From positions 1 to 46,767 of IMG/VR virus record IMGVR_UViG_3300028820_000016: 46,767 nt of DNA, one strand, 5' to 3'. Under the pieces are notes generated by a model that saw only the letters and a program-made list of their open reading frames with translations, was not told the origin of the DNA and did no database searches. Both the position numbers and the translations under genes were made by a program. The stretch is from a virus. Below, piece by piece: positions 1 through 46,767 of this stretch. The stretch's first letter is position 1. Each line of letters starts with the position of its first letter.

Positions 1-18
1 CAAAGTCTAGGTGTAAAT

Positions 19-558
19 ATGATGACAATGCAGTTTGTAGGGGCATTTATTGGGTTACCTAGACTTACAGATGGTTCAGATGCTTACTGGAGGTTAGAGG
101 GAAAAGATGACTTCGATTGTGTTTTACATAAAACCGCGGGAGAAAGAACTTTTTACGATGATCCTACTGGAAAGATTGGTAACCGCTATCCGGGTAGGGG
201 AATTTTAAACAAAGGAGATGAGTCTTGGCATGCGTCTTACATCTTTTCAAGAGATGTTGTTGCTGAACAGAAAGAAGTTAAAGTTTCTATATTTACTCAA
301 AACTATTTAGCTATTCAGGAAGTTGGGGTAATAACTCAATTTGTACCGATGTTAACTAGGAATGATAGGGTGTACTATAAGTTTACCTTGTTAATAACGG
401 ATTACTATAACGAGGTACATCCTAGGATACCTAAAAGTTATGTAAAAAATGTTTTTTCGCCAACTAGTAGTAGCGTATCAAGAAGTCCTAATGATGCAAT
501 TCAGTTTTTTGAGTTGCCCTCATATCCTGAACAAAGGACTACCATACCTTCTCAATAA
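19..558 (+). CDS. Unknown virion-region protein, possibly 5'-truncated
   Basis: I do not recognise this 179-residue protein. It is soluble-looking, rich in aromatic and charged residues, with no signal peptide or membrane segment and a Ser/Pro-rich C-terminus. The reading frame is open from the first base of the window, and the six codons before the first ATG contain no stop, so the true start may lie upstream. An AGGT six bases before position 19 gives weak support for starting there, but ATGs also occur at 22 and 28. It heads the run of plus-strand genes that leads to the terminase, so a head-tail connector, tail-completion or other virion role is likely. That assignment rests only on position. 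Confidence 0.75.
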   Translation: MMTMQFVGAFIGLPRLTDGSDAYWRLEGKDDFDCVLHKTAGERTFYDDPTGKIGNRYPGRGILNKGDESWHASYIFSRDVVAEQKEVKVSIFTQNYLAIQEVGVITQFVPMLTRNDRVYYKFTLLITDYYNEVHPRIPKSYVKNVFSPTSSSVSRSPNDAIQFFELPSYPEQRTTIPSQ

Positions 559-564
559 AGGAGG
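557..564 (+). promoter_or_regulatory. Strong ribosome binding site for a TTG start
   Basis: AAAGGAGG lies nine bases before the TTG codon at 574 and overlaps the stop of the preceding gene. It is the best Shine-Dalgarno match among the late genes, and it decides the start of the next gene at a non-ATG codon. Confidence 0.8.
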
Positions 565-573
565 TTATAAATC

Positions 574-900
574 TTGTTTAATCAGTTCAATTCCACTACT
601 AATTTTAGAGAACCATTTGTATCTTTATTAGTTTCTACTAATACAGATGCTTCATCTGAACAGTTTGAATTACCTAATCTAGGTTTAGCTACAGCAAGGT
701 ATTTAAATCAGGTAAAGCTATTAGTAGAGTTAAGCTCTGAAACCAAATTAGTTCCACAAATAGAAGATAAGCCTTTTAAACAAGTAGTAAGTACTTTGAA
801 TAAAGCTACTACTTTTAACAATCAATTAGATATATCTTCTAACCTAATTAGTTTATTAAAAAGTCAACTGCCAAAAACAATAACGAAAATAGGTTTATAA
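574..900 (+). CDS. Unknown 108-residue late-region protein (TTG start)
   Basis: This small protein is not recognised. It starts at TTG behind a near-perfect Shine-Dalgarno site, 15 bases after the previous stop. The sequence is rich in Asn, Thr, Leu and Ser, is predicted to be mostly helical in its second half, and has no cysteines, signal peptide or membrane segment. Its place among five short genes upstream of the terminase suggests a minor virion, connector or tail-completion factor. No motif confirms this. Confidence 0.75.
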   Translation: MFNQFNSTTNFREPFVSLLVSTNTDASSEQFELPNLGLATARYLNQVKLLVELSSETKLVPQIEDKPFKQVVSTLNKATTFNNQLDISSNLISLLKSQLPKTITKIGL

Positions 901-923
901 GAAAACAATGGTAGCTATATAAA

Positions 924-1292
924 ATGACTAACTTTACAATCGTACCTAACGACATAGACTTTGTATTACCTAACTTTACTGCTGGGGAGTTAGAAATTAT
1001 AAACTCACTTGAGTTTACACGAAACATAATATTGGAGTTATTAGACAAATCAGAATTAGATAGTGTTGATTTTGATCAACTCACTAGTCAATTGAACATC
1101 GCTATTGCTGATTACATTCAGCAACTTAGAAAGTACGCTGATGTAGCACCAAAACTAATAGCAGCACAGTTTCTAGTAGAAGAATTAATCTACAAACTAC
1201 AACAGAAGATATCTAAGCCAAGTATAGTATCTAATCCAAATAAATTGAATAGATTGAAATCTATATTAAAAAATCTACTCGATATAGACTGA
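924..1292 (+). CDS. Unknown helical 122-residue protein
   Basis: Not recognised. The chain is acidic in its first half (several Asp/Glu among Leu/Ile) and basic at the C-terminus (Lys/Arg/Asn around residues 100-116), with a mostly helical pattern. There is no clear Shine-Dalgarno site before the ATG. The next gene starts four bases after the stop, so the two are probably co-transcribed and may be translationally coupled. A small tail-assembly or virion role is plausible from context only. Confidence 0.75.
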   Translation: MTNFTIVPNDIDFVLPNFTAGELEIINSLEFTRNIILELLDKSELDSVDFDQLTSQLNIAIADYIQQLRKYADVAPKLIAAQFLVEELIYKLQQKISKPSIVSNPNKLNRLKSILKNLLDID

Positions 1293-1296
1293 ACAT

Positions 1297-1869
1297 ATGC
1301 CAGTTCTTAGTAATAGACCATTAGCTGTTCCAATTAACGAAACCTTTATTCTGGATACAGATAACCTAGAATATCACTTATTACTAGGAAAATTAGAAAA
1401 AGTTCAGTCTAAAATAACAAGCTTAGATTGGTTAATAGAGAAATTAAAAGAAATTAGTGACTTTAATCAATATAAAAAGTACGTATCTATAAAAGGTGTT
1501 TTGCAGAATAGATTTTCAGTCAAAGTTCTTAACGACTTTGATCGAGAAACTGTTTTTCTTAGATTAAGAACCTTATTCTCTACAATTCCAGAAGTTACTG
1601 TGACTAAAGGTGAACTAAACGGTAGCTACTTTGTTTACTTATGGTCTGACAATACGAACTTATTCTTAAATATACAAACTCAAATAAATGAGATACTTAG
1701 GGATATAAATCCTAATTACACATTAGAAATTGATAATTTTATTGTTAATGGCGATGTTAGTAGTACAAATAGTATATTTGATATTTTAACTCAGGAAAGA
1801 AATAACTTAGTAGAGCTCTATTCTAATTTGTGTGAGCAACTACTTTTAACTCCATTAACTTACGAATAA
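1297..1869 (+). CDS. Unknown 190-residue late-region protein
   Basis: Not recognised. Residues 20-60 form a Lys/Glu/Leu-rich helical stretch that could be a short coiled coil. Residues 70-150 alternate in a beta-like pattern with many aromatic and Asn residues. It starts at ATG four bases after the previous stop and ends directly before the next frame, which indicates tight late-operon packing. There is no signal peptide, membrane segment or enzyme motif. A structural or tail-assembly role is inferred from position. Confidence 0.75.
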   Translation: MPVLSNRPLAVPINETFILDTDNLEYHLLLGKLEKVQSKITSLDWLIEKLKEISDFNQYKKYVSIKGVLQNRFSVKVLNDFDRETVFLRLRTLFSTIPEVTVTKGELNGSYFVYLWSDNTNLFLNIQTQINEILRDINPNYTLEIDNFIVNGDVSSTNSIFDILTQERNNLVELYSNLCEQLLLTPLTYE

Positions 1870-1878
1870 TTGGTAAAC

Positions 1879-2277
1879 ATGGCTATTACTGTTTCTAACA
1901 GAGTTATAGAAAAGCTTAGGTCCTCAGTTATAGATCCACTAGGTGGTATAACAAACGCTATTAACTTATTAGGAGTAGAAAAATTAAATCTATTAGCAGC
2001 GCATCCAGATGAAGTTTTCCTAGTGACTCGTGCAGATCACATTATACAGCTAGCTTATTCTAAACGAGACTACTACTCTATATATGACTTAGATGGATAT
2101 TTACAGTATCAAATAAATAATCATTTTGGTTTATATGGAAAGCACTTATTAGATGACTTATATCTAAGTACATTAAGATCAGGTTCACTTTTCTATATTC
2201 ACTACGAAATAGATCCCAATCGCTATTTAAGCTTACTAAGTAATCCAAATAAGCATTTACTTGTTTTATATGTATAA
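1879..2277 (+). CDS. Unknown protein preceding terminase
   Basis: About 132 residues, not recognised. A TTG at 1870 abuts the previous stop and could also serve, but the ATG at 1879 is preferred. The chain is rich in Leu and Tyr and looks alpha/beta. The gene lies three bases upstream of the terminase large subunit, where small terminase subunits often sit. However, it has no evident helix-turn-helix, and its composition is unlike typical TerS proteins, so I leave it unnamed. No Shine-Dalgarno site is obvious. Confidence 0.7.
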   Translation: MAITVSNRVIEKLRSSVIDPLGGITNAINLLGVEKLNLLAAHPDEVFLVTRADHIIQLAYSKRDYYSIYDLDGYLQYQINNHFGLYGKHLLDDLYLSTLRSGSLFYIHYEIDPNRYLSLLSNPNKHLLVLYV

Positions 2278-2280
2278 GCT

Positions 2281-4056
2281 ATGCCTAGACAAAAAGATAG
2301 CGAGATAAGTCCGTTTAGTAGTATATCGAATAAACTTGTACAGAGAATCAGTAACTCCAAAGTACTAGGCATAGTTGACTTTATATACAATATTTTGGGG
2401 TTTGATAAAGAGTTATTTTTATCGCAGAGAGCATTGTTGAAGTGTATTTGTGATGAACCTCTGAGTGTTGATGAGGAGGAATTACTCCGGAAGTGGAAAA
2501 AAGAAGGTAAGACTAATTGGGAACCTGGCCATAAATGGTTGGAGATAAATATAGAATTAGGAATGCGCTCCTCTAAAACAGTAATTGCTGCCTGGCTTTG
2601 CTGTTACACGTTGTATAAACTACTAATCAAAGATGATCCTCTAGAAGGCTTTCCAAGAGCAGCTAAAGGCACAACTATATTTATCACAACTATAGCTACT
2701 ACTGAAACTCAATCAAAAGATACTATATACGGCTATATAAAAAATTTTATTCTAAACTCACCTTGGTTCCAGACTTGGATTAAAAGAGAGGAATTAGTTG
2801 TAACTCAAGAAAGAATATATTCGGAGACAAAGAATGTAGTTATATATGCAGGACATTCTAATGGGGGTGCACTTGTAGGTAAGGGGTCCCTATTAGTGTG
2901 TATGGATGAGGTAGCTAGGTTTATAGATGTAACAGGTAGCTATGAAAAAGTGGATGGGTTGGTGAGTTCGCTATCCAAATCTCTAGCAACTTTTGCACCT
3001 GAATCTAAGCGTATAGCAATCAGCTCTGCTTGGGAGTCTGGTGACTACATGGAGAAGCTTGTTAATGAGGGTTGGGATAGAGTAGAGAACGGAGTACTTT
3101 GCTTTAGAGTTCCTACGTTTGACTTTAGGCCTGATGTGACCAAGGATGATGAAGATATAAAACTTGAATACATTAGAGATCCTGTAGGTGCTGCTAGAGA
3201 TTATGAATGCATAAGACCAAAGTCAACTAAAGCATTTTTCGATGAGGCTGAAATTAACTATGCTATCTCGATTGGCGGACACCAAGTTGTAGATTGGCAA
3301 AAAATGTATATAGACAGTAAAGATGGATCTTCTTTATATGTTGGTATTGACTTAATTAGTATTACTCCAGTATACCAGCTTTTTATAAATAGCTATGCAC
3401 ATGCAGATCCAGGTATATCTGGAGACGCTTATGCTTTTGCAGTTGGACACTTAGACGAGGATGCAAAACTTATTTATATCGATGCATTACTTCGTTGGGC
3501 ACCAGAAAAGGTTAACGGTAAAAAATTAAAAGTATCTTTTACAAATGTAGAGGAGGTAATTACTACCATATGTAAAAAACGTAGAGTAGTACATATAACG
3601 TTTGACCATTTTCAAGCGGAGGGTTTAGTTCAGAACCTTATGCAAGAGGGAATAAGAGCTGAGAGTGTCTTCTTTTCCCGTAAAAAGCAAGCTGAAATAT
3701 ATCTACTAGCTAGAAGATGGATTAATCAACGTAGGGTTATACTACCTAAATATGGTCCTTTGGTAGAGGAACTTAGACAGGAGTTAATTCATATTGGCTA
3801 TGACGGATCTAAAATAACTCATCCGCCGCAATATGGAAAAGATTTATCAGATGCAGTTTGTACCGTCATAGCTGCATTAGCTCAAAGATTAGATTTGGAT
3901 GTAGAGACTCTTCCGTATGCTGAGGTACAAACTGTTGGGAGACATCCATCTAGTAGTTTTATAAGACCTGCAACTAACTTGAGCTCGCTCAGAACACCTA
4001 AGGTAAATTCAAGCAAAATCGTAAGAGAGTTTTACAATAACGGAATTTACTGGTAG
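2281..4056 (+). CDS. terL: Terminase large subunit (packaging ATPase-nuclease)
   Basis: This is the motor that translocates phage DNA into the prohead and cuts concatemers. The 591 residues are of usual size. The N-terminal ATPase has a degenerate Walker A (GMRSSKT, residues 94-100) and a Walker B ending in Asp209-Glu210 within a hydrophobic strand (LLVCMDE). The C-terminal RNase H-like nuclease has a first acidic strand (GID, Asp357), a second acidic strand near residue 440 (TFDHF), and a terminal block with HPPQYGKDLSDAV, whose Asp521/Asp524 match the conserved metal-binding end of the fold. The Walker A deviation (RSSKT instead of GxGKT) is common in terminases. The gene begins four bases after the previous stop, lacks a clear Shine-Dalgarno site and is followed 16 bases later by another late gene. 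No separate TerS was identified. Confidence 0.93.
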   Translation: MPRQKDSEISPFSSISNKLVQRISNSKVLGIVDFIYNILGFDKELFLSQRALLKCICDEPLSVDEEELLRKWKKEGKTNWEPGHKWLEINIELGMRSSKTVIAAWLCCYTLYKLLIKDDPLEGFPRAAKGTTIFITTIATTETQSKDTIYGYIKNFILNSPWFQTWIKREELVVTQERIYSETKNVVIYAGHSNGGALVGKGSLLVCMDEVARFIDVTGSYEKVDGLVSSLSKSLATFAPESKRIAISSAWESGDYMEKLVNEGWDRVENGVLCFRVPTFDFRPDVTKDDEDIKLEYIRDPVGAARDYECIRPKSTKAFFDEAEINYAISIGGHQVVDWQKMYIDSKDGSSLYVGIDLISITPVYQLFINSYAHADPGISGDAYAFAVGHLDEDAKLIYIDALLRWAPEKVNGKKLKVSFTNVEEVITTICKKRRVVHITFDHFQAEGLVQNLMQEGIRAESVFFSRKKQAEIYLLARRWINQRRVILPKYGPLVEELRQELIHIGYDGSKITHPPQYGKDLSDAVCTVIAALAQRLDLDVETLPYAEVQTVGRHPSSSFIRPATNLSSLRTPKVNSSKIVREFYNNGIYW

Positions 4057-4072
4057 TCTGGCGGTATCTTTA

Positions 4073-5239
4073 ATGAATTACCTAGTAGAGCCTAGTTATG
4101 TTGTCGGAAGGTTATTAGATTCTGTTAGACCTGCATTTAACTCAAATAGTGGTTCTTTATTAGATCAAAGTCCTTATTCGCTAGCTGAGAGTTTATTAGA
4201 GCTTCCTAACAACTCTAGAATAGCTAGCAAAGACATTGTTTTAGCTATACATCAACCAGAGTTTACAGGATATAGGTCTAGCAGTCATTACCCACCTTAT
4301 ACTTTCTATTATCGAGTAGGAAAAACTCCAGCGGTACCTAAACAGGTTGTACAGCTTGAGCGTACTTCAGACTTAGCAAATACTGTAGATAATTGGCCAC
4401 CAGGAGTACTTTCACCTGATCTACTAAACATACTAAACATCTCTAAGTCAATATCTATTTTAGGTAAGACTTACTACAGAGGTGAAGACTACGATTTGAG
4501 TAGTCCATCTAATCCTACTGGTATAAGGTGGCTTGTAGGTGGCTCTAGACCTCCTTTAGGAACAAATTACTCTATTTTGATTGAGTACTCAACAAGAGAA
4601 TTCAATGAAGCTAGATTAAGGACAGGTCTAATTGAGCTTGAAATGATACCTACTCTAACAAGCTATAACTTGGATAGCTTGTTTTATAGAGTTGACTACC
4701 TCTCTCTACCTGCTTTAAGTAGTTCACAGAAACAAGCTATAGCTACAGATTCAACTGTGTTTGATGAGAGGAACTTTATTCCTTTTCACACAGAACGTTG
4801 GAGGGTGCCGTCTAGATTAAGTTATAAGCGAGAGTTAATCAGAATTGAATTAGATGAAGATGGTTTACTAATAAACGGCACACTAACTCTTCAAAACCTA
4901 ATTTGGGTTTATAAACCTTTTAAATTAGAGCTTGTTATAGAAGACTTATCAGATAACTCGAAAACTACTATTGAAATACCAAATATTAATAATTCTACTT
5001 ATTTGGTATCTCCTGAAGGTATTATTTGGGTTAACAATGCTGTTCTACAGCCTTATGTAAATGGTTTATTAGATCCAAGTGAATATAAGTTGTATTGGTA
5101 TTTCTCATATCAACCAGCATATGGAATAAGCGATGTGTACTGGCGTGTTACTAGACCAGGTGTTTATCCTGCTGATCCTAATTATGTAATAAGCTGGCTT
5201 GGTCTAAGTTATTGGTTTCCTTTATTTTATTACTTCTAA
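4073..5239 (+). CDS. Unknown structural protein between terminase and giant protein
   Basis: 388 residues, not recognised. It is rich in Tyr, Pro, Ser and Leu with many short beta-like stretches, and has no cysteines, membrane segments or catalytic motif. Its composition resembles phage tail or connector proteins, and it sits between the packaging motor and the tape-measure-like gene, ten bases before the latter. Portal or capsid identity is not supported: there is no long helical wing pattern as in portals. It is best treated as a virion protein of unknown type. Confidence 0.8.
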   Translation: MNYLVEPSYVVGRLLDSVRPAFNSNSGSLLDQSPYSLAESLLELPNNSRIASKDIVLAIHQPEFTGYRSSSHYPPYTFYYRVGKTPAVPKQVVQLERTSDLANTVDNWPPGVLSPDLLNILNISKSISILGKTYYRGEDYDLSSPSNPTGIRWLVGGSRPPLGTNYSILIEYSTREFNEARLRTGLIELEMIPTLTSYNLDSLFYRVDYLSLPALSSSQKQAIATDSTVFDERNFIPFHTERWRVPSRLSYKRELIRIELDEDGLLINGTLTLQNLIWVYKPFKLELVIEDLSDNSKTTIEIPNINNSTYLVSPEGIIWVNNAVLQPYVNGLLDPSEYKLYWYFSYQPAYGISDVYWRVTRPGVYPADPNYVISWLGLSYWFPLFYYF

Positions 5240-5249
5240 CTTTAGCTAA

Positions 5250-8200
5250 ATGCCTACCAATACTCAGCACCTTATAGCAGGCAGTTCTTTTACATCATCT
5301 TCTAGAAGAAGAGATGACAATTTTTATTTAGAGCAACCTATAAAAGGTAGAGTTATTAGAGTAATAGACGCTGATACTCTACTCGTTAGGTATACAGATT
5401 ATTCCGGAATTGATAGTGTTAGATATGTAAGAGCTGCTAATACAAACGCACCTGAAGTTAGAAGTATTGGAGATAATAGACCACTATCACAGTTAAGTAA
5501 GATAGAGAGAAATCAGTATTACTTTGGTGATCTAGCTGCAAACAGATTACGTGAAATTTTACGCTCTTACAACAACGAGATTTTACTAAGACTAGATAAA
5601 TCTACAGATATATATAACAGACAATTAGCTAGTTACTATACACCCTCAGGACAATCGATTGAGAAGATATTAGCTGAGGAGGGTTTAACTCTCTATAAAA
5701 CAAGTGAAGAGAAGTTTTCTGGTACAAATCCATCGTTAGAGCTAGAAATATTACGAGCTCAACAAAAAGCACAGAAAGAGCGTTTAGGAATATTTAGTGA
5801 AGGACTTTATTTACCTCCAGATGAGTTCTTAGCTCAGGTTAGAAAGCGCAAAGCCACTGGTGTAGATGTAACACTAGGATCTTTAATTGATAACGTAATA
5901 GGTTTAATTAGACCTAAACATAGGTTTGAGAGGTATGTTAAAGCAACAAATAAATTAGAAGAGAGATTAAGGTTATTAGCTGCTCTAGAAGGAGATATCT
6001 ATACAAGTAGATTAGATCAATTAAGACAAAGATACGGAGACGAAACAGCTAAATTAGTTGATCCTATAACTTACTATAAAGCCCAGGCATTTCGTAGAAA
6101 TACAGATTACGAAACTTATGTATATGCCAGAAGTAGACGTAACATATTTGGTGAAGACAGATTAGTTTTACGTACTCCAGTTTATGGAGATATTACTAGC
6201 AGAGTATTTGAGTCTATCTACCAAGCAAAACGTGTAGCTCTAGGTTATGAGCTCTTAGATACAGGTGAATTACCTAGATTTATTGTAGAACTAGATAAAC
6301 GGAGAGCAGCTCTATCACTTGTAGAAAGAGCAAATAGAGAAGTTTTTAATAACTTAGACAGTACAATCTCTCCATATGTTGCATTAAGCATAGGCTTAGG
6401 TGCCGGTACTGTTACCGGTATGTTTACTAACGTAGCTTTGGAAGCTTTAAGCTATAACTTAACTAATTATGGAACTCTAACAGAAAGAGCTTTTACTAAG
6501 CAAGCTCAGTCTATAGGAAGAACACTGTCTAATAACAGGGGTAGATTAGCTGGAGCAACTATTATAGGTTTACTCACAGGTGCTCTACTAACAGCTTATC
6601 TAAGCAATCGAAATACTCAAGAAGTACTGAATTTAGGTTATTCAGAAGAACACAAGCATAAAAGATTATTATTTGAGAATCCATCTGACTCTTTAACCAA
6701 AGACTTGTACATGGCGGTTGTAAACCGCCTAGATGCCCTGATTAATGGACTAAGTGTAGGCTCAAGAGGAACTATTCGAACTACCTTTGGTAATCTAAGA
6801 GAGCAACCTAAAAGAGATTCGACAATATTAAAGTCAACTTTAGAAGGTTTATTTGATGTAACTCAAGATTTAATATTAGGTACCGCAATATATTACGGAT
6901 TAATGGTACCTGCACAGCAAGCTGTGCAAAGTATTCTTAGTGGAGTATTTCATTATACCTTAGCAAGTTTTGGTGGTGCTGAACGAATAAGATCAACTCC
7001 TGTTGGCTCTTCACTGCTTGCGTTACATCAGGAGGTAGTTGCTACCTTTAGAAGAGCGCAAGCACAAAATGCGTTCTTAGGACTATTTGGAAGACTTGGA
7101 GCAGCTGTTGGATTAGATATCAATATTACTACTCCTATTCAGGGTGGAGTTGTCAGTAAAAATCTAATTAAATTTGATAATTTTAGTTCTTTTGAAGAGT
7201 TTGTCTCTAGAATCGATTCTCAACTAATTAATCCTGCTGAGCATATGAAGGTATATGGGGCAGACCCCACTGCGTACTTAATGCCAGATGCAGCAGGAAT
7301 ACTAAAAACAATTGGGTTTAGATTTGGTGGTCCTGGTAGACAGGTAAGTTTTACGGTAAATAAAGATCGTTTGTGGGAAGGTTTTATTGGTAAAACCAAA
7401 GAACAAAAATTAACATCAGCTCAAAAGTTTGCAGATGCTCTAAATGACTTATTTGCAATTATAGGATATGAAAACTACGGTAACTTACAATTAAGTTCCG
7501 GTATAACTTACACAGCTGATCAATTGTTGGGTGCTGCTAGAGACCAACTAAAGCAGGCTCAAATACAAAAAGCAATGAGCCAGGTTTATGCTAATCCACT
7601 GCGTTGGTTAGGTGTAGTACCTGCAGGAGCTGAGGCTACAGAGGTATCTATGGCTGCTGTTTTTGGCAGCACTGGCTTTATTGCAAGAACTGTAGGATAT
7701 GCAGTTGGTAGACCTCCTACACTACGCTTAAGTCCTGCTTCCTCAACCATTAAGACAACTCTAGATGAAATCAAATACCTAATAGATCGATTTAGAGGTA
7801 TAGCTACACCTGAGCAGCTACAAGCTATTAAAACCTCTAGAAATATACTTACTACGCGAGCGATGCTAATGCATCGTGGAGCATCTGCTCAAGATCTTGA
7901 GCAAATAAACGACATAATTAGTACAGTTGTCAGAGACCCCAGACACCCTACTGATCAAATATCTAGTTTACTTGTACAAACTCGATATAAAACTAGTTTT
8001 GGAACTAAGCTAGCAAGAGCTGGTGCAGTTGCATTAGTTTATGGACTCTTATTTAGCTACATGTTTAAGACCAGTACTGGTCTAGATGCTACGACTCAGT
8101 TTGGAGATGCTATTGCTCAACTAGGTTTAGAATTTCCTGTACCTAATGATACGCCTTTAATCAATATTGGTTGGTCATCTACGTCTATACGAATACGAAA

Positions 8201-11200
8201 TACTGAAACCGGTGAAATTAGAGAAGAAGAAAGAACTCCCTGGTTTAATAGATTTGTTTACTCTGCATTTGTAGGATATGCAATATTTAGTTACTTTGCA
8301 TTTGAAGGGCAAGCATCTATTTTAAAGGCAGCTGCAGCTCAAGTATTAGGAGCAATACCAGGTGCAAAACAAGTTCCAGCAATATCTACTTTTATTAGGA
8401 ACTCATTTGATGAGTACTTCCAGCAAGCTGGATTAAAAATAGCTCTTAATAAACCACTTAAAGCTGCAGATTTTACAGATTTAACTGCTTTACTTAAGCA
8501 AGGCCCTAATTTTACTCAAAAGCTAACTGCTTCAAAAGTATTAGCAGGTAGAGGTGCTAGAGCATTATTAGGGGCAGCAGGTACTTTAACTGCAATATCT
8601 TTAATAGCTGGTTTATTTAACAGCATTAGCTACTCAATGAAGGTAGCTTCTCTAGGAGGTATGTACCAAGAAGGTACATATGTTGATCCTACTTTGCAGG
8701 CTAGATTAAAGCACTTATGGGGTGTATATCAGGAACGCTACTTTGAATCTCCAAATAAATTAAGAACACGGGGTTTAGCACCTATATACACCTACAATGT
8801 GATGCAGATGTTAGACATTGACTCTGCACGACAACGTGAGTCACAAGGTGTACGTAGACAAGCTGGAACCCAACAAATTGGCTCTATCTACGCTACTACC
8901 TTATTTGGGTATGACATAACCAGAGATCGGATGCGTTTTACAACAGGTATGCAGTTACCCCTATACACAATGGGTACTGGATTCGATTTACCTGTTCAGA
9001 TTATTCTTAAAAAGCCTACAGAAAACCAGTTACAAGATCAACAAAGTGATGTAAGTGCGTTTAGATATCCCATTCTACCCTATATCGGTGATAACAGTGC
9101 TTTTACTCCTATACCAATTCCTTTTACCGGAGGGAAAACAGGAAGATTTACTTATGTAGCTAGCTCCACACTAGCTGAGTTCTATAAAAGCTATGCCGTT
9201 ATAAAAGTTGCCTATTCACGTATTATTATGCCTGCAAAGATACTAAAAACAGCAGGCGCTAAGGTAGTTTCTGCATTTGATTCTATCGCTAGTCAAATAT
9301 TATCTAGAAATCAGTCTGCCTTTTTTAACGCAGTTGCAGATTCAGTAACAGTAGCCGGAGAAGTTATCGGCGGTACTCTGTATACTATAGGTGAAAATGT
9401 TACCGACAATATCTTTGTAAAACTCTTAAAATTTACTCATGATTTAGTTAAGCTTACTTTAGACGTCTCTACATCAGCCCTAAAAGCTTATTTATCCCAA
9501 GGTTCTAGATTAGTAGGTCAATTTAGTTATTCCTTAGCTAAAAGCTCTAGACAGGCCTTAGAAAGGCTTTTTAGCAGTGCGGCACAGAATTCTGCAGCAC
9601 AAGTTGGTAATGTTTTACAGAACTCCGCTCCAACATTAACTAAAAGCCAGTTAAGTAACATAACTAGAGGTATAGGTAACATTGCTGTTTCTACTTACTT
9701 AGGTGAATTAGTAGGACAGCAAATATTTGGTGTAGAAGGTGTTGGTGGAGCTGTTGGTTTAACAGTTAGTTTACTCCAAACAATTCACTCTATAGAAGTA
9801 ACTAGACAAGTCAATAAATTTATCAGAACTGATCCTAGGTTTGCAGTTACAACAAATCTAGATGACATTGCTATAGCTAATTTAAGAGCAGCTATAGAAA
9901 CTAAAGAACAGGCCTTAAGAGCTAGTACTAAAATTGGTGGAGTTATACCTAGACCTACTGCTAGAAATCTAGGTGCACTAGCAACATTTGTTCTTGGTGC
10001 TGCAATTCTTTACGGAGTATTTGAAAACTCTAATAGGAGAATACCCAAAAAGTTACGTTTACCTGAAGGTGCTTATCGCTTCAGTATTGATTTAACAGCT
10101 ATACCCGGTTATCAGGCTTTAACTACCCGTAAGGTAATTTTTAGGTATGCAGATGGTACAGAAGTTGAAAGACGTGTACCTAGATTATTTAATCTACCAA
10201 CAGGAGGTATTTACTTACCTCAAAAGATTGATGTTGGACAGTTTCTAAAGCAACTTACGGGTGTAAGTGATAATACATTAGATTTTTATAGTGCAAAAGC
10301 CAGATTACGCGCATACAACACATATGGTGATCGTATTGCGGATTTAATAGATCCAGGTATATTAGGACCTAGAGTTGACTATACAAGAGATAGAAATTTA
10401 ATTTCCATTATTACTAAGCCTTTTAAGATACTTACAGACAGAACTTATTTTGGTAATACACTTACAGATGCTTCAGGTGGAGGGGGCATCCACCTAGGAT
10501 TGGGAGGTGTAACTGCTAGACAGTACGATGGTAATGTCTATGCAGGCTCTAGCTACATGCAGTTTCAGGGTGCTGTAAGCGACATCTCTTTTGCTGAGAA
10601 CATAATGAAAAGTGCGTTTACACCTGGGTTACTGCAAAGTGTACTAGGTGATTCTGCATTAATGTTAATCAATGACCAAGTTACTTTTACTGATGTTAGT
10701 GACGAGGATAGAGATGCATTAATTGCCGGATTGCTTTTTGCAGGTTTACCTACTAAACCATTGAAAAAACCAAGGCAGTTTTCACCAATATTACACAGAA
10801 GTGTATATAGAATTCTGTCCGGCAATAGAGCTACTTCTACTGCATTAGCTAGAAGAGAGGATTATCTAGCTTGGTTAGCAAATGCAAACCAGCTAGATCT
10901 AGCTATGATGTACAATCGTACACCATATCGTAAAGATGTAGACGAAGAAGGCAAATCAGCAGGCTTTTTACCGGGTTTTCCAGATGGTTTTAGCTTCTTC
11001 TTTGCAGGCGCATTAAGATTTCCTAACTACTTTACTAGTCCTATAGATCGTGGTTACGGAAGAAGTCTTGAAAGTACATTTTATGAGGGAATTGAGATAA
11101 CAGGAGGAGATAGATCTTTAGTATTAGTTGGTCAAGATTTAGCTTTAGGACCGGCAAAGACAATTGGAATAGCAGTAGGTGCGACTATAGGTACACTTAT

Positions 11201-14200
11201 TGGTATTAGTATAGCTACAAGAGTTTTAGACAGAGCTTATCAGCTTTCTAGCAAAGCAATAACGAGAAACTTAGGTATATTGAACTCTACCTATGCTAAT
11301 TTAAACGCACTTATACCAGAAACTATAGAACACTTAGCATCTGCTGCAAGAATGGCACAGATAAGCAAAGTTGGAGGATTAGTATCTGAGTCAGGAACTT
11401 TTAATATCACTATCGGTGAAGCTAGACAGTTAAGTTATACAATTCCTGGTAAAACTATTAAGCTATCAAACCTAACTAAGTCTATAGAGAAAGGTCAATC
11501 TGTAATAGGAACAGTATTATCTGAGCGTCAGAGAATACTAACAAATTTCTGGGGTAGTACTGCTGAAGAAGGATTTGGAGGACTACTTAGCTCTGTAAAA
11601 GGTGCTCCAAATGCAAGGCAGATTGATGTTTTAATGAAACAACTCAGCGAATTAAAGAAAAACTTAACTACTTCGCCTTTTGGGTTAATCTCTAATGAAC
11701 AGCTGACGTTAGTAAACAGTGCTATTGAGGAAATTGCTAGACTTAACAGTACAAATATAGATACGGTACAAAATCTTTTAGTTAAATCCTTTGGTATTGA
11801 TTCTAAATTAACAACTGATCTAATAAGTTCAGTTGATGATGTTTTAAGTGCAGCACAAAATTACAAAATTGCAGTAGATTCAAGAGTTGCAGAGAGAATT
11901 CAACCCGCAAGTAAACAACTAGCTAATAGCATGAACACTTTAGCTAGTAAATTGCGGATATATACACAAACTATATTAGATCAATTACCTATCCAAAGTG
12001 TTGGTCACTTTGGAGCAGGTATGTCTATGACAGATAGGGTAGTTGAAATAGGTACAGCAGGAACAGCTAGAAGAACGGAAGATGTGATTGGTGCAGTACC
12101 TATATCAACTAGACCTCCATCTATGACGGGAGATGCTAGTTTACTAAATGCAACTAGAAATAAATTAGCTGCAGCAAGACAGTCGTTTAATAGAATATCT
12201 CCTTCAGCTAGATCAAGAGCAATTGTTGCAACTAAAACTACAGCAAAAGCACTTGGAACAGCAATAAATGCTACTCCCTATGTTCTAACAACATTAAAAG
12301 CTTCTGATTTACTTAGTGAAAATGTAGCTCCAACTAGAGCAGCCATAGGAACAGTAGAGTCTGTTGAAGCTTTAGGACAGTATACAGTAACTGCATTTTT
12401 AATAAATAAATTACTGGCTTTAACAACAACAATATTAACTGTAACTTCTGCTAAGTTTGCAACTCTACTTGGTGGCTCTATGCTGCTAGGTGGATTAGCC
12501 GCTACATTAACTGGTATAGCAATTGTAGGTACAGTCGGATATATTGCTGCTGAAACCGGCATAGATAAAGATAAAAACTTCTCCTTGTTTCATGCTCTAG
12601 GTAAAGCTTTTGATAGAGCTAGTAAAAAGAGAGGCCATTTAGGTATAAAAGGTCAAGCATTTTTAGGATCTTTATGGGAAAGCTTAGGTGATACAGCAGG
12701 AGTAGTATTTAGACGAGCAGAGCAAGGTCTAAACTATCTAGCCAGTTTAGAAGTTCCTTTCACAGGTGGTTATAACTACAAAGCATTTAGAAGAGATACT
12801 ATCAGAACTTTAGCTAGTTTTAGTACTGCAATAAAGGAGTCTGCAGATGAAGGTAATTGGCTTGCATCAGGCTTAATTAATTTTATGACTCCTATATCAA
12901 ACACAAGAGAGAATCTTGCTGTAGCTGCTTATAGAAGATATAGAGACATAAATAGAAGAATGGCTGAAGGTAATGCTTCACTTCTAGAAAATATAGAAGC
13001 AATAACCTTTAGTATTATTACAAACAATTTATTAACTCCCTCTAATCCACTAATCCTAATGGATATGAAGGAGACAAGAGATAAATATAGATACTTTAGT
13101 CCATTTGTACCCGCTGGTGGGGATGTACTTAACAACAGGTTAGAGTCTTTACTAGCTGATTTAACAGATCAACTAGATTACGGTTTAGGTAATGCTGATA
13201 TGCCTTTAATATCAGCTTTAACGTATGGTATTCCTAATCAGAGACCTAATTCAGTTGAAGGTTTAAGAAACTCTGCTTTATTATCCAGCAATGCCGGTGT
13301 ACAACGCGCTGCTTCTAGGTTTAGACCTATTTCAATGATTACTCAAGCAACTGCTTTGCAGTTAGAAATACGTTCTCAGTTAGCTGCACAGGCACTTGCT
13401 GATAGTCATTACAGAGCTTTGTATATAAATAGAAATTTAGATAACAGGAGATTCTTTACTCAGGAGAGAATACCTGATGCAATATTTCCTGAAGGCCCAA
13501 ATTATAAAACACGGTATAAACCTCCAAGGTCAAGACGTCATACTGTTAGAGGTATAGTACCCCCACTTCCTTTATCTCCACCAAGTGATGGACCTCCTTA
13601 TGAGCCAAGTGGATTTCCACTACCAGGTCCTCCTGGTATACAGCCAACTGGTGAGTTACAACAAGAAACTGAAACTGCATCAAGAACAAGACGTAGATCT
13701 ACTGGAAGATCTAGACAGCAAAATCAGACTAGAACTTCTGTAGATCCTACTTACTCACTTTCAAACATAACCTTACTAAATCCGACTATTACTAATAGAC
13801 AAGTAGAAAGACAAATTACTCGTCAGATAGAAAGACAAGTTCCTAAACAAGTTAACAACATAGGTGTAGTTGATTCAGGTTTAGTTACAGGTCCAGCTGG
13901 TGTAATAGGAGCTGGTGCTGCTTATCACATTGATATTAAGTTTTCTAGAAGTCTACCTATTGAAAAGAGGGTTGCCTTATTTGATGCTATTGCTCTTGGT
14001 TATAGAGTACAGGGTAGAGTGATTGAATTCTCCAACTCTGCTGTATCTGGACTTATTTATAACCCAGATGCTCCTTTTGAAGAAAGAGCAAGGTTATTGC
14101 AAAGAGCCGAAGCTGCACACTCGCACAGTGTACACAGTGGTTTTACATCAATTGATTACTACACTCCCAGACAAGGTTCCAATAGGTTTGAAGATACTTC

Positions 14201-17200
14201 TTTAAGAGGTGGACCTATATTAGTTCCTGCATTGCCAGGTCTTACATTGAAATATGGGTCGAGTGGTGGTTATGGAAATTATGTGGTTGGTGTAGACTCT
14301 GAAGGAAATATTCTTTACAAAGTAGGGCATGGAGACTCTAGACGACCATTGCCATCTGATAGGACTATTTCCATTGAACAACCACTAAGATCAGAAACCA
14401 CAACAATAATTGAAACTGTAAACGAAAAAGTAGTTGAAAATATACAAGAGAGAGATATTGGATCTGCAGTCCAAAGTCAAGTAAATAGAATATTAGGAAC
14501 TTATAGACAAAAAAATAAATCAACAAAACCTTCTGATAGTAAGGTACCGTTTGATTTAGCCTTTTTAAACAAGGCTAAACAAGTAGCAGGTAATTTAGGT
14601 ATAAATCCAGACCATCTCTTAGCAATTATTAGCTTTGAGACTGGGGGAACATTTCGTTCAGATACACAAAACCCTAGAAGCCTAGCTATAGGTCTAATAC
14701 AGTTTACACCTCCGACTGCCGCAAGACTAGGTTACACAATTGATGAATTAAAGGCAATGACGCCTTATGAACAGTTAGATGTAGTAGAGAAGTATCTAAA
14801 ACCTTATAAAGGTAGGTTAAACACACTAGAAAGTTTGTATATGGCAGTGCTTTATCCCGCTGCTGTTGGTCGCGAATCTAACACTATCTTGTTTGAGCAA
14901 GGTACACGTGAATATGCAAAAAATATTGGTTTAGATATAAATCGAGATGGTTTTATTACTATAAGTGAGGCGGTAAGTAAAGTTCTTCCCCATTTAGGTT
15001 TAGTACAAACTCATCAAGCTAACCTAATGGAGTCAGAAAATTTAGCTAACTATGGTATTAGTTTAGACACTATTAAGCATACAAAAACTTCCTTTGCTGA
15101 TGCGATAGGTTTTCCTAAACCTAATATTCAAACTCAGGTAGAAGAGTTTGTTAGTAAAAAAAGTTTAGAAATAGTTGAGAAAGCATCTGTATTAACCGAA
15201 TTTGCAAAAGATCGTTTAGATTTTATAGACAATATAGTATCTGGTTCCATTACATTCGAAGAATTTCTAGACAAACCCCCATTAACACCTGATGAGTTAC
15301 GTCTTTTAGATCAGAGACTTAGAGAAGACAAACACAACCCCTTTCAAAAGCTATTAGGCTTTTCCGTAGTCTTAGGTACTATTATCGGCGGTGGAGTACT
15401 TAGCTATAAAGCAGCTAAGGCTGGAATAGGTGCATTAGAAAGTGTTGGAACAAGTCTTAAGGAAAAAGTTGCTCAAATAAATGAAATTAAGAAGCAGAAA
15501 AGAGCTGTAAGAGAATCACTCATAAATGAACAGTTAAATACACAATCTAGCACTATATCTACTGATCCTCAAACAAAAGTTTCAGATTTAGCTAGACAAC
15601 GTTTACAGGCTCAGCGTATACAAAACAAAAGAAAAATTAAACAAGCACGTACCAGATATAGGTTTAACGAGATAACCAATGAAGCTTTTGAATCAAATCA
15701 GCCTAAATTAGATTTATATCCAACAGAATTAGGATCTTCTCCTTATGGAGTAAGTTCTCCTATTCCAAATCAAGTACAAAATCGTGTTGTAGGAACTGCG
15801 ATTGTACCAGTTAGAGAAATAGGAACTAGGGATGCATTAATAGAAGATACTAGACCTAATTTCCGTAGATTTCCTGAAGGAGACAGAACTCCAACTGACC
15901 GACAAACTACTTCAAAAGCTATACAAGCTCAAACTACAGATGTAGCATTATTTCAACCTAATACTCCTATACAACTACTTAATCAAGATTTAGATGTTCC
16001 TGACGATACTCTTCGTTCCCAAGTAGGAGTAAGTTATAGAGGAAGAGGTCGTAGTATTGCAACTAAAATAACTAGATCGCCTAAAGCTACAGATATTAAA
16101 GCAAGATTAATAGATAAGAGTACAAAGGTCTTAAGAAGTACTGAGATTACTGTAACTGAAGGTGGTTTAAATTTAACCTTAAGAGAAGGTGACCGTATAA
16201 TAGCTGAACTAAAAACCTCTGATTTAGCACCACATGATTTGACTCACCTAATTACTGGTTATGACTTTACTACTGGAAGCGAATTAAAAGCTATTGAATG
16301 GGCAGTAAAGCAGTTTTCTAAAGATGTTTCTGATCTCGAAGTAGATATATACGATAGTTTGTATAAAGTTCCAGGTGAAGTAAAAATACTTCTACTTGGA
16401 GGATACAAAAAATTAGGTGAAGGTAGTAAAGTCACAATTAATTTCTATGGAGATAGATTTGACATTGACTTTAATTACACTGCAACTGATGATAGATCAA
16501 GTTTATCAAATCTTTATGATATAGGAAATAACAAATACACACAACAGAACCCAACCAATCCTCTTCAACATACATGGGATGTGTGGGTTGAATTACTAGG
16601 TAACCGTAATAATATTAAAGATACAACGGGATATTCAGGTTTATCCAGAACATATACCAAAGCAGCAGCCAGAAATAGAATTACTTATGATCTTGTAACT
16701 AAGTTACCTCAAGTAGGTTTACAGCCCTCTGAAATAGCTACGAAGAAAAATCAATTACTACAACTAGCAGATCAACTAGGGATAAAAGTTTATATTAATG
16801 AGGATTTTACTAAAAAGGGGTTAAAACCTGATATACAAGGTTTTTACAGAAAAGGTGAAGTATATATAGCATCAGGACTAAGTCCCGAATTAGAGGTTCG
16901 TGTTCTGGCACACGAACTTAGACATGCTGCACAAGATATACAAGGTAAACTAACAGGTAACTTAGATAAACCAACAAAGCCAGGCGGAGCTTCTAGAAGA
17001 ACTATATTTGAGAGACAGGCAGAAGGCGCACAAGGCAATGTCGATATAACTATAAGAAGACTAGAAAAGTTAACTAAGAGGTTTCCTAAACGAATTAGAA
17101 AAGATAGTAGACAAAGAAATCGTATTGTAAGTTTAACTGGCTCAACTCCACTGGAGTATAACGAGTTTACACCTCAAACTTTATATAAAACACAAGCGTT

Positions 17201-19955
17201 TACATCTAACAGAAAACCAAGTTTTACAGCTCTTGAATTTGTAAGAGAGTTAAGTAGAGCTATTGATCCAACAGTAAATATAGAACTCCTAGACAGTGTT
17301 TTACCGGTCCCTTATTCTGAATTCGGTGAATACCAACTAGGTGAATATTACAGAGAGGAAGGTGCTACTTCAGGTTCTATACGTTTAAGACAAGATCTAT
17401 ATGACAGGTTGAATGTAGGTCTAGCTACATTAGAAGATTTAGAAATTGTTGTACATGAACTTGGACATTTTTATTTCGATGTTAAGGGATTAGATGCAGG
17501 AGCTGCTCACTCTACATTAGAGGATGTAGAAAGAGCAGTTAATAGAAGCCCTTTTAGAGATAGGATTTTAGGTTCCATTGCCGAACTAAAGGGTGAAGTT
17601 AGAGTTTACATTAACCAGTTAGATCTATCCGATCCACGTCAGCAGAAGTTAGCTGAGGATGCATTAAATGTACTTAAAATTAAGATGTATGATGAGTTTG
17701 TTACGTATCCATTCGGAGAAGCATACAAAGAATTAGCTAAAACTGTTTACGATAAGTTTGATTTCTTTAGTATTGGCGAAGCTGCACCAACTTTATATTC
17801 AAAGAACTCTGTATCTACTTTATCTAGTAAAACAACAGAACAAGATGTATCTAATTCTACAATAAAGGTTTCTAAATCTATAGATGAGAGAACAGCCTTT
17901 GTAAGAAGGAAAAATCTAAACCGCTTTAATACTACTGACCCACGTGGTTTACTAGAATCTGGTTTAGTAGAGTCTAATAAAACACTGTCTAATACAGATT
18001 TACCAAGAAATGCAGATGTATCACAGAGAATAAAAATTCAAGACAGTGTAAGTAATCGTCAGCTACCTTTAACGCAGTCTAATCAAAAGAATCTCTTTGG
18101 GGACTATAAACACAGTAATAAATATCCTGTAAAAGGTAGCTTAGACTTTGTTGATCCTGTAGCTAATCCCCCTGTCTTAGACTTAAATACCTTAGGTACA
18201 CGTTTTGAGCTTACTGGAGGAGATCAGTATAGTTTATATACAAATCCTGTAGTTAGTCAGCCTGTAGGTATTACAGGACAAAGGTATACATTTAGTAATG
18301 ACTTTACTTTACCTTCGGTAGCTACTGTTCCTAATGCAGTTGTAGATAATGCACAAGCCTTTAGAACTGGTTCAGGTTTTGTAAACTCTGCAGGTAATGC
18401 ATATGATATAGCAGGTACAATTGCAGGAGTAGCTCAACAAACATTTAACCTAAATACAGAACAAACAGTTGGTGTTGGTTTAGCTACAGGAGCTATTTAT
18501 ATAGCAGGCTCTTCGGGACTGTTAGGTGAAAAAGCTGGTGCTGGTATCGTAGCAGCTGTTGAAGGAAGAGCTGTTATGGGATCTACTGTTGTAGATAATG
18601 TAATAACTCGTAATTTACAGCTAGGTGGAGCGGCTGTACCTATAGCCTCACAAGGTGCAGCTATAACCGGTGCTTTATATGCAGGTGATTACAGTAGGGC
18701 TACACAACAACAATTAATTTCTTCTACATCAGCAGTTGTAGCAAGTTTGATTGCAGGTAAATTATATGCAGCTGCTGTAGGTTCTGCATTTGCAGGTCCA
18801 CCAGGTTGGGCAGCATCTGCTGCATTACTTGTAACTGGCTTAGCAATTCAGATATCTGCTGGTAGTTTAGTTGGTCACCAAGTTAGTAAAGCATACCTAC
18901 AAGGAGCATTGAATGATACTCTTAAGAAAACTCCTAGATATTATGATCAAAATGTGCGAGTTATAACATCTTACCAGAGGAGAAAAACACCAAGACAAGA
19001 CAGAATAGGTGCTGTAGGACCTGCTAGATTGCTGATTAACGCAGAGAGGAAGTTAGAAGCGGATATTAGAGAAATATACAGCTCTGTTAGAGGTTCTGTA
19101 GAGGCTTTAATTAGAGCTAATTTAGAAGCAAATATAGTTGGTCTAGAAGAAACCATACGGAGTTTATCAGGCACTACCAATCGTTCAAAGATTTGGGAGA
19201 GACAGAGACTAACTAGAAGGAGAAATAGTCTAGTTAACAATCTACAAAATAACATAGATAAGTTGACAGACGAATATATTAACACACAGGTAGAGCTTTT
19301 AAAGCAGCAAATTGCTTTAGATGATAAGCCTGTACATGCAGTAAGAAATGCATTAATTGATGCTGTACACTCTGCTTATCGTATTAATGAGTTAGCTAGA
19401 GATTTAACTAATTTAAATAATCAGGCTGAAGAAGAGCGATTAAAGTTAATCAGAAGCATTATACTAGCCGATGACCAAGAAGTTCTAAAAGACGGTCCGT
19501 ATCAAGGATTGTCTTACTACTTAGCACAACAGATGTATGAGCAACAAATGCAACAAAAGAATAAAGTTGCTAAGCAAGAAAAAGAACTACAGGAACAACC
19601 TAGTCGACCAAACCAAAACACAAATCAACAAAGACAAGTTGACATTATACAACCTAACTTAGGTAATCCTAGAGATGTAAGAAATAATAGAGGTAGAGGA
19701 ACTGTTGATCCAGCTAAACAGTACGTAGAACCTACACTTATAGCTGCAACAAAAGCAGCAATCGTACAAATATCGCCCACAGCTGCTGCTGTTATTGCCT
19801 CTGCAGAGTTAACTTCCAAACTAATACCTACTAATCTAATTGAGAATGTACAGACATTTTTAAAGTTTAATAGAGGAAAAGAACAGGTTATGAATAGTGA
19901 TCCGGCTATACAAAACTCTAATCCAAATAGCCATACTGATCCTGCTAATCCTTGA
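5250..19955 (+). CDS. Giant multidomain virion protein (tape-measure-like, with nuclease, lytic and metallopeptidase-like domains)
   Basis: The 4901 residues are in one unbroken frame. In order: a staphylococcal-nuclease-like domain (about 30-190) with Asp40-x-Asp42, Arg61, Glu69 and Arg124; many hydrophobic Gly/Ala-rich segments typical of tape measures (near 375-400, 431-451, 925-940, 1005-1020, 1105-1123, 1574-1592, 1971-1993, 2405-2435, 3368-3389, 4496-4546); a Pro-rich then Arg-rich linker near 2770-2830; a degenerate M23-like segment (about 2950-3035, His2962, Asp2969, His3027, with a GGYGNYVV strand); an SLT-type transglycosylase domain (about 3100-3270, probable catalytic Glu3130); a Coq4-like motif (His3662-Asp3663, His3666, Glu3678); two HExxH segments (HELRH 3888-3892, HELGH 4069-4073); and a coiled coil near 4595-4700. 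Size, hydrophobic segments and cell-wall-cleaving domains fit a tape measure ejected with the DNA. At 0.15 nm per residue a fully helical ruler would give about 735 nm of tail, similar in scale to the roughly 5000-residue tape measure of Thermus phage P74-26. A non-tape internal ejection protein is the alternative. Confidence 0.9.
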   Translation: MPTNTQHLIAGSSFTSSSRRRDDNFYLEQPIKGRVIRVIDADTLLVRYTDYSGIDSVRYVRAANTNAPEVRSIGDNRPLSQLSKIERNQYYFGDLAANRLREILRSYNNEILLRLDKSTDIYNRQLASYYTPSGQSIEKILAEEGLTLYKTSEEKFSGTNPSLELEILRAQQKAQKERLGIFSEGLYLPPDEFLAQVRKRKATGVDVTLGSLIDNVIGLIRPKHRFERYVKATNKLEERLRLLAALEGDIYTSRLDQLRQRYGDETAKLVDPITYYKAQAFRRNTDYETYVYARSRRNIFGEDRLVLRTPVYGDITSRVFESIYQAKRVALGYELLDTGELPRFIVELDKRRAALSLVERANREVFNNLDSTISPYVALSIGLGAGTVTGMFTNVALEALSYNLTNYGTLTERAFTKQAQSIGRTLSNNRGRLAGATIIGLLTGALLTAYLSNRNTQEVLNLGYSEEHKHKRLLFENPSDSLTKDLYMAVVNRLDALINGLSVGSRGTIRTTFGNLREQPKRDSTILKSTLEGLFDVTQDLILGTAIYYGLMVPAQQAVQSILSGVFHYTLASFGGAERIRSTPVGSSLLALHQEVVATFRRAQAQNAFLGLFGRLGAAVGLDINITTPIQGGVVSKNLIKFDNFSSFEEFVSRIDSQLINPAEHMKVYGADPTAYLMPDAAGILKTIGFRFGGPGRQVSFTVNKDRLWEGFIGKTKEQKLTSAQKFADALNDLFAIIGYENYGNLQLSSGITYTADQLLGAARDQLKQAQIQKAMSQVYANPLRWLGVVPAGAEATEVSMAAVFGSTGFIARTVGYAVGRPPTLRLSPASSTIKTTLDEIKYLIDRFRGIATPEQLQAIKTSRNILTTRAMLMHRGASAQDLEQINDIISTVVRDPRHPTDQISSLLVQTRYKTSFGTKLARAGAVALVYGLLFSYMFKTSTGLDATTQFGDAIAQLGLEFPVPNDTPLINIGWSSTSIRIRNTETGEIREEERTPWFNRFVYSAFVGYAIFSYFAFEGQASILKAAAAQVLGAIPGAKQVPAISTFIRNSFDEYFQQAGLKIALNKPLKAADFTDLTALLKQGPNFTQKLTASKVLAGRGARALLGAAGTLTAISLIAGLFNSISYSMKVASLGGMYQEGTYVDPTLQARLKHLWGVYQERYFESPNKLRTRGLAPIYTYNVMQMLDIDSARQRESQGVRRQAGTQQIGSIYATTLFGYDITRDRMRFTTGMQLPLYTMGTGFDLPVQIILKKPTENQLQDQQSDVSAFRYPILPYIGDNSAFTPIPIPFTGGKTGRFTYVASSTLAEFYKSYAVIKVAYSRIIMPAKILKTAGAKVVSAFDSIASQILSRNQSAFFNAVADSVTVAGEVIGGTLYTIGENVTDNIFVKLLKFTHDLVKLTLDVSTSALKAYLSQGSRLVGQFSYSLAKSSRQALERLFSSAAQNSAAQVGNVLQNSAPTLTKSQLSNITRGIGNIAVSTYLGELVGQQIFGVEGVGGAVGLTVSLLQTIHSIEVTRQVNKFIRTDPRFAVTTNLDDIAIANLRAAIETKEQALRASTKIGGVIPRPTARNLGALATFVLGAAILYGVFENSNRRIPKKLRLPEGAYRFSIDLTAIPGYQALTTRKVIFRYADGTEVERRVPRLFNLPTGGIYLPQKIDVGQFLKQLTGVSDNTLDFYSAKARLRAYNTYGDRIADLIDPGILGPRVDYTRDRNLISIITKPFKILTDRTYFGNTLTDASGGGGIHLGLGGVTARQYDGNVYAGSSYMQFQGAVSDISFAENIMKSAFTPGLLQSVLGDSALMLINDQVTFTDVSDEDRDALIAGLLFAGLPTKPLKKPRQFSPILHRSVYRILSGNRATSTALARREDYLAWLANANQLDLAMMYNRTPYRKDVDEEGKSAGFLPGFPDGFSFFFAGALRFPNYFTSPIDRGYGRSLESTFYEGIEITGGDRSLVLVGQDLALGPAKTIGIAVGATIGTLIGISIATRVLDRAYQLSSKAITRNLGILNSTYANLNALIPETIEHLASAARMAQISKVGGLVSESGTFNITIGEARQLSYTIPGKTIKLSNLTKSIEKGQSVIGTVLSERQRILTNFWGSTAEEGFGGLLSSVKGAPNARQIDVLMKQLSELKKNLTTSPFGLISNEQLTLVNSAIEEIARLNSTNIDTVQNLLVKSFGIDSKLTTDLISSVDDVLSAAQNYKIAVDSRVAERIQPASKQLANSMNTLASKLRIYTQTILDQLPIQSVGHFGAGMSMTDRVVEIGTAGTARRTEDVIGAVPISTRPPSMTGDASLLNATRNKLAAARQSFNRISPSARSRAIVATKTTAKALGTAINATPYVLTTLKASDLLSENVAPTRAAIGTVESVEALGQYTVTAFLINKLLALTTTILTVTSAKFATLLGGSMLLGGLAATLTGIAIVGTVGYIAAETGIDKDKNFSLFHALGKAFDRASKKRGHLGIKGQAFLGSLWESLGDTAGVVFRRAEQGLNYLASLEVPFTGGYNYKAFRRDTIRTLASFSTAIKESADEGNWLASGLINFMTPISNTRENLAVAAYRRYRDINRRMAEGNASLLENIEAITFSIITNNLLTPSNPLILMDMKETRDKYRYFSPFVPAGGDVLNNRLESLLADLTDQLDYGLGNADMPLISALTYGIPNQRPNSVEGLRNSALLSSNAGVQRAASRFRPISMITQATALQLEIRSQLAAQALADSHYRALYINRNLDNRRFFTQERIPDAIFPEGPNYKTRYKPPRSRRHTVRGIVPPLPLSPPSDGPPYEPSGFPLPGPPGIQPTGELQQETETASRTRRRSTGRSRQQNQTRTSVDPTYSLSNITLLNPTITNRQVERQITRQIERQVPKQVNNIGVVDSGLVTGPAGVIGAGAAYHIDIKFSRSLPIEKRVALFDAIALGYRVQGRVIEFSNSAVSGLIYNPDAPFEERARLLQRAEAAHSHSVHSGFTSIDYYTPRQGSNRFEDTSLRGGPILVPALPGLTLKYGSSGGYGNYVVGVDSEGNILYKVGHGDSRRPLPSDRTISIEQPLRSETTTIIETVNEKVVENIQERDIGSAVQSQVNRILGTYRQKNKSTKPSDSKVPFDLAFLNKAKQVAGNLGINPDHLLAIISFETGGTFRSDTQNPRSLAIGLIQFTPPTAARLGYTIDELKAMTPYEQLDVVEKYLKPYKGRLNTLESLYMAVLYPAAVGRESNTILFEQGTREYAKNIGLDINRDGFITISEAVSKVLPHLGLVQTHQANLMESENLANYGISLDTIKHTKTSFADAIGFPKPNIQTQVEEFVSKKSLEIVEKASVLTEFAKDRLDFIDNIVSGSITFEEFLDKPPLTPDELRLLDQRLREDKHNPFQKLLGFSVVLGTIIGGGVLSYKAAKAGIGALESVGTSLKEKVAQINEIKKQKRAVRESLINEQLNTQSSTISTDPQTKVSDLARQRLQAQRIQNKRKIKQARTRYRFNEITNEAFESNQPKLDLYPTELGSSPYGVSSPIPNQVQNRVVGTAIVPVREIGTRDALIEDTRPNFRRFPEGDRTPTDRQTTSKAIQAQTTDVALFQPNTPIQLLNQDLDVPDDTLRSQVGVSYRGRGRSIATKITRSPKATDIKARLIDKSTKVLRSTEITVTEGGLNLTLREGDRIIAELKTSDLAPHDLTHLITGYDFTTGSELKAIEWAVKQFSKDVSDLEVDIYDSLYKVPGEVKILLLGGYKKLGEGSKVTINFYGDRFDIDFNYTATDDRSSLSNLYDIGNNKYTQQNPTNPLQHTWDVWVELLGNRNNIKDTTGYSGLSRTYTKAAARNRITYDLVTKLPQVGLQPSEIATKKNQLLQLADQLGIKVYINEDFTKKGLKPDIQGFYRKGEVYIASGLSPELEVRVLAHELRHAAQDIQGKLTGNLDKPTKPGGASRRTIFERQAEGAQGNVDITIRRLEKLTKRFPKRIRKDSRQRNRIVSLTGSTPLEYNEFTPQTLYKTQAFTSNRKPSFTALEFVRELSRAIDPTVNIELLDSVLPVPYSEFGEYQLGEYYREEGATSGSIRLRQDLYDRLNVGLATLEDLEIVVHELGHFYFDVKGLDAGAAHSTLEDVERAVNRSPFRDRILGSIAELKGEVRVYINQLDLSDPRQQKLAEDALNVLKIKMYDEFVTYPFGEAYKELAKTVYDKFDFFSIGEAAPTLYSKNSVSTLSSKTTEQDVSNSTIKVSKSIDERTAFVRRKNLNRFNTTDPRGLLESGLVESNKTLSNTDLPRNADVSQRIKIQDSVSNRQLPLTQSNQKNLFGDYKHSNKYPVKGSLDFVDPVANPPVLDLNTLGTRFELTGGDQYSLYTNPVVSQPVGITGQRYTFSNDFTLPSVATVPNAVVDNAQAFRTGSGFVNSAGNAYDIAGTIAGVAQQTFNLNTEQTVGVGLATGAIYIAGSSGLLGEKAGAGIVAAVEGRAVMGSTVVDNVITRNLQLGGAAVPIASQGAAITGALYAGDYSRATQQQLISSTSAVVASLIAGKLYAAAVGSAFAGPPGWAASAALLVTGLAIQISAGSLVGHQVSKAYLQGALNDTLKKTPRYYDQNVRVITSYQRRKTPRQDRIGAVGPARLLINAERKLEADIREIYSSVRGSVEALIRANLEANIVGLEETIRSLSGTTNRSKIWERQRLTRRRNSLVNNLQNNIDKLTDEYINTQVELLKQQIALDDKPVHAVRNALIDAVHSAYRINELARDLTNLNNQAEEERLKLIRSIILADDQEVLKDGPYQGLSYYLAQQMYEQQMQQKNKVAKQEKELQEQPSRPNQNTNQQRQVDIIQPNLGNPRDVRNNRGRGTVDPAKQYVEPTLIAATKAAIVQISPTAAAVIASAELTSKLIPTNLIENVQTFLKFNRGKEQVMNSDPAIQNSNPNSHTDPANP

Positions 19956-20946
19956 TACTGAGCCAGGGTTGCAGTTTTTCACAGTTTCTTTTAAACTCTA
20001 TAAACTCACTTCTTTTGTTGTAGATATATGGACTACTGATTACATAGGGCTGAGCTTTGGTAAAGTTTATATATCTGAAACCATATTTATTGTGCTTGTT
20101 TTTACAAATGACAATGATGTAATTAGTATCAATTTTTCTTAAGTGATATTTACCAGTGGTACCCGTAACAAAACTAACTTCTACTGCACCTTTTAGGTAT
20201 GGAGCTTTAATCAATTTTTCTTGTACGCATTCTGCTAAAGCTCTAAGTATTTGTCTACACTGTTGTACACTTAGTTTATGTCTTTTACTTTCGTTTCTAA
20301 AAGTAAAGAATAGGAGATTGATAATCTCGCTAAATCTAGTTAAACTCGGGTACATTTGAATAACATTTACTAAATATGATTTTTGATTATCGTATAGTTT
20401 AAGAGGATCTTGTTCACGAAATAAAATGATACTCAGCTTATTAGCTGAGATTCTCATTACTCTGAGGTGTTTTCTAGATGTTTTTGTTAGTTTTTTCGGA
20501 TATACAAATAATTCAGCGTTGTAATTAGTTCTAGTTAAGTTACTGCAGCTAATAAAGCCTAAAAGAGTACTATAGCTAAATACTAACCAGTTTAATTTTG
20601 ATTCACTGTTTTGTTGACTGTAAAATTCTATAGCATTCTTAGAAAAGAGTTTATTTGCTATTTTAGGATCAAAGTTAATTATATTGTGTATTATGTCAAA
20701 TAGTGGATCTTCTAATTGATCTGATACAATTTTGTCTAACTCTTCTGTACTTTGGTAGTTATACTTTTGGTATAGATTTACTATAGATTTTGTATACAGT
20801 AAAAATAAATTTCCGTACTTATTTGTTAGAACATCTGGATATTGGTTTCTTATACCTGTCTTTTTGCTGAAAATGATTAAATGTGAACCAATGTTGTTAA
20901 GAAGATACCTAAATTCCCTTGTGTTTAAAACAACTTTAGTGTGCAT
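19945..20946 (-). CDS. Unknown 333-residue protein, last gene of a three-gene operon
   Basis: Not recognised. It is basic, Asn/Lys/Tyr/Ile-rich and without signal peptide or clear membrane segment. Residues 225-270 contain a Lys/Arg-rich helical patch that could contact nucleic acid, but no helix-turn-helix can be assigned firmly. It lies 13 bases after the 422-residue gene in the operon behind the promoter at 22944-22972. Its stop overlaps the end of the giant late gene by 11 bases on the opposite strand, and I see no hairpin terminator there. A role in transcription or replication control is possible from context only. Confidence 0.75.
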   Translation of the reverse strand: MHTKVVLNTREFRYLLNNIGSHLIIFSKKTGIRNQYPDVLTNKYGNLFLLYTKSIVNLYQKYNYQSTEELDKIVSDQLEDPLFDIIHNIINFDPKIANKLFSKNAIEFYSQQNSESKLNWLVFSYSTLLGFISCSNLTRTNYNAELFVYPKKLTKTSRKHLRVMRISANKLSIILFREQDPLKLYDNQKSYLVNVIQMYPSLTRFSEIINLLFFTFRNESKRHKLSVQQCRQILRALAECVQEKLIKAPYLKGAVEVSFVTGTTGKYHLRKIDTNYIIVICKNKHNKYGFRYINFTKAQPYVISSPYIYNKRSEFIEFKRNCEKLQPWLSIKD

Positions 20947-20959
20947 ACACTTATGTAGA

Positions 20960-22228
20960 TTAAGTTAACTTAGCCCTTTGAAACTCATTAAGCTTATTTA
21001 ATAAAATCGGCAACTTACTAGGAAGTGCGTGTTCTTGCAGGTATTGATCAACATGATAGCTAAATAACTCAACGGAACTGCTATTGGCGACAGTCGCTAA
21101 TATTTTTTGATATGAGTCTAATGTCACTAGTACCTCCTCCATAAAGGCTAAACAGAGGTCTTGAGATAGTTCATTTACCTCTCCATCTTCTGTATACTCA
21201 GGAAGGGAGTTAATTTGCTCCCATAAGTCATTAAAGTGTTCTTCTAGACGAGCATGCCAATTGAATACATTTCTTTTATTGTAGGCTAGCTTAGCAGAGT
21301 CTGACAGGCTCTCATAGTATCTCCAGAATCTTTCTACATCAGAGACTTCCAATCCTAGTTTTTGAGCCGTTAATGCAACACTTGAACCTTTTACTCTCTC
21401 TCTAACAATTTCTGCACCAACTAAAGGATGACGAGTAATTTGATCTCTATCTGTAAGTGTACTACCTGCTAAGTTAATGTAATTACCTTTTTGCTTTTGT
21501 ACTTGTTCATTTATCTTCTCTTCTAAATCCTCTGGTAAAGTAGGTTTTAGTTGTGTTAAATTCTCTGATTCTTCTTTATGTTTAATTAACTCGGTAATGA
21601 TAGTCTTTGTGTAAAGCTTACTTAACTCAGAATCAGACCTCATGTATATAGGAACTTCTATGTCTTTCTCCATCTGAGTTAATACGTAAAACTTTATTCC
21701 AGGAACTTCAGTATCTAGTATGTCTAAAATCTCCTCCTGTTCTTTTCTTTGATTCATGTAGGCTTTATTTTCTTCTGCAAGTCTGTTTGCGACAAGAACT
21801 GTCTTTCTAAATAGTCGCATTGACTTTAGAACTAACATTGGACGAGTCTTTTTAAGTAGTTCTACTTTAGCCTCAACAGCTTCGAAAAACTCTTGTATTA
21901 GTGAATATAAATCTTTAATTGGTCTGTAGTCCATTATCAAGCTTAGGTCTTCATCACTTAAATTCAAGTATCTAAGAATCTTTGTAGCGAGAGTTGGGTA
22001 AATGTTTCTTAATAAAACTTTTACCTCCTGACTATTTAGCTTTTTATCAGGATCTTCTGTCTTATATAGTCTATATATTAGGTTTGGTAGTAACCAGAAA
22101 AACTTTCTATGCTCATCAATCTCTTCAATTACACCTTTAAGGTGTATTCTCGAGTCTCCGTATATTCTATAAACACCACCAGGTAACCTGTATCTATATC
22201 TATTTTGTTTGCTTAAATACCTATTCAC
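20960..22228 (-). CDS. Unknown 422-residue helical protein of the regulatory operon
   Basis: Not recognised. It is mainly helical, with Lys/Glu-rich stretches near residues 130-180 and 215-250 that could form coiled coils. Near residues 277-302 a segment (SSVALTAQKLGLEVSDVERF) has the length and hydrophobic spacing of a helix-turn-helix, suggesting DNA binding. The start overlaps the end of the upstream gene by eight bases, which indicates translational coupling. It is the middle gene of the operon led by the duplicated helix-turn-helix protein, so the two may act together on DNA or RNA polymerase. This function is inferred. Confidence 0.78.
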   Translation of the reverse strand: MNRYLSKQNRYRYRLPGGVYRIYGDSRIHLKGVIEEIDEHRKFFWLLPNLIYRLYKTEDPDKKLNSQEVKVLLRNIYPTLATKILRYLNLSDEDLSLIMDYRPIKDLYSLIQEFFEAVEAKVELLKKTRPMLVLKSMRLFRKTVLVANRLAEENKAYMNQRKEQEEILDILDTEVPGIKFYVLTQMEKDIEVPIYMRSDSELSKLYTKTIITELIKHKEESENLTQLKPTLPEDLEEKINEQVQKQKGNYINLAGSTLTDRDQITRHPLVGAEIVRERVKGSSVALTAQKLGLEVSDVERFWRYYESLSDSAKLAYNKRNVFNWHARLEEHFNDLWEQINSLPEYTEDGEVNELSQDLCLAFMEEVLVTLDSYQKILATVANSSSVELFSYHVDQYLQEHALPSKLPILLNKLNEFQRAKLT

Positions 22229-22907
22229 TATCAGGGTATAGTCTTATTCTATTGTCTTTCTTTGGAATTAGCTCACTTTCAAATGAGTATAGAGTTAACA
22301 TATTAATAACTTTTGCTGTTCTACGCGCAAGTGTACCGTAATCGTGTTGTTTAGCTGCAGCAATGTTGGCTGATCTTAGATTAGTTTTTATGTAGTAGTT
22401 TATTAGTGAATGGTATTCCGGTTGATTTTGTTTTAACTCCCACAATGCATGTTGCATTTGAGGTGCTTTTATAGTTTCATTGCGTATTGGATGTGTAAAA
22501 GAGTGACCTTTTGAGAAATCGTTTCTTAGATAGTTTAAGATGGCTTTGTGTTCAAATTGTATTGGTTTATTACTCTCTAACCAAATATAAGTTGGAGTTC
22601 TTTCAAGACCAAATGGAGCAATTAAACTAGATATTTTGTTAAGCAGCAGATTTATTTTACGTTTGAACGTAGAGCTATCGATAAATTTGTATAGTGCTAT
22701 ATTAGTTCTACTTACTGTACTAGCGTAGTAGTACCATAGTAGACTAAATAACCATGGATCAGCTTGAGATAGAATACTTAGAGCATTACGTATAGTGCTA
22801 GCTGAATACCAACTTTTCTGTAGCGGATGGAAGAATGCTCTACCGTGTGGGTATCCGTATCTCAAGTATTTTAGTAGTTGTTTATGGTCTTCTCTTGCGC
22901 TAGGAAT
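22221..22907 (-). CDS. Tandem-duplicated helix-turn-helix-like regulator (probable ATT start)
   Basis: The protein contains two copies of one unit of about 90 residues. Each copy reads HK-xx-(L/I)-x-YLR, then G-xx-F-x-HP, then AL-xx-L-x-Q-xx-P, then SL-xx-YY, then R-xx-NIA-xx-K-xx-D-xx-T-xx-R. The second half of each unit resembles the sigma-region-4/ArpU-like helix-turn-helix of phage late regulators. The only listed-type start, TTG at 22865, falls inside copy 1 and would encode the Leu of its YLR. The repeat alignment shows that coding continues upstream. The upstream frame has no ATG, GTG or TTG, but an ATT at 22907 sits nine bases after AAGAGG. I therefore take ATT as the start, giving 228 residues. 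It is the first gene after a strong promoter. A transcription regulator is inferred. Confidence 0.72.
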   Translation of the reverse strand: MPSAREDHKQLLKYLRYGYPHGRAFFHPLQKSWYSASTIRNALSILSQADPWLFSLLWYYYASTVSRTNIALYKFIDSSTFKRKINLLLNKISSLIAPFGLERTPTYIWLESNKPIQFEHKAILNYLRNDFSKGHSFTHPIRNETIKAPQMQHALWELKQNQPEYHSLINYYIKTNLRSANIAAAKQHDYGTLARRTAKVINMLTLYSFESELIPKKDNRIRLYPDSE

Positions 22908-22922
22908 AGTTCTAAACCTCTT
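22905..22922 (-). promoter_or_regulatory. Ribosome binding site and ATT start codon
   Basis: On the minus strand AAGAGG (22922-22917) is followed after nine bases by ATT (22907-22905), in frame with the duplicated regulator gene. No conventional start codon exists in this frame between the promoter and the TTG at 22865, and that TTG has no Shine-Dalgarno site. Confidence 0.55.
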
Positions 22923-22943
22923 ATTAATATAGTTTTAGATAGA

Positions 22944-22972
22944 GTATTACACATTTTGATACATATTGTCAA
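22944..22972 (-). promoter_or_regulatory. Near-consensus sigma70-type promoter
   Basis: On the minus strand TTGACA (22972-22967) and TAATAC (22949-22944) are separated by exactly 17 bases. This is the best housekeeping-type promoter in the window and points at the three-gene operon 22907-19945, with transcription expected to start near 22937. A match this close to host consensus suggests early expression by unmodified host RNA polymerase. Confidence 0.75.
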
Positions 22973-22986
22973 GAGATTTTGATACA
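22953..22986 (-). repeat. Two direct repeats flanking the -35 box (operator candidate)
   Basis: The 11-base sequence TGTATCAAAAT occurs twice on the minus strand, at 22986-22976 and 22963-22953, with a 23-base period, about two helical turns. One copy lies just upstream of the -35 box and the other fills the spacer between -35 and -10. A protein bound to both copies would block or recruit RNA polymerase. The tandem, same-orientation layout fits the tandem duplication in the first gene product, but that pairing is inference. Confidence 0.55.
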
Positions 22987-23006
22987 AAAGTAACATTATT
23001 ATAACA

Positions 23007-23153
23007 CTAATTTTTTTCAGTTCTAACCGTGTTCTGTAAACTGGTTTTGGAGTAGTAAATCTTAATGCGAATAGGACAACCCAAACCAAGAGCAGATCCT
23101 ATACAACGGGCTAAAATTTGAATTTTAAACTTAAAGTCATTGATATCATCCAT
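23007..23153 (-). CDS. Small unknown 48-residue protein
   Basis: An ATG-initiated frame of 48 codons lies between the deaminase gene and the strong promoter. The product begins MDDINDFKFKIQILARC and ends in a Lys/Glu/Asn tail. It has a balanced, protein-like composition with Ile/Leu spacing that could form an amphipathic strand or helix, and two cysteines. It is about 36 bases downstream of the deaminase stop on the same strand, so it could be co-transcribed. The Shine-Dalgarno site is poor. No function can be assigned, and the overlapping longer frame (22871-23089) looks like a shadow. Confidence 0.45.
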   Translation of the reverse strand: MDDINDFKFKIQILARCIGSALGLGCPIRIKIYYSKTSLQNTVRTEKN

Positions 23154-23189
23154 GATCTTTTGTTTCCCAGCCTTAATTTAGCGGGATAG

Positions 23190-23624
23190 TTAAACAACTA
23201 TAGCTTTAACAAATTGTGGTGTTAACTCTATACGTTTTCTTTTTACCCAACTTCCATCTGTATCTCTATAAACAATTTGTTTTACTTTAGAGTTAATTAA
23301 AAGGTTATTACATCTCGGACACGGTTTTGTTGTTTTTAAAATATTACTATTTGTTCTGCCCACTATATAAACTGTACAGTTACTTATATCACATTTTGAT
23401 AATAAGTCAGCTTCTGCATGTGTTCCCATTAAGTTATAGATGCCTTTGCCAGGTCTTCTACGTGGAAAATAGTTGTAACCTATTCCTATAATTCTCCCAG
23501 ACCTTATTGCTACAGCTATAATACTAACTCTACCAAATGAGTTATGCTTCTCTACAGTGCGTAGACAACTGTTAATCCAGTTAATTTGGGATTTAGACAA
23601 ACTATTGTCAGAAGGGCTTGTCAT
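23190..23624 (-). CDS. Cytidine/deoxycytidylate deaminase-family zinc enzyme
   Basis: This is a zinc-dependent deaminase of the cytidine/dCMP family, 144 residues. The signature is complete: His69-Ala-Glu71 (zinc ligand and proton-shuttling Glu) and Pro-Cys102-x2-Cys105 (two Cys ligands). The likely reaction is deamination of dCMP to dUMP, feeding thymidylate synthesis for AT-rich phage DNA. Substrate choice cannot be settled from the motif, since the family also includes free cytidine and tRNA deaminases. It is separated from the upstream nuclease gene by a clear terminator, so it probably has its own promoter in the short gap. A TATAAG close to the end of the T-tract is a possible -10, but weak. 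Confidence 0.85.
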   Translation of the reverse strand: MTSPSDNSLSKSQINWINSCLRTVEKHNSFGRVSIIAVAIRSGRIIGIGYNYFPRRRPGKGIYNLMGTHAEADLLSKCDISNCTVYIVGRTNSNILKTTKPCPRCNNLLINSKVKQIVYRDTDGSWVKRKRIELTPQFVKAIVV

Positions 23625-23656
23625 ATACTACTGAACTTAAACCATGGCTTATAACG

Positions 23657-23680
23657 AAAAAACGGGCCTAATCTAGGCCC
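23657..23680 (-). terminator. Intrinsic terminator after the nuclease gene
   Basis: A perfect seven-base-pair GC-rich stem (GGGCCTA/TAGGCCC, three-base loop) is followed on the minus strand by GTTTTTT. It lies 26 bases after the stop of the PD-(D/E)XK nuclease gene and would end the operon that begins upstream of 30176. Confidence 0.85.
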
Positions 23681-23705
23681 CATTTTATCTACTCTATTGA
23701 GTTTG

Positions 23706-24740
23706 TTACTGCCTTTCCAAAATTAGTTTAGGCCAACATATTTTTAGGGCTTCGCATTTCCAACAAGGACTGTCATACTCATCTGGATTTCTCATATAAA
23801 AAATCTCGTTGTCCATTGCTTTACTTATACTTAACATGTCTTGGTAGGCTTTTTCCACATAACTGGGATTTACAGGTGCTGCTACCCAATTACCACTTCT
23901 TACGTGGTGAATAGCCAGGAAGTTAGGAAGAGTACCTGTTAACTGCTTCCAAGCCCAAGCATAACGATTTAACTGTGGCTTTGCCTCAACTTTTGATGGA
24001 GTAGGCGGTGGTTCATTATCGGTCTTGTGGTCTCCTATAACTACTTGACCTGTATTTGTATAACCTACAAAGTCTATAACACCTGTAAAATAAGTTTCTT
24101 CATCCAATAAAACTGGATTAACAATAACAGTTTCTTTTAATTGAGATATTGGAAACTCAACATAATCAGGGTCTATACAGTTTATCCAGTTAGGTAATTT
24201 ATAATTACTGCATAGTTGCTTTGCTTCGCTGATAATTTCAGCTATATCTAAATCGGCATACTCAGGATTAGTCCCTAATAGCTGCTGTTTTATTTGCATG
24301 TTTATATTTGTAATTCCTAATTCATTGGCTTTGGCTTTCCAACTGCTGGATAGAGAAGGTTTTTTATATATCTCACCTTCTTTATTGCGTATCCACTGTT
24401 GTTTATCTACACATTCTTCACTAGCTAAGAAAGATAACTTTTCATAGCCTTCTATAGCTTGGTTAACAAGTTCAATATCAACTCTTAAACTGTGTATAAA
24501 TTCAGTTTTAGCTTGCTCAAAGCTATCTAAAATACTAAGACCACTCTGGTAATGTATTTCGTATACTCTATGTACTAGAGTGCCCAACTCAAAATATGAC
24601 TTCCTCTCACTAACTAAGACCTTATCAATATGCTTTAGTTTATATAGAAAAGGACACTTAGTATATGTATAAAGTTTACTATGGCTGACTGCTTTTAATT
24701 TATCTGCATTTGTATTTTTTGTTGTTATTATATAAGGCAT
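23706..24740 (-). CDS. Cas4/RecB-like PD-(D/E)XK nuclease with Fe-S ligand cysteines
   Basis: Member of the RecB/Cas4/AddB-type exonuclease group, 344 residues. The N-terminal block (SHSKLYTYTKCPFLYKLK) supplies Cys29, and residues about 45-55 (LGTLVHRVYE) match the conserved helix. The active site is an Asp in FTGVIDFVGY (near 220) with GDHKT (near 238), giving D-x(n)-D-x-K. The C-terminus carries Cys326, Cys329 and Cys335; with Cys29 these form the four ligands of the typical 4Fe-4S clasp. It probably resects or processes DNA ends in phage recombination. It follows ruvC in the operon and precedes a terminator. There is no adjacent helicase fused to it, but a UvrD-like helicase is encoded two genes upstream and may be its partner. 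Confidence 0.88.
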   Translation of the reverse strand: MPYIITTKNTNADKLKAVSHSKLYTYTKCPFLYKLKHIDKVLVSERKSYFELGTLVHRVYEIHYQSGLSILDSFEQAKTEFIHSLRVDIELVNQAIEGYEKLSFLASEECVDKQQWIRNKEGEIYKKPSLSSSWKAKANELGITNINMQIKQQLLGTNPEYADLDIAEIISEAKQLCSNYKLPNWINCIDPDYVEFPISQLKETVIVNPVLLDEETYFTGVIDFVGYTNTGQVVIGDHKTDNEPPPTPSKVEAKPQLNRYAWAWKQLTGTLPNFLAIHHVRSGNWVAAPVNPSYVEKAYQDMLSISKAMDNEIFYMRNPDEYDSPCWKCEALKICWPKLILERQ

Positions 24741-24754
24741 TTTATTTCCGCTTA

Positions 24755-24793
24755 TATCTGTAAGTGCTCATATTATTTTAGCACTTACAGATA
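24755..24793 (-). other. Hairpin across the ruvC stop codon
   Basis: Perfect 14-base-pair inverted repeat (TATCTGTAAGTGCT / AGCACTTACAGATA) with an 11-base loop. On the minus strand the first arm includes the stop codon of the resolvase gene, and the structure ends 14 bases before the next start codon. There is no T-tract, so it is more likely an RNA-processing, stability or translation-control element than a terminator. Confidence 0.6.
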
Positions 24794-25357
24794 GTTAGTC
24801 TCTTTAAAAAGACCATAAAGCGAAATACAAAATGCATCTGCTAATCCATCATTATCTTGTCTAGAGCGCTTCTTTGGTCTTAGATTGATATTATTTGCCT
24901 TAGCAATAGTTATAGCTCTGTCTTTACCAGTTACTTTTGCATTACTTAATAAAGTTCTAAATGGCTCTAGTGTAAAAATTATTTGCCACTGTAGAGGTGA
25001 GATTTCTGTAGTATTAACACCTAAAACTTTTAACAAGCTCCATAAGATGCCGTAGTTTAGAAATGTTGTAGCTGTACTTATAGAACTTTGGTTTGGCCTT
25101 GCTTGTTGATATTCTAAGTAACAATGAGTAATTTGGTGATCAGTAATATATTTCTTTAGAAGATCTATGTTTATTCTAGATTGAGATGAAGATTTACCTG
25201 TTTTTGTACTTAGGTGGAGTTTAATCTTTTGGTTAGGCAGGGAATAGACTACAGCGTTCTGGTATATTTCACTTAGTTTTGTTGGATCAATCTTTTTAGG
25301 TACTTTTATTATAGATATACCGCCGTTTAATCCAGGATCTATGCCAGCTAAAATCAT
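24785..25357 (-). CDS. RuvC-like Holliday junction resolvase
   Basis: RNase H-fold resolvase of the RuvC type, 190 residues. The first strand has the hallmark IDPGLNGG (Asp7). A second acidic residue lies in YLEYQQ (Glu82), and the C-terminal helix has DNDGLADAF (Asp170 and Asp174), giving the expected acidic tetrad. It would cleave four-way or branched junctions made during recombination-dependent replication and so clear branches before packaging. It is two bases downstream of the UvrD-like gene in a run of recombination genes. Poxvirus and phage RuvC-like proteins have similar size and motif spacing. Confidence 0.87.
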   Translation of the reverse strand: MILAGIDPGLNGGISIIKVPKKIDPTKLSEIYQNAVVYSLPNQKIKLHLSTKTGKSSSQSRINIDLLKKYITDHQITHCYLEYQQARPNQSSISTATTFLNYGILWSLLKVLGVNTTEISPLQWQIIFTLEPFRTLLSNAKVTGKDRAITIAKANNINLRPKKRSRQDNDGLADAFCISLYGLFKETNYL

Positions 25358-25359
25358 TA

Positions 25360-27063
25360 TCAGCTAGACCAGCTCTGCATTAACTTCTCTAGTCTACTAT
25401 ATTTATTTGTACCTACAAGGAAGAATTCTAGTTTAGCTCTTGTAACTGCTACATATTCTAATCTTAGTTCTTCTCCGCCTCTATTTCCTTGTAATTGGTC
25501 TGCCCATAAGAAGACTCGATTGTACTCTAAGCCTTTAGCTCTGTGAATTGTACTTAGTACTAACCCCCTTTTCTTAGCAAATACTTTATCTTTACTATCT
25601 ATTATCTCAAGCACGTCATGTACGCCAAAGCATTGGCTAAATAGATCTTTGTATTTATTAAGTAAATCTAGTTCTTCATTAGTTAAGTCTTTTATTTTAA
25701 TAAAGTTTAGAATTAAATCGATCGAATCTGCTGGTTTAGAGTTTATTATATGTTCACGTAATATACGAGCATTATTGCAGAATGACTTGTATAGTCTCGT
25801 TAGATTAGGTTCATCTGGTATTTCTATACCAATTAAAGGTCTTCCTTTAGTAGTTTCCCATATGTATTCGGAAACTCTCCAACCAATTAAATTGCTAGAT
25901 CTAGTTACAGAAGTCCAAACGTACTTTGGTGGATTGATATAAAACAAAAGCCGATAATAGTTAAAGACTAACTCTATGTTTTTAGAATACGTGTAACAGT
26001 TGTCAGTATAAGGAATACCTTCTAAATGCTTTTTTATTTTATCTAAGCATTTGTAATTGCGGTACAAAATAATTGTATTATCAAGATTATTCGTATTATT
26101 TAAATGCCTTATGAGGTCTGTAAATTCCTGTTCAGATATTTTTTTAACTAGGCCACCTATTTGTTTTGTTGGCTGTATCGTATTATTATCGTTACTGCTT
26201 GTTAACAATTCATTACTTAACCTAACAATATTAAGAGCAGATCGATAGTTGTATAGAAGTGGATAGCAAACAAAGTTTTTGAGACTCATCAAGTAGTCGA
26301 TTAATACCTTTGAATCTGATCCAGCCCATCCATAAATCTCCTGCCAATTATCCATAACTGTTGTAACAGTACTTGCTTGTTCGATAATTGGCTTCAGTAA
26401 GTCTAGCTGCTCGATTGAAATATCTTGAGCTTCATCGATCATTAAATGCTTTATCTGTAAAGACTGCCAAACAGTTTTGGGTAAATGTTTAGCTTGCTCT
26501 AAAATTTCTCCAACTAATATATATCCCTTTTGTTTTCTTTCACTTCTAACTAAGTTAATTAACTCAGCTAGCCTACTAACAGAAAAGGACGTAAAGCGCT
26601 TTATAACTAGTTTCTTTATATCTGTATAGGTATAATCTTGTGGTAGATTTGAGTCAAGCCAATACAAATACTCTATTTTACTTGTATTTGTGTAGTCCCA
26701 ATCTCCGAATAGATCCCTATAAAATGATATACAGAAGTTTCTATTAATTAGTTTAAGTTTGTGTGGATTATATTTGTTTAAGAGCTCCAGAGACAAGCTG
26801 TGTATTGTTTTAGCTTTAACTTCGTAACCAGATTTAAATTTTAACTCTCTTAGCTTGTTCTTTTCGTTATCCTCCGCTACATCTCTACTAAAAGAGATCA
26901 ATAAGGTATTACCAGGACTAATTTTATTTAGTCTTTCTGCTCTCTTAATAAGTACTGTAGATTTACCACTTCCTGCTCTTGCTAAGACAATAATATTTTT
27001 CTCTGTACTGTTTATAACTCTACTTTGGTGATCATCGAATTGGACTAGTGATTCTTCTTGCAT
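25360..27063 (-). CDS. UvrD/Rep-like superfamily 1A DNA helicase
   Basis: 567 residues. Motifs in order: a Q-motif region (FDDHQSRVI, near 9-17), Walker A ARAGSGKST (28-36), a TxHSL motif Ia near 90, Walker B LMIDEAQDIS (near 207-216), a Gln/Trp segment with MDNWQEIYGW (motif III, near 238), YNYRS (motif IV, near 268), and motifs V-VI with LSTIHRAKGLE and VAVTRAK in the last 60 residues. This is a 3'-to-5' SF1A unwinding enzyme. It overlaps the end of the primase gene by 32 bases, so the two are co-expressed. Since no ring helicase is seen, this enzyme could work at the fork; otherwise it acts in recombination with the neighbouring Cas4-like nuclease. Confidence 0.92.
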   Translation of the reverse strand: MQEESLVQFDDHQSRVINSTEKNIIVLARAGSGKSTVLIKRAERLNKISPGNTLLISFSRDVAEDNEKNKLRELKFKSGYEVKAKTIHSLSLELLNKYNPHKLKLINRNFCISFYRDLFGDWDYTNTSKIEYLYWLDSNLPQDYTYTDIKKLVIKRFTSFSVSRLAELINLVRSERKQKGYILVGEILEQAKHLPKTVWQSLQIKHLMIDEAQDISIEQLDLLKPIIEQASTVTTVMDNWQEIYGWAGSDSKVLIDYLMSLKNFVCYPLLYNYRSALNIVRLSNELLTSSNDNNTIQPTKQIGGLVKKISEQEFTDLIRHLNNTNNLDNTIILYRNYKCLDKIKKHLEGIPYTDNCYTYSKNIELVFNYYRLLFYINPPKYVWTSVTRSSNLIGWRVSEYIWETTKGRPLIGIEIPDEPNLTRLYKSFCNNARILREHIINSKPADSIDLILNFIKIKDLTNEELDLLNKYKDLFSQCFGVHDVLEIIDSKDKVFAKKRGLVLSTIHRAKGLEYNRVFLWADQLQGNRGGEELRLEYVAVTRAKLEFFLVGTNKYSRLEKLMQSWSS

Positions 27064-28231
27064 ACTGTAATGTTTCTACAGAAATACCTGAAAGCTCACT
27101 AAACTTCAATAGATTTGTGTCATCTAGTAGAGGAAGTAGATTTATATGACTATCGAGATCTTTAGCATAAATAGACATTAAATAGTCTATAGCAGGTGTT
27201 CTTTTAAACTTACTTACTTCCTTTTTAGTTAATCCAAATTTAACTTTTATATCGTTAACATCTTTTACACCATCTAGCTTAGGTAAATCAATAATAAACA
27301 CTCTAGAAGAGCTTTTGAGTGCTTTTAGTTTATACAGAAGCTGTAGAGTTTCACCAGGTAGTCTCTTTTGTGAAGGTTCATCAGAATCTAATAAAATAGC
27401 GATGTTTGGAATATGCCTAAACTTATATGCGTGTTTATATAGATTACTATTTCCACTTAAACCAACTGCATTTACTCCTAACTCCATCAGTGTATAGGTA
27501 TCGGATTGACCTTCACATATAAAAATGTAATTAGGATTTTCACTTAGTATAGGTTCGTTAAATAGATAGTTACTGAACTTAAAAACTTGTTTGTCTTTAC
27601 ATGGCAATGGAATCAACTTCGTATTGCAGGTCGGGTCTATTGACCTTCCTAAAAGCTGTACTAGGTAACCTGTAGTATTGTATTGTGGGAAGATTATTCT
27701 ATTCTCTAAAGTGTTTCTTAAATCACCGTAGTTTTTCACTAATCCGTGTTTGAGAAGTATGTCGACATTAAAGATTTTAGATAATGGCTCCCCTGAATCA
27801 TAACCACCAAACTGACTAAATAATTCTACAGACCAACCTCTACTAGAAACGTATTCTTTTGCCTCTATAGAATTATTAAAACAATCTTGATAGAACCTTA
27901 ATACCTCGGTTAAGATCTTGTCTCTCTCTTTTAATTCTTCTGAATCTAGTTCAAAATTACGTGAGCTATAGTTAGTGACTATGTAATCTATTGCTGCTCC
28001 CCTAGATAGGTTTTTTATTAGTTGTACTAACTTTATTACATCACCACCTTGTTTGCACTTATGACAGTAGAAGTAATGTCCATTAGGATCAACATACATA
28101 TCTCTAGACATATCATTTGTATGTCCAGGCAATACGCAGTTGATCCTGGTTGTTCTACTTGAAAAATTTAAAATCCGATGTATTGTTACCTCGGATTTCA
28201 ATTCTTCGATTTGATTAGGTTGTAGATACAT
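27032..28231 (-). CDS. DnaG-type DNA primase (zinc finger plus TOPRIM)
   Basis: 399 residues. The N-terminal zinc-binding domain has a Cys/His pair (CVLPGH, near 33-38) and YCHKC (near 55-59) followed by GGDVIKLV, as in CHC2 primase fingers. The TOPRIM catalytic core has the acidic FICEGQSDTYT (near 238-248) and the metal-binding LLDSDEPSQ (near 280). It would make RNA primers for lagging-strand synthesis by the phage polymerase. It is shorter than bacterial DnaG (about 600) and has no DnaB-like helicase fused at the C-terminus, unlike T7 gp4. It is encoded between a winged-helix protein and a UvrD-like helicase. Confidence 0.88.
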   Translation of the reverse strand: MYLQPNQIEELKSEVTIHRILNFSSRTTRINCVLPGHTNDMSRDMYVDPNGHYFYCHKCKQGGDVIKLVQLIKNLSRGAAIDYIVTNYSSRNFELDSEELKERDKILTEVLRFYQDCFNNSIEAKEYVSSRGWSVELFSQFGGYDSGEPLSKIFNVDILLKHGLVKNYGDLRNTLENRIIFPQYNTTGYLVQLLGRSIDPTCNTKLIPLPCKDKQVFKFSNYLFNEPILSENPNYIFICEGQSDTYTLMELGVNAVGLSGNSNLYKHAYKFRHIPNIAILLDSDEPSQKRLPGETLQLLYKLKALKSSSRVFIIDLPKLDGVKDVNDIKVKFGLTKKEVSKFKRTPAIDYLMSIYAKDLDSHINLLPLLDDTNLLKFSELSGISVETLQYARRITSPIR

Positions 28232-28234
28232 AAC

Positions 28235-28717
28235 CTAGAAGGAAGTAAATGCTGTACCTGGTCTATCTTTATCATTATTAAGAACTCTACGCCAATACAT
28301 TTTAATTAACTCTAAAGATTGGTTTGCTAAGATCATCTGTGAATTTAGTTCATAGATGGTTGTATATAGAGAGTCAATAATGTTGTAGAATTCTTTTCTT
28401 GTAATATAATCTTTCTGAAGATTAGCAAAAGGAGATGGTAATGTTGGTTGTTGTATAGACTGTGTTAGTAGCAATGCTTGTTGGTATATAGGTTTAACCT
28501 CCCAAATTGAGGCTTTTTTAGGTTTAGTTTTTATTTGTTGTACAATACCACATGTTTCTAACTTCTTCAATTCACGAACAATATGTCGTTGAGAAGTATT
28601 TAGTAGTTTTGCTAAATCACTTGATTTAGCACGGTATCCATTTGCTTTTTGCATTGCTGTAATTAGCTTGCTGAGATTAGGTTCCTCTGCATAACTAGTC
28701 TTGTTTTTTGGATTCAT
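28235..28717 (-). CDS. Winged helix-turn-helix DNA-binding protein
   Basis: 160 residues. Residues 10-72 form a winged helix of MarR/replication-initiator style: a first helix (LITAMQKANG), then KSSDLAKLLNTSQRHIVREL as the turn and recognition helix, followed by CGIVQQIKTKPKKASIWEV as the wing. The C-terminal half is a helical Gln/Leu-rich region suited to dimerisation. It overlaps the helicase gene by 23 bases and lies three bases before primase, which suggests origin recognition or primase/helicase loading rather than general repression. This role is inferred, and a transcription regulator remains possible. Confidence 0.75.
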   Translation of the reverse strand: MNPKNKTSYAEEPNLSKLITAMQKANGYRAKSSDLAKLLNTSQRHIVRELKKLETCGIVQQIKTKPKKASIWEVKPIYQQALLLTQSIQQPTLPSPFANLQKDYITRKEFYNIIDSLYTTIYELNSQMILANQSLELIKMYWRRVLNNDKDRPGTAFTSF

Positions 28718-30176
28718 GGCTACAGAAGATGTCCCTTAAGTGCAACTCCGTATTCTTCACTCTTTTTACATATTGACTATATTCTTCTTTGTAAGCCTGG
28801 TATCTAATCTCACTATGTCTACTGATGTAGATATCATCTAGATCGTAGTAGTCAATAACCCAGGCTTCCTCTTTACCAGGAAATAAAGTCAGTGGTCTTC
28901 CTGCTGCCTGTATAGTTGATATTCTACTTCGACCGGCCATTGCATAAATAAGTGTTCTTAGTGGTTTAATATTAACTCCAGTTGTTAATATTTTTGAACT
29001 AATTAAAATATCTGTCTTACCAAGAGATATCTCCTTGACCTCCGTTTGCCTTTCCTTACTGTTAGAGCATATAAATTTTACCTTCTTATTTTCTTTCTTA
29101 AATAACTCTTGTAGCTGCCTACCATGACTTATATTCTGAACTAAAATTAATACTGGTGACATGCCTAATTCAACAGCTTGTAAGGCATGTTTTACGATAA
29201 GTTGATTTCGGTATTGATTGTTAGTTATAGCGTATCTATATACGGTTTTGAATGGAGGATTAATAGAGCTTCTGTAAGGTCGTCTATGACGTATAGGACA
29301 GTCAATCATTCTAACTTTTGGTTTTGTCAGGTAAGGTGGATCATGCTCTATTAGCTCAGTACTACTCACTGAGTATACTAGTGGACCATTTACTGCTTCT
29401 AGCAGTAAATCTTTACCATCCTCCCTATAAAGCGTTGCACTGAAACCTATACTGTAAGCTCGTTTAGTTAAGTAATCACTTAAGGTTAAATAAGTATCAG
29501 CAGCAGTTAAGTGGCACTCATCGGTTATTAGCCAATTAGCTTCTCTAGCAAAATCGTGAAACTCATTAAACTCTCTAATTCTGTTTATAATGCTTCTAGG
29601 AGTGCCTATATTTATTCTGGCTACCTCAAACAAACCATCCCCAATTAGTCCTGGTTGTTCATCTATCCAAGTATAAATGTCTTTTGCTAGTTGATATAGC
29701 AATTCTTTACTCGGAACAGTTATAAATCCATGACCAGGAAGTAGTTTAACTAAACCTGCTATAGTAGCACTTTTACCTGATCTAGTAGGTAATTTGATAG
29801 TTGCTCTTTTATGCTCAAGAGCTTTATAAATAGAGTTAAGCTGGTAGTATCTCAAATTATTATACGGATGTATTTCCTCATTGACTTTACTTTCAAAGAG
29901 AATTCCTTCATAGTTATTAACAAACTCAATCTCTAAACCTAGCTCTTTTATTACCTTTATAACTCTGTCGAGTACACCGGTTAAAAATGTTTGATCTTTG
30001 TTGTTAAAGCAAGAAAAATATGGATTAATTGATGGATCTGTTTTAGACTGATATAGAAGTTCTTTATCGGTATAAGCAAGTTGTGTATATACTGCCTCTG
30101 CTGTAACTTCATCTAGTTTAGATAAGATTTTACAGTACTGGTTTTTTAATTCAATTATAATTTTCTTATTCTTCAT
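28695..30176 (-). CDS. UvsW-like superfamily 2 DNA helicase
   Basis: 493 residues. The layout is that of T4 UvsW and related SF2 helicases: an N-terminal accessory part (1-115), LRYYQLNSIYKAL (Q-like motif), Walker A LPTRSGKSA (near 128-136), DEAD-box variant TDECH (near 218), GFSATL motif III, a second RecA-like domain with VLILVQN, SSKILTTGVNI (motif V) and QAAGRPLT (motif VI). It would drive branch migration and R-loop or fork remodelling, switching replication from origin-dependent to recombination-dependent mode as known for UvsW. It is the first gene of the operon running to 23706, and its own promoter should lie in the 150 bases upstream, where I see only weak candidates. Confidence 0.88.
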   Translation of the reverse strand: MKNKKIIIELKNQYCKILSKLDEVTAEAVYTQLAYTDKELLYQSKTDPSINPYFSCFNNKDQTFLTGVLDRVIKVIKELGLEIEFVNNYEGILFESKVNEEIHPYNNLRYYQLNSIYKALEHKRATIKLPTRSGKSATIAGLVKLLPGHGFITVPSKELLYQLAKDIYTWIDEQPGLIGDGLFEVARINIGTPRSIINRIREFNEFHDFAREANWLITDECHLTAADTYLTLSDYLTKRAYSIGFSATLYREDGKDLLLEAVNGPLVYSVSSTELIEHDPPYLTKPKVRMIDCPIRHRRPYRSSINPPFKTVYRYAITNNQYRNQLIVKHALQAVELGMSPVLILVQNISHGRQLQELFKKENKKVKFICSNSKERQTEVKEISLGKTDILISSKILTTGVNIKPLRTLIYAMAGRSRISTIQAAGRPLTLFPGKEEAWVIDYYDLDDIYISRHSEIRYQAYKEEYSQYVKRVKNTELHLRDIFCSHESKKQD

Positions 30177-30332
30177 ATTTTAGACAGCTGGTTCAGTTAA
30201 TACTACTTACTTATTTTGACTATGAAGTGTGTTTAATCACAGCCTATTATTTAGCATTACTGCTTAAAAATTACTCAAATAGGCGAGTATATTTTACCAT
30301 ATAACAATAATTTTTATTCGTGCAATTATTAT

Positions 30333-30374
30333 AAATGCATTGTTAGTTAGATTTCGCTAACTAACAATGCATTT
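30333..30374 (-). terminator. 18-bp perfect hairpin between SSB-like and UvsW-like genes
   Basis: Arms AAATGCATTGTTAGTTAG and CTAACTAACAATGCATTT pair over 18 bases around a six-base loop, 22 bases after the SSB-like stop codon. On the minus strand the hairpin is followed by TATAATAATT rather than a pure T run, so termination efficiency is uncertain. It may instead protect the 3' end of the SSB message. The 150 bases from it to 30177 hold no gene and presumably a promoter for the UvsW-like operon. Confidence 0.6.
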
Positions 30375-30396
30375 GACTTTATTTATTCAAGTCTAA

Positions 30397-31473
30397 CTAA
30401 AAATCAAAATCATCTTCATCACCCTCTGATTTTTGAGGTCTTTTAGATGTTTTTACTTTTTTATTTGTATCTGCAGATTGAGTTTCTGCACTAGACTTAT
30501 TGTTATCTGGCTTATAAGTGTTAAGTTCAACTATCTCATCAATGAGTTTTAATTGATCTTTACTTGTTTCACCCACTATCTCATGATTAATAGAGTAGCA
30601 ATTTGGTAATGGGCCGTTCTTACCCATCACAGCTTTTAAAGTTAGCTTTACTAAATGATCTCTAATCTCCCTAGTCGGATCGACAGAAGACAAATTATAA
30701 AGTAAACTGTGTACACTTGGAAATGCAGAACCTGTAGTAACAATCCTAGCAGGAAATGGTTGTTTTAGCTGTGTACCGCCTACTTTTGTAATTAGAATGT
30801 ACAAGTAGTACTCAGCTCGACCTTTAAAATCATCGAATTCTTCATTCTCTTGCTTTTTAAAACACAACCCACACTCTCTACAGGGAATGCCCTGATTAGC
30901 TGGTACAACAATTCCACTAGGAATACGCATATCAACACGGTTTAAGCCGTGTGGATCGTAGTAATTAATTACGGTGTGATCACTGGAGTTGTAACTATTT
31001 GGCTTTAATGGCTGAATCCATAACCCCTTAATTCGGGGTCTATCTTGTATATATTTCTCTTTATCTTCTTGTGTAAGAGGAGAAGCTTCAATATGTTCAA
31101 TATCAGCTAAGTAACTATCACTACGGCATTTCGTAGCGTAGTTAGTAAACTGACCACCATAGTAAAAGATACTACCCTCAATAACTCTTGTACTTACTAC
31201 ACCTGGAACACCATCACTGTCTTGCAGTTCATTAAAGGTGCGGTGAGTTTCTGGAAGCTGATAATTATTTTTCTTGGAAATAGAGTACTTACCTGAGGTA
31301 ATACTTAAATCAATGAAATAGTCATATTCCCTATTGTTGGATTCTCTACCTAGACCTACAGGAACTTTATAATAAGCATATCTGTTAAGAAGGTAGGTTG
31401 GATTTGAATTGTTATTGTTGTTACCGTTGTTATCTGTAGTTTCCGGTACTGGAGGTGGTATACGAACTGGCAT
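30397..31473 (-). CDS. Probable single-stranded DNA-binding protein
   Basis: 358 residues, not matched to a named family by eye. It has three features of phage SSBs: a disordered Asn/Pro-rich N-terminus, a central beta-rich and aromatic-rich region (about 30-270), and a Ser/Lys/Asp-rich linker ending in an acidic tail with terminal aromatic residue (EGDEDDFDF). That tail is the hallmark by which SSBs recruit partners. A CRECGLC cluster near residue 200 may bind zinc, as in T4 gp32 and related proteins. It is a single-gene unit: a long leader upstream and a hairpin downstream suit high-level expression, as an SSB needs. It could instead be another abundant replication protein. Confidence 0.55.
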   Translation of the reverse strand: MPVRIPPPVPETTDNNGNNNNNSNPTYLLNRYAYYKVPVGLGRESNNREYDYFIDLSITSGKYSISKKNNYQLPETHRTFNELQDSDGVPGVVSTRVIEGSIFYYGGQFTNYATKCRSDSYLADIEHIEASPLTQEDKEKYIQDRPRIKGLWIQPLKPNSYNSSDHTVINYYDPHGLNRVDMRIPSGIVVPANQGIPCRECGLCFKKQENEEFDDFKGRAEYYLYILITKVGGTQLKQPFPARIVTTGSAFPSVHSLLYNLSSVDPTREIRDHLVKLTLKAVMGKNGPLPNCYSINHEIVGETSKDQLKLIDEIVELNTYKPDNNKSSAETQSADTNKKVKTSKRPQKSEGDEDDFDF

Positions 31474-31789
31474 AAGTTTACCTATATGAGGTGTATGTAC
31501 TTAACTAGAAAATGTTTTAGATTATTAATAATCCAAAATCTATTCTCCTTCTTTATTTTGACACATTCCTAATCTAAGTTTAGGAATTCTTTACGTTTCG
31601 TCGATTAATACCAGCGAACTGGTCTTACTGAATTTCCACATCAGTTTTTAAAGTATAGAAGTATCCTATCCTCTAATAGCAAACTAAAAACAGAAACCAA
31701 GTATTTAGTTTGATAACTCTAGTTTAGCACAAATCTACCATAAAAGGGAGTTTAGAACCAAATCTTTTGGTAAAGCAACAATAAATAAC
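31474..31789. other. 316-base intergenic leader region with several inverted repeats
   Basis: No convincing gene on either strand. It contains four inverted repeats: a 14-base palindrome GATTATTAATAATC (31520-31533); ATTCCTAA/TTAGGAAT (31565-31587); a nine-base-pair repeat CAAACTAAA/TTTAGTTTG (31680-31712); and ACCAAA/TTTGGT (31757-31771), just after the stop of the 277-residue gene. On the minus strand this is the leader of the SSB-like gene. An AAGGAG at about 31546-31551 has no frame behind it. Promoter hexamers are not clear. Operator or RNA-structure control of the SSB-like gene is the likeliest use. Confidence 0.5.
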
Positions 31790-32623
31790 TTAGATTAGAT
31801 TGCCACTAAGTAGTTTATCTAACTCTTTTAAATCAGATAGATCAGGTACCATATTTAGTACATTGGTTGATCTTTTATTTGCTACAGTTGTTTTCTTATT
31901 TCTTTTGTTATAACACTCTGATAACCAAATCATAAACAGAATAAAGTCAACTTCAGTTGTTCCTCTCTCTTTAGACTTTTGCCAAACAATTGAGGCTATT
32001 CCAGCTAAGACAGGTTTAGCTGCAACCATAATGTAGTTAAAGCCTTTATGAGCATCTAGTGCTGATTTGACCTTTAACAATTCTGTTAAAGGCTTTTTAT
32101 TGGCAATCTGACTTAGTAAGGTATTTAAGTTGCAATTGCCTGTACCTTCAATTAAATCATAAAGCTCCGACAGTTCTATTTTAGGTTTTAACAATACAGT
32201 CCAATTACAGATTGTACTGTATCTGCCCCCACAACTTTCGTAAAAGTACTCACTAGTTTTGTAAGGTATTTTAAACAAACTGCTTAGATGTTTGACTATA
32301 TATTCCTTGGTGTAAGGCGATTTTGCTTCTTCTATTTGATTTGGCCAATTGAGATTTGATTCACTACCTAAGTAAACTAAGTAAATATCTTGTGGTATTT
32401 TTAATTCACTTAAATCAGCTGGAAAGTTAGGTAGTTCACTCAGTTCCGTAAATACCAATTTAGTTTTATGTTTATCTGCTTTAGTTCTAGCTAATTTGTT
32501 TTTACTAAAACAAAAGTTATATAGTTCGTTTAGGTCATTAGTATTTAATACTTCTAGATCTTCTAAATCAAATAAATAGCTGTAGTCTCCAACTACTCTA
32601 TATACTCTTGTTGTTTGATTCAT
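31790..32623 (-). CDS. Possible clamp-loader delta-like subunit
   Basis: 277 residues. The gene overlaps the end of the clamp-loader ATPase gene by 26 bases, so the two products are made together. The layout resembles HolA (delta): an N-terminal alpha/beta part without Walker motifs that includes a strand-like IYLVYLG (near 80-86); a middle segment with LSSLFKI, YFYESCGG and a following helix that recalls the delta domain-II pattern; and a helical C-terminal domain (175-250) with a hydrophobic helix near 200-215. No motif proves it. The alternative is an unrelated replication accessory protein. Confidence 0.45.
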   Translation of the reverse strand: MNQTTRVYRVVGDYSYLFDLEDLEVLNTNDLNELYNFCFSKNKLARTKADKHKTKLVFTELSELPNFPADLSELKIPQDIYLVYLGSESNLNWPNQIEEAKSPYTKEYIVKHLSSLFKIPYKTSEYFYESCGGRYSTICNWTVLLKPKIELSELYDLIEGTGNCNLNTLLSQIANKKPLTELLKVKSALDAHKGFNYIMVAAKPVLAGIASIVWQKSKERGTTEVDFILFMIWLSECYNKRNKKTTVANKRSTNVLNMVPDLSDLKELDKLLSGNLI

Positions 32624-33665
32624 TGGCGGTATTACTTAGGGTTTGTAAAGCAAAAACTAGCATATCAAATTGGTAGCGCTGATCCACAATTAGTACATCT
32701 CTGATTAACTGGTAAACAAGTTTAGCGTCCTTTAGTTTACCTGCTAGATTTAAGTTAATAACATCAGCAAGTAAGTCCTTAGCAAACTTTGCTGCATTTA
32801 TATTTTTCTCTCTTAGCTTTGCTATATGTTTTTCGTTAAACTTACCGGATAGAACTAGATTTATCAAATTGGTTCTAGCTTTATTGGTTAATACTCCAAA
32901 GTAGTTACAACAATGAGCTTCGTCTAGTATCTTTTCTTCTGTATCAGGCAGAGACTTAACCAACGCCTCTAAGCTTGTTAAAAAGCCTCTGTAACTATTT
33001 TCACAGTGGTTAGCAATACAGGCTAGAGCGAGGTCTTCATATTCGATATTTAGGTCATCTAGCACTTGTTTACCAAGTTCAACTAAATCAGCAGTTGGTA
33101 TACTTCTGAATTTAATAGGAGTAAATCTGTGTCTAAAATCCACTTTTAAATTTTGTGGATAGGCTGTGCAGGCAATGAGAAGTAGATTGCTGTTCTTTAG
33201 CATTACGGTTTCTAGAGGGACTTGTAATAACGTTTGTGCTGCTTTTGTAAGCTCTGCACACTCGTCTATCAGTAAGACCCGCTTTCCTCCTGCAGAGTAC
33301 ATAACGTCGGTGATTATGGATGCATCTTCTTTACCTCCCTGTGTTGTAGCTTCAATAAAAACTAGTTTAGGATGTGTTGGAGGTGTAGATTCTCTCCATA
33401 ACTGACAGTTATTACACACACCACATGGAACTAAATTCTCTTTATTAGGTTGGTTACACAGAAAGAGCTTAGCGATGATAAAAGCTAAACTGGTCTTACC
33501 GGTTCCAGTGTCACCGGTTATCAACAGACGATTAGACCAGTTGCCTTCTCTAACCATATTCGTAACAAGATTAACGGCAAACTCCTGACTTTTAATATCA
33601 CTAAGTTTAGTAGGTCTGAGTAGATCAGCATAGTTTCGATTTAGATTAGACATGTTTTGTAGCAT
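32598..33665 (-). CDS. DnaX-like (gamma/tau-type) clamp-loader ATPase
   Basis: 355 residues. It begins with the DnaX-style YADLLRPTKLSDIKSQ, then Walker A GDTGTGKT (51-58), and a zinc module with Cys70, Cys81, Cys84 and Cys87, the spacing of the bacterial DnaX zinc finger. The Walker B is LLIDECAEL (Asp134-Glu135), followed by a LLQVPLE helix. The SRC arginine-finger motif expected after sensor 1 is replaced by a segment reading VDFRHRF, so the trans-acting Arg must be the one here or is lost. A helical collar occupies residues about 220-340. It would load the DnaN-like clamp encoded at 38733-39935. A second in-frame ATG at 33653 could be the start. Confidence 0.88.
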   Translation of the reverse strand: MLQNMSNLNRNYADLLRPTKLSDIKSQEFAVNLVTNMVREGNWSNRLLITGDTGTGKTSLAFIIAKLFLCNQPNKENLVPCGVCNNCQLWRESTPPTHPKLVFIEATTQGGKEDASIITDVMYSAGGKRVLLIDECAELTKAAQTLLQVPLETVMLKNSNLLLIACTAYPQNLKVDFRHRFTPIKFRSIPTADLVELGKQVLDDLNIEYEDLALACIANHCENSYRGFLTSLEALVKSLPDTEEKILDEAHCCNYFGVLTNKARTNLINLVLSGKFNEKHIAKLREKNINAAKFAKDLLADVINLNLAGKLKDAKLVYQLIRDVLIVDQRYQFDMLVFALQTLSNTANESNNKSI

Positions 33666-33690
33666 TAGACTTATTCACAGTTTCTTATTT

Positions 33691-33735
33691 GAATTCTAGA
33701 AATTACTAATTCCTTTGTATAGAAAACTAGAATTC
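33691..33735. promoter_or_regulatory. Inverted repeat in the divergent clamp-loader/hsp20 control region
   Basis: GAATTCTAG (33691-33699) and CTAGAATTC (33727-33735) form a perfect nine-base inverted repeat whose centres are 36 bases apart. It lies in the 133-base gap between the two divergent genes. The spacing suits a dimeric or tetrameric regulator binding two half-sites, and it is also long for a simple hairpin. Promoter hexamers on either side are not clear. Confidence 0.45.
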
Positions 33736-33798
33736 TCGTTCTTTACTCTTTTGTTAGTTTGTATATGTAATTTATTCGCTTCTTAGGAGCCATAGTTT

Positions 33799-34254
33799 AT
33801 GTACACAGACTTATTGTTTGACCCCCTATTCTATAACCTATATCCGCCTTACAGAGCAATGTTAATTCCGAATATCAGTTCCTACCAAGATCAGTTTTAT
33901 TATCCCATGAGATATGTAAAAACAAATGATAATCTCAATGTGTATATAAAAGCTCCTGGTTTGAAGCCTGAATCTATTGAGGTACAAGTAGATGGTAATA
34001 GTATAAGTGTAAAAGCGTTAACTAGAGTAATACCTGGGTTTAACTGCGAACCAGGAGAAGTATCTAAGAAGTTTAGTACAAGTCATATTTTTACTCTAAA
34101 TCCAGATACTACGAAAGTAGAATACCAAGATGGGATTCTACATATTTATGTAGAGCGGCTTGAGTCTGAAAAACCAAAGTGCTTTAAACTCTCTAACTTA
34201 AGCAAGGTAGAGAATAAAGCAAACGAAGTGTTGACTAGCGATACAACAGAGTAA
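33799..34254 (+). CDS. Hsp20 / alpha-crystallin small heat-shock protein
   Basis: 151 residues with a full alpha-crystallin domain (about 40-128): the first strands (NLNVYIKAPGLKPESIEVQV), a core NSISVKAL, the FTLNPDTTKVEYQDGILHIYV block equivalent to the conserved A-x-x-x-GVL motif (here YQDGIL), and a short C-terminal tail. An AGGAG ten bases before the ATG supports the start. Small heat-shock proteins hold unfolding proteins without ATP. In cyanophages and other large phages they are thought to assist virion assembly or protect phage or host proteins under stress. It is a lone plus-strand gene inserted between replication operons and followed by its own strong terminator, so it is regulated independently. 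Confidence 0.9.
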   Translation: MYTDLLFDPLFYNLYPPYRAMLIPNISSYQDQFYYPMRYVKTNDNLNVYIKAPGLKPESIEVQVDGNSISVKALTRVIPGFNCEPGEVSKKFSTSHIFTLNPDTTKVEYQDGILHIYVERLESEKPKCFKLSNLSKVENKANEVLTSDTTE

Positions 34255-34274
34255 AATCTATAGGAATAAAGTCT

Positions 34275-34323
34275 AAAACCATTCTAGGTTTGCATATAAC
34301 GCAGCAAACCTAGAATGGTTTTT
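34275..34323 (+). terminator. Strong terminator after hsp20, probably bidirectional
   Basis: A perfect 19-base-pair stem (34275-34293 with 34304-34322, ten-base loop) ends in TTTTT on the plus strand, 20 bases after the hsp20 stop. On the minus strand the same stem ends in TTTTAGA and lies about 40 bases after the stop of the last gene of the polymerase operon, so it can serve both directions. Confidence 0.88.
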
Positions 34324-34364
34324 ATAGGTAGTTATAGGAGTTAATATTTATTTTGGTGCTATTC

Positions 34365-34571
34365 TTATTCTTCATCCAACATAGATGAAATTATCTTTAC
34401 TATCTCGGCTGCAGTTTCTCTACTCATGCTTATTAATTCGCAGATATCAAATTCTTTGGTTACACATGCAATTGTTATACCTGGTTTTAAAGAAGCTGTA
34501 TTGTAGTTGGAGACTTCATACCAACAATCGGGATTCTCTGTTTTTATGATATATGTTCGTCTATCTTCCAT
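34365..34571 (-). CDS. Small unknown 68-residue acidic protein
   Basis: Not recognised. It is acidic at both ends and starts six bases after the SNF2-like helicase stop, so it is the last gene of the polymerase operon. Its pattern (basic-aromatic strand, CYSLKPG-like turn region near 25-35, then a helix ending SSMLDEE) suggests a compact alpha/beta fold. No catalytic motif is seen. It could be an accessory or inhibitor protein, but this is only context. Confidence 0.65.
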   Translation of the reverse strand: MEDRRTYIIKTENPDCWYEVSNYNTASLKPGITIACVTKEFDICELISMSRETAAEIVKIISSMLDEE

Positions 34572-34577
34572 AACTCT

Positions 34578-36401
34578 TTAGGTAGTAGTAGGTATATCAC
34601 AAAAGTTCACTGTATTCTTCAATATAAAACCTAGGTTACTTATATCCTCTACTTCTATAGCTTTCTCTGCTTGCCACATTAAAGCACTAAAGTCTAAATC
34701 TAAAACTTTACTATTTGTTGATGTCTTAGCTAAAAGTGTATCTAGTACATAAGTATCAACCGTATTATTTGACTCTAAATAATACGTATACACTTCCTGA
34801 CTAAGTTGTCCTGGTCTAGCGTACCTTTTAGATGCCTGTTCTATAGCTACTGATTTCCAACCATAATCGTAGAATATACCGTATGTAGCTTCTACTAAGT
34901 TTAATCCCTCACTACATAACTCTGTATTAGTAATAAGCAGTTTAATATCAGGATCGTTTTGAAATTCAATAATTTGTCTTTCTCTGTCATCTAGTGACAT
35001 CTCTGTGGGTCTCGAGTACTTATCAGTAGCATAAATTCTCGCAATCTTTATTTTTAGTTGATTTTCTAAAAATTGTTTTAGTTGAAATCCAACTGCTACA
35101 TGGTGAATAAATATAATTCCCTTGTGACCTAGTGCTAAATGTTTTTCAACAACTGATTTACATAAGTGAGCTTTTGAAATATCTTCGATTTTTATATTAA
35201 TCTTTCTAGTGTCTATAACATTCCAAGGACAGTTTACTATCTGCTTTAGGTAATCAAGTTCCCTAATTGCTATAGCTCTATTTATACCTGGCTTATCTAT
35301 ATCCAACTCATTGTTGTCTAGTTGTTTGACAAGCTTCAGTAAATTTTCTCTTGAGAAAATAGCATTTTTATATAACCTACTGTGCTCAAAGCTTAGATCT
35401 ACTTTTAATCTCTGTTTAATTTCAGTTGGATACTTAACATACTTATTTACAATCTCGTTTTGAATAGTCAATCTATGTATAAGGTGTCTAATACCATGAA
35501 AGTACAAACTAAGTTTAGATGCTTTTACACCTGGTAGTTTTCTAAGTTTTCCAGTTGCTTTACCAGTTCTGTAGTCTTGATTTACCTGTACTGTTTGACT
35601 AAATAATTTCTCAAAAGTATCTACTTTATATGGAAATAGCTCATTATTTTCTCCATATATAAAACTTAGAACAGAGGCTAAAGATCTGATGTATCCATCT
35701 AAAGGAGATCCTGTCAAAGCCAAAACATGTCTGCATCTTCTGCTTATTTCTCTCATTGCATTGGATGTTTGACTAAGGTTATCTCCTAATCTATGTGCCT
35801 CATCTGCAATTAGGAATTTAGGTTTAACTACTTTATTTATGTACTTATATACTTGTTCACCTAGAAAGTATTTTTTACCTGTTTTGTCGTTAGTACGTAA
35901 ACCTAGGCCTGCCCTTTTTAAAGCTAGACCTTTTTTTGTTTGGTTAATTAGTAATCTATAAGGCATCACCCAAATTGGTTTATCGCACTTTGTGATGGAA
36001 TTATACGAGTTTACATAAGCAGAAAACTTACCTAGACCAAGAGTAGTAAGTTCTTTCATCCAGACTTGGTTACACACATTTTGATTAGGTGTAACTATAA
36101 GGATAGAACCAGGTTTTAGCTTATGAAAATTATCTAGATAGGTTAAGTACAGTATGTAAATAGCTGTTGCAGTTTTACCTGTACCTAATCCCCAAGCCAG
36201 TAAATTACGTTTCCTTAAACTAAATAGGGAGGCGTAAATTAATTGATGAGGCCAAGGTGTTCTTAGGGAGTACCTCTCACATATCGCTTGTAGTTGTCTA
36301 ATCTTTTGTTTATGTGCTTGGGTACTTTCTAGAGTGTCTGGTAATAATAAGTTGTATTTCTCATTAAACTCCTCAGCTGAAGAGAACTTTAGTACATCCA
36401 T
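34578..36401 (-). CDS. SNF2/Rad54-like superfamily 2 helicase-translocase
   Basis: 607 residues. Motifs in order: a PHQ segment (51-53), Walker A GLGTGKT (71-77), motif Ia with LIVTPNQNV, DEAH box LIADEAHRL (near 197-205), motif III LALTGSPLDG (near 228), then a second domain with FIHHVAVG, LITNTELCSEGLNLVEA (motif V) and EQASKRYARPGQ (motif VI, with the Q-x-x-x-R-x-x-R-x-GQ form typical of SNF2). These enzymes translocate on duplex DNA, move branches or strip proteins; phage SNF2-like proteins are common in replication clusters. Its start overlaps the upstream gene by 13 bases. It is the third helicase encoded in the window. Confidence 0.9.
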   Translation of the reverse strand: MDVLKFSSAEEFNEKYNLLLPDTLESTQAHKQKIRQLQAICERYSLRTPWPHQLIYASLFSLRKRNLLAWGLGTGKTATAIYILYLTYLDNFHKLKPGSILIVTPNQNVCNQVWMKELTTLGLGKFSAYVNSYNSITKCDKPIWVMPYRLLINQTKKGLALKRAGLGLRTNDKTGKKYFLGEQVYKYINKVVKPKFLIADEAHRLGDNLSQTSNAMREISRRCRHVLALTGSPLDGYIRSLASVLSFIYGENNELFPYKVDTFEKLFSQTVQVNQDYRTGKATGKLRKLPGVKASKLSLYFHGIRHLIHRLTIQNEIVNKYVKYPTEIKQRLKVDLSFEHSRLYKNAIFSRENLLKLVKQLDNNELDIDKPGINRAIAIRELDYLKQIVNCPWNVIDTRKINIKIEDISKAHLCKSVVEKHLALGHKGIIFIHHVAVGFQLKQFLENQLKIKIARIYATDKYSRPTEMSLDDRERQIIEFQNDPDIKLLITNTELCSEGLNLVEATYGIFYDYGWKSVAIEQASKRYARPGQLSQEVYTYYLESNNTVDTYVLDTLLAKTSTNSKVLDLDFSALMWQAEKAIEVEDISNLGFILKNTVNFCDIPTTT

Positions 36402-36916
36402 TTTTCTGTCCTAGGTCGTAAGGGCTCGGATTCTTCTGGAAATTTAATCTGTTTAATCTGCTGCTTAATCTTATTTAGTTCCTTTATGCTTTTATCCAAC
36501 TCTTCGAGTTCAGCTAAACGCTTTTGCCATTGAGGCATATCCCTTTTCCAAACATAAGCTTCGGATATGAGAAGAATAGTATATAGCTCTTCTTCGTTTA
36601 ATAGAATGCTATCCTTTTGAACAGGTAATCCCAGACTACTTGGAGTTTGATATTTGTCAACAATAGGAATTCTAAATAATTTGCGTTCATTTGTACCTGG
36701 CATCTTTACACTAAATATCATTAACCATTTAAATTTGCTATTTGGTAAGTTATATAACTCTCCAGGTAGAACATGTCTAACATACCAGTAATCGTTAGGT
36801 CTCTTATTAAAGTACTCTAAATCTTTAACTTCTGCTTTTAGTTGTGCTTTGTTTAAAGTAATAGTATTAAAACCTATACCAGTAGATAATTTACTAAGTA
36901 GGCGTATGTACGACAT
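36389..36916 (-). CDS. Unknown 175-residue protein with C-terminal coiled coil
   Basis: Not recognised. The N-terminal 120 residues are mixed alpha/beta with many aromatics. Residues 125-160 (repeated Leu/Lys/Glu/Ile heptads) form a probable coiled coil, followed by a charged tail. The start codon overlaps the stop of the previous gene in a TAATG arrangement, and the end overlaps the SNF2-like gene by 13 bases, so it is translated in step with DNA repair and helicase genes. Binding to one of these enzymes is plausible but unproven. Confidence 0.75.
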   Translation of the reverse strand: MSYIRLLSKLSTGIGFNTITLNKAQLKAEVKDLEYFNKRPNDYWYVRHVLPGELYNLPNSKFKWLMIFSVKMPGTNERKLFRIPIVDKYQTPSSLGLPVQKDSILLNEEELYTILLISEAYVWKRDMPQWQKRLAELEELDKSIKELNKIKQQIKQIKFPEESEPLRPRTEKWMY

Positions 36917-37341
36917 TATTCTGTCTCCAAATTTATGCCTTCTACATCACCAAACTTTATTCTAGGTGAGTTTTGAGTCTTTAGTAAGTCTGATGACTCC
37001 CAGGGAGCAATTAACAGCGTTTTACCCAGTTCTATTACACTTACACTATCTCTACAATCTAAACCGAGTAGATGAAACTTATTTAACTCAATGTGTATAC
37101 CATTCCCATTAATTACCTTTGTATGGCTAATCTCTCTCTTCCTAACAAGCTTTGGCTTGTTGTTAAGTACACTAGCCCATAACAAGTCTGCTTCTAGTTC
37201 TTCTAGATTTGAGTAGCCATTAGCAATTGCAAATAGACTCCATCCAAAGTGGGGTATAAATACTTTGGCACGTTCGTATAGGTTATCACAGATTATTCTA
37301 TTTTGCTTACTTTCTTCGAAATACACTTTAATAATCCCCAT
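36916..37341 (-). CDS. Unknown 141-residue protein of the replication operon
   Basis: Not recognised. It has alternating hydrophobic strands and a C-terminal acidic stretch (GDVEGINLETE). Residues 20-60 include an aromatic helix region (FIPHFGWSLFAIANGY). It is joined to both neighbours by one-base TAATG stop-start overlaps. Small proteins placed like this often modify the polymerase, clamp or glycosylase, but no motif shows it. Confidence 0.72.
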   Translation of the reverse strand: MGIIKVYFEESKQNRIICDNLYERAKVFIPHFGWSLFAIANGYSNLEELEADLLWASVLNNKPKLVRKREISHTKVINGNGIHIELNKFHLLGLDCRDSVSVIELGKTLLIAPWESSDLLKTQNSPRIKFGDVEGINLETE

Positions 37342-38027
37342 TAATTTAAAACACTTTTTACAAATAGTAAATCTCTAGTAAAGTGCCAAACTAAGCTATC
37401 AAAACAGGTGTCAGGTTTCTTCGTACCTTCAATGTAGAAAATACCTCTCTGGACTACAGCTGGGTTAAATGTACAAATCCAATCTCTACCATTTATTCTG
37501 TGTACTTTACCTCTAACGTCTTTTAAGCTGACTTTATCAGAATCAGGTAAGTAGGTGTGAATTGCTCCGAGACCGCACAGAAGTACAGGACAATTTGTTT
37601 TACTGAGTATTTCGTTATTGTATTTACTACATGCAGTGTACTGAGCTTTTGTTATTGCAATGTCTTTTTTTGGTTTACATAACACTGCGTTTGTATAAAT
37701 TACCTCCTCTTCCTCAGATAAGTCAATATTACCGTTACGATCTGGAACTCTAGTTTTTAATCCTAATATCTGTCTAACTAAAACTCTAGCTATTCTACTT
37801 AATTCACCAACAAAGTGATATCCTGTGAGAACTTCTTTATTACCCGGTTTCTCACCAATAAGAATTAGTTTAGTTTTTTCTATACTATCAGGTCCTGATG
37901 GGGCTACCGCAGCTCCATAACCTAAAGAACAGTCACTGCAATCTTTAGCAACAGAACACAGATTATTAATAGGTTGTTTATTTGAGCTCGTAGAAATGTA
38001 TTTATTTGCAATTTTACTTAAGGCCAT
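37341..38027 (-). CDS. Family 4-like uracil-DNA glycosylase with 4Fe-4S cysteines but no HP-motif histidine
   Basis: 228 residues of the UDG superfamily. Cys30-x2-Cys33 near the N-terminus and Cys117-x15-Cys133 have the spacing of the 4Fe-4S ligands of family 4 enzymes. Motif 1 reads GEKPGNKE (58-65), followed by a GYHFVGE segment that stacks on uracil. The TN-x2-x-C-KP block (112-119) and CGLGA (151-155) fit the family. The C-terminal motif, normally HPS or HPA, reads FNPAVVQR (187-194), with Asn188 in place of His. It could excise uracil more weakly, have a changed target, or bind uracil DNA without cutting. It overlaps the preceding gene by 10 bases within the polymerase operon. Confidence 0.82.
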   Translation of the reverse strand: MALSKIANKYISTSSNKQPINNLCSVAKDCSDCSLGYGAAVAPSGPDSIEKTKLILIGEKPGNKEVLTGYHFVGELSRIARVLVRQILGLKTRVPDRNGNIDLSEEEEVIYTNAVLCKPKKDIAITKAQYTACSKYNNEILSKTNCPVLLCGLGAIHTYLPDSDKVSLKDVRGKVHRINGRDWICTFNPAVVQRGIFYIEGTKKPDTCFDSLVWHFTRDLLFVKSVLN

Positions 38028-38728
38028 ATCCGATTTGCTTCAACTAAAGGAGGATCATAATCTGACTTATAAGTAACTCTAGTAACTTTGTATCTATAGC
38101 CAGTACCATTTTCTATAAACACGTCTCCTTCTCTTAAAGTCCAGTAGAGATTTTTTCTTTCTAAACTAATCGGATAAGACATCTTTAATCTAACCAGGTG
38201 TTTACTAGGCTGAAACTGAACCAATTTATCTGTACTCTTTATCGTCTTATTTACATCTAAATAACTTTTAAGACTTCTAGTTAAACCTTCGATTGGTCTA
38301 GAGTAGGTAGGTAAGATAACTGTACTTACTCTCTTTACAGTTTTACAGTAGATATTATTAATAATTGGAGTAAGCTTAAATTTATCTAAGTCTATTTTGT
38401 GTTTAGACTCGATTACAAGATAGCCGTTGTTTAGTAAGCTCTGGTATGCAATACTCAATAGGTACTTATCTATTGTGTCTAAATCTGTCTTGTATCTAGC
38501 CTTATTTATAGGTGTATTTGTATTAGTTAAGTTTAAGTAACAGAGACTAAATTGACTATCTACATGTGCATCAATAGTGGCATCTAACGCTTGTTGGATT
38601 GTGTATGTAAATACAGGACAGTCTATATTTATATCTCTCTTTGTTTGCTTATTAATAACTAAAACAGGCGTAAGCCTGTTTACACTAATACTTAAAGAAT
38701 TTAGATACTCTGCTAAATCTAATATCAT
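38018..38728 (-). CDS. Unknown protein after the sliding clamp, methyltransferase-like trace
   Basis: About 236 residues from the ATG at 38728, five bases after the clamp stop; a TTG at 38749 would extend it into the clamp gene. The middle part has a pattern (YLLSIAYQSLLNNGYLVIES) like the strand-loop-helix near the end of Rossmann methyltransferase cores, but the S-adenosylmethionine-binding Gly motif and an NPPY-type catalytic motif are not visible. The C-terminus (about 190-236) is beta-rich. I treat it as of unknown function: either a degenerate methyltransferase-like fold or an unrelated replication accessory. Confidence 0.68.
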   Translation of the reverse strand: MILDLAEYLNSLSISVNRLTPVLVINKQTKRDINIDCPVFTYTIQQALDATIDAHVDSQFSLCYLNLTNTNTPINKARYKTDLDTIDKYLLSIAYQSLLNNGYLVIESKHKIDLDKFKLTPIINNIYCKTVKRVSTVILPTYSRPIEGLTRSLKSYLDVNKTIKSTDKLVQFQPSKHLVRLKMSYPISLERKNLYWTLREGDVFIENGTGYRYKVTRVTYKSDYDPPLVEANRIWP

Positions 38729-38732
38729 AAGG

Positions 38733-39935
38733 TTAGTACGCACTCTCAATGTATATTTCTACTCGACTTTGTTCTTGTAGGTCACTCAGTCTAAGCGACA
38801 GAGCTTCATCTAAGTTATCCGCACTATCCGTATCCGTTATAAATTGTTCTAAAACTATGTCACTAACAGAGAGTACTTTCAGTGCTGAAATTAATTTTTG
38901 AGCGTCATATTTCTGTCTATGCCAAGTACCCTCGTATTGTTTTACAAGTACGGTAGCCGTATCCTCTAATCCCTTAATAGATAACTCTAGTTGTACGTCA
39001 TTGGATCGGTTACTCTTTAAGTCTAAGTTTATTAAGAACTTATTACTTGAGTTTTGTGGTTGATGTATTAAATACTCTAGTCTATTGATTAACGTATTTT
39101 TATCCAGTATTAGTTTGCTACAAGGCGGTTGACTATTACAGTATTCAGCAACAGCTAGCTGATCTGCTTTAGGTTGTAGATTTGTCCATGCATACCAAGT
39201 TGTATTGTTTTGAATCAACTTAAATACCTGTTCATCATTCTGATTTGTTTGGCTATAGCAATGTTCAATTCTAACACTATTGACTTCATTAGGAAAGTTT
39301 GGTATTGTATTTAGAACAATAGCTGGAAGATTTATTAGAAAGTTATTTGTATACTCATTACTAGTAGCTATTCTGGTGTAGAGTAGCATAGTTTGATGGC
39401 TGAGGCTATTGAAGGTACAACTTTCTAAATAACCATTTTGTACCCTAATACTTAACGTTTCTAGCCCCGTACAGAAATTCCTAACTGTTTTAATCCAATT
39501 ATTAAGAATGGTAGGATCCAAATCACATATAGCTGTTTCAATTAGATCAATTTGAGTAAATTCATTTAACTGAAATATAGGGCTAATTAATTTTCCGTTA
39601 ATATTCTCTGTTTTTATGTATAGTAGGTATTCGTTGTTATTTAACAATCGATATTCTAATTCTAAAAATCCCTCATCTATATACCTTGTTTTCTTACCTA
39701 GGAGGAATAGGTTAACTAAGCACTCTCCAGGATTTATGACTTGAACATCTTCCAGAGTGATGCTTGTTCTTGCTAGACCATTAATATGTGCAGTAAAGCT
39801 AACTCTACCAAATATATCAGACTGAATAAGAACACAATTTTCAATTGTATTTAGATCGGTTTTACCTTTAATATATAGTTTAGTTAACTCCTTAATTACA
39901 TTGTTTAACTTAGCTGTCTCTATGATTATATGCAT
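38733..39935 (-). CDS. DnaN-like (beta-type) DNA sliding clamp
   Basis: 400 residues, slightly longer than bacterial beta (366-380). The N-terminus follows the DnaN first-domain pattern: MHIIIETAKLNNVIKELTKL, then an NTIENCVLIQ block and a domain-ending strand. Near residues 340-362 QKYDAQKLISALKVLSVSDI matches the last-domain FNARYLLDALKAL segment of DnaN. It is acidic overall, as ring clamps are. The final MRL-type C-terminus of bacterial beta is absent. It would encircle DNA and hold the polymerase; it directly follows the polymerase gene by two bases. The DnaX-like loader is encoded five kilobases away. The assignment rests on pattern, not on an invariant motif. Confidence 0.7.
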   Translation of the reverse strand: MHIIIETAKLNNVIKELTKLYIKGKTDLNTIENCVLIQSDIFGRVSFTAHINGLARTSITLEDVQVINPGECLVNLFLLGKKTRYIDEGFLELEYRLLNNNEYLLYIKTENINGKLISPIFQLNEFTQIDLIETAICDLDPTILNNWIKTVRNFCTGLETLSIRVQNGYLESCTFNSLSHQTMLLYTRIATSNEYTNNFLINLPAIVLNTIPNFPNEVNSVRIEHCYSQTNQNDEQVFKLIQNNTTWYAWTNLQPKADQLAVAEYCNSQPPCSKLILDKNTLINRLEYLIHQPQNSSNKFLINLDLKSNRSNDVQLELSIKGLEDTATVLVKQYEGTWHRQKYDAQKLISALKVLSVSDIVLEQFITDTDSADNLDEALSLRLSDLQEQSRVEIYIESAY

Positions 39936-39937
39936 GG

Positions 39938-42211
39938 TTAGTCTTTAGCCCAATACGGTGCAAAAGCTGATCCTGTATTTACCTTGAGTTTATACTCAAT
40001 ACATTGACCACCAGCTTCACTTAGTATTTCACTAACTTTGTCTATTAAATCTGGTTTCTCTAGGTGCGGTATGTATTGAATGTACTGATCAACTCTTTTT
40101 TCTTTACTATTCATGTAGTTTTTAATAGAACAAGCTAAGTAAAGCTTTCCTTTTAGCTGTAAAATAAATTCATCATGTATCTGCCCACAGATTTTTAATT
40201 CATCTTGTAAGTTGTTCTCTCTAATGTAGTCAAATAGTAATTTCAACATATTCTTTGCTTGTGATGCACTAATTCCCTGGATAGGACTATTTTTACTTAG
40301 CCTAGCTAGAGTATTAGTATCAGTCATACCTTTGGCATTTCCAGCAAGAAACCTTCTTCTTGTAACGAAGCCGTTTTTTGTGTATCTAACCCACCTATGT
40401 TTAATACCAAACTCAGCAATACTGTCTAACCAATCAAATAGTTGGGGATATCTGTTTCTTAATCGTTCGTAGAATGATTTACCTTCTTGTTCTGATAAAC
40501 CCATATTCGTTGCCATAATTAGTGGGTTCTGTCCGTATAAAAGACCGTAGATTATGGTTTTAGCTTTATCTCTAGGTTTTTTACCCCCTAACTTTGCATA
40601 TGGTTGTTTAACCTGACTTTCATCTAATTCTGGCCAAGCCATTAAAGCATGTGTAGTGTGTAAGTCTTCACCAGACTCAATAGCATTTTTTAGATTTGTA
40701 TCTCCTGATAGATAAGCAGCAACAACTAGCTCTTGTCTATCAATGTCTCTAGCACAAAGTACATAACCACTCCAATAGGTTACACTACCTTCTGTTACCC
40801 ACTCTCCATCTGCCTTTATAATTTCCCTAAGTGAGTAGTAACGGTTGTTTTCTGGGTCAAATATGCCGTCTTTTGCTAGGGCCTGTAAATTAGGATTAGT
40901 ACAAGCAAATCTACCAGTTTGAGCACGACCTTGGTTAAATCTAGGGTGTATTTTTCCTGTTATAGGATTGATAAATCTATCGTATTTGTTACCTAGTAAT
41001 TTATTAAGGACTTTAATCCTAAGTATGTTGTTAAGTAGTTTTATTTTGTCTTCTTTAGACAAGTTAAATTCGTTAAATAGATTACTGGCTACACTTGTTG
41101 AGTCATCGCTATCTTCTTCTGAATCTTCATTAGCTTCTTGTGAGTCTAGTTCATTTCTATTTGACCTATCTACTTGGTCTGTAAGTACATCAAGTACGAG
41201 CTTTAACGTTTCAGACTGTAGATTGTTTGTGACTATTCCTGCTTTAAGTAAAGCTTCTTTTAAGCGTTTAGGAGAGCTAAATATTTTTTCATCTAGTGGA
41301 ACCGATTCATTTTTAGAGAGACCGAACATGGTCTTACGTTGTAGAGGTAAACATAAGGCAGTAGCAATTTCTACTTTTAACTTAGATACCTCCCTTTTAG
41401 CTAACTCTATAATTCTTTGATATAAATCTGTATCTAATCTAAGGCCATTTAATTCCATAACTGCAACTGCAACTACAATAGATTGCTCTAGTTCTAAATC
41501 TCTCTGCATACCTAAGTAGTTACAGGCTCTTGTTAGGAGGACTTTTAGAACTAATAGGTAATAAGTATCTAGAACAGCGTATTGGATCTGTGAAGGAGTT
41601 AATACTCCTGACCAGTCACTTTTTTGCTCTGTTTTATCTAGATCAACAACATTATTTGGACGAGATAATAAGTCTTTACACAAGTCTTTTAAAGACCTGC
41701 CTAGTTGTCCTACACTCGTTGATCCAGTAGCATGGCCTAATAACTGACTTGCAGCCAGTGTACAAAAGGTTTTGTTGGGTAACCAATTATAATTTACAAA
41801 GAGTTGGCTTATATCGAACTTTATTTCATGTCCAACAACTGTGATACCTTTCTCATTTAAATAATCAAGAGCAGCTTTTATAATGCTGGGCTGTGCTATG
41901 TGTGTATCAATTAAGAAGCACTTAAAGTTATTTTGCTTAGGTATCCAAAAGCTTTTCTCTATAGGCGATAATTCACTACTTGGTTCTAACTCAATTGACT
42001 CTGCAACACCTATTTGTATGAGTCTTACCTTAGATAGGTAAGCACTAAAGCTAAGAGATGGATCTTTATCTTCGATTAATCTTTTTAAGTTTGGTTTAGT
42101 ATATGTTTCAACGTCTAGAGCAACATCTTTATGTGCAATATCAATAAACCTTTTAAATTTTTCTAAGTCTTTCTCAGTATTAATCCAACAGATATCTTTT
42201 GGATCTAACAT
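39938..42211 (-). CDS. polA: Family A DNA polymerase with 3'-5' exonuclease
   Basis: 757 residues. The exonuclease domain has Exo I LDVETYT (Asp33, Glu35), Exo II HEIKFD (Asp133) and Exo III YAVLD (Asp215). The polymerase domain has QTGRFACTNPNLQ, motif A ARDIDRQELV (near 490), the O-helix RDKAKTIIYGLLYG (near 540-556), and motif C QIHDEF (near 678). The O-helix has Tyr where E. coli Pol I has Phe762, as in T7 DNA polymerase; Tyr there lowers discrimination against dideoxynucleotides. Between the two domains lies a very acidic, Ser-rich linker near residues 348-382. No 5'-3' exonuclease domain is present. It heads the nine-gene operon with an AAGG eight bases before the ATG, and is probably the replicative polymerase. 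Confidence 0.95.
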   Translation of the reverse strand: MLDPKDICWINTEKDLEKFKRFIDIAHKDVALDVETYTKPNLKRLIEDKDPSLSFSAYLSKVRLIQIGVAESIELEPSSELSPIEKSFWIPKQNNFKCFLIDTHIAQPSIIKAALDYLNEKGITVVGHEIKFDISQLFVNYNWLPNKTFCTLAASQLLGHATGSTSVGQLGRSLKDLCKDLLSRPNNVVDLDKTEQKSDWSGVLTPSQIQYAVLDTYYLLVLKVLLTRACNYLGMQRDLELEQSIVVAVAVMELNGLRLDTDLYQRIIELAKREVSKLKVEIATALCLPLQRKTMFGLSKNESVPLDEKIFSSPKRLKEALLKAGIVTNNLQSETLKLVLDVLTDQVDRSNRNELDSQEANEDSEEDSDDSTSVASNLFNEFNLSKEDKIKLLNNILRIKVLNKLLGNKYDRFINPITGKIHPRFNQGRAQTGRFACTNPNLQALAKDGIFDPENNRYYSLREIIKADGEWVTEGSVTYWSGYVLCARDIDRQELVVAAYLSGDTNLKNAIESGEDLHTTHALMAWPELDESQVKQPYAKLGGKKPRDKAKTIIYGLLYGQNPLIMATNMGLSEQEGKSFYERLRNRYPQLFDWLDSIAEFGIKHRWVRYTKNGFVTRRRFLAGNAKGMTDTNTLARLSKNSPIQGISASQAKNMLKLLFDYIRENNLQDELKICGQIHDEFILQLKGKLYLACSIKNYMNSKEKRVDQYIQYIPHLEKPDLIDKVSEILSEAGGQCIEYKLKVNTGSAFAPYWAKD

Positions 42212-42272
42212 TTGCTCAACCTTAATATAATAAATGTTTTTATTCTTTATAAAATACTAAGTTAATAAGATA

Positions 42273-43043
42273 ATGAGTGTTACGACTAATCACTACGAAC
42301 TGTTATTAGCTGTTAAACAAAATCGCTTTGACTCTAGTAACAGATTGGTTACCTCTGTATTTCATAGAGAGTTTAACCAGGTAGTTACCGACACTAATCA
42401 TCTAGATACAGTTTATACTTTGGCTAGAGGTACAGTAGGCAGTCCCTCAGTTAGAACTGTAGCCTTAGATCATACTTACATACCAAGGTTGATTATAGCT
42501 TCAAGCTTTACTAACGATGGATTTCAAGTTGAGTGGACACCAAATCAGTCAAGAGCTGCAACAGCAACTATAGTTATAGCAAACAATGTACAAGCTAATG
42601 ATGAGGTAACTATAAACCAACTAACTTACACCTTTCGTAATCAAGGTCAAGCTACTCAGCCAGGACATATTGAGCTACAACAAGGTGCAACAGCAAATGC
42701 AAAGGCCTTAGCTGCTGCAATAAATGCAGACCGTAGAATAGGTCAATTTGAGGATGTACAAGCATTTAGTTGTAATAATGTAGTTACTGTATACTGTACT
42801 ACACCTGGCCCTATTGGTAACTCTATTACCTTGTCGACAAATGCAAATCCTAGAATTGTTATATCCGGTCCAACCTTAACAGGTGGTTTAGCGGCTACTC
42901 AAGGCCAGTGGCCAGGCAGAACTCCAATAGCTACTTTACATATGATTAGATTTCCAGACTGCTTAGATAGAACTACACAAGCTATAAATCTAATAAATCC
43001 CAATCTTTTCGAAGTCAGGGTCCGACTGTTTGTCGTTGCATAA
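42273..43043 (+). CDS. Probable virion (tail/decoration-type) protein
   Basis: 256 residues. The central segment (about 95-205) has the pattern NDEVTINQLTYTF, then KALAAAIN, then a Tyr/Thr-rich strand ending in GNSITLST. This pattern, a DxVTINGxTYTF strand pair plus a short AAIN helix, is common in phage tail-tube-like and capsid-decorating proteins and in some tail fibres. The C-terminus is a beta-rich domain. It is divergent from the polymerase gene and convergent with the next gene, from which only three bases separate it. It is far from the late cluster seen at 1-19955, so it may lie near a second structural block or be abundant enough to need its own promoter. Confidence 0.7.
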   Translation: MSVTTNHYELLLAVKQNRFDSSNRLVTSVFHREFNQVVTDTNHLDTVYTLARGTVGSPSVRTVALDHTYIPRLIIASSFTNDGFQVEWTPNQSRAATATIVIANNVQANDEVTINQLTYTFRNQGQATQPGHIELQQGATANAKALAAAINADRRIGQFEDVQAFSCNNVVTVYCTTPGPIGNSITLSTNANPRIVISGPTLTGGLAATQGQWPGRTPIATLHMIRFPDCLDRTTQAINLINPNLFEVRVRLFVVA

Positions 43044-43046
43044 ATG

Positions 43047-43568
43047 TCAAGTAATTAGCGGAGTTGATGTAAATATCTCTCCACCGGGTAAGACTGCAGT
43101 TCCATCTGAATTGAAGGCAGATAGATCTGGTATTTTAGGTTCTGTGGGAGATTTATATAAACTATCAAAGTTAGATTGTTTTGTATTTTGCTGTGTTTGC
43201 GGATTATACTGATTTTGATACGGTTGAAAACCGTATTGACTTTGTATTAGCGGATCTAAGTTTATATTTAGATTAGATTGAGATATCTTCTCTCTATACT
43301 CTTGTAAAGAGAGTTGTAACTCGTTGTATTTTAGTCTTAGTTTTATGTTTAACAACGCAGCTTCAAGCTGTGTAACCAGCTGACTTAACATTGCTGACTC
43401 TTGGTTAACAGCTTCAACGTCTCTTTGTAACATCTCCACTAAAAACTTTTCGAGATTCTTATTTGATTGCTTTTTTCTCTTCGTATATGACCTACGTCTT
43501 TTAATCTGTTTTACACTGTCTATTCCTACTGTATTGTTTTCAGTTGTATCTAAACCTTTCTCTCCCAC
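43047..43568 (-). CDS. Unknown coiled-coil protein with basic N-terminus
   Basis: 173 residues, GTG start preceded by AAAGGAG six bases before. Residues 20-40 are strongly basic (RRRSYTKRKK), residues 40-98 form a Leu/Glu/Gln heptad coiled coil, and residues 105-140 are Asn/Gln/Tyr-rich and likely disordered. The basic patch before a coiled coil recalls DNA-binding dimers, but no zipper or helix-turn-helix can be named. It is divergent from recA across 57 bases and may regulate it or bind DNA in another role. An eight-base-pair hairpin (43218-43236) within the gene is noted, without clear function. Confidence 0.75.
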   Translation of the reverse strand: MGEKGLDTTENNTVGIDSVKQIKRRRSYTKRKKQSNKNLEKFLVEMLQRDVEAVNQESAMLSQLVTQLEAALLNIKLRLKYNELQLSLQEYREKISQSNLNINLDPLIQSQYGFQPYQNQYNPQTQQNTKQSNFDSLYKSPTEPKIPDLSAFNSDGTAVLPGGEIFTSTPLIT

Positions 43569-43625
43569 GTTAGACTCCTTTATAAAAATAGACTAGACTA
43601 ATATTATATTTGACTTAGGAGATAT

Positions 43626-44699
43626 ATGTCTCTGAAGAATCTAATCCAATCGATTAATAAAAAAGACGGAGAAAATACAGTTAAATTTTTTGGTGAAGAT
43701 ATAAATCTACCCAAGTTGCCTACGGGAGTTTTTACCTTAGATGCAATATTACGTGGTGGCATACCTAGAGCATCGGTTACAGAGATTTTAGGTCAGGAAA
43801 GCACAGGTAAAAGTACTCTCTGCTACCACATTATAGCTCAAACGCAGAAACTTATTCCTAACAGACATTGTGTATATATCGATATGGAGCATGCTTTCAA
43901 TCCAAAGTATGCTAAAGATGCAGGTGTGGATTTAACCTCATTAGTATTTATACAGCCTCAGAATGGTAACAAAGCTACTGACTACGTAGAACTGTTTGCT
44001 AAGACAGGTGAGGTATCTCTAATAGTTTTAGATTCAGTTGCCGCTTTGGTGACAGAGCAGGAAGAGCAGTCCAGTATGGATGAAACTACAATGTCACTAG
44101 GAACTGCCAAACTTATGGCTAAGTTTTGTCGTAAAATTCCTCCTGTGCTTAGTTCAACTGACACTACACTTATAATGATCAATCAGTGGAGAGAGAAACC
44201 AACTCCATATGGAAATCCTAAAGTTTCTTATGGGGGTCATGCTTTAAAGTACACGGCTAAGTTAAGACTAGATTTATCAAAGAAAGCGGATTCAGAAACG
44301 GGATTTAGAATTACTGCTAAAGTCTTAAAAAATAAAGCTGGTGGTGATCCTCTTAAAGAAGCCTCATACACAATTAAGTTTGGTGAAGGAATAGATCAAC
44401 TAGGCTCTCTCATTGAATATGCAATTGAAGCTGAGATAATAGAGCGTAAGGGGTCCAACTACTACTTTGCAGGGGAACTCATTGCAAAAGGTAGAGAAGC
44501 TGTTATAGACCAAATAAAGGCTGATAAGGACTTGTTTGATCGAGTAGCTACTGCAGCTTTAACTAAAATCGCTGAGATTAGTGAACCAACAAATGTTAAA
44601 CATAGTAAAACCTCATCAGTTGACTATGAAACTTCTCTAGATGATGTTGATTCTGATGATCTAAATAATGTTAGTGAAGAAGAATTAGAAAATAACTAA
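43626..44699 (+). CDS. recA: RecA-family recombinase
   Basis: 357 residues. The Walker A reads GQESTGKST (56-64), the catalytic Glu lies in DMEHAF (Glu88), the Walker B reads LIVLDSVAAL, followed by an L1-type loop and MINQWREKPTPYGNPKVSYGG with the GGHALK segment after loop L2. It matches bacterial RecA in length and ends in an acidic tail (DDLNNVSEEELENN) like cellular RecA. The N-terminal oligomerisation helix is short. An AGGAG six bases before the ATG supports the start. It would catalyse strand invasion in phage recombination and recombination-primed replication, working with the UvsW-like and RuvC-like proteins. It is a single-gene unit with a clear terminator. Confidence 0.95.
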   Translation: MSLKNLIQSINKKDGENTVKFFGEDINLPKLPTGVFTLDAILRGGIPRASVTEILGQESTGKSTLCYHIIAQTQKLIPNRHCVYIDMEHAFNPKYAKDAGVDLTSLVFIQPQNGNKATDYVELFAKTGEVSLIVLDSVAALVTEQEEQSSMDETTMSLGTAKLMAKFCRKIPPVLSSTDTTLIMINQWREKPTPYGNPKVSYGGHALKYTAKLRLDLSKKADSETGFRITAKVLKNKAGGDPLKEASYTIKFGEGIDQLGSLIEYAIEAEIIERKGSNYYFAGELIAKGREAVIDQIKADKDLFDRVATAALTKIAEISEPTNVKHSKTSSVDYETSLDDVDSDDLNNVSEEELENN

Positions 44700-44744
44700 A
44701 ATAAAAGTTAATAAAAGTTAAAGATATAAATATCTAACTAAAAC

Positions 44745-44775
44745 AAATAGGGCGAGTTAACTCGCCCTATTTTTT
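44745..44775 (+). terminator. Strong bidirectional terminator between recA and the acidic protein
   Basis: AAATAGGGCGAGTT/AACTCGCCCTATTT is a continuous 28-base palindrome that folds to a GC-rich hairpin with a TTAA loop and ends in TTTTTT on the plus strand. The minus strand side ends in TATTTGTTTTAG. It lies 46 bases after the recA stop and 44 bases after the stop of the convergent gene, so it ends both transcripts. Confidence 0.93.
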
Positions 44776-44818
44776 AACATGTAATTAACTTACTAATTAT
44801 TAAGTAGTCCCTTATTAT

Positions 44819-45529
44819 TTATGCACCCAATAGTTTTAGCACTACATTAATATCACCGTCAAGTTCATAGTAGAGCTGCCTGTATAACTCTTCATATTCA
44901 TTATTTGCTAGTCGCAATACATAACTTGCTAAAGGAGATCCGCTTACAGCATTCTTAATCTTAATACGCTTTTCCTTTTCAGAAAGTTGTTTGTCTTCAA
45001 CTATCTTTTGTACAAAGATTCTATAGTAGTTACATATCTTTTCGTATAGCTTATGTACGTTCATAGCATAAGTTGCAATTGCAATCCACACATCATCTAC
45101 ATCTTCCTGAGAGTAATCTGGATACTCTTCTAGAATTACTTCTCTGAAAGTATTTACATTATCGATATTTCTGTCTTTAACTAAGAAAACTAGTTCTTTG
45201 TACTTAGTTAACAGAGATAGTTTAGCAGGTTCTTGGGTATCTGAAACTAAAACTTCTTCACTCATATTGACTTCTGTAGAAATATTTTGATTTGCCATAC
45301 TCTCTAGGTACTCTATATCACTATTTTCAATGCTTACTGAGCTGTTTATGGATGTATTTGGTTGAGCGTAATCATTAACTTGACTACTTAGATCTTCTGA
45401 TGTTTTATAACTATACTCAATTTCCTCTTGATCTTTAATCTCTTTGTATACTTGATCTAACTCTAGCTCTTGATCAGTATTTTGATCTACAGAAAGATCT
45501 GGTTCAGCTTCTTTTTTTCTTCTTGCCAT
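44819..45529 (-). CDS. Unknown acidic protein with disordered N-terminus
   Basis: 236 residues. A basic head (ARRKK) leads into a very acidic, Ser/Asn/Gln-rich segment to about residue 110 that is probably disordered. Residues 110-236 are helical with Lys/Glu/Tyr/Leu patterns and no cysteines. I do not recognise the helical domain. Acidic disordered segments are typical of proteins that recruit or shield basic partners, including scaffold proteins and SSB-like or replication-associated factors. It is a one-gene unit, convergent with recA and divergent from phoH. Confidence 0.75.
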   Translation of the reverse strand: MARRKKEAEPDLSVDQNTDQELELDQVYKEIKDQEEIEYSYKTSEDLSSQVNDYAQPNTSINSSVSIENSDIEYLESMANQNISTEVNMSEEVLVSDTQEPAKLSLLTKYKELVFLVKDRNIDNVNTFREVILEEYPDYSQEDVDDVWIAIATYAMNVHKLYEKICNYYRIFVQKIVEDKQLSEKEKRIKIKNAVSGSPLASYVLRLANNEYEELYRQLYYELDGDINVVLKLLGA

Positions 45530-45718
45530 GTTTTTACCTAAAATTTCAGGGTGTCAGAATATATTTATTTTTGCACAATTTATATAACTTCTATTTACAG
45601 TCTACCAAACTAATCTATTTATCTTTATATTTAATGTGCATTTGAAGCTTAGTTTAATTATCTTCCTATATATTAATTTATTTATATCCTCTATTGAATA
45701 AATTAGGGATTGTTGTCT
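45530..45718. other. 189-base AT-rich divergent control region
   Basis: No gene is visible. It separates the acidic protein gene (minus) from phoH (plus) and must carry both promoters. Many T-rich and TATA-like runs occur (for example around 45600-45690), but no pair of hexamers is clearly better than background. An AGGGA at 45705-45709 serves as the phoH ribosome binding site. Confidence 0.5.
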
Positions 45719-46426
45719 GTGCGTAACTATAAGTACTTAGATCAGTATAAAGATAAGTTTGATATAGGTGGTGAGTTACAGAAAATAACAACTAAGAATG
45801 CTGCACAAAGATATTTTTTGAAGGCAATAGAGAGTACTGAGTATGATTATGTATTTGGTATAGGTCCATGCGGAACAGGTAAATCTTTATTAGCTATATA
45901 CAGCGCAATAAAAGGTCTACAGGAGGGTCGATATAAAAGGATTGTATTCGTCAGAGCAAATGTTTTTGTTAAAGATGAAATGGACATAGGAGCTATACCA
46001 GGTAGTTTAGAGGACAAATATGCCCCACATTTTGCTCCTATGTTAGATAACTTAAGGGAGATAGGTATCACTAAAGCTTACGTAGCTAATCTAATTGAAG
46101 CCGACTTATTAGAACTATTACCTGTCCAGTGGACTAGAGGAAGAAGTTTTAATGACACTATAGTAATTTTAGATGAAGCTCAAAACTGCACTCCATCTCA
46201 ATTGATTACTGTAGTAAGCAGATTAGGTAGAAATTCAAAGTTAATTGTGATAGGTGATCCAGATCAGATTGATAGAAATATGAATGATGGCGAACAAAGT
46301 GGGCTACAATTTGCGGCTTCCAGATTGGAAAAGGTTTCCAGTGTCTATATACAGTACTTTACAAGGGCAGACATTGTACGTAATAAAAATCTTTCAGAGG
46401 TAATTACTATATTGCAAGCTAATTAG
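45719..46426 (+). CDS. phoH: PhoH-like ATPase
   Basis: About 236 residues. Motifs: Walker A GPCGTGKS (near 48-55), then EMDIGAIPGSLEDKYAPHF, the diagnostic PhoH segment after the Walker motif, Walker B VILDEAQNCTPSQL, and GDPDQID before a C-terminal helical part. PhoH is the ATPase half of PhoH/ribonuclease systems and is widespread in phages of cyanobacteria and others; its role in infection is uncertain. Three candidate starts exist: TTG at 45710, TTG at 45713 and GTG at 45719. The AGGGA at 45705 is nine bases before the GTG and too close to the TTGs, so GTG is chosen. The C-terminal RNase (PIN) domain found in some family members is absent. Confidence 0.92.
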   Translation: MRNYKYLDQYKDKFDIGGELQKITTKNAAQRYFLKAIESTEYDYVFGIGPCGTGKSLLAIYSAIKGLQEGRYKRIVFVRANVFVKDEMDIGAIPGSLEDKYAPHFAPMLDNLREIGITKAYVANLIEADLLELLPVQWTRGRSFNDTIVILDEAQNCTPSQLITVVSRLGRNSKLIVIGDPDQIDRNMNDGEQSGLQFAASRLEKVSSVYIQYFTRADIVRNKNLSEVITILQAN

Positions 46427-46430
46427 GATT

Positions 46431-46637
46431 ATGGATCAGAACGATCTTAATTTAGAATTACTCCAAGCACGAATAAAAATCTTAACTAGATTTTTACAGG
46501 AGGAGTTCAATTATTATTATGATTGTTCTGATACCGATCCTAATTACGCAATATGGGTTAAGGAAACTATTTTAGCTGAGATAAATTCACTGAAAACCAG
46601 ATGTCTCAGACACTTGGATACGATTTATAAAGTTTAG
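46431..46637 (+). CDS. Small unknown protein following phoH
   Basis: 68 residues, ATG four bases after the phoH stop, so probably co-transcribed with it. It is helical throughout (NLELLQARIKILTRFLQEEF and a second helix after residue 40), acidic, with two cysteines. It may bind PhoH. Its last 51 bases overlap the end of a minus-strand gene entering from the right edge, so the two transcripts converge and overlap; this is common in compact phage genomes. Confidence 0.65.
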   Translation: MDQNDLNLELLQARIKILTRFLQEEFNYYYDCSDTDPNYAIWVKETILAEINSLKTRCLRHLDTIYKV

Positions 46638-46767
46638 ACAGCCTTGTAATTTATCTAGCTCATCTTGGAACTGTTCATTCGTACTAGGTTTTGATGAATT
46701 ATATATTTCCTTGTATATATAGAGAGCAAGAAATAGTTTATTTATGTAGTTGTCTTTAGATTCTCGT
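46587..46767 (-). CDS. C-terminal end of an unknown gene entering from the right edge
   Basis: A minus-strand frame is open from the right edge to a TGA at 46589-46587, giving 59 codons of visible C-terminus. The composition (RESKDNY, LALYIYKEIY, DELDKLQG) is protein-like, helical and Lys/Glu-rich rather than random. The rest of the gene lies outside the window. It overlaps the last 51 bases of the preceding plus-strand gene. No function can be assigned. Confidence 0.5.
   Translation of the reverse strand, partial: RESKDNYINKLFLALYIYKEIYNSSKPSTNEQFQDELDKLQGCLNFINRIQVSETSGFQ

Follow-up and report, generated by a model that had tools for sequence, protein, structure and literature searches.

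The window analysed here is the whole of a linear IMG/VR virus record of 46,767 bases, itself a fragment. A terminase large subunit gene (2281-4056, plus strand), the nearest named relatives of which are those of the Ma-LMM01 group and of a Microcoleus phage (~31%), is followed on the same strand by a 388-aa gene (4073-5239) that is devoid of cysteine and gave no family match, and then by one open frame of 4,901 codons opening with ATG (5250-19955, plus strand). That this stretch encodes a single uninterrupted chain of 4,901 residues, as a sequence-only reading of the DNA had claimed, was thus borne out. The giant protein contains no cysteine at all; the frame holds 0 in-frame Cys codons, compared to counts of 51 and 318 for the remaining forward frames, indicating that it is the selected reading frame. 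The coding strand flips after the giant, leading into genes for a primase, a PD-(D/E)XK nuclease, a UvrD helicase, DNA polymerase A, UDG and a dCMP deaminase. Within this replication half (30397-46426), RecA-like, PhoH-like and Hsp20-like genes, recognized by eye, and the UDG gene lie beside that of the very divergent DNA polymerase A. Searches of the window for RNA families and tRNAs found none. Since both the terminase and the DNA polymerase are closest to the enzymes of Microcystis and Microcoleus phages, the host of the virus is likely to be a cyanobacterium.

The N-terminal part of the giant, which the sequence-only reading had described as nuclease-like, proved to carry an SNase-fold module (residues 31-200; 5340-5849, plus strand). 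Pfam PF00565 (SNase) matches residues 61-183 with an E-value of 3e-7, above the curated cut-off; a profile built from the window domain and those of three relatives (four members) matches the Staphylococcus aureus nuclease at 2e-14; and the AlphaFold2 model of the domain, with a core pLDDT of 80-95, retrieved SNase structures in Foldseek (E 2.5e-7). Compared to the S. aureus enzyme, the equivalents of D21, R35, E43 and R87 are kept while those of D40 and T41 are replaced by N and A, respectively, leaving four of the six residues of the full set (catalytic residues and calcium ligands, which bear on activity and not on fold). D40 is a calcium-ligand residue. Owing to the replacement of D40 and T41, the activity of the window module is uncertain, and with the nuclease of the Ma-LMM01 giant also looking degenerate, nuclease activity may perhaps be dispensable.

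Further along the chain, residues 2869-3031 (13854-14342, plus strand) share 42% identity over 163 aa with gp009 of Synechococcus phage S-WAM2, a hypothetical protein whose gene adjoins the baseplate genes of that cyanophage. No Pfam M23 match was obtained anywhere in the giant at E<1, and the degenerate M23 segment proposed earlier gives way to this match to an unannotated protein. The segment is followed by an SLT lytic transglycosylase domain (residues 3102-3245; 14553-14984, plus strand), the earlier call of which is backed by phrog_196 (E 2.4e-36) and by the lytic transglycosidase of PDB 9udh (E 3e-31); the Pfam SLT score, 18.0 bits, falls slightly under its cut-off, and the FETG segment with the catalytic Glu is present. 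The two HExxH motifs expected from that reading are also there, where composition alone would yield ~0.02. The first, HELRH at residue 3888 (16911-16925), lies in a zincin-like region (16749-16943, plus strand) weakly matched by phrog_87 metallo-protease (1.3e-5) and DUF6782 (0.011), and the second, HELGH at residue 4069 (17454-17468, plus strand), is seen as a motif only. A Kyte-Doolittle scan, in agreement with the hydrophobic segments noted before, returned nine of them, all on the plus strand: residues 433-451 (6546-6602), 1105-1123 (8562-8618), 1573-1591 (9966-10022) and 1971-1989 (11160-11216), a pair at 2380-2429 (12387-12536), one at 3368-3386 (15351-15407), and a C-terminal hairpin at 4496-4542 (18735-18875). 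The hairpin is placed like the C-terminal hydrophobic cluster of the relatives described below, a likeness of position with no significant sequence match. The picture of several enzymes in one chain is therefore supported, with the SNase and SLT domains holding up in profile searches and both HExxH motifs present.

Judged by its sequence, the giant is one of a family of very large cysteine-free proteins, so far without annotation, from viruses related to freshwater cyanophages. We refer to it as the Ma-LMM01 gp120 family (phrog_29513); its named members come from Fukuivirus and Microcoleus phage My-WqHQDG and are all annotated as 'hypothetical protein'. They include gp120 of Microcystis phage Ma-LMM01 (2,898 aa) and the giants of MaMV-DH01 (2,899 aa) and My-WqHQDG (4,151 aa), to which scans of IMG/VR added six further lineages (L042, 4,390 aa; L043, 5,484 aa; L044, 2,882 aa; L045, 2,961 aa; L063, 3,209 aa; L078, 3,564 aa). 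The family giants are interrelated by BLAST and, window excluded, span 2,882-5,484 aa downstream of the terminase. The order terminase, small gene(s), giant, all on the same strand, is found in Ma-LMM01, MaMV-DH01, MaMV-DC, the Microcoleus phage and the window, and the 388-aa gene is syntenic with the small gene(s) separating terminase and giant in the relatives; from its position just upstream of the giant it could possibly encode a partner or chaperone. Convergent replication genes follow the giant, where seen, in Ma-LMM01, MaMV-DH01, MaMV-DC and the Microcoleus phage, and the terminase and the giant also adjoin in the IMG/VR relatives wherever both genes are visible. The terminases of three relatives carry LAGLIDADG inteins (L027, 7124-11470; L028, 8810-12703; L030, 8012-11092), and a terminase frame of similar appearance, 1,674 aa long, is present in the L078 record.

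The window protein meets this family in a core motif common to its members, GGVTxR...YxQxQGxxxDIS...PLxxPRxxS, at residues 1751-1878 (10500-10883, plus strand); what the family conserves there is YxQxQ....DIS.A, with G/R before it and P...R..S after it. Its E-value improved with the depth of the profile, from 0.021 with two sequences to 6e-5 with six and 3.1e-6 with the HMM of eight relatives, whereas the best of the shuffled or reversed decoys used as controls reached 0.019. These ~130 residues are the only significant stretch, and the window giant is not alignable over the whole core. A model of this core built for L063 (631 aa, seven sequences) consists mainly of helices, with strands around the motif, and at a pLDDT of 36 was too poor for a fold search. 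No close relative of the window giant was retrieved by single-protein or alignment queries in IMG/VR, in GTDB genomes, or by tblastn of its N-terminal half. Based on the core motif, and also on synteny, size, the missing cysteines and the nuclease at the N-terminus, we take the window giant to be a very divergent member of the family and not an ordinary one. It shares with the gp120 family the position after the terminase, the giant size, the missing cysteines, the hydrophobic segments and the core motif, and, with My-WqHQDG and other members, an N-terminal nuclease module. The window giant alone among the members examined has an S-WAM2-like segment and an SLT domain added, and its HExxH sites are placed differently from the two found in the giant of L043, which is larger than that of the window and also bears a GDSL lipase and a PLD domain. 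The number and mix of domains, put forward earlier as unrecognised in one chain, are thus not without precedent: family members carry varied extra modules, the 5,484-aa L043 chain is multi-domain, and the 5,002-aa tape measure of Thermus phage P23-45 combines an RNA polymerase with a metallopeptidase (PMC10770324).

The region between the N-terminus and the core holds a nuclease family in eight of the nine lineages by Pfam, namely SNase in the window, L045, L063 and L078, and PLDc_2 in My-WqHQDG, L042, L043 and L044. The giant of Ma-LMM01 gave no Pfam nuclease match; a degenerate PLD-like stretch is visible by eye only, without a recognisable HxK. Elsewhere the catalytic residues are in place, L045 retaining all six SNase residues and the four PLD members having HxK and SHN. 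The most telling comparison is that of L063 (giant at 3962-13606) with My-WqHQDG (L002, giant at 22926-35381). Their terminases are 84% identical, the first 22 residues of their giants are 82% identical, and the cores are 71% identical over ~2,950 aa; between shared start and core, L063 has an SNase (residues 26-256) while My-WqHQDG has ~1,190 aa ending in a PLD domain (residues 27-1214). The L063 core recurs in an independent contig, L064. With terminases and cores this close and yet an SNase arm in one phage and a PLD arm in the other, one nuclease has recently replaced the other while the carrier stayed, making the slot an exchangeable one. This exchange is a new finding, as are the family-wide absence of cysteine and the presence in relatives of a second giant.

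The absence of cysteine extends to the family as a whole, in that the nine giants of the nine lineages contain one Cys in 34,440 residues where the Cys content of other Ma-LMM01 late-region proteins (~0.45-0.6%) would predict about 154 or more; the other proteins of the window have 1.24% Cys. Known ejected proteins used as controls were likewise free of cysteine: lambda gpH (0/853), T5 pb2 (0/1,219), P23-45 gp96 (0/5,002), T7 gp15 (0/747), T7 gp16 (0/1,318) and the N4 virion RNA polymerase (0/3,500). Exceptions are P1 DarB, an injected protein with 9 Cys in 2,255 residues, and P2 gpT (1 in 815), and because of these two the missing cysteines are to be read as suggestive only. Some ordinary capsid proteins are also free of cysteine, but they are short. 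Absence of cysteine was not found stated as a rule for ejected proteins in the open literature searched.

Five phages carrying the first giant also encode a second, unrelated one of 2,622 to ~5,400 aa that is similarly devoid of cysteine. This gp80 family comprises Ma-LMM01 gp80 (L057, 101-10789) and the proteins of L058, L059, L060 and L061; the one Cys of gp80 is at residue 21, ahead of a plausible later start. No match was found between the two families, nor between the second giants and tape-measure PHROGs, and the L060 protein gave a weak PLD-like match.

Taking together the domains, family, synteny, missing cysteines and nuclease exchange observed here, we favor, with a probability of roughly 60%, the view that the giant of this cyanophage-like virus is a virion protein ejected as a carrier, which would deliver a nuclease-fold module. 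Most likely it is carried in the particle and ejected from it, a proposal suggested by its lack of cysteine, its hydrophobic segments and its wall enzyme, all of which resemble those of known ejected proteins. The carrier chain would exit the particle together with the DNA or before it, and its conserved, cysteine-free and mostly helical core with hydrophobic segments would traverse the cell envelope. The SLT domain, S-WAM2-like segment and zincin-like sites of the middle and C-terminal part would open the path, the share of the peptidases in this being only possible. The N-terminal nuclease-fold module, an SNase here and a PLD in relatives, would then reach the cytoplasm, as the P23-45 RNA polymerase does, and may act early in infection on host or competitor DNA, with the host chromosome, a rival phage or a plasmid as candidates.

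How such a protein would be housed in the particle is a separate matter, and we are more confident of ejection from the virion than of a tape-measure function. That the ejected carrier also sets tail length has about even odds, and a tape measure proper, extended in the tail tube with its domains as accessory enzymes, seems to us slightly less probable than that. The size and layout of the giant resemble those of P23-45 gp96 (PMC10770324); like the tape-measure controls it lacks cysteine; weak matches to two different tape-measure PHROGs occur near the C-terminus of relatives (L044, 0.008; L063, 0.014); and no standard tape-measure family is found elsewhere in these records, PhageMin_Tail being absent and phrog_1293 matching only inside the giant of G005. 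Among other Ma-LMM01 proteins considered for the role, gp108 and gp109 share phrog_877 and are called tail proteins in the group's other records, and gp98 gave no informative match. Against a tape measure, the window giant itself matched no tape-measure family among Pfam and PHROG profiles, its gene lies outside the sheath, tube and baseplate cluster (far from the sheath and baseplate genes in relatives, the window being only a fragment), neither a chaperone pair nor a frameshift gene was seen adjoining it, and the second cysteine-free giant of the relatives could fill the role instead. Tape measures account for ~0.15 nm of tail length per residue, at which the syntenic 2,899-aa giant of MaMV-DH01 would predict a tail of ~435 nm. 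The tail of this phage measures 260 nm (PMC9927357), that is ~0.09 nm per residue, a ratio too low unless the chain is much folded. The length of these giants thus does not simply translate into tail length, if they measure tails at all, and the earlier suggestion that a tape measure of this size would mean a tail among the longest known is not supported.

A less favored arrangement, which we regard as possible while leaning against it, is that the giant resides in the head and is packaged along with the DNA for ejection, as is the N4 virion RNA polymerase, with the gp80 family or another protein serving as tape measure. The gene adjoins the terminase and not tail genes, the 3,500-aa N4 enzyme is similarly cysteine-free, a second giant (2.6-5.4 kaa, cysteine-free) is at hand in five relatives, and a phage 'Internal protein' (PDB 9k2v) is among the relatives of the SLT domain. 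To be set against this, the weak tape-measure matches fall in the gp120 family and none in the gp80 family, and we know of no head-packaging signal. It is also conceivable, if unlikely, that the nuclease-fold modules do not cut and are DNA-binding ends tethering the genome terminus to the carrier. A module without the D40 and T41 equivalents in the window, a PLD-like stretch without HxK in Ma-LMM01, and the restraint that a nuclease ejected alongside the phage's own genome would need all fit such a tether; the intact residue sets of L045 and of the four PLD members speak against it, and a shared activity better accounts for the swap of one nuclease fold for another that is unrelated to it. Finally, a giant that is absent from the virion and acts as a large early takeover protein in the cytoplasm would hardly be expected to have a peptidoglycan lyase, hydrophobic segments and no cysteine, or to be transcribed the same way as the terminase and opposite to the replication genes, and we consider it improbable.

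The ejected-carrier reading gives some of the largest 'hypothetical' genes of Ma-LMM01-type cyanophages a testable role, that of carriers with a swappable nuclease, for which the phage pair with near-identical terminases provides an existing natural swap of one nuclease fold for another. More speculatively, and with clearly less than even confidence, cysteine-free ejected giants might constitute a delivery platform the N-terminal slot of which must hold a nuclease, of SNase or PLD fold, for an opening attack on the DNA of the host or of rivals, some phages having a second giant, and the absence of cysteine might be a signature of virion proteins that unfold through the tail. If supported by a wider survey, it could become a simple marker of ejected proteins in unannotated phages.

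Several known systems resemble parts of this arrangement. Compared to the tail and internal virion proteins of several phages whose phrog_196/SLT domains are ~40-50% identical to that of the window over ~140 aa, the domain is here a single module within a 4,901-aa chain. Polyvalent proteins also assemble many enzymatic domains per phage chain, zincin-like peptidase and lysozyme-type domains included (PMC5512222), and the window giant, as they do, has several conflict-type enzyme domains in one chain; none of the recurrent PolyVal domains was found in it by Pfam, and the text of the polyvalent-protein paper makes no mention of SNase, tape measures or cyanophages (PMC5512222). The N4 virion RNA polymerase gp50 is, like the window giant, very large and cysteine-free, and is ejected; a zincin-like domain has been described in N4-type enzymes (PMC5512222). 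It differs in its enzyme and its location in the head, and shares no sequence match with the window giant. The closest counterpart is gp96 of P23-45, a 5,002-aa tape measure with an N-terminal virion RNA polymerase, a metallopeptidase and transmembrane segments (PMC10770324). Residues 4650-4723 gave a BLAST match to this protein (E 0.005, 77 aa), which likely reflects a low-complexity helix and was not taken as reliable homology. The two proteins are alike in size and lack of cysteine, in the nucleic-acid enzyme at the N-terminus, and in having a metallopeptidase and transmembrane segments; gp96 differs in bearing an RNA polymerase and not a nuclease, and in being encoded within a late head/tail cluster. 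The proposed role of the window giant would extend the P23-45 precedent of a tape measure joined to an RNA polymerase to nucleases.
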